Of a stretch of DNA of 28,457 bases, positions 1-28,457 are shown piece after piece. The translations under genes and the position numbers were made by a program. Every line of letters begins with the position of its first letter. Within the stretch, counting starts at the first letter, position 1. The notes under the pieces were generated by a model that was not told the origin of the DNA, did not search any database, and saw nothing but the letters and a program-made list of their open reading frames with translations. The stretch comes from a virus. The stretch spans positions 1 to 28,457 of IMG/VR virus record IMGVR_UViG_3300020055_002270. One strand, written 5' to 3'.

Positions 1-24
1 ATCCAAGTAAATTCCGCTGAAAAA

Positions 25-675
25 TTAAATGTTTTCATAATAAGATTCTGCTAATTCAAACTCTGCCATGTTATCAATATCAAGTCTCTCATCTATAGGT
101 ATAGAAAATAAATCACTATCTGGTGTTTTAATATTATTGTATTTATTAAATTCTTCTTTTGAAATAATCACAATACCAAAATTTAATTTATAAAACTTCT
201 CAGATAAATCTTGGCTCTTTGGATGATTTGGCCAATCATAATTTAGTGGTTTATCATTCCTCCAAATATAATCTTTAATTTCATCAGCACCAATCAATGA
301 TTTACCATTATAACTATTAATTGCATCTATGTAAGTATCATAAGTGATTAATGGACTTGTACATTGACACAACATAGAATGTTCTGTATTTGTATTCATT
401 AAAACATCTCTCCAATATGAAGTTATTGGAGCATCTGAACTTGCTAATCCTGATTCTCTTTCAATAAATCTTACATCGTATTGTTCAGCTATCATTGCTG
501 ATTCTTCGCAATCACTATTAACAACTATATCAGCAATTAAACCGGATTCTTGTAACTTAATTAAAGTTAGTAGTTTATATTCTAATAAACTTTTTTCTGC
601 AAATGGTCGTGTGTTCTTACTCTTTACTCTTTCAGAACCAGCTCTTGTTGGAACTACTGCAGTTATTCTATTCAC
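25..675 (-). CDS. CMP-sugar synthetase (acylneuraminate cytidylyltransferase-like)
   Basis: Probably activates a nonulosonic or related acidic sugar with CTP, giving a CMP-sugar for surface or virion glycosylation. The N-terminus carries the nucleotide-binding signature of the NeuA/KdsB family (VVPTRAGSERVKSKN, matching the IPARGGSKGIPxKN pattern), followed by a Rossmann-like alternation and the segment CQCTSPLITYDTY, which corresponds to the family's LQPTSPLR region. At about 217 residues it has the usual family length. I place the start at the GTG at 675, because translation then begins just before the family signature and overlaps the upstream stop by only 8 nt. An upstream in-frame ATG at 726 would add 17 residues inside the isomerase gene. 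It is the last gene of the sugar cassette. The exact sugar cannot be read from sequence. Confidence 0.85.
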   Translation of the reverse strand: MNRITAVVPTRAGSERVKSKNTRPFAEKSLLEYKLLTLIKLQESGLIADIVVNSDCEESAMIAEQYDVRFIERESGLASSDAPITSYWRDVLMNTNTEHSMLCQCTSPLITYDTYIDAINSYNGKSLIGADEIKDYIWRNDKPLNYDWPNHPKSQDLSEKFYKLNFGIVIISKEEFNKYNNIKTPDSDLFSIPIDERLDIDNMAEFELAESYYENI

Positions 676-1627
676 TTTCCCCCCAATACTTTTCCCATGA
701 TGTAAACTGAATTCCTTTATCATCAATGTATTGAACTGCTCTTGGTTTTTCTGCTGTAACTTTGGTTACAAATTGTGCCATATCATGTTCTTCTAACCAT
801 TCCCAAACTAATTGTGTTCCTGTTTTACCATTTACTAATCCTCTATCTGGTTTTGCTTTTGCGGTAAAGATAACAATATCATAATCCTTTGATAATCTTT
901 CTAATGATTCTCTTGAGCCTTCCATAGGTTCATCATAAATTGTTCCATCATGATATCCTTTTGAATTTTTATGAATCACACCATCAAAATCTACTGCAAT
1001 ATTTTTCAGTTCATCTTTGAATCCAATCTCACGAACTTCTCTATTACTATTGTAGTGTGCAATATCCTCTGGTTTATTACCACCAATTGGCGGACAAACC
1101 TTTCCACTACCATGTGTTAATTCGTATTGTAATAATAATGATAACACTTCTGAAGTGTGGTAGTACTCAACTCCTAATTGTACTTCTGATGTTTTTGGAA
1201 CACTTTCAATTAATGGTTTTGCGGTTATACAACCTAACATCATATCATTTGAATAACCCCATTGTAATGCCTTAATAATATCTCTTGAAGTTCCTGATGA
1301 TGAGAATCCTAAGATTAAAGATTTTTTCATTTGAGATTCTGTTTTACTTGATGTTACCATTTTCAACCATTGAACCATCCATTGGTCAAAGTTTGTATCA
1401 TTGATTAGTGATGTAACTAATGTTCCACTACCAGGACATTGTGCATTTTTTGTTCCATTACTCAATCTTGATATATCAATAGCTGCGTGGTCTGCAACTG
1501 CAAGATTTCCACCATGTCCTAAAACATAAATGTCATCTGCTTCATTAAACTTATCTTGTAGTTCTTTCCATTCATCTGAATTAACTACTTTATAAAACAC
1601 TTGGTCAATACTTTCTATATTTAACAT
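668..1627 (-). CDS. SIS-domain sugar isomerase fused to HAD phosphatase
   Basis: A two-domain protein of 319 residues. Residues about 30-180 form a SIS domain of the GmhA (sedoheptulose-7-phosphate isomerase) type: LGHGGN at 36-41 matches the phosphosugar loop GNGGSA, and FSSSGTS at 108-114 is the second SIS loop. Residues about 209-319 form a HAD-like phosphatase: DFDGVIH (213-219) is motif I, with the acidic pair as nucleophile and acid, IFTAK (253-257) is motif II, and YIDDKG (300-305) carries the motif III acidic residues. In the ADP-heptose pathway isomerase and phosphatase activities are separate steps, so a fusion could perform two steps of a phosphosugar route. The HAD part resembles short phage/5'-nucleotidase-type HADs more than GmhB, so the substrate is open. 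It lies between a CMP-sugar synthetase and glycosyltransferases. Confidence 0.82.
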   Translation of the reverse strand: MLNIESIDQVFYKVVNSDEWKELQDKFNEADDIYVLGHGGNLAVADHAAIDISRLSNGTKNAQCPGSGTLVTSLINDTNFDQWMVQWLKMVTSSKTESQMKKSLILGFSSSGTSRDIIKALQWGYSNDMMLGCITAKPLIESVPKTSEVQLGVEYYHTSEVLSLLLQYELTHGSGKVCPPIGGNKPEDIAHYNSNREVREIGFKDELKNIAVDFDGVIHKNSKGYHDGTIYDEPMEGSRESLERLSKDYDIVIFTAKAKPDRGLVNGKTGTQLVWEWLEEHDMAQFVTKVTAEKPRAVQYIDDKGIQFTSWEKYWGESE

Positions 1628-1635
1628 CTCATCTC

Positions 1636-2295
1636 CTACAATATTGTTTCATATAATTTATTTTGGTACTCTTGTTTTCTAATATCTTTTTTATGTTCTA
1701 AAGTTAATTCTTCATGTGGTGGTAAATGAGAATATGTTTTGGCCCCATCAATGTGTTCGTGAACTGGTTTCACCCATTTTATTTCATCTGAGTTTCTAAA
1801 TATTCTCGCTTGATAATCTGGAAAGTTTATCCAACCTTTTTCTGTTACTCTCCAACCCCAATGTTTTATGTGCCAATCTGTAATACCCTCTACGGTATTG
1901 ATTCTTGGAACCCATATTAAATCTGTTTCATTTATAGCTAATATTGTTGGTAATTGTTTGATTAGTATTTCATTTGGTTTTTCATCTGCATCAATAGAGA
2001 ATATATAATCACCACTACATTTTGATTTTGCGAAGTTCTTTAGTTTAGAAAAATCTTTATTAAAATGAAAATCATGTACTTTAAACTCTCTAAAATATCC
2101 ACCATATTCATATTTTTCTAACACTTTATCCAATGCATAGAAGTCATCTTGAACAATACTTTTTTCTCCAACCTTTGATGTATCTCTGATAACTATTACT
2201 TCATCTTCATTTCTAATATGATGAGATAAATGATATAATAAATTATCTAATTCTCTATGTTCGTTATAACAAGTAATACTATAACTAATGGTCAT
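1636..2295 (-). CDS. Glycosyltransferase family 2
   Basis: A GT-A fold glycosyltransferase of 219 residues. The N-terminus SYSITCYNEHRELDNLL is the usual GT2 opening strand and helix (ITCYNE), VIVIRDTS follows as the second strand, and SIDADEKPN at about 100-108 holds the D-x-D metal and nucleotide-sugar site. The length matches short GT2 enzymes of the SunS/WaaE-like type that transfer a sugar to lipid-linked or core glycans. There is no membrane segment, so it should act in the cytoplasm or at the membrane surface. It lies 8 nt upstream of the isomerase-phosphatase gene and 1 nt after an unknown gene, which implies co-transcription. Donor and acceptor are unknown. Confidence 0.85.
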   Translation of the reverse strand: MTISYSITCYNEHRELDNLLYHLSHHIRNEDEVIVIRDTSKVGEKSIVQDDFYALDKVLEKYEYGGYFREFKVHDFHFNKDFSKLKNFAKSKCSGDYIFSIDADEKPNEILIKQLPTILAINETDLIWVPRINTVEGITDWHIKHWGWRVTEKGWINFPDYQARIFRNSDEIKWVKPVHEHIDGAKTYSHLPPHEELTLEHKKDIRKQEYQNKLYETIL

Positions 2296-2296
2296 C

Positions 2297-2821
2297 TTAT
2301 TCCATCTCCATCTTATCTTGTAATTGTGTAGTTTGTGATTCTAATAATTCATCCACCAATCTTTTTGGTAATCTATCATAATCTGTTTCAAGATAAACTC
2401 TTCTCTTTAAACATTCTCTTCTATCATAACTTCTCCAAACATCCGTTCTACCAACAAGAAGTTTAATTTTACGATATAATCTTGCAACATCCTCTCGATT
2501 CCTCTCAAATCTTTCAGGAATATTTGCTTGAATTGTTCCCTCTTTCATTTCTAATGCAGTTTTTTCTCCCACCGCACCACTTATTCTTTTTAACATTCTT
2601 CTTAATTCACTTTTTTTAATTGGTTGTTCTCCAAAAACATGCAATTGTAACCCAATAACATATCGTTTAACTCTTCCTGTAGTTTTTTTGATAAATTTAT
2701 AATCAGGATGAATAATCAAAACAGTTCTTTTCATTCCCCTCTTTTCACCTTTTGTTTTATAGATGAAATTAACTATTTGTCCTGATTCTACTAATGGCCA
2801 AGAAGTGTTCTTTAATCCCAT
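2297..2821 (-). CDS. Hypothetical basic protein
   Basis: I do not recognise this 174-residue protein. It is strongly basic, with clusters such as KKSELRRMLKR and DRRECLKRRVY. It starts with a short beta-rich part (GQIVNFIYKT, RTVLIIHPDYK) that could be an SH3-like barrel, followed by predicted helices. There is no signal peptide, membrane segment or cysteine cluster. The basic charge would fit nucleic-acid binding or a virion structural role, but that is inference. The start codon overlaps the stop of the upstream zinc-ribbon gene by one base (TAATG), so the two are probably translated together. It interrupts the run of glycosyltransferases without obvious functional connection. Confidence 0.7.
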   Translation of the reverse strand: MGLKNTSWPLVESGQIVNFIYKTKGEKRGMKRTVLIIHPDYKFIKKTTGRVKRYVIGLQLHVFGEQPIKKSELRRMLKRISGAVGEKTALEMKEGTIQANIPERFERNREDVARLYRKIKLLVGRTDVWRSYDRRECLKRRVYLETDYDRLPKRLVDELLESQTTQLQDKMEME

Positions 2822-3288
2822 TAATCTAATTCCTTAATGATACCCATCTCTTTACATGCATCTAAGAACTCATATTGTCCAAATGTTTTAGAATTATCTA
2901 CATCCAACATCATATCATGACCTTCATATTTAGAATCTTTTTTCTCTTTATCAGTTAGTTTTCTAACTTCTGCTAATTTATACACCCAATTATTTTTAGT
3001 TCCCTCAGGATATATCATTCCTAATTTACCCATGTTCAATACACTTGGAAACCACATAATATTTCTATCATCATCAAATAATGCAACATCATTCATTAAT
3101 TGTGTTGCACCCAATTGAGCTTGTTTTAGTTCTGGTGAATCCCAAGTATATGATGAATTACTTGTGTATCCACAATTAAAACACATATAAGAACTAAACT
3201 CTTTTTTTGTATCTTCTGCCACTTGTTTATCATGAAAACATCTATCTTCATTAAAACATACTGGACAAGTTATTTTTGTTTCTGCCAT
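2821..3288 (-). CDS. Zinc-ribbon hypothetical protein
   Basis: A 155-residue protein whose first 45 residues form a zinc ribbon: cysteines at 8 and 11 (CPVC) and at 36 and 39 (CFNC), each pair opening a knuckle. The rest is soluble, acidic and without motifs I can name, and contains WFPSVLNMGKLGMIYPEG and a C-terminal YEFLDACKEMGIIKEL helix. Similar zinc-ribbon proteins of unknown role are frequent in marine T4-like phages. It overlaps the next gene by one base and starts 1 nt after a GT4 gene. The role is unknown; transcriptional or structural zinc binding are both possible. Confidence 0.72.
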   Translation of the reverse strand: MAETKITCPVCFNEDRCFHDKQVAEDTKKEFSSYMCFNCGYTSNSSYTWDSPELKQAQLGATQLMNDVALFDDDRNIMWFPSVLNMGKLGMIYPEGTKNNWVYKLAEVRKLTDKEKKDSKYEGHDMMLDVDNSKTFGQYEFLDACKEMGIIKELD

Positions 3289-3289
3289 C

Positions 3290-4573
3290 TTACTCTCCTA
3301 CCTTCTTCAATTTAGGTAATTTTAATTCAACTTTCTGTGGAACTGAATCCAATAATGGTTTAATAAGTTCACTTAACTTATCTCTCATCTTTTCGTAACT
3401 GAATTGTTTCTTACAAAATACTTCTAATTGTTTTGCTTTAATTAAATACTTTTCATAGTTTGTAAAAACATCAACCATACAATTTGAACCATCTTGGTAG
3501 TTCACAGTAAACCATTGTGCTCCCTCAAAATAAATATCACCAGGGAAAGCTTCTTTAGGTACTTTTGTTAAACTTCCGTTCAATAATGTGGAATAATTTG
3601 GATTTAAGAAATCTAAATGTCCACTCCAACCTGGTGCAATAATTGGTTTACCACTTTGAGTTGCCTCCAATAGTGGTCTACCAAATCCCTCACCATGTGT
3701 AAAAGTAATGTGAGCTTTTACTTTTGGATGATTATATAATTCATTCATTTGATTATCTGTAAAGTCTCCATGAACTAAATAAATTGGTGGAAGTTTTGTA
3801 CCCTTTACATCCTTTTTAATCATTCTAATCTTTTTAAGTATATCCTCTCTATCGATAACTGAGAATCCTGCTCCACTTGTTTTTAAAATTAATCCTGGTT
3901 GTTTTTCTTTATCTTTAAATGTTTCTAAAAATACTTTAATCAACATACCAGTATCTTTTCTATCTTGTCCTAATCCACCTTGTAACCAATGACCACAAAA
4001 TAAATAGTTCCAATCTGAATCTATTTCATCAAACACTTCATTAACTTCATCAGAAATTTTTGTAGTGGAAAAATAAACATCAGTATCTACACCCTCGAAT
4101 AAAACTTCCATCGGTTTATTAACTTTAAGTTCTCCAACTTTATTTCCTTGTTGGTCTTTCTGTTCAAAAACTGCCTCATTGAATCCGTGTCGTGAAAATT
4201 CAGAAGTTAAAATATTCATATCCATACGATTCATTCCCTCAACCCATTTTACTGGTGGGATTGTTGATTCAATACCAGCTGTCATACCAACATTCTTTTT
4301 ACCTATTGTTTGAAATTCATTTGGTACAACTAAATGTAAATGTAAATCTGGTTGTCTTTCTAATGAATTTGTTTTTAAAATCCTTTTTGATATTTCTTGA
4401 TGAACCTTGTTATCTTTTTCAAGAGCGTTTTTAGGTGTTACTCCCCAACGAACTGAATTAACTTTTACATCATAATCTAAATCAATTAAAGCTCTTACAA
4501 TATCTCTTGAGTGGTTTCCATATCCACTACGAGTTTCAACTGGTGCTGTTACTAATACTAATTGTTTACTCAT
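3290..4573 (-). CDS. Glycosyltransferase family 4 (GT-B)
   Basis: A GT-B fold glycosyltransferase of 427 residues. The N-terminal half begins with VLVTAPVETRSGYGNHSRDI, an acceptor-domain opening with the GxGxH-like loop. The C-terminal half has the GT4 signature HGEGFGRPLLEATQSGKPII with the E-x7-E pair at 295 and 303, which contacts the nucleotide sugar. It probably retains configuration and uses a UDP- or GDP-sugar in the cytoplasm. The extreme C-terminus is a charged tail, ELKLPKLKKV, that closely matches the N-terminus of the upstream GT4 gene. It follows that gene by 7 nt with a GAGGGAT ribosome binding site. The two GT4 enzymes may work as a pair; donor and acceptor are unknown. Confidence 0.87.
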   Translation of the reverse strand: MSKQLVLVTAPVETRSGYGNHSRDIVRALIDLDYDVKVNSVRWGVTPKNALEKDNKVHQEISKRILKTNSLERQPDLHLHLVVPNEFQTIGKKNVGMTAGIESTIPPVKWVEGMNRMDMNILTSEFSRHGFNEAVFEQKDQQGNKVGELKVNKPMEVLFEGVDTDVYFSTTKISDEVNEVFDEIDSDWNYLFCGHWLQGGLGQDRKDTGMLIKVFLETFKDKEKQPGLILKTSGAGFSVIDREDILKKIRMIKKDVKGTKLPPIYLVHGDFTDNQMNELYNHPKVKAHITFTHGEGFGRPLLEATQSGKPIIAPGWSGHLDFLNPNYSTLLNGSLTKVPKEAFPGDIYFEGAQWFTVNYQDGSNCMVDVFTNYEKYLIKAKQLEVFCKKQFSYEKMRDKLSELIKPLLDSVPQKVELKLPKLKKVGE

Positions 4574-4580
4574 TTATCCC

Positions 4581-6026
4581 TCACACTTTATAAACATTAA
4601 TCTTTTTTCTTGGTGTCCATTTTTCAAATGCTCTTTCCATATGTTGTATAAATAAACCACCCATACTACGAGCACTCATGTTTGAATCATCACTCTTTAC
4701 GAAATAGTGTCCTTTGATTCCACATCTTCTTCTTTCTTCTTTATCCATATCATACCACTCTTTTAATCTGTTAGATGCATCTACCCAATCACATCTATCA
4801 TCAAAAATATATGGTGTTGGAACTGAACCCATTAAAGCTCTTGAACGAGGCCAAACTGGTTTTGCCCAATCACCCCAAGTTAATTCTTCATTGTTTTCCC
4901 ACTTTCTCCAATCATGAAGTGATTTAATTTCTTTGTAATCATCGGATGTTAAGAACTTATCATTGAGTTTAAATCCACATTGGTCTTGTAAACCACCCGT
5001 AACATTTACGATGATTGGTGTTCCTGCCATCAATGATTCACAAGTTCCTAATCCAAATCCCTCATTACTTGCAAGATTCATAGTTACATCTGCAATATTA
5101 TACAAGAAGTTCATTTGTTTGTTATCAAGTTTTTGGTGTGAAAAAACTACATTAACCTCTGGCATTAAATGTTCAATCAATCTTGGTAAATCAGTTCCGT
5201 TATCATCAACTGGTTGAGTGTGCATTACATAAGTAACTCTATCTCTTTTATCTTCAGGTAATTGATTGACAAATTCTTTAAATGCCAATAACGAATCACC
5301 AACCATTTTTCTTCTGATATTTCTGTTCACATATAGTAAAACAAAATCATTTGGACGATTACCTAACAATTGATTTTTAAATTTTTTCATTTCCAATAAT
5401 TCTTCTTGTTCTGTTATTGGATAAAAACTATTTTCATTAATTCCATGTGGAACATATGTTGAATCCCAATCTGTTCTTGGTTTATTTTTACAAACTTCAT
5501 CTACAATTGCAACAGTCTGTTTAGAAATGTTCATAATTAAATCACAACTCTCATAATAATTTTCATTATATTGTGGAGCTGGCCAATCATCCCAAATATT
5601 GTAATAGAAAATTGGAATGTTCTGTCTGATTTCATGTTCCATGTTATACAACCACTGCCAGAATCTTGGGTCTGTATAGTGTAAGATTGCATCTGGTTTT
5701 TCTATTTCCATGATTTGTTTTAATAAATCAGGATTACCATAGCCACTTGTTGGATAAATTTTTAGATAAGCATCTGCAACACCTGTTTCTTTTCTCAAAT
5801 CATTACTTATATCAAAAGCTTGACCTTCTTCAGGATGTTTTATAGCTCCACCAATTTGTACCCAATCATATTTATCAATAGTGTTTAATACTATCTCTCT
5901 GGACATAGTTCCTACACCACTTGACATTCTCAAATCATCTGATAATAATAATATTTTCTTCTTCTCTCTATAAAGAGTTTTCTCTATATTTACCGATTTT
6001 AGTTTAGGTAGTTTTACTTCTGTCAT
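4581..6026 (-). CDS. Glycosyltransferase family 4 (GT-B)
   Basis: A second GT-B glycosyltransferase, 481 residues long. After a charged leader (MTEVKLPKLKSV) the acceptor domain starts with KILLLSDDLRMSSGVGTMSR, containing the glycine loop. The donor domain has LLYVNRNIRRK (basic phosphate contacts) and ASNEGFGLGTCESLMAGTPI with the E-x7-E pair at 322 and 330. It shares the overall plan with the following GT4 gene but is clearly diverged, with insertions near the C-terminus. The leader repeats the peptide found at the C-terminus of that downstream partner. It opens the sugar cassette after a 20-nt gap from the ribbon-helix-helix gene. Confidence 0.87.
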   Translation of the reverse strand: MTEVKLPKLKSVNIEKTLYREKKKILLLSDDLRMSSGVGTMSREIVLNTIDKYDWVQIGGAIKHPEEGQAFDISNDLRKETGVADAYLKIYPTSGYGNPDLLKQIMEIEKPDAILHYTDPRFWQWLYNMEHEIRQNIPIFYYNIWDDWPAPQYNENYYESCDLIMNISKQTVAIVDEVCKNKPRTDWDSTYVPHGINENSFYPITEQEELLEMKKFKNQLLGNRPNDFVLLYVNRNIRRKMVGDSLLAFKEFVNQLPEDKRDRVTYVMHTQPVDDNGTDLPRLIEHLMPEVNVVFSHQKLDNKQMNFLYNIADVTMNLASNEGFGLGTCESLMAGTPIIVNVTGGLQDQCGFKLNDKFLTSDDYKEIKSLHDWRKWENNEELTWGDWAKPVWPRSRALMGSVPTPYIFDDRCDWVDASNRLKEWYDMDKEERRRCGIKGHYFVKSDDSNMSARSMGGLFIQHMERAFEKWTPRKKINVYKV

Positions 6027-6046
6027 TTGTAACCCTTATTGTTTAA

Positions 6047-6244
6047 TTAAAATTTACTTCCACTTTGATGAAGATTTTGATGTTCTAAAATAGATTGCCT
6101 AAATTCTTCATCATAAACAAACTTATCAAGAGTTCTATTTACTAACTTTTGTAGAGAGAATTCATTATCTATCGTTTCATTTTTGAATTTCTTATATAAC
6201 TCAGTTATAACCTTAACCGAAGTTAGTTTTAATTGTTCACTCAT
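6047..6244 (-). CDS. Small ribbon-helix-helix-like protein
   Basis: A 65-residue protein with the look of an Arc/MetJ ribbon-helix-helix regulator: a short strand (LKLTSVKVI) followed by two helices (ELYKKFKNETIDN and SLQKLVNRTLDKFVYDEEFRQSI). Very similar small proteins, with the pattern LTSVKV...LQKLVNR...DEEFR, are widespread in phages and are thought to bind DNA as dimers. It could regulate neighbouring accessory genes, but no target is visible. It has its own leader of 46 nt containing an AT palindrome with TATTTATA and the ribosome binding site AAGGAAA. It lies upstream of the glycosyltransferase genes. Confidence 0.75.
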   Translation of the reverse strand: MSEQLKLTSVKVITELYKKFKNETIDNEFSLQKLVNRTLDKFVYDEEFRQSILEHQNLHQSGSKF

Positions 6245-6290
6245 AACTTATTTCCTTATAATATGTATATACTTATATATAAATATATAA
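6245..6290 (-). promoter_or_regulatory. AT-rich leader element with TATTTATA
   Basis: This 46-nt gap before the ribbon-helix-helix gene contains, on the plus strand, the 16-mer tatatataaatatata at 6274-6289. The same 16-mer occurs in the leader of the sliding-clamp gene at nearly the same distance from the start codon. In coding orientation it reads TATTTATA (6278-6285), followed by TATAAGTA, one mismatch from the T4 late-promoter octamer TATAAATA. I infer a phage promoter or regulatory site; direction and factor are uncertain. Confidence 0.45.
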
Positions 6291-6698
6291 CTAATCAATA
6301 ATAATATAGTTTTTTCCAACTTTTTTTGCATGTTTCAAAGCACTTAATGTACCCTTTGAAACCACACCATTGGAACAAAACGCTACTATTCTATCACTAT
6401 ATTCAATTAATTCTTTGTTTCTTTGATGAAAATACCACACTTGATATGGTTTCCCGTAGTTAAAACTTTCTTTAACACAATGTATATTATGTGGATAATG
6501 TTTCGGTGGAAACTCTGAATACTTTATATCAAAATCTAAAGAGAACTTTTTAGCGTATCCATCACTACCTTCTTTTTGTCCACCACTTACTATTTCTAAT
6601 TCATCTCCAAATTTTTCTTTTAACTTGAAAATAAAATCTTTTATTTTTCTTGAGTTAGTGTAACTCCTACTCCCTATAATTGCTACTCTCATCGTCAT
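6291..6698 (-). CDS. SLOG-superfamily protein (DUF2493/YspA-like)
   Basis: A 135-residue Rossmann-like protein of the YpsA/SLOG (DUF2493) family. Signatures in order: VAIIGSRSYTN (5-15), the SGGQKEGSDGYA nucleotide-binding loop (38-49), HQRNKELIEYSDRIVAF (91-107) and the C-terminal GTLSALKHAKK helix. SLOG proteins bind nucleotide-derived ligands; some are linked to nucleotide signalling or anti-phage systems, but the phage members have no established role. The gene overlaps the upstream unknown gene by 32 nt. Two in-frame ATGs (6698 and 6692) are both possible starts. Function beyond ligand binding is not inferable. Confidence 0.8.
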   Translation of the reverse strand: MTMRVAIIGSRSYTNSRKIKDFIFKLKEKFGDELEIVSGGQKEGSDGYAKKFSLDFDIKYSEFPPKHYPHNIHCVKESFNYGKPYQVWYFHQRNKELIEYSDRIVAFCSNGVVSKGTLSALKHAKKVGKNYIIID

Positions 6699-7119
6699 TT
6701 CTTTTTTGTTGTCTTTTTTTAGGTTTATCTTTATCTGATGTTACAAACTCGTATGTTTTTTTGAATTCTTCTAACCCATTAAGTATGTGTTCAGCTCCAC
6801 CACCATACACCCAACTATATCTTGAGTAGTGAATGTGATTAGCATTATAAATTCTTGTTGGAATAATATCATACCAAATAAAATCTCTTTGTAAATCAAA
6901 AAAATTATTTCTGATGATTGTTTTGAAATTGTTGTGTGGTAATCTATCCCACTTGACTAAAAAATCTTTTGGATTAACTTTATCGTTTTGATTATACCAC
7001 AAATATAATTTTAGATTTGGTGCGGAATTTCCATACTCTGTAAGTTTTTCTATAACTTCATCTTCTCTATCTGTATAGATAAAATCTGGCATATAAACTC
7101 TTAAAGTAGGTGTTATCAT
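6667..7119 (-). CDS. Hypothetical protein
   Basis: I do not recognise this 150-residue protein. It is rich in aromatic residues (LYLWYNQND, DFIWYDIIPTRIY, YSRYSWVYGGGAEH) and ends in a charged, probably disordered tail (KPKKRQQKRNDDESSN). There is no signal peptide or membrane segment. The conserved-looking core HIHYSRYSWVYGGG suggests a compact soluble fold. Its start overlaps the stop of the nuclease gene (ATGA), so it is probably translationally coupled to the Cas4/RecB-like nuclease and could be a partner of it, but that is only positional inference. Confidence 0.68.
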   Translation of the reverse strand: MITPTLRVYMPDFIYTDREDEVIEKLTEYGNSAPNLKLYLWYNQNDKVNPKDFLVKWDRLPHNNFKTIIRNNFFDLQRDFIWYDIIPTRIYNANHIHYSRYSWVYGGGAEHILNGLEEFKKTYEFVTSDKDKPKKRQQKRNDDESSNYRE

Positions 7120-7979
7120 ATCATTTTCCTATCACATAGTTCTGGTTTATTTCTAAACTCACAATACTTACAATTCTTATCTGAAACTTCTTTACGATAT
7201 TCTTTTATGATGTGTTCTCCATTATCATCAAAACAATCATCCATAAAGTTTTGTAATCTGTTTATAACTTTGTTAATACTTGGTTTACCGCTTGCTGGTA
7301 CAAAAGTTTGTATTCTCTTTTGTGGATAAGCTAAGTTTTCATATAACTTTCTCTTTAATATTAAATATTCAACTTCTATATTTTCAATAGCAACATCTCT
7401 TTCCTTTGAAAAGAATTGTTTGTACAATAATAATTGAGCTGTTTTATTCTTATCAGCCTTTTGATATTTGTTCCAACCATATGTTGCAGTTTTGATATCA
7501 ATGATTTTAACTTTACCAGTCTTTTTATTATGAATAACTACATCAATATAACCCCTAAACTCAATGTTTTTAGGTAGTTCATACCCAAGAGACATTTCAA
7601 TCCCTACTAATTCTGTATTCTTTTTTGGAAAGTATCCTGACTTTCTTTTCTTAAATTCTTCAATAATATTCAAACCATCTTGAAAAAACTCTTTCATTTC
7701 CTCTAATGTGATTTCTAATTCATCATTTTGTTCTCTAGCACTTTTGAAGTTTTCTTCCATTCTATATTTTAGAATTTCATTTAATGGTAGATTGTCAGCT
7801 TCTTTGATAGTTTTTTCGTAATAACAAACTAAATATGCTTGAATAGTTTCGTGAACACTCGTTCCAAAGACCGTATAAATATTATCAGTAAATGTTCCAA
7901 GTTTATCTACATAATTTAACTTCCACATATGTGGACACTTGTCCCATTGTGAAAATTGTGAATAACTAATTTTATTCAT
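7116..7979 (-). CDS. PD-(D/E)XK nuclease, Cas4/RecB-like with Fe-S cysteines
   Basis: A 287-residue nuclease of the RecB/Cas4-like PD-(D/E)XK family. Active-site residues in order: H43 in GTSVHETIQ, E127 in VGIEMS, D145 in GYIDVVI, D161-x-K163 in DIKTATYG, and the QLLLY motif near 182. Four cysteines frame the domain: C15 near the N-terminus and C270, C273 and C282 at the C-terminus (CKYCEFRNKPELC). This is the arrangement that holds a 4Fe-4S cluster in Cas4 and AddB. Such enzymes degrade or trim single-stranded DNA ends during recombination-dependent replication. There is no adjacent helicase or CRISPR array. It overlaps the dehydrogenase gene upstream by 8 nt and the unknown gene downstream by 4 nt. 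Confidence 0.85.
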   Translation of the reverse strand: MNKISYSQFSQWDKCPHMWKLNYVDKLGTFTDNIYTVFGTSVHETIQAYLVCYYEKTIKEADNLPLNEILKYRMEENFKSAREQNDELEITLEEMKEFFQDGLNIIEEFKKRKSGYFPKKNTELVGIEMSLGYELPKNIEFRGYIDVVIHNKKTGKVKIIDIKTATYGWNKYQKADKNKTAQLLLYKQFFSKERDVAIENIEVEYLILKRKLYENLAYPQKRIQTFVPASGKPSINKVINRLQNFMDDCFDDNGEHIIKEYRKEVSDKNCKYCEFRNKPELCDRKMI

Positions 7980-8817
7980 CTATAATAGCTCTTCCTTTCA
8001 TTTCTTCCCAATCACGATTATCACGAACTTGGTCATTAACATTTTCAACTGCCTCTAATAATCCATATGTTTCAAATTGATTGATAATCGCACTTAAATC
8101 TTTTGGTAAACAATGTCCACCATAACCATAATCACCATCAGGACCAGGTACTGCCCAATGTGATTTACCAAGTCTCTCATCATAAGTTGCATACTCTACA
8201 ACTTTATCATAATCAATATCAATCTGCTCACATATATTATTCATCTCATTTGCAAATGATACTTTAGTTGCCAAGAAATTATTAATAAAATACTTTGTCA
8301 TCTCTGCAGTTTTACTACCTGTCTTCACGATAGTTGCCTGTGGAAATACTTTAGAATAGATTTGTCTAAGTTTATTAGTTCCAACTCTATTACCACCTAA
8401 TATAATTCTTTTCTGATTCTTGAAATCTTCCAAGAAGTTTTCTTCTGTTAAGAACTCTGGATTGAATATCACAGTAACATTTGAATAGTTCTTATTCATA
8501 TAATCCGTAGTGCCTGGTGGAACCGTAGATTTAATTACTACAATAGGTTTTTCTGTTCTACCCGAATCATAAACATATCCATCAATATCTCTAATCACTT
8601 CTTCTACAATACCTGTAAAACAAGTTCCGTCTTTTCTCATTGGTGTAGGAACACAAACAAATATAACTTCACACTCTTCAACTAAATCTTTTAAATTTGG
8701 TAAAGTGGATTTACCTAAATCAAATTTATCATAAGTGTGTAAATCATAATGTGATTCAAATCCTACTTTAATAGCAGTACCAACATAACCCTGTCCAACT
8801 ATTCCTATTTTGCCCAT
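7972..8817 (-). CDS. Short nucleotide-sugar dehydrogenase (UDP-glucose 6-dehydrogenase family)
   Basis: Oxidises the C6 hydroxyl of a nucleotide sugar to a carboxylate with NAD. The NAD site is IGIVGQGYVG (4-13). Family residues follow: VCVPTP (54-59), STVPPGTT (97-104), NPEFLTEENF with the catalytic-region glutamate at 121, TKYFINN (174-180), and the thiohemiacetal-forming cysteine C236 in YGGHCLPKD. At 281 residues it stops about where the C-terminal UDP-binding domain of normal 400-450-residue enzymes would begin, so it is a short form, not a frameshift: the frame closes cleanly and overlaps the next start. Ribosome binding site GAGGGG. It probably supplies uronic acids to the glycosyltransferases farther along. 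Confidence 0.87.
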   Translation of the reverse strand: MGKIGIVGQGYVGTAIKVGFESHYDLHTYDKFDLGKSTLPNLKDLVEECEVIFVCVPTPMRKDGTCFTGIVEEVIRDIDGYVYDSGRTEKPIVVIKSTVPPGTTDYMNKNYSNVTVIFNPEFLTEENFLEDFKNQKRIILGGNRVGTNKLRQIYSKVFPQATIVKTGSKTAEMTKYFINNFLATKVSFANEMNNICEQIDIDYDKVVEYATYDERLGKSHWAVPGPDGDYGYGGHCLPKDLSAIINQFETYGLLEAVENVNDQVRDNRDWEEMKGRAIIDE

Positions 8818-9215
8818 TTACCCCTCGCTACTACTTGTGCCATCACTCCATAGTTTGAGATATCTGAATAACTATCTACCAAACCTTCATTCTCTAAAGA
8901 ACCATCATCACCTCTCATGATAAGAGTTTTGATTCTCTCTACTTTATCATTAATCCTAAACCAGATACCCATCAAGGATAATCGTTTTTCTTCATCGTTT
9001 TTTAGTTCCTGTCCTACTGCAATGTTTTGTGGCCCATAATCGAATTGTTTATGTAGGAATAATTCATATTGTTCTCTTTGTATTGTTTTGAACTCTTCCG
9101 TCATTTCAGGATAACTTTCTTCCATATACCCAATAACATCTGTTTGATTCGGGTCATATTCTTGTCCGACATCATCAATGACTAATGTAGAGCTCTCTTT
9201 AATAGTCTTTACCAT
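8805..9215 (-). CDS. Nmad1-like (DUF1599) protein
   Basis: A 136-residue protein resembling the nucleotide-modification-associated domain 1 family (DUF1599). The diagnostic stretches are HKQFDYGPQNIAVG, LMGIWFRINDKVERIKTLI and the late DSYSDISNYGVMAQ. Family members occur in phages near nucleotide or DNA modification genes; their biochemical role is not settled. I start it at the ATG at 9215, which has the ribosome binding site GGAG six bases upstream, rather than the in-frame TTG at 9227 that overlaps that site. It is the first gene behind a near-consensus sigma70 promoter. With the methyltransferase at 19576 it is a hint that this phage modifies its DNA. Confidence 0.72.
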   Translation of the reverse strand: MVKTIKESSTLVIDDVGQEYDPNQTDVIGYMEESYPEMTEEFKTIQREQYELFLHKQFDYGPQNIAVGQELKNDEEKRLSLMGIWFRINDKVERIKTLIMRGDDGSLENEGLVDSYSDISNYGVMAQVVARGKWAK

Positions 9216-9240
9216 ATTTTTCTCCAATTTATTATGTTAG

Positions 9241-9270
9241 AATATAACACTTTTTTAATATAAGTGTCAA
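9241..9270 (-). promoter_or_regulatory. Sigma70-type promoter with dyad in spacer
   Basis: In coding orientation this reads TTGACA (9270-9265), a 17-nt spacer, then TTATAT (9247-9242), or TATATT with an 18-nt spacer: a near-perfect housekeeping promoter. An inverted repeat ACACTT/AAGTGT (9247-9252 and 9262-9267) overlaps both hexamer edges and could be an operator. It lies in a 60-nt gap between the ClpP-like gene and the Nmad1-like gene and would drive the latter group. Confidence 0.6.
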
Positions 9271-9275
9271 GCTTT

Positions 9276-9836
9276 TTATTTAATTTCATCAATAATACCA
9301 TACTCTAAACACTTTTCTGAATCTAAGTAAGTATCGTTTCTTTGGATTCGAGTCCAAAATCTTGAATCTTTTTTAGTAACACTTTCTAATAACTTATTTA
9401 TATCTTTTTGTAACTCACTAATGTGTTCCACACCTTTTTTAACATCAGTATTTCTACCTGCCTCAAATGTAGAACCCTCGTGTATCATGACTGTAGAATG
9501 TTTAGACATTGTTCTCGTACCTGTACCACTTGCCAATAATACTGCAGCTGCACTCATACAAGTTCCAACACAATGTGTGTTTACCTTTACATCTAATCCT
9601 CTGATATAATCCACTAACCCTAACATTGCATAAACATCACCACCATATGAGGCAATATTTAAATTAATATCTGTACCTGGATTACATCTTTGTAGATAAT
9701 CTAATTTTAATATCGTACTATATAAACTATCTATATCAAACTCATAATTCATATAAGTGGTGTTGGTTTTCGAATTAACACCCCATTCAATTTCTTGTAG
9801 GTAAAACTTTTCTTCATTTCTGAAATTATTTGCCAT
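9276..9836 (-). CDS. ClpP-like serine protease
   Basis: A 186-residue protease of the ClpP/crotonase fold. Visible elements: NIASYGGDVYAMLGLVDYI (the GG-x-V oxyanion strand and helix, 60-78), GTCMSAAAVLLASGT with the catalytic serine at 95, HSTVMIHEGSTF with the catalytic histidine at 119, and a C-terminal RNDTYLDSEKCLEYGIIDEI that supplies the aspartate. The length is near that of bacterial ClpP (about 195-205). In phages such proteins act either as prohead maturation proteases or as decoy or partner subunits of the host Clp system. I see no head genes nearby. Its start overlaps the gp62 stop by one base (TAATG). Confidence 0.87.
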   Translation of the reverse strand: MANNFRNEEKFYLQEIEWGVNSKTNTTYMNYEFDIDSLYSTILKLDYLQRCNPGTDINLNIASYGGDVYAMLGLVDYIRGLDVKVNTHCVGTCMSAAAVLLASGTGTRTMSKHSTVMIHEGSTFEAGRNTDVKKGVEHISELQKDINKLLESVTKKDSRFWTRIQRNDTYLDSEKCLEYGIIDEIK

Positions 9837-10264
9837 TACTTACTCCATATTTTTTTTAATTGTTTATCTTCAACACCATATTTCATTATGATTGCTGTAA
9901 CTTGTTCTTTTGTTAGGATATCAAGGTAATCCTCAACCTCTTTTGTACTACACTCAAAATAATCTGTTAAGTGTTCCATTGCCCACTTCTCAACTTTAGA
10001 TTTCTTTTTTGATTTAACATATCTTAAAAATGTTCTACCTCTTGGAATCACATCAATATAAAACTGATACACATTCTTAGGAGCCAACTCCCAATACTTT
10101 TGTATTTCATTCACAACTTGTAACCACTCTGATTTCATACTTAGAAAACGATGAACCATGTAATTAGACCAAGTCTTCTTATCACCCTCATCGAGAGAAT
10201 CCCAATACAAAGTGTTTTGTACATTTGTTATTTGTTTTATGTGGTCGAATAAACTCTTAGACAT
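9836..10264 (-). CDS. 62: Clamp loader small subunit (T4 gp62-like)
   Basis: The small subunit of the T4-type clamp loader, which with four gp44 subunits loads the gp45 clamp. The sequence is only recognisable by family pattern: a short N-terminal SLFDHIKQI helix, then WSNYMVHRFLSMKSEWLQVVNEIQKY, PKNVYQFYIDVIPRGRTFLRYVKSKKK and a C-terminal LTKEQVTAIIMKYG, all typical of gp62 of T4-like marine phages. The length of 142 residues is somewhat below that of T4 gp62 (187). It is not next to gp44 as in T4 and cyanophages; about 8.4 kb of other genes lie between. Its leader can fold so as to pair its ribosome binding site. Confidence 0.82.
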   Translation of the reverse strand: MSKSLFDHIKQITNVQNTLYWDSLDEGDKKTWSNYMVHRFLSMKSEWLQVVNEIQKYWELAPKNVYQFYIDVIPRGRTFLRYVKSKKKSKVEKWAMEHLTDYFECSTKEVEDYLDILTKEQVTAIIMKYGVEDKQLKKIWSK

Positions 10265-10269
10265 TTTAG

Positions 10270-10290
10270 AACCTTTTATATAAATAGGTT
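10270..10290 (-). promoter_or_regulatory. Hairpin over gp62 ribosome binding site, with TATTTATA
   Basis: In coding orientation the 24-nt gap holds AACCT (10290-10286) and AGGTT (10274-10270), a 5-bp stem enclosing an AT loop that itself can pair (TTT with AAA). The 3' arm contains the AGG of the ribosome binding site AAAAGG, 7 nt before the ATG. The loop includes TATTTATA (10286-10279). A translational hairpin or a promoter element are both possible. Confidence 0.35.
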
Positions 10291-10909
10291 ATTGTTTTTT
10301 GAAACCATCAATAAATCTATCAACCCACTCATTTTTTTTCAAATCAATCAACAATGTGATTCTATCAGTATCACCATCATTAAACATTGTATGATTCAAT
10401 CTTACATTAAATGTATGTATGTGTGCAGGTATCATTCTAAAGTTTTTAAATCGTGGTTTAAATCTTTTATTAAATGTATAAAGTGTGTAGGAATTTTCTT
10501 CTGTCCATTCCTCTTCTAATTCTTCATCTGTAATTGCAAACCAACAGTGGTTATTTGTTTTTATTGGTATTTGAAATCTAACTATATCATCACCCATATC
10601 TTTATCATTGTGGATACCATATGATGTTCCTGCCTTTCTTCTCATTAATCTGAATGATGTTACTTCTGTTTCAAAACTATTGTATATTTCTTGAAAGTAA
10701 GGTGTTTTACTTAGAATATCTGTACATGGTTCATTTTGATATGCAGTTTTGTAAATACCATTAAAATTATTCACACTTGGTAGTGATATACAATGTCCAA
10801 ATGCTCCATCTTCGTACTTACCATGAGTTTCTGCCGTAATCAAATCATTCTCTAACTTTATTAAATCATACTCTGGCCCTATCTTCCAACCTGTATCAAA
10901 ATTTCTCAT
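10289..10909 (-). CDS. Aspartyl/asparaginyl beta-hydroxylase-like 2OG-Fe(II) oxygenase
   Basis: A 206-residue double-stranded beta-helix oxygenase. The iron triad reads H100 and D102 in SYGIHNDKD and H173 in RLNHTMFNDG, with R183 in DTDRITLLID as the likely 2-oxoglutarate carboxylate contact. The RRKAGTSYGIHND and NVRLNHTMFN patterns are those of the aspartyl/asparaginyl beta-hydroxylase family. The substrate could be a protein side chain or a free amino acid. I place the start at the ATG at 10909, which follows a strong GAGGAG site; the longer in-frame start at 10954 lies inside the sulfotransferase gene. It differs in family from the five tandem oxygenases upstream. Confidence 0.82.
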   Translation of the reverse strand: MRNFDTGWKIGPEYDLIKLENDLITAETHGKYEDGAFGHCISLPSVNNFNGIYKTAYQNEPCTDILSKTPYFQEIYNSFETEVTSFRLMRRKAGTSYGIHNDKDMGDDIVRFQIPIKTNNHCWFAITDEELEEEWTEENSYTLYTFNKRFKPRFKNFRMIPAHIHTFNVRLNHTMFNDGDTDRITLLIDLKKNEWVDRFIDGFKKQ

Positions 10910-11558
10910 CTTCTCCTCTATTATCAAAATGACAAAAACCTTTATTCTCTTCATAAAAGTTTTTTAGTTCTTCCCAATTCTCTATGTTTTTATAGTTCTC
11001 TTTTGTATTTAATTTTACACCTGAAAAGAACCCAAATAAATCTTCATAAAATAATATTCTTGAACTATTATGATTTTTTAAATAATCAATAACCTTGATT
11101 GATGTTTCTTTAATACCTTGTATATCCTTTTTTATATCTTCAACCTCAATCTTTTCAATTTTTAACTTGTTGTATTCATCTTTTTCTTTTTGTGAAAATG
11201 TTTCAACTCCAAAATCTATTGGTCTCCACTTATCCGTTCTTTTTGCTAAATTTAATGAAATTGCCTGTTCAAATACATTTCTTCTTGATAAGAAAAAAAC
11301 AATATCATGATAATCTATCAAATCTAAATGTATTTTTTTCTGTGGATAAACACCATATTTTATTCCAAGAGTATTTTTATCTTTGTAAATTCTATCTAAA
11401 AATTCTGTAATACCTAAATTACTAACTAATTTATAGATATTATCATCAAATCCAAACTCCCATACAAATTTCTTTGATGAAACTTCTTGTAGTGTTTTAC
11501 AAAATTCTGTTGTACCACTACGACTACAACCTAATACTAATACTTTATTTAAATGCAT
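10896..11558 (-). CDS. Sulfotransferase-like P-loop protein
   Basis: A 220-residue protein with the PAPS-binding 5'-phosphosulfate loop at the N-terminus (VLVLGCSRSGTTEF, 7-19) and a plausible 3'-phosphate-binding strand and helix (DIVFFLSRRNVFEQAISLNLA, about 85-105, with the RR-N and Ser). It would transfer sulfate from PAPS to a hydroxyl or amine of a glycan, lipid or protein. The C-terminus is charged and less typical. It overlaps the last tandem oxygenase by 14 nt and the aspartyl-hydroxylase-like gene by 14 nt, so it is embedded in the oxygenase operon. Hydroxyls added by the oxygenases could be its acceptors; that is inference. Confidence 0.8.
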   Translation of the reverse strand: MHLNKVLVLGCSRSGTTEFCKTLQEVSSKKFVWEFGFDDNIYKLVSNLGITEFLDRIYKDKNTLGIKYGVYPQKKIHLDLIDYHDIVFFLSRRNVFEQAISLNLAKRTDKWRPIDFGVETFSQKEKDEYNKLKIEKIEVEDIKKDIQGIKETSIKVIDYLKNHNSSRILFYEDLFGFFSGVKLNTKENYKNIENWEELKNFYEENKGFCHFDNRGEDEKF

Positions 11559-12114
11559 TTCCTAACATCCAAGTTATTAATGAGTAACGAGTTCCATTAG
11601 TGATTGGTGTTACTCTATGTGATAAAAACGCGGGAAATATTGTGATACTCCCTCTCTCTCTTGTTGCGGTATAATTTTTTTCACCTGAATCTTCTGTGAT
11701 TCCAAATTCTAAATTTCCACCCTCATATGTTGTTTCATCTGATAACTGAACTATGGCAGTTAGTTTTCTCTTAGAAGTTTTTTTAGAACCACAATCAGTA
11801 TGCCATTCATATTTACCACCAACACCATACTTTAAAAGTTTTACATCTTCCATTTTTTGTATATCGAAGTTCCAAATGGATAAGTTTGATAATTCAAAAA
11901 CCATTTTTAGTTTATTGTTTAAGGTATCATCTTTGAATATAACTTCTTTATTATTACGAACTTTTTTATTTAAAATATTTTCATCATACTTTCCTGCAAG
12001 TTCTGAATCATTTGGATTCACTTCATCCAAATATTTTATTAAGTTATCACATTGTGAATCAGATAAAAAATTCTCTTTATGTACTACAAATTTAAAATTA
12101 TCATTTTGTATCAT
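11545..12114 (-). CDS. 2OG-Fe(II) oxygenase (tandem paralogue 5)
   Basis: One of five tandem paralogues of the prolyl-4-hydroxylase/PKHD type. In this 189-residue protein the triad is complete: H105 and D107 in YEWHTDCG, H166 in FLSHRVTP, with R176 in NGTRYSL for 2-oxoglutarate. The shared opening (NFLSDSQCDNLI) and closing (LGNAFK) peptides link it to its neighbours. The start at the ATG at 12114 overlaps the upstream TGA (ATGA) and has a GGAG site; the longer frame to 12147 lies in the upstream gene. The likely substrate is a protein or peptide side chain, but small molecules are not excluded. Confidence 0.86.
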   Translation of the reverse strand: MIQNDNFKFVVHKENFLSDSQCDNLIKYLDEVNPNDSELAGKYDENILNKKVRNNKEVIFKDDTLNNKLKMVFELSNLSIWNFDIQKMEDVKLLKYGVGGKYEWHTDCGSKKTSKRKLTAIVQLSDETTYEGGNLEFGITEDSGEKNYTATRERGSITIFPAFLSHRVTPITNGTRYSLITWMLGNAFK

Positions 12115-12704
12115 ACGAATGTATCTCCTACTGCCCAACAAACACAAGAATATCTCTCACCCTTTGTAACTGGTTTTACCTCGTGTCCTGCAAATGATGG
12201 ATGTATAATTAATTTTCCAACTTCAGGTTCTACTATTGTTCCATCAAACAATCTAAACTCTCCACCCTCATAATCTCGATGGTCATTTAAAAATACAATA
12301 CAAGTTAGTTTTACTGAACTAAACTTTTGTATTGAGTGGAAATCCGAATGTGGATTATACCAATCACCTACATCATATCTATGTGCCTGTAATCTATTTT
12401 CAAATATTCCACTTAAATTATATTTGAATGTTGTTATGTTTGCAATTTGTATTGCACTCCAAAACTTATCAAGATACTTTTGTTCATCCGTTCTACTGAT
12501 ATTTAACATACAAACATTGTCATCCATTACTGTCCTATCTTCTAAGTTTTGAACATAATGCCCTTTCTTTCTTGATGAATTTTTATCTATATGTTTTATC
12601 ATATATTCACAATCATCTTTTGAAAAGAAATTAGGTTTGGTAATAAACCATCTAAAATCTTGGTTTATCTTCAACTCTTCCATGTTTATATTTTTATATC
12701 TCAT
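12111..12704 (-). CDS. 2OG-Fe(II) oxygenase (tandem paralogue 4)
   Basis: A 197-residue member of the tandem oxygenase family, with complete triad H119 and D121 in YNPHSDFH, H174 in FAGHEVKP, and R184 in GERYSC. The strand EGGEFRLFDGTIVEP and the PSFAGHEV loop are standard for this fold. The ATG overlaps the stop of the upstream paralogue by 4 nt (ATGA). It is diverged from its neighbours (about the same length, low identity outside the core motifs), so the duplications are old or the copies evolve under different substrate demands. Confidence 0.86.
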   Translation of the reverse strand: MRYKNINMEELKINQDFRWFITKPNFFSKDDCEYMIKHIDKNSSRKKGHYVQNLEDRTVMDDNVCMLNISRTDEQKYLDKFWSAIQIANITTFKYNLSGIFENRLQAHRYDVGDWYNPHSDFHSIQKFSSVKLTCIVFLNDHRDYEGGEFRLFDGTIVEPEVGKLIIHPSFAGHEVKPVTKGERYSCVCWAVGDTFV

Positions 12705-13228
12705 TTAAAAGTATTTCCTTCTATGAAAGTTATTAAACTATATCTATCATGTTTACTAAATTGTAAAACTTTATGTGCTGCAAACGATGGAAATATAACT
12801 AATCTACCTTTTTTTGCTTCAATCGTTTGATTCCAAATCTGTAATCCACCACCTTCAAAATCATCATTTAAAAATATTACACAAGATAATTTAGTACAAC
12901 TATTAACAACCTTTCCATCTCCTGCTGCAAAATCCGAATGAAGAACATCATCTTCAACAAATGATTCTACTGGATATAACTTACCACACGAGTGTTGTAT
13001 TTTTGATATATCAAAATTATAAACTAATGTATTAGATATCTTTATTACTTTCCATATCTTATCTAATAACTTTTCATTTTCTATCTCAACATTTTTACAA
13101 TCTTTACCCCAAACAAAATTATCTTTGTTTACATTACTATCTATAAACTTAATTTCATCATCACACTCTTGAGATGATAAAAAGTTATCTCGAACTAAAA
13201 ACCACTCAAAATTTTCATTAGATATCAC
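12701..13228 (-). CDS. 2OG-Fe(II) oxygenase (tandem paralogue 3)
   Basis: A 175-residue oxygenase, the shortest of the five. The triad is H97 and D99 in VLHSDFAAG, H152 in FAAHKVLQ, with R162 in HDRYSL. It lacks part of the variable N-terminal region present in the other copies but keeps the opening NFEWFLVRDNFLSSQECD and the end GNTFK. It starts with GTG overlapping the upstream TGA (GTGA). The first shell is complete, so I expect activity. Confidence 0.85.
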   Translation of the reverse strand: MISNENFEWFLVRDNFLSSQECDDEIKFIDSNVNKDNFVWGKDCKNVEIENEKLLDKIWKVIKISNTLVYNFDISKIQHSCGKLYPVESFVEDDVLHSDFAAGDGKVVNSCTKLSCVIFLNDDFEGGGLQIWNQTIEAKKGRLVIFPSFAAHKVLQFSKHDRYSLITFIEGNTFK

Positions 13229-13827
13229 CTGAAATGGTCTCCTATGTATGTTTCTCTCATAATATATCGTTCTCCACTTATTAGTTCAGAAACCATATGG
13301 TTTGCAAAAGATGGAAACATAAATAAATATCCTTTTTTGTATGGACACTTAAAAAATTCTTCTTTGTCATTTTGAAATGCAAAATGTAAATCACCACCCT
13401 CAAAATCTTTGGGGTCTGATAATTGTATCAAACAAGTTATTTTATTTAAAGATAAAAATCCTTTGTCTGTACCAGAATGCCATTTGAATTGGTTACCAAT
13501 GTTATATTTTAAAACTCTAAAATCACCTGAAGCTTTTTCTATATTGAAATTCCATACTTTATTATTAGTTAATCTAACAATAGTATCTAATTTCTTTAAA
13601 ACCCAATCATAATTATTCTTTATATCTTTATTTTTTTCTTCATTCAAATAGAGTTCATCTAACTCTCTGTACTTTGAAAATGAAACTTCATTGTTTTTGT
13701 TTGGATTTATAACATCTGCTCTAACCCAACCACCTTCATTTTTTATTTGAGTTAGTAATTCATCACATTGAGCTTCACTTAAAAATGGTAAGTGAATGTA
13801 CCATTCAAAATTTTTATTTTCAATCAC
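13225..13827 (-). CDS. 2OG-Fe(II) oxygenase paralogue with HxG in place of HxD
   Basis: A 200-residue tandem paralogue in which the first iron motif reads WHSGTD: H117 is present but the residue aligned with the usual aspartate is G119, without an alignment gap relative to the next copy (WHTDFN). An aspartate is found two positions later (D121). The second histidine H177 (FANHMVSE) and R187 (GERYIM) are kept. Known HxG or HxA enzymes of this fold are Fe/2OG halogenases such as WelO5, BesD and SyrB2, where the free site takes chloride. Loss of activity or use of D121 are alternatives. It starts with GTG in a GTGA overlap and shares the C-terminal GDHFR with the upstream paralogue. Confidence 0.84.
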   Translation of the reverse strand: MIENKNFEWYIHLPFLSEAQCDELLTQIKNEGGWVRADVINPNKNNEVSFSKYRELDELYLNEEKNKDIKNNYDWVLKKLDTIVRLTNNKVWNFNIEKASGDFRVLKYNIGNQFKWHSGTDKGFLSLNKITCLIQLSDPKDFEGGDLHFAFQNDKEEFFKCPYKKGYLFMFPSFANHMVSELISGERYIMRETYIGDHFR

Positions 13828-14453
13828 CTAAAATGGTCTCCTACAAATAATTCTTGAATTACATATCGTTTACCTTTAGTAACTGGTGTTACATTATGTG
13901 ATAAAAATGTTGGAAAGATTGTTAGTGAACCTTTTTTCTTCTCCATAGTGTACCATTCTTTTGTATCTTTATCTTGGATACCAAATTGAACTTCACCACC
14001 CTCATATTCACTCGGGTCTGTTAATTGAATTATTCCTACTAACTTTCTTACTGAACAATAACCTGCATTAAAATCTGTGTGCCAACCATAGAATCCACCA
14101 TCTTGGTATTCTATTAGTTTTAATTCATCATGATAACCTCTGATATCAAATTTGAAAATATCTTTATTTACCATTTGAATAATCGTGTACATTTTCTCTT
14201 GTATCCAACCCCAATCGTTGGCAGTTTTATCGGGTCTCATATCATTTAGTGGTTGGTCTGTTAAGTACCACTCTTTTGTTTGTCTGATTTCTGGTATGAT
14301 TACACTACCCTTTTCATCACCAACACAACCTACAACCTGTTCTTCTGTCTCTGTAACTTGTTTAATTATTTCATCACACTTTTCAGATGAAAAGAAATTT
14401 GGTATTTGAATTGAATACTTGAAATTATTATTATGTTTATATTTTCCCATCAT
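13824..14453 (-). CDS. 2OG-Fe(II) oxygenase (tandem paralogue 1)
   Basis: First of the tandem oxygenases in transcription order, 209 residues. The triad is H125 and D127 in YGWHTDFNAG, H186 in FLSHNVTP, and R196 in GKRYVI. The core EYEGGEVQFGIQD and KKGSLTIFPTFLSH are typical. The ATG at 14453 follows AAAAAGG by 6 nt; an in-frame TTG at 14459 is less likely. It comes 21 nt after the Hint-domain gene, so it is probably co-transcribed with it. Its tail GDHFR is identical to that of the next copy, suggesting these two are the closest pair. Confidence 0.87.
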   Translation of the reverse strand: MMGKYKHNNNFKYSIQIPNFFSSEKCDEIIKQVTETEEQVVGCVGDEKGSVIIPEIRQTKEWYLTDQPLNDMRPDKTANDWGWIQEKMYTIIQMVNKDIFKFDIRGYHDELKLIEYQDGGFYGWHTDFNAGYCSVRKLVGIIQLTDPSEYEGGEVQFGIQDKDTKEWYTMEKKKGSLTIFPTFLSHNVTPVTKGKRYVIQELFVGDHFR

Positions 14454-14474
14454 TAACAACCTTTTTAGTTTTTG

Positions 14475-16736
14475 TTAAGGTGAATTGTGAGTTACAATAT
14501 CATGAGCAATAATAGTTCCATAATCTTGTTCTAACAAGTTATATGTTGTATATTCTCCCTCAATTCTATTGATTTCTACAATTTCTACCCAACCATCTAA
14601 ATCTCTAACATAATCACCAACTTTTATAATACCACCACCATCTTGTAAAAATGTTGGATTGTTCTCACCAATTGTAGACCAACCCTTATCTCTTAATAAA
14701 AATGGATGGTTATCAGTTGCCTTAATTGTTTGTCCACTTTCAACTTTGATTCCATAACAATTATCATGTAGTTTCTTTCTTATAACATTTACTTTACCTT
14801 CTTTAAACTCATCATTTTCTTCATCATATTGTAAAATACTTTCTCCTAATTGTATCTCATCAATTCTTTTATAAACACCATCTCCCATGTTGATAACTTG
14901 GTCTTCCATTAAACAGAATTTATTATGAACTAATACATCATTTGCAAAATAATTATGATTTGTTGTTATTTCTAATGAATAAGTTTGAACTGGATTTATA
15001 TCTTCCGTAATATCTGTAATTTCTCTTTCCACTAATTTACCATCACGAAGTTCTAAACACTTATCACCAACCTCTAATTGATTTGATTCTATATCATATC
15101 GTTTTTTAGTCCACTCTGGTTTATATGAACTCCAACCTTTTCCAACAACCCAATAAGGATGGTCAAATGTATTTTTAGTGGTTTTACTATTAAAACTTAT
15201 TTCTATGATATCAGCGTGAACTGGCATATCAATCGTGGTAACTTTACCTGTCTGAATTTCTTCATCTTTGAAATTATAATTCATAACTTCATCACCAATT
15301 TCAATTCTTTCAATAGCCTTTGTAGTTCCATCACCCATAGTGATTGGTGTTCCTGCTACAAAACACTTTGGTGGAATATTGTGAACTAAAATATTTGATT
15401 GGAAATAAGTATCAATATCTTCAACATCAAGTGAGAACCAAAGTACATCACCATTATTTTGAGTTACTGATGTAACTTCTGTTTCATCACCATTTGGGTC
15501 TAAAAAGTAATCTCCAACTTCAATACTATCTGTTGTTGCCCATGACCAAGTTCCACCTTGTTTTACAAAATATCTAATATCACTACTATCCTGTTGTAAA
15601 TTATAAGGTGCTTTAATACTATCATTAATTAAATAATATCCGTAATTTTCTGTTTTCATTGTTTTAGTAACAATTGAACCTTGAGTAGTAGAACCTGATA
15701 AATCTGTTGTGGTATAGGATAAATAATCTTGTGATTCATCTGGCATTCCATATGGTTGATAACTTAAAACAACATCTCCAACTTCTACATCTTGAACTTG
15801 TTTTGTTGAACCATCATACATTTTAATTAAACTACCACTTGCAGATGTTTTTGCTCTTTGTGCTATATAATCCCAACTATCTGTTGTTGTCGGATTTAGT
15901 TTAATATATTTACCAGCATCTCTATCTGCAAACACAATAATCTTTTCTGGTGTCATCATAAAATCTATTTTACCTACACCCAAGTAAGATTCTCCATCTC
16001 GGTAACTTCCACTATGAACAACATATTGTTCAATCAAATCATTATTATCTACCGCATCTTGATAACTTGAACTTGTTGAATTGTATGTGTAAAATCCAAC
16101 TGCATTAGTTTGAATACTTGAATCTACAGTTGCACCTTTAACTACATAATCTGGGAAATTATTATTCGGTGTATAAGATGATGTGTTAAATGTTGGTATC
16201 AAAGAAGAACTAAATGGTGAGTTATTAAGTACATCTTTAAAATTATCTTTATCAAAAGAACTACTAACAATATCTAACAAATTATCATCTGAATACCAAG
16301 GCGTTTGAAAAAATAAATGAAAACTACCTGAGTGTTGTGCTTGACCTCTTTGTGAAAAATAAGTGTGTGTTGAATTATTGTTATATTCAAAATTTGTTGA
16401 TATTCCATGTCTTGCAAAACTTGAACTAATTAATCCTTGTTGTAAGTATGATGGATTTTGTTTTTTACCTGAAAACCCATTGATGTAACAAGTCGTGTAT
16501 CCTTGTTCATTTGCATAATCTGATATTACATCAAAGTAACTACCGGTCTGTATTGCTGAACTACCAACTATTCCTATGTTTGTATTAAATTCTACAAACT
16601 TTACTTCGTTGGAACCACTTTCTATAATGTAATCCATACCACCAAGAATTGCAGCATTGGATAATGATGGCCAACCACCTACACTTCCTGTGATGTAATT
16701 AATAAATTCTTTTGTTCTTGTTATTTGTGTCGACAT
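14475..16736 (-). CDS. Protein with three tandem Hint (intein-like) domains
   Basis: A 753-residue protein. Residues 1-295 are a Ser/Asn/Tyr-rich region I cannot assign (it contains FVEFNTNIGI). Three Hint modules follow: about 300-453, 458-605 and 608-751. Modules 2 and 3 start with cysteine (CFVAGTPITMGDG and CLMEDQVINMGDG), have the block-B histidine (FDHPYW, H526; DNHPFL, H677) and end in His-Asn (LVHN, VTHN). Module 1 starts with serine or glycine, lacks the block-B histidine but also ends in VHN (N453). Only module 3 is followed by a Ser (+1), and only Ser-Pro remain after it, so normal splicing giving two exteins is unlikely; self-cleavage, as in bacterial intein-like proteins, is more plausible. 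It heads the oxygenase operon and may be a virion or surface protein. Confidence 0.83.
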   Translation of the reverse strand: MSTQITRTKEFINYITGSVGGWPSLSNAAILGGMDYIIESGSNEVKFVEFNTNIGIVGSSAIQTGSYFDVISDYANEQGYTTCYINGFSGKKQNPSYLQQGLISSSFARHGISTNFEYNNNSTHTYFSQRGQAQHSGSFHLFFQTPWYSDDNLLDIVSSSFDKDNFKDVLNNSPFSSSLIPTFNTSSYTPNNNFPDYVVKGATVDSSIQTNAVGFYTYNSTSSSYQDAVDNNDLIEQYVVHSGSYRDGESYLGVGKIDFMMTPEKIIVFADRDAGKYIKLNPTTTDSWDYIAQRAKTSASGSLIKMYDGSTKQVQDVEVGDVVLSYQPYGMPDESQDYLSYTTTDLSGSTTQGSIVTKTMKTENYGYYLINDSIKAPYNLQQDSSDIRYFVKQGGTWSWATTDSIEVGDYFLDPNGDETEVTSVTQNNGDVLWFSLDVEDIDTYFQSNILVHNIPPKCFVAGTPITMGDGTTKAIERIEIGDEVMNYNFKDEEIQTGKVTTIDMPVHADIIEISFNSKTTKNTFDHPYWVVGKGWSSYKPEWTKKRYDIESNQLEVGDKCLELRDGKLVEREITDITEDINPVQTYSLEITTNHNYFANDVLVHNKFCLMEDQVINMGDGVYKRIDEIQLGESILQYDEENDEFKEGKVNVIRKKLHDNCYGIKVESGQTIKATDNHPFLLRDKGWSTIGENNPTFLQDGGGIIKVGDYVRDLDGWVEIVEINRIEGEYTTYNLLEQDYGTIIAHDIVTHNSP

Positions 16737-16777
16737 ATTTTTTCCTTAATTCCTATAAAACTTCACATCTATAAATA
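16737..16777 (-). promoter_or_regulatory. Leader of the Hint-protein gene with TATTTATA
   Basis: This 41-nt gap directly after the GNAT stop codon begins, in coding orientation, with TATTTATA (16777-16770) and ends with the purine-rich ribosome binding region AAGGAAAAAAT before the ATG. The octamer is 31 nt from the start codon, close to the spacing in the clamp and ribbon-helix-helix leaders. I infer a phage promoter or regulatory element for the Hint/oxygenase operon. Confidence 0.42.
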
Positions 16778-17251
16778 TCAAATATCATCAATTTCTGTAA
16801 AAATATTTTCTTTCATCACACTATGAGCTGGTGTATTCCAATGAGCCATGTGTATTGTGGCAGTATCTAATCCTCGTTTTTTAACTTCATTACACCTTAA
16901 CCATACTAAATCACTACCCAATCCTTTATTTCTAAAATCAGGTGTTACATAACGATTATTTAAATGTGGATACTCTCTATTCCAATCAATAAATGCCCAA
17001 CCCTCAATGACTGGAAGTGGTAATCCATCTCTACCATTACCGATTAAATAAAATGTGAAATTATTTTCTAATCTATGTTTTAAATCAGATATATCCCACT
17101 CTTTCCAAGGCTTTCCAAATGAATCTTGGAAGTTATCTAATTCCTTTTCAATGGCTTCTAATTGATATGGACTGAAATTATACTTATCATATTCTAAATA
17201 AATACGAGTTTCTCGTGGTGTGTAATTACTTAAATCTATTTTGTAATACAC
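16778..17251 (-). CDS. GNAT-family acetyltransferase
   Basis: A 157-residue GCN5-related N-acetyltransferase. The acetyl-CoA pyrophosphate loop is visible as YVTPDFRNKGLGSDLVWLRCNEVKKRGL (motif A; R-x-x-G-x-G at 107-112). It is preceded by the beta-4 strand region GWAFIDWNRE and followed by HMAHWNTPAHSVMKENIF, the usual motif-B segment with the Asn. Substrate unknown: amino groups of sugars, proteins or small molecules are all common. It overlaps the zinc-ribbon gene by one base and ends next to the Hint-gene leader. Confidence 0.85.
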   Translation of the reverse strand: MYYKIDLSNYTPRETRIYLEYDKYNFSPYQLEAIEKELDNFQDSFGKPWKEWDISDLKHRLENNFTFYLIGNGRDGLPLPVIEGWAFIDWNREYPHLNNRYVTPDFRNKGLGSDLVWLRCNEVKKRGLDTATIHMAHWNTPAHSVMKENIFTEIDDI

Positions 17252-17490
17252 TATTCACTCGGTTGAATTTGACTCATCATGTTCTTTGGTATTGAACCAC
17301 AATTACCACATGCAAATACTTGTATTGGTACGATTGCCTCTTTACCATTTGGACTCATTAATGCAGATATTCTTTTCAGAAAGAATGATTGTATGAAAGA
17401 TGCGTTTCCACATTCTTCACAAGTTATTGTTTCTGTATCACTAATATCTACTGGTTGTGGTGGGTCTTGGTATTTTCTATTTTCACTCAT
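17251..17490 (-). CDS. Small zinc-ribbon protein
   Basis: A 79-residue protein with a four-cysteine zinc ribbon: C24 and C27 (CEEC) and C61 and C64 (CGNC), separated by a 33-residue insert (FIQSFFLKRISALMSPNG...). Small zinc ribbons with this spacing and the phrase KRISALMSPNGKE are frequent among marine T4-like phages; no function has been shown for them as far as I know. A transcription-factor-like or structural role is possible. It sits between the radical SAM and GNAT genes with tight spacing. Confidence 0.75.
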   Translation of the reverse strand: MSENRKYQDPPQPVDISDTETITCEECGNASFIQSFFLKRISALMSPNGKEAIVPIQVFACGNCGSIPKNMMSQIQPSE

Positions 17491-17501
17491 TTGTAACTCC
17501 T

Positions 17502-18659
17502 TTAAAAGTTTGTGAATATTTCTAAGTTATTATAATGTTCTCGAAGTGAATTAACTTTATCTACTTCACTTCTAAAATCTTCGTAGTTTGGATGCTCTTC
17601 ATTATTAATATTTTTAATCTTCCAAACTAAATCTGAAAAGGTTCCCCAATTGTTTATATGTATAAAATTTACTTCTGTTTTCATTCCGTTTAGTTTTTGA
17701 AAGTAATCCGACATTTCAATAAAACCTTTCATTTCTTTATAATTATTATCTTGTGTAACAAATGTCATTCTTACAAAATCTAAATTAGGTATCTTTGTAA
17801 ATATAAAATGTAAGTTCTCTTGTAGTATATCCCAATTACCACCCAATCTAATTTTATCATAGGTTTCTTTTGTACATGCATCAATACTGATTTCTGCAGT
17901 AATTCTTGGAATCTCGTGTAGATTACTTAACTGATTCCATCTTTTCTCTGTCCATCCATTTCCATTTGTATGTAGATGTAGATTTCTTGTATCAGGATAT
18001 TTTTCCATTGTGATTGATTTGAGTAGATTTCTCCAAAACTTACCACCAAATCCATCACCACTTGCTGTAATGTATAACTCATTCGCGTTATCCATTGCAT
18101 CACATAAAATTATTTCTTGTATCTTTTCAGATTTCTCTCTTTCCTTACCCTCAGTTTGTATGTAATCCAATCTGCAACTTGGACATTTTAAATTACAACT
18201 TCTATCATGAGAGAATATAACACATTCTGGCCCCCACGGTAACTTCACCATTTTCTCTGAAATGATTTGTTTCCATTTCTCTTCACCATTTGGATTTATT
18301 TCTTTTGCATTCCATAACTTATGATATGTTGATTCATCATAAATTGGAAAGTATCCATTATCGTAAATGGTTTCATCTACATCATCATTGTACCAACGAT
18401 TTAAAAATCCACACTCAGTAGAATCACAATACTTGAAATCTCCATCGTGCATTGATTGTCTAAGTTTTTGTGATGTTTCTCCGTTCCAAATATCTTCCCA
18501 TTTATCTTCTAATGAATTACCACTTGGACCACAAGTTATCCAAGCGTTTTTCCATTTTTTAGATTGTTCACTCCATTCACCAGATACACATTGCCACACT
18601 TTCCCATCATGAAAAAATTCTGCGTTTCTGAATGGTGCTACACAAAATCCTTTTCTCAC
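17502..18659 (-). CDS. Radical SAM enzyme with N-terminal SPASM/twitch-like domain
   Basis: A 385-residue iron-sulfur enzyme. The radical SAM cluster motif C-x3-C-x2-C is at 155, 159 and 162 (SCNLKCPSCR), and YITASGDGFGGKFW (about 195-208) contains the Gly-rich SAM-binding strand. Before it, residues 1-90 look like a SPASM/twitch module: FCVAPFRNAEFFHDGKVWQC, GNSLEDKWEDIWNGE, and YCDSTECGF, giving extra cysteines at 6, 24, 43, 78 and 83 for an auxiliary cluster. SPASM enzymes usually modify peptides or proteins, so a substrate in this operon (for example the Hint protein) is conceivable. Its ATG overlaps the gp44 coding end by 4 nt. Confidence 0.84.
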   Translation of the reverse strand: MRKGFCVAPFRNAEFFHDGKVWQCVSGEWSEQSKKWKNAWITCGPSGNSLEDKWEDIWNGETSQKLRQSMHDGDFKYCDSTECGFLNRWYNDDVDETIYDNGYFPIYDESTYHKLWNAKEINPNGEEKWKQIISEKMVKLPWGPECVIFSHDRSCNLKCPSCRLDYIQTEGKEREKSEKIQEIILCDAMDNANELYITASGDGFGGKFWRNLLKSITMEKYPDTRNLHLHTNGNGWTEKRWNQLSNLHEIPRITAEISIDACTKETYDKIRLGGNWDILQENLHFIFTKIPNLDFVRMTFVTQDNNYKEMKGFIEMSDYFQKLNGMKTEVNFIHINNWGTFSDLVWKIKNINNEEHPNYEDFRSEVDKVNSLREHYNNLEIFTNF

Positions 18660-19579
18660 TTTACCTTTCCGATTATCTCAACGAACATTGCCATGATGTT
18701 GATTTCTTTATCCACAACTACAGAATCACTTTGTTGATACTGAGCTAATATTAAGATACATTCTGCCACATGTCCTCTACCCCAATCATCTACGGTATCA
18801 AATAACAATCTAAATAAATCAGAAAAATCTGTTACTTTTGAATCTGCTAATAGTTGTCTAATGTTTTTAAACGAATTCTTTTTATCTTGTGTTTTCAAGA
18901 TTTCTAATACTTGGTTCTTATAATCATTCTGAATACTCATACCCTCATCAATAACTAACTTGTTATCAACCACTTGTCTTTGTGCAGCATTAATCACTCT
19001 TCTTAAATCAGGAAACCCACCATTAACTATTGTTACAATATCATCAATATTAGATTCAACACCCTCTTGAGTTAAGATGTTAGATAAGTGAACTGCAACT
19101 TGTTTTCTATCTGGTGGTATAATCTGAAATGATTGACACCTTGATTGTATTGGGTCAATGATTCTCTCAACATAATTACAAGTTAAGATAAACCTACATT
19201 TTTGTGAAAATGTTTCCATAAGATTACGAAGTGCTGCTTGTGCATTTGGTGTAATGTAATCACACTCATCTAAGATAATCACTTTCATATCTTTGAAACC
19301 TAATGTTGAAGCAAAGTTCTTAACTTTATCACGAACTACCTCTACACTATTTTCATCAGATGCATTGATATATAGATAATCACAATCTATATTATTAACG
19401 AGTAGTTTTGCGAGAGTGGTCTTACCTGTACCGGCTCTTCCAAACAATAGAAGATGTGGTAAGTCTCCACTCTCAAGGTATAACTTGACTTTACTTCTTA
19501 GGTGTTCATTACCTATGTAGTTGTCAAGTGAAGAAGGCCGATACTTTTCAACCCATAAAGAATTTTTTATTTCACTCAT
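18656..19579 (-). CDS. 44: Clamp loader large subunit (T4 gp44-like AAA+ ATPase)
   Basis: The ATPase subunit that opens and loads the gp45 sliding clamp. Features: the RFC-box opening SLWVEKYRPSSLDNYIG (7-23), Walker A FGRAGTGKTTLA (46-57), Walker B IILDECDYI (101-109), sensor 1 ILTCNY, and the trans-acting SRC arginine finger at 146-148, as in RFC and gp44. The length of 307 is close to that of T4 gp44 (319). The start at the ATG at 19579 overlaps the methyltransferase TGA (ATGA) and sits exactly before the conserved N-terminus; the longer frame to 19597 is unlikely. Confidence 0.95.
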   Translation of the reverse strand: MSEIKNSLWVEKYRPSSLDNYIGNEHLRSKVKLYLESGDLPHLLLFGRAGTGKTTLAKLLVNNIDCDYLYINASDENSVEVVRDKVKNFASTLGFKDMKVIILDECDYITPNAQAALRNLMETFSQKCRFILTCNYVERIIDPIQSRCQSFQIIPPDRKQVAVHLSNILTQEGVESNIDDIVTIVNGGFPDLRRVINAAQRQVVDNKLVIDEGMSIQNDYKNQVLEILKTQDKKNSFKNIRQLLADSKVTDFSDLFRLLFDTVDDWGRGHVAECILILAQYQQSDSVVVDKEINIMAMFVEIIGKVK

Positions 19580-20814
19580 ATTTTTTTCCATATCCAAATT
19601 GGTTCACAAAATGTTTTCTCTTTTGTTTGTTCCGCAAGTTCTAATGATTCTTCGGTGAACCTATCATCTGAAGCAGTTCCTGCTCCACCACTATTAGGTC
19701 GTTTAGCCATTTCCATACCAATACAACCTTGATACTCTGAATCACTAAGGGTACTTAAGAAATCATTCATAGGATTACAAATCTCTAACCATTGTTTTCC
19801 ATTTGAATTTAATCTCTTTTGTTTTGCACCACTACTTGCGTAAACATCACTTATGTTTATTAATATATATCCACCACTCTTTACAGAACACCATAATTTT
19901 TTCAATGTTTTCTGTAAGAACTTTTCATTCCACTCATCAATAGTTTTATATCTAACCCAACTTTGAGTATCATCATAACTATATCTCTCAACACCAAAAT
20001 ATGGCGGTGATGTGAATACGGTATCATACATATTTTCTTTATATTCAAAATCTTCTGCAGGTGATTCTATGAATAAAGTTTTTTTATCAACTTCAAACAT
20101 TGTTCTATGTTTCTCATAAAACTCTGCCTGTTTATGATAGATAGGATGATTTTCTTTTCTCGGGTCTATCCCCAAATAAAACTCACCTGTTTCACTACCA
20201 TAGAATCCAGCCAATCTATCTCCCCAACCTGCAGAGAAATCTAAAATACTTTTACTATTTAATTTATCATATAATACTTTGGCAACATTTGGTTTGAATT
20301 GAGAACAAATATACTTTCTTAATCCAATCATAGTTCTAAATGTATTACGATTTATACTTGGTAACTTTAATGTATATGCCGCACCCATTAAACTTGTCAT
20401 AAACTTTTCACTACCCCAAGTTCGTTCAGGACCAGGTGCAATTGTACCATCAACACTCCAACGATTCTTTTGTTGGAAATAATTACTAGCACTATTTCCT
20501 GTATTGATTCTTCTAAAGTATTGTTGTTTACCCTCGAATGTTAAATCATATCTATATTCGGAACCCTCACGAGCAAACCATTCACCCTCTACTAATATTT
20601 CATTATGTCTCATACCTTTGAGTTTTCTCAAATCCTTTAAGGCATCTTCTTCAGAAATTTCAGCATAAGGTATCTCGTAAGTCATTGCGACTTTTGCTAA
20701 AGATTCTTTTACATCATCTTTATCGAATGTTTTCTTAATATACTCCCACTCTTTCTCATCAATGGAAAGATATGGTTCCATATTTAAGAACTTATCAAAG
20801 TATTCTAAATACAT
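19576..20814 (-). CDS. DNA methyltransferase (N4-cytosine/N6-adenine, TSPPY type)
   Basis: A 412-residue SAM-dependent methyltransferase. The SAM-binding motif I is ILDFSAGWGDRLAGF (190-204), and LGIDPR (214-219) is motif II. The catalytic motif IV is FTSPPYFG (267-274), as in N4-cytosine and N6-adenine amino methyltransferases. About 180 residues precede motif I, including a YRYDLTF...YFRR region that may recognise DNA. The order (motif I before IV) matches the gamma-like arrangement. It is inserted between the clamp and clamp loader genes with one-base overlaps (TAATG, ATGA), so it would be produced with the replication machinery. No cognate restriction enzyme is seen. Protection of phage DNA is a likely role. 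Confidence 0.85.
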   Translation of the reverse strand: MYLEYFDKFLNMEPYLSIDEKEWEYIKKTFDKDDVKESLAKVAMTYEIPYAEISEEDALKDLRKLKGMRHNEILVEGEWFAREGSEYRYDLTFEGKQQYFRRINTGNSASNYFQQKNRWSVDGTIAPGPERTWGSEKFMTSLMGAAYTLKLPSINRNTFRTMIGLRKYICSQFKPNVAKVLYDKLNSKSILDFSAGWGDRLAGFYGSETGEFYLGIDPRKENHPIYHKQAEFYEKHRTMFEVDKKTLFIESPAEDFEYKENMYDTVFTSPPYFGVERYSYDDTQSWVRYKTIDEWNEKFLQKTLKKLWCSVKSGGYILINISDVYASSGAKQKRLNSNGKQWLEICNPMNDFLSTLSDSEYQGCIGMEMAKRPNSGGAGTASDDRFTEESLELAEQTKEKTFCEPIWIWKKI

Positions 20815-21545
20815 TAATTAGTTTGTTGAGTTGCCACCAAATAATATTCTGATGAATAATCATCAATGTTGAAATTGATTTTACTTAAACCATCTTTACT
20901 AATTTTTAGTGAAGCTGTTTGACACTCTTTGTTAGCACTTAAGATATTAGAGAACATATTTGCATTAAATGAAATAGGTTCTATATCTTTGTACTCACTA
21001 ACTTCTACAGGTATTGTTACACGATTAGTTGCAACATTACTATAACCAATTACAACTTCTACCTTATCATTTTTAGTAAGAATTGTAAATGATTCTGTAT
21101 CAGCAAGAGCACCCTTACCAGAAATAAATGTGTTAATAAAATTAGAATCAACTTTAATATCTAAATCCCAATCACTTGGAAGATTCTTAAGTTCTGGTGG
21201 TGTTGGTATTACTGATAAATCACTCAACATATATTTTGCTGAAGTTTTTGATTTTGAATCTGTTATATCCACACTAATAAATTTATCACCTGATGAAGTT
21301 AATTTAAAATCTACATCATCACCCATAATGTTTAAAAGTGATAAGAATTGTGGTGTGTTATAAACTCCTAAATCAGATGATTCAATACCAGTAAATTTAT
21401 CAACAATAACACTACCAACAACTGATTTATCACCAGAGATGAATCTTGTTGCTAGTTTATCTCCATTACTAACCCATTTAACTGATTTGATTTCACCACC
21501 AAGTGAATACTTGTCGATGAATCGTTTTAATTTACTTTTGTCCAT
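20814..21545 (-). CDS. 45: Sliding clamp (T4 gp45-like)
   Basis: A DNA polymerase processivity clamp, 243 residues (T4 gp45 is 228). Recognisable stretches are LGVYNTPQFLSLLNIMGDDVDFKL in the first domain and ISFNANMFSNILSANKECQTASLKIS with the acidic C-terminal INFNIDDYSSEYYLVA, as in gp45 of T4-like marine phages. It forms a trimeric ring and, in T4, also activates late transcription together with gp55/gp33, which is relevant to the TATAAATA-type sites in this window. Ribosome binding site AGGAGAAAAAGG. The leader carries an AT palindrome shared with the ribbon-helix-helix gene. Confidence 0.93.
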   Translation of the reverse strand: MDKSKLKRFIDKYSLGGEIKSVKWVSNGDKLATRFISGDKSVVGSVIVDKFTGIESSDLGVYNTPQFLSLLNIMGDDVDFKLTSSGDKFISVDITDSKSKTSAKYMLSDLSVIPTPPELKNLPSDWDLDIKVDSNFINTFISGKGALADTESFTILTKNDKVEVVIGYSNVATNRVTIPVEVSEYKDIEPISFNANMFSNILSANKECQTASLKISKDGLSKINFNIDDYSSEYYLVATQQTN

Positions 21546-21604
21546 AACCTTTTTCTCCTATTGTGTTATTATGTATATATAAATATATATACAAATTTTG
21601 AAAA
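21546..21604 (-). promoter_or_regulatory. Leader of the clamp gene with AT palindrome
   Basis: This 59-nt gap carries tatatataaatatata (plus strand 21574-21589), the same 16-mer as in front of the ribbon-helix-helix gene. In coding orientation TATTTATA (21585-21578) is 32 nt before the ATG and is followed by TATACATA, one mismatch from the T4 late octamer, at a position suitable for a -10 element. A strong AGGAG site follows. It is probably the promoter for gp45, the methyltransferase and gp44. Confidence 0.48.
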
Positions 21605-24106
21605 TCAAAAAAATCTTTCAATACTTTGTTGTTTATCAACTACGGCTTCCCATCCCATAGCCTCATAAAACATACCAATCTTTTTACTCATTGCCTGTTC
21701 AAACATTCTACTATGGTCTATATAGTTTTTAATCATATCTAAAATCTGTGGTGGGTCTTCATAACCTTTGTAAGCTATGGTATCAAATCCAAACTCGTTT
21801 TCTTTTAAATACACCCATTTAATTTTACTACCATTATTAATCTTTTCATACTTTCTACCCTCATACCAATATTCTAATAAAGAATTATAATTGATTGCAG
21901 CCTTTACATGAACAGGTGCACCCTTTTTATATGTACTGAATGGTGAATCTTCATCTTTCACTTCATACTTTCCAATACCCTTTACACCGATTGGATTTGC
22001 CATTACATCATAATGTAATGATGTCATATTTCTTTTGAATACTGATATTCTTTCATCTATCTTTTCTTTCGGAACTTTTGCAAGAATATCTTGTAATACA
22101 TTTTGTAATAAGTCTTTCATAGCAAATGCAAAATTACTACGAACCGTATCCAAACCTTTAACATGAATCGTATTTACTTTTCTACCAGCATCATTTATAA
22201 TGTGTAATCCATATCGTTTCTTTGTAATGAACAATCCTGTAGTTGCAATCACCTCTTGTTTAATATCAAATACATGGTCATCAATATTCAAGAACTTCTT
22301 GGCAAAGTAATTGTAACTTGTATTTAAAAACTCTTGTACCTCACCACAAATCTCCATAATTCTTTGTGTCATCATAGTTTCACTTAACTTATCATTTGGA
22401 AATCTTTTCTTGACCAATGGAACAGCAGAGGCGAAAATGGAATCGGTATCAATATAAATAACATAATCATCATTATCACCAAGCTCTTTATTATAAAAGT
22501 GATTCGTTATCTTCTTACTGAACTTAATTAAGGCTTGACCAGTGAGAGTTGTCGCCTCCGCGTTATCCAAATCATAAAATCTAAATACAGGTAATCCTAA
22601 TACACCATACAAAGAATTCAATAGAATCTTCTGTAGATATTGTCTTCTATCAAAATATTGTTCTTTTTCTTTATCACCTTGTTCATGAAACTTCTTCACA
22701 AGTTTTCTCATTTCAACTCTTTCATTGAACCACTTGGTGAGTAGTGCTGGAATCAATCCTTGTTTATCTGTACGATACATAACACCATTAGATGCAATAC
22801 TAACACCTGTATTTTCTAAATAATCTTTTAATTCAATATGATTAACCTTATCAATTTCTTTACCATTTCTATTTTGTAAACTATAAGTTTTATTATTATT
22901 CTTATTTAAGAATTGTTCTGCATCCCAACCCTCTATTTTACCAACCTTTGTTTCTGGTGAGATATTTAGAGAACGAATAACACTCGGATACATTGATGTA
23001 ATATCCAAATCGTAAACCCACTCATGTCTACCTTTTTGTGGCGGTTGAACATAAGCACCTGCAAATTTATCATTATCAAGTTTCTTTGGTCTTGGTGGTT
23101 TATTAGGTGCAACAACTCCAATCTTTTTTAAATAGACTAAGATTGCTCCCTCAAGATATCTTGAACTCATATGAACATCTTCATATGGAACATGACCGAG
23201 ATGAGCTATACCTCGAGCAATATTGATATAATCTAACTTTTTATCTAACTCAATCAAGATTCGTACATCTCGGATATTGTAATCAATAAATGTCTGTAAA
23301 TCCTTTTCATATAAATCATTTAGTGTTCCCTCATACTCAACCTTTTTCATACCGACTTCTACTTCTCCGATATAATCTAATCGATAACTTGATTGTTGGA
23401 TTGGTGAGAACTTACGATACAACTGAAGATAATCCAAACAACTAACACCTGCAATATTATGTTTCTTTTTATATTCTGAATACATTACATCACGAATAGG
23501 TGATAACATATCTGCAACTTCTTTACCTAATACTTGAACACTTCTATTGTAAAGATATGGAACATCAAAGAACTCCGAGTTCCAACCACTTAAAATGTGT
23601 GGTGATATTTCTATATACTTTTGGAAAAACTTTGTTAATAACTCATACTCTGTTCTGAACAACTCAACAACCACATCACCATCTTCATAGTTTTGTAATT
23701 TACTTTGTTCATCTAATGTATAACAATAATACTTTTCTAACATTTCATCATAGAACGCGATAGAAGTTATCTTTTCATTGGCCTTCATCACATCAGGAAA
23801 ACCATCCACAACCTCTACCTCAATATCAAAAAAGAAAGTTCTGATTCCCTCACTTACATCATCTGAATCTGTATAGTTATCAACTAAAAATCTTGTTGGT
23901 ATTGGAACATCACTTTCGAAAACATTTTTATCTTCATTATCCCATTGATATACTTTCTTTACTTTATCTCCATCTAATGTATAATGAAGGCCCGTTTGAT
24001 TTTTTACATAAGCATATTTTTTGAAAGGGACGATAAGATGTCCTTTTTTATCATCCCAAATGTGAATTTTATTTTTTCTTTTATCGTAATGTATTGCTTG
24101 GTACAA
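21605..24106 (-). CDS. 43: Family B DNA polymerase (T4 gp43-like)
   Basis: The replicative polymerase with proofreading exonuclease, 833 residues (T4: 898). Exo I FFFDIEVE (D94, E96), Exo II GWNSEFFDVPY (D181) and Exo III YNIRDVRI (D280) are intact. Pol A is DLDITSMYPS (366-375), Pol B the QKILLNSLYG helix (492-501), and Pol C YIDTDS (551-556). The C-terminus QQSIERFF is a good clamp-binding peptide (Q-x-x-I-x-x-F-F), expected to dock on the gp45 clamp encoded next. The start is TTG (24106-24104) after AAAGAGG; no ATG is available near and the family N-terminus begins here. A weak start codon and an adjacent hairpin suggest translational control, as known for T4 gp43. Confidence 0.96.
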   Translation of the reverse strand: MYQAIHYDKRKNKIHIWDDKKGHLIVPFKKYAYVKNQTGLHYTLDGDKVKKVYQWDNEDKNVFESDVPIPTRFLVDNYTDSDDVSEGIRTFFFDIEVEVVDGFPDVMKANEKITSIAFYDEMLEKYYCYTLDEQSKLQNYEDGDVVVELFRTEYELLTKFFQKYIEISPHILSGWNSEFFDVPYLYNRSVQVLGKEVADMLSPIRDVMYSEYKKKHNIAGVSCLDYLQLYRKFSPIQQSSYRLDYIGEVEVGMKKVEYEGTLNDLYEKDLQTFIDYNIRDVRILIELDKKLDYINIARGIAHLGHVPYEDVHMSSRYLEGAILVYLKKIGVVAPNKPPRPKKLDNDKFAGAYVQPPQKGRHEWVYDLDITSMYPSVIRSLNISPETKVGKIEGWDAEQFLNKNNNKTYSLQNRNGKEIDKVNHIELKDYLENTGVSIASNGVMYRTDKQGLIPALLTKWFNERVEMRKLVKKFHEQGDKEKEQYFDRRQYLQKILLNSLYGVLGLPVFRFYDLDNAEATTLTGQALIKFSKKITNHFYNKELGDNDDYVIYIDTDSIFASAVPLVKKRFPNDKLSETMMTQRIMEICGEVQEFLNTSYNYFAKKFLNIDDHVFDIKQEVIATTGLFITKKRYGLHIINDAGRKVNTIHVKGLDTVRSNFAFAMKDLLQNVLQDILAKVPKEKIDERISVFKRNMTSLHYDVMANPIGVKGIGKYEVKDEDSPFSTYKKGAPVHVKAAINYNSLLEYWYEGRKYEKINNGSKIKWVYLKENEFGFDTIAYKGYEDPPQILDMIKNYIDHSRMFEQAMSKKIGMFYEAMGWEAVVDKQQSIERFF

Positions 24107-24112
24107 TTAAAA

Positions 24113-24143
24113 CCTCTTTAATATAAATAGATTAAAATAATCT
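24113..24143 (-). promoter_or_regulatory. gp43 leader: hairpin, TATTTATA and ribosome binding site
   Basis: In coding orientation: AGATTA-TTT-TAATCT (24143-24129), a perfect 6-bp inverted repeat with a 3-nt spacer; then TATTTATA (24129-24122); then AAAGAGG (24119-24113) before the TTG start. T4 gp43 is known to repress its own translation by binding an RNA hairpin next to its ribosome binding site, so this hairpin may play that part. The match is by position, not by sequence. Confidence 0.4.
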
Positions 24144-24168
24144 GAAACCTTAAATTTTTTTGTAAAAT

Positions 24169-24190
24169 GGGCGGTGTATTTCAACCGCCC
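24169..24190 (-). terminator. Rho-independent terminator after the receptor gene
   Basis: A perfect 7-bp GC-rich stem, GGGCGGT/ACCGCCC, with an 8-nt loop, 7 nt beyond the receptor stop codon, followed by ATTTTACAAAAAAATTT in transcription direction. It is the only strong GC hairpin in any gap of the window. It would isolate the receptor transcript from gp43 downstream. Confidence 0.7.
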
Positions 24191-24197
24191 AAATTAG

Positions 24198-26933
24198 TTA
24201 GAAGTTAATAGTAACTCCAATGTTCGCATATCTTGGTGTTCCCAAGAATACTTCTGCGTTATGTGGTAAGTGTTGTTTACTACCCCATCCATTGTATTGA
24301 CTATTATCAACAGCATCTTGTACAAATACTTCATCAAGTGCGTTAAATACATGACCTGTTAAGGAAATGTCATAATCCTTGATTGGAAGTTTGTATGATG
24401 CGTGTAAATCAAGTTTTGAGTAGCCAGGAGCTTCCCAAACTTGTGCCCTATCGGCATCGTCACCTGTTCCGTCGTATTCACGAGCTGATGGCGACCAATC
24501 TGAATAGTTCTTATCATATGTTTTGTATAATGCCTGTAATCTTAGACCTTTTAATGGTTTTAATGTTAAACCAAAGATATAAGATGTTTGTGGCATATCA
24601 CCAACATACAATCCGTCAAGAGCATATTGATATTCAGTAGTGGTTAATCCGATTACTTGACCTTCTGAGTTATACTCGTTTTCTTGGTAAGTACCCTCAG
24701 CATCTCCATCGAATTTCCAATTACCGAATGAAGCGATGAAATCAAGTTCAACCATATCATTTGGTTTCACTTTGGTTTCCACTTCAAGACCTTGGTGCTT
24801 TTGATTTACACCTCTTAGGAAGATAATATCAGTATCACCTGATGAACCTTGACCTGTTGTTACAGATTTTGTAAGGTTTCTATCTTGCCAATCAGTATCG
24901 TAAGCACTTACTCTAACTCCAAGTTTTTGTGTACCGAAGTTTGCACCAATCTCATTATGTAGGAACTTTTCGTTCGCTGGGTCTGATGCTACGGTTCCAT
25001 CAAAGTAGATAACATTATCTAAGATAGGAGCTTTTTCAACTAAACCTGAATTAACAAATAATCCAAGATTATCACTCACATTAAATAATGCACCACCTTT
25101 AACTTGGTAAGTAGTGATTGGGTCTGCTGTAATCACTTCATCTTCAACTGTAAAATGGTCTTGATAAGAATACTCAATAGATGAGATTCCACCCATACCA
25201 TATAGATTTAGTTTTTCTGTAGTGTAATTACCTTGTACAAATCCACCAATCCAATCTACGGTTGTTTCATTGAAGTATGCAATTTCATCACCTAAACGAA
25301 CTACTTTACCTTCAGGTGCATTTTTATCTGCATAATCAACATAGTAATCACCACCCAATAAATCACGAACTTCACGAGCGTGTTCTATACGAGCAGTTCT
25401 CCAATCAATACCTGTTTGTAATTCTAAATTATCACTAACTACATAGTTTAATTTTGAAATCAAACCATAGGTATTTTGTCTGTTGATAGAATTTCTAAGA
25501 ATTCCTTTTGAACGATTTTCTGTTGTTGAGAAGTTTTCATCGATGTTGTTAGAATTAGTTGCAATTGCTGCATTCCAATCCCAAGTCCACGGTGAAGATG
25601 CGTACCATCTTTCTCCATCAACTGCAGGTTTTCTGAAAGAAGAACCATAAGTTCCTGTTCCACCACCAGAACCACCACTCCAATAAAAAACAGAACTCAA
25701 ACGAGCTTTGTCATTTAATGTTAAGAAGTGATTTAAATTCACTAATGGTTTGTGGAAATAGTTTTCTCTTTCGTTCAAGAAATTACTATTGAATCTATTT
25801 GTTGTTCTCGCTCCATACATATACCAATATTGTTTTCCTGTATATGATGGGTCAATTGGTGCGACATTTTGATTGAACAATCTACCAGCTTCAGTAGAGA
25901 ATTTGTTACCCTCTGCAAATGCATCAGTATCATATCCATCAATACTACCAGCTAACTCTTGTGAGTATGTGGCAATATTCTGTTTGTATAGATTTTGTCC
26001 ATGTCGTTGTGGAGCACCGATTGCATACAACTCGAACCTTTGTTTATCACTTACGGCATATGAACCACCGAAGTAGTATGCCCAAGCATCAGTCCAAGTT
26101 CCATCGATAATTCCATCACCAGTTTTACGAACAATAGTTCCACTCAAAGCTAACTTGTCATTTAATAATAGACCAGTATTGTAGTTTACAGTAGTTTTAA
26201 GAAAACCACCATCACCAGCTTCTTGTTTGAACTTCCCACCTTTTTCAAAAGATGTAGGGTCGGTAATGATATTCATAGTTCCACCAATAGAAGGTGTTGC
26301 CAAATTAACAGCTGATAGACCTCTCTGAACCTGAATTGAAGATGTAGCATCACCTACTCCATCCCAATTAGACCAGTAAACCCATCCGTTCTCCATATCA
26401 TTTTGGGGAACACCATTAATCATCACTGCAACATTTCTTTGATTAAAACCACGAATGTTGATACGAGCATCACCCGCACCACCACCTTGTTGAGTAGCAT
26501 ATACTGATGGTGTTGTGTTAAGAATCATTGGAATATCTTGAGAACCTAATCTCAATTCCATTTCTTCTTTATCAACATTAGTATAAGCCACAGGTGTTGT
26601 TTCAGATGCACGAGATGCTAACACCTCAACATCTGATAAGGAAACTACATCAAAATCCAATACGAAGTTTAATGTAGTGATACCCTCAACAACTATTGAT
26701 TTAGTTATTGAAGAGTAACCAATGAAAGAAGCTGTTACATCATAAGTTCCATTAGAAACATCAATAGAAAAAGCACCAGTATTATCTGATACTCCACCTA
26801 AATCTGTTCCAAGAACTACAATATTAGCTCCTTCAAGCGGTTTATTGTCGACATCAGTAATTGTACCATTAATAGATTGTGCGAACAATCCACCAATCAT
26901 CAATACTGATGCGATTAGATTACGATATGTCAT
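24198..26933 (-). CDS. TonB-dependent outer-membrane receptor
   Basis: A complete 911-residue TonB-dependent receptor, which in bacteria imports siderophores, cobalamin, sugars or peptides across the outer membrane. Order of parts: signal peptide (1-19, MTYRNLIASVLMIGGLFAQ); carboxypeptidase-regulatory-like beta domain (about 20-95, GTITDVDNKPLEGANIVVLGT); a possible TonB box near DVEVLAS (101-107); plug domain (about 110-230, with RINIRGFNQRNVAVMINGVPQ and the closing IGGTMNIITDP); then a beta barrel ending in INF, the C-terminal Phe used by the Bam machinery. The N-terminal domain is typical of the Bacteroidota/Marinimicrobia group. Start at the ATG at 26933 after AAGGAG with a 6-nt gap. 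No frameshift is seen. Ligand unknown. It is a very unusual phage gene, with GC about 32-42% in lines counted. Confidence 0.95.
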   Translation of the reverse strand: MTYRNLIASVLMIGGLFAQSINGTITDVDNKPLEGANIVVLGTDLGGVSDNTGAFSIDVSNGTYDVTASFIGYSSITKSIVVEGITTLNFVLDFDVVSLSDVEVLASRASETTPVAYTNVDKEEMELRLGSQDIPMILNTTPSVYATQQGGGAGDARINIRGFNQRNVAVMINGVPQNDMENGWVYWSNWDGVGDATSSIQVQRGLSAVNLATPSIGGTMNIITDPTSFEKGGKFKQEAGDGGFLKTTVNYNTGLLLNDKLALSGTIVRKTGDGIIDGTWTDAWAYYFGGSYAVSDKQRFELYAIGAPQRHGQNLYKQNIATYSQELAGSIDGYDTDAFAEGNKFSTEAGRLFNQNVAPIDPSYTGKQYWYMYGARTTNRFNSNFLNERENYFHKPLVNLNHFLTLNDKARLSSVFYWSGGSGGGTGTYGSSFRKPAVDGERWYASSPWTWDWNAAIATNSNNIDENFSTTENRSKGILRNSINRQNTYGLISKLNYVVSDNLELQTGIDWRTARIEHAREVRDLLGGDYYVDYADKNAPEGKVVRLGDEIAYFNETTVDWIGGFVQGNYTTEKLNLYGMGGISSIEYSYQDHFTVEDEVITADPITTYQVKGGALFNVSDNLGLFVNSGLVEKAPILDNVIYFDGTVASDPANEKFLHNEIGANFGTQKLGVRVSAYDTDWQDRNLTKSVTTGQGSSGDTDIIFLRGVNQKHQGLEVETKVKPNDMVELDFIASFGNWKFDGDAEGTYQENEYNSEGQVIGLTTTEYQYALDGLYVGDMPQTSYIFGLTLKPLKGLRLQALYKTYDKNYSDWSPSAREYDGTGDDADRAQVWEAPGYSKLDLHASYKLPIKDYDISLTGHVFNALDEVFVQDAVDNSQYNGWGSKQHLPHNAEVFLGTPRYANIGVTINF

Positions 26934-27010
26934 AATCATCTCCTTGTTGTTTACTTGTGAATGACACATTTTTATACTGGTGTGTCGTCTGCCAGTGGTA
27001 TGTGAATCTT
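26934..27010 (-). promoter_or_regulatory. Leader of the receptor gene with possible H-type pseudoknot
   Basis: This 77-nt gap can fold, in coding orientation, as an H-type pseudoknot: stem 1 ACTGG (26996-26992) with CCAGT (26980-26976); stem 2 GACACA (26986-26981) with TGTGTC (26968-26963); loop 1 CAGAC; A-rich loop 3 ATAAAAA. TATAAAAA (26976-26969) is also one mismatch from the T4 late octamer. The ribosome binding site AAGGAG (26945-26940) is outside the fold. A regulatory RNA or a promoter is possible. Confidence 0.35.
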
Positions 27011-28457
27011 TTAACCATTTGTATATTCTTGGTCGTCGTTATCCCCAGTCAAACTTGGTATTTCACAAGAATCGTTGTTACAGAATTTATCAATTTCTGC
27101 TTCTTCGTTTTTAATCACTCCAAAGTTCAACTTACCTAATTTTTTAACTTGTTTGTTATACTCTTTCTCATCTATTGCCTCATATGGCATTTGTGGATAA
27201 GCACCCCAATCGTGTCGTGGAAGTAGTGATATACCTTTTAAATGATATTGGAAATAATTCAATACATTTGGTATTTCATCTCCCTCTGTTTCAGGATTGA
27301 ATGTTACGGTACAACTTACTTGGTTATCTGCCCAATGTCTTTGTAGGAATGAGGCCAATGAGAATTGTTCCCAAATAGATAATTCTTTTGCTGTTCTGAT
27401 TCCCTCACCTACATCAACTGGCACCTCAACTACTAATGTTGAATCCTCTGAACCAAAGGCAGGCTCAATTTTATAGCCTGCCTTTTTCAAAGGTTCTATT
27501 AGTTCGGAATTAACTGATAACCTAATTCTTCTAATGTAAAATCTTGATTCAGGATAATGTAAACCTGGTGTTGAACCTGCCAATAATGATACGGTTCCAC
27601 TTGGTTTTACACTTGTGGTTTTGATTGATTTTGGAATTGCAAACCAATCTGAATATACATCATCCCATTCTTGAATAGTATTATAACCACCCTCTAACCA
27701 TTCTTTTAATTCATTTAATCCTCTATGTGTGATAAATTGAGCAACACCACTAACTGAACAACCGATTCTTCTGTTTCTTAACATCACTCTGTTTGTATCA
27801 CTCCAATGTGTTCTACCAAGAGTTACTGTCTTTGCATATAAATAAGCGTATTTTAGTGTTCGTTTATAATCCTCTAAATCATCGTGGTTATCAGGAAATG
27901 TTTCCACCAAACAACATAACTCATATGATTCCAATGTTTGTTCCAAACAAGGATTACCACCCATTGCTCTATGGTCTTTATCATCTCCACCATTCTTCAT
28001 TCTTGAATAGTGTCTCATGTTATCTAACCAAGCCAAACCTGGTTCACCATTATCTACAATTCTTTTTGATACTTCAGTATAATCCATACCTAACTCAGCA
28101 AATATACTATTGTTAGATGTCCAACCATATTGGTCTCTATGTGGATTAACCTTATAATTTTTTAAATCTAAGTATTCTTCATTGTGTGGGTCTCCAAATA
28201 CGATTTCTGCTGTTCTACGAACATTACCTGCCACAACACATTTACCGATTAAATTCATAATATCTACGATGGTTGTGATTGTGATTGGATTACCACTATT
28301 TTTTTCTAATACTTTTCTAATATCATTATGAACTTCTTCTAAAGGGTCTGGCCCACTTGATACACCACCAAAGCCTTTAATTGGTTCTCCTGCTAATCTG
28401 ATTTTACTATAATCAAATTCAACTGGTGATTGCCCATGAAAATAACTCTCTAATAAT
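27011..28457 (-). CDS. Class II (adenosylcobalamin-dependent) ribonucleotide reductase, 5' end missing
   Basis: Converts ribonucleotides to deoxyribonucleotides for phage DNA synthesis. The frame is open to the right edge; 481 residues are visible. They start with DYSKIRLAGEPIKGFGGVSSGP, then KCVVAGNVRRTAEI, the catalytic NPCLEQTLESYELCCLVE (N-P-C-x-E), SVKPSGTVSLLAGSTPGLHYP, and a C-terminal C-x4-C (FCNNDSCE) that in monomeric RTPR enzymes passes electrons from thioredoxin. The KGFGG...SGP and GNVRR patterns fit the monomeric adenosylcobalamin RTPR type rather than class I NrdA. The methionine at 28258 is not the start. The TonB receptor gene follows after 77 nt. Confidence 0.92.
   Translation of the reverse strand, partial: LLESYFHGQSPVEFDYSKIRLAGEPIKGFGGVSSGPDPLEEVHNDIRKVLEKNSGNPITITTIVDIMNLIGKCVVAGNVRRTAEIVFGDPHNEEYLDLKNYKVNPHRDQYGWTSNNSIFAELGMDYTEVSKRIVDNGEPGLAWLDNMRHYSRMKNGGDDKDHRAMGGNPCLEQTLESYELCCLVETFPDNHDDLEDYKRTLKYAYLYAKTVTLGRTHWSDTNRVMLRNRRIGCSVSGVAQFITHRGLNELKEWLEGGYNTIQEWDDVYSDWFAIPKSIKTTSVKPSGTVSLLAGSTPGLHYPESRFYIRRIRLSVNSELIEPLKKAGYKIEPAFGSEDSTLVVEVPVDVGEGIRTAKELSIWEQFSLASFLQRHWADNQVSCTVTFNPETEGDEIPNVLNYFQYHLKGISLLPRHDWGAYPQMPYEAIDEKEYNKQVKKLGKLNFGVIKNEEAEIDKFCNNDSCEIPSLTGDNDDQEYTNG

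Follow-up and report, generated by a model that had tools for sequence, protein, structure and literature searches.

The stretch of DNA analysed here (the window), 28,457 bases long, is a viral fragment from a T4-like phage, which carries genes for DNA polymerase, clamp loader, sliding clamp and ribonucleotide reductase; the best cultured-phage match of its DNA polymerase is Microcystis phage Mel-JY01 (44%). On the minus strand, positions 14475–16736 form an uninterrupted ORF encoding a 753-aa marine phage protein, in which, according to the ORF and an AF2 model, an ATP-grasp-like domain is followed by three Hint modules. A 2OG-Fe(II) oxygenase gene lies directly downstream (13824–14459, minus strand) and a GNAT acetyltransferase gene upstream (16778–17251, minus strand). 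This setting recurs among relatives, where a 2OG-Fe(II) oxygenase gene of a prolyl-hydroxylase-like Pfam family is found on the 3′ side in all 112 assessable loci and a GNAT gene on the 5′ side in 64 of 87, with a radical-SAM protein among the neighbours in some loci.

Several other minus-strand features of the window deserve mention. Five 2OG-Fe(II) oxygenase genes of family PF13640 stand in a row at 11545–14459, and near them are genes for a sulfotransferase-like protein (10896–11558, a weak match) and an Asp/Asn-hydroxylase-like protein (10289–10954). A 923-aa TonB-dependent-receptor-like protein (24198–26969; CarbopepD_reg_2, 1.6e-15; Plug, 1e-14) is encoded between the gene for the phage's DNA polymerase and that for its ribonucleotide reductase, which is unexpected for a T4-like phage. 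Finally, positions 25–8817 hold what appears, by eye, to be a sugar or surface-polysaccharide gene set, including cytidylyltransferase-like, SIS-domain, glycosyltransferase-like and UDP-glucose-dehydrogenase-like proteins.

The N-terminal domain (residues 1–296; 15849–16736, minus strand) was placed by fold search, as Pfam and PDB profile searches and hhalign comparisons with Gss, YgiC and YjfC returned nothing convincing. Modelled alone (pLDDT 86, pTM 0.86), it retrieved circularly permuted ATP-grasp ligases in all of the top 26 rows (Z 8.7–12.3), collinear from residue 1, followed by a 27th row from the same superfamily (Z 6.9) and then by rows at or below 5.5. The matches comprise yeast, plant and human glutathione synthetase, trypanothione synthetase, Gss, YjfC and YgiC, the last of which is annotated in E. 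coli as a peptide-spermidine ligase. All 69 N-domain sequences have D35, E49, N51, K163 and E236, and 68 of them have K200. In a comparison based on motif and order rather than on residue-level structural alignment, D35/E49/N51/K163/K200 show spacing comparable to that of D318, E330, N332, K498 and K533 of E. coli Gss, which we take to be its Mg and ATP ligands, and the contexts are alike (GRMDF...YEYN and GGMDY...VEFN; GNK and DK; YAVKP and YVVKG, for the N-domain and Gss, respectively). By this motif comparison, the N-domain thus contains the Mg-ligand D, the E-x-N and the two ATP-binding Lys types in GspS-like order and spacing. It shares the permuted fold and these residues with E. coli YgiC/YjfC, Gss and eukaryotic glutathione synthetase; however, those proteins have 370–480 residues, whereas the N-domain has about 300, is shorter than YgiC and is only about 10% identical. 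As modelled, it is an ATP-grasp ligase fold of the glutathione synthetase/GspS/YgiC type and a predicted amide ligase. The 295-residue N-terminal part, earlier taken as the cargo of a processing device, is therefore not anonymous, and we know of no circularly permuted ATP-grasp ligase fused to Hint modules.

The remainder of the protein consists of Hint modules with short linkers. Module alpha (residues 297–453; 15378–15848, minus strand, as are all coordinates in this paragraph) carries Thr at the Cys1 position and lacks the block-B His, while keeping His452-Asn453. The linker IPPK (454–457; 15366–15377) leads to module beta (458–605; 14922–15365), with Cys458, block-B His526, His604-Asn605 and Lys606 at +1. 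Lys606 and Phe607 form the second linker (14916–14921), which is followed by module gamma (608–751; 14484–14915), with Cys608, block-B His677, His750-Asn751 and Ser752 at +1, and by the Ser752-Pro753 tail and stop (14475–14483). The earlier note, made from the letters of this DNA, had listed three consecutive modules, their Cys1, block-B His and His-Asn residues, the short linkers and the Ser-Pro tail, and had a first module without nucleophile and block-B His that retained its Asn; all of this holds. Its position, 14475–15411, needs correction, as it spans residues 442–753 only, which takes in beta and gamma but no more than the C-terminal 12 residues of alpha. The modules occupy 14478–15848 of a gene at 14475–16736, and alpha starts near residue 297, not 300.

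Pfam found PT-HINT in three stretches of the protein, along with Intein_splicing (9.7e-15) and Hint (1.9e-10). In the AF2 model, computed from an alignment of 64 relatives (pLDDT 79), the confidence minima fall exactly at the linkers (454–458 and 606–611). The closest solved structure to beta (456–607) is Tetrahymena BIL2 (Z 23.8, 1.4 Å over 144 residues, 32% identity); beta also superposes on BIL4 of C. thermocellum (Z 19.3), on mini-inteins and on 1at0 (Z 17.9), and gamma (609–753) matches the DnaB mini-intein (Z 19.2). Structure prediction, which the earlier note had proposed as a check, thus gave both modules the horseshoe Hint fold that defines the superfamily. Alpha is a Hint module as judged from profiles: it aligns with beta in hhalign (98.6%, E 1e-15), and 10 of 10 members match Intein_splicing/PT-HINT weakly but consistently in Pfam. 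We found no sterol-recognition region in the Hint modules, all of which, in the window, differ from Hedgehog-type autoprocessing domains in keeping His-Asn.

Two familiar Hint contexts were considered and rejected: a pretoxin or polymorphic-toxin PT-HINT, since the complete relatives tabulated have only 2–7 residues beyond their last module, and a selfish intein with a homing endonuclease, for which modules of ~137–158 aa leave no room. As a separate observation, part of beta (15030–15365, minus strand) matches the AXH domain of ataxin-1/HBP1 better than it matches most Hint families (Pfam AXH, 3.6e-19 with beta alone; phmmer against ataxin-1 AXH, 2.6e-8), with GxGWSSxxPExT...L.VGDxCxxL in common. 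This similarity, for which we found no paper in the literature searched, suggests that the AXH domain arose from a Hint domain, namely from its first two thirds.

To place the window protein among its relatives, we used IMG/VR scans with the full-length, alpha–delta and N-domain alignments, which found 195, 236 and 159 relatives, respectively; at most 80 of each were retained, and the three sets overlap. Relatives occur on more than 150 IMG/VR contigs. The N-domain set was chosen by the head alone and is hence unbiased towards Hint modules. All 79 of its ORFs with a 3′ end (from the at most 80 retained of 159) nevertheless carry Hint modules, so that an N-domain without Hint was not seen among them: 11 have one module, 21 two, 31 three and 16 four, and the first is always alpha, ending in His-Asn-Ile/Leu-Pro. 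The architectures are alpha; alpha-delta; alpha-beta-delta; alpha-beta-gamma, as in the window; and alpha-beta-gamma-delta, delta being a type that is always terminal and absent from the window. Cultured phages yielded neither N-domain relatives nor a ligase–Hint fusion, and the scanned bacterial genomes gave one match, a Shewanella protein with a C-terminal Hint domain, which is not the fusion. In this Shewanella hanedai protein (L114:5416-6465), the Hint domain ends in His-Asn followed by Lys-Asp-Ile-Pro and the stop, again with Lys at +1. A 326-aa ORF upstream of the gene in L031–L037 was considered as a second copy of the head and dismissed, as it has no match to the head and looks alcohol-dehydrogenase-like by eye.

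The N-domain+alpha tree shows at least 15 changes of architecture (16 were computed, one of them due to the cut contig L211). Alleles also recombine, as exemplified by L015 and L016, which have the head in common and differ in gamma. In L067 (1740–1830) and L069 (1560–1650), a delta remnant (NYFANKVLVS) persists after the gamma stop, a visible deletion; the remnant may have been retained for the start of the following gene, which it contains.

A module tree that omits the last two residues resolves clades for alpha (0.997), gamma (0.997) and delta (0.986), with beta forming one main clade and two outliers. Each type has its own set of catalytic residues. In the relatives examined, alpha always has His-Asn but neither Cys1 nor a conserved block-B His, the sole counted exception being the unrelated Shewanella protein. 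Beta has Cys1, block-B His and His-Asn, with Lys at +1 in 44 of 44 distinct modules; although the type is named by this Lys, a tree that leaves the residue out still yields the main clade. The 26 distinct gamma modules all have Cys1, TxNH, His-Asn and Ser/Thr at +1. Delta shows the reverse of the loss seen in alpha, keeping Cys1 and TxxH and ending in Ser-Asp-Glu instead of His-Asn, while in L058, L062 and L063 the last module still ends in His-Asn, followed by Glu. The division of labour proposed in the earlier note, and the retention of the key residues by homologues of beta and gamma, are thereby borne out. The invariant Ser-Asp-Glu of delta is weak evidence of function: at the DNA level, the oxygenase start codon (gATGag) of L016, L109 and L116 apparently lies inside the last delta codons, so translation is probably coupled and the module's end constrained by the overlap.

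All Hint modules appear, from their sequences, to be under purifying selection, with median dN/dS of 0.13–0.29 against 0.37 for the N-domain, values that are rough because the median dS is about 1. In beta, 24 of 149 columns are invariant, and these include all five expected residues (Cys1, block-B His, His-Asn and Lys+1); Cys1, His and His-Asn are invariant in gamma, and Cys1 and His in delta, whereas most columns vary. The +1 residue tracks module type, being always Ser/Thr in the gamma clade and always Lys in the main beta clade, and it stays fixed in linkers that otherwise vary in length and sequence, which speaks for selection acting on the C-terminal reactions of these two modules. For alpha, the same cannot be said, since its His-Asn sits within an almost wholly invariant stretch and its conservation is no proof of chemistry; moreover, Ile/Leu-Pro after His-Asn is not expected to favour Asn cyclisation. 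That alpha is degenerate yet always kept would fit modules that are now chemically inert and serve as a folded beta-rich tail for binding or assembly, as would the C-terminal Hint modules in tail proteins of large phages (Erwinia phage Y3, phage NCTB). The invariance of the catalytic residues and +1 in beta and gamma, in contrast to most other columns, makes this rather unlikely.

Alleles that encode alpha only are informative about the product. They make up 11 of the 79 ORFs and involve at least five changes between alpha-only and longer forms on the N-domain+alpha tree (six computed, one being the cut contig L211). Their proteins stop 4–5 residues past His-Asn, about where the next Cys1 would be, and their tails (IPPK*, IPKR*, IPKM*, IPQK*, LPPK* and IPGKE*, where the asterisk is the stop) are homologous to the linkers IPPK|C, IPPGK|C and LPPK|C of longer forms, the window's own IPPK among them. 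Thus, judging by sequence, some alleles directly encode the same C-terminus that N-cleavage by beta or delta would produce. Loss of modules is likely for L174, L175 and L179, which are nested in an alpha-delta clade. Because alleles recombine, exchange rather than new origins may account for the recurrence of alpha-only tails. An alternative route is module gain by fusion at an old stop codon, in which case tail and linker would match without any cleavage.

Our preferred reading of the observed architecture, fold matches, residue conservation, module gain and loss, and synteny is that the modules with Cys1 excise themselves from ligase-alpha-IPPK, whose C-terminus would then be free, spliced or conjugated, and we give it a probability of about one half. 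The chemical steps, which are read from residues, the mature product and the ligase substrate are all inferred. A phage amide ligase (residues 1–296) would bear a C-terminal self-processing cassette, whose first module, alpha, would remain on the enzyme, as it should be incapable of the N-S acyl shift and keeps the Asn-cyclisation end alone. In beta, Cys458, aided by His526, would attack the Lys457-Cys458 bond, producing a thioester at ...LVHN-IPPK; cyclisation at His604/Asn605 would open the Asn605-Lys606 bond, and the thioester would be hydrolysed or captured by an amine, for example that of Lys606. Gamma would repeat these steps through Cys608, His677 and His750-Asn751, and could use Ser752 for splicing. 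Maturation would yield ligase-alpha-IPPK, either bare or bearing a short KF/SP scar, and its C-terminus would be about the one that the alpha-only alleles encode directly. The delta of other relatives would perform only the first, Hedgehog-like half. Self-processing is likewise how the earlier note had read the device; its suggestion of lipidation found no support.

The same note held that ordinary intein splicing was impossible, a claim that is not established: gamma has Cys1, TxxH, His-Asn and an invariant Ser/Thr at +1, the class-1 intein set, and a two-residue C-extein does not forbid splicing chemistry. Beta and gamma could accordingly be viewed as domesticated inteins excised in turn, leaving IPPK-KF-SP behind alpha, a picture that suits the DnaB mini-intein as the match of gamma and the ~30% identity of beta to inteins of Vibrio phage DNA helicases. 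We nevertheless consider it unlikely, given that beta departs from the class-1 set by its Lys at +1 (alpha does so at Cys1 and block-B His), that a homing endonuclease is absent, that the site is the end of the protein rather than a conserved active site, and that, with two residues of C-extein in the window, splicing would bring little gain over cleavage. Alleles with and without gamma both exist.

Beta has the residues that define BIL domains (Cys1, block-B His and His-Asn without a +1 nucleophile), and such domains mostly cleave because they lack that nucleophile (PMC7664689). BIL2, its nearest structure, has been characterised as a dispenser and reported to form an isopeptide bond with Lys, joining its N-terminal neighbour to that residue (PMC8616854). 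Beta, and in relatives delta, might therefore act in conjugation, passing the ligase-alpha-IPPK thioester to a lysine or amine of another molecule, so that the enzyme becomes covalently attached. The invariant Lys+1 of beta within a variable linker and the retention by delta of the N-S shift half only would agree with such a role; on the other hand, no acceptor was identified, and alpha-only alleles, which would be incapable of forming a thioester, are common. We regard conjugation as unlikely. A more specific relay, in which beta or delta makes the C-terminal thioester and the enzyme is conjugated via IPPK to a specific amine on a component of the host or the virion, possibly once the adjacent 2OG oxygenases have carried out a prolyl hydroxylation, seems quite improbable; if true, it would amount to phage ubiquitin-like tagging without E1/E2/E3, in which the tag itself is an ATP-grasp ligase.

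The linkers themselves could be the product, with IPPK and KF cut free by the His-Asn C-cleaver before them and the Cys1 N-cleaver after them and then modified by neighbouring enzymes. Every junction has the order His-Asn, linker, Cys1, which is also that of artificial split-intein constructs for peptide cyclisation; the linker of alpha is well conserved, and the neighbours include 2OG oxygenases, GNAT and in some loci the radical-SAM protein. However, neither length nor sequence is constant in the linkers that follow beta and gamma, the Ile/Leu at +1 is no splicing nucleophile, and each module is a complete Hint domain rather than a split half, all of which makes a peptide factory very hard to credit.

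Tandem BIL domains are already known from ciliates, where BUBL genes encode two in one polypeptide (PMC9200820). Beta shares fold, Cys1 and block-B His with BIL2 of the Tetrahymena thermophila BUBL protein (6y75/6tmm); however, BUBL BIL domains lie between ubiquitin-like domains, whereas the phage modules adjoin one another via short linkers (mostly 1–10 residues), stand behind a ligase and have complementary active-site losses. BIL4 of Clostridium thermocellum (2lwy) is, like beta, a Hint domain with a His-Asn end and no Cys/Ser/Thr at +1, but it is a single module with other neighbours. Gamma shares Cys1, TxxH, His-Asn and Ser/Thr+1 with class-1 mini-inteins (Ssp DnaB, Mtu RecA and the Vibrio phage helicase inteins), although it sits at a protein end with a two-residue tail and not in a conserved enzyme core. 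The Hedgehog autoprocessing domain (1at0) is likewise a C-terminal Hint domain, and the delta of relatives, which alone lost His-Asn, keeps only the residues of the N-S shift; unlike Hedgehog, the phage protein has no signalling domain. Hint-bearing tail proteins of large phages are known as well: the C-terminal Hint domains of Erwinia phage Y3, Yersinia phage fHe-Yen9-02 and phage NCTB match alpha at 24–31% identity, but they lie in tail gene neighbourhoods, with a single module match and no ATP-grasp domain match. In the literature searched, which included few subscription journals, we found no description of an ATP-grasp–Hint fusion or of an allelic series of one to four Hint modules with complementary losses. 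The phage ligase and its row of Hint modules, with their fixed hydroxylase-type neighbours, suggest a previously undescribed enzyme that matures itself.

Hint modules are commonly found alone; in this case, a natural allelic series places one, two, three or four on the same enzyme, with the two halves of the splicing reaction lost from different modules. Three questions thereby become directly testable: what use there is for a Hint module that retains its Asn end or its Cys end alone, why Lys is fixed at +1, and whether a ligase can be matured or attached by Hint autoprocessing. In turn, the constant 2OG-Fe(II) oxygenase partner provides a lead on the role of the common, unexplained oxygenases of marine phages.
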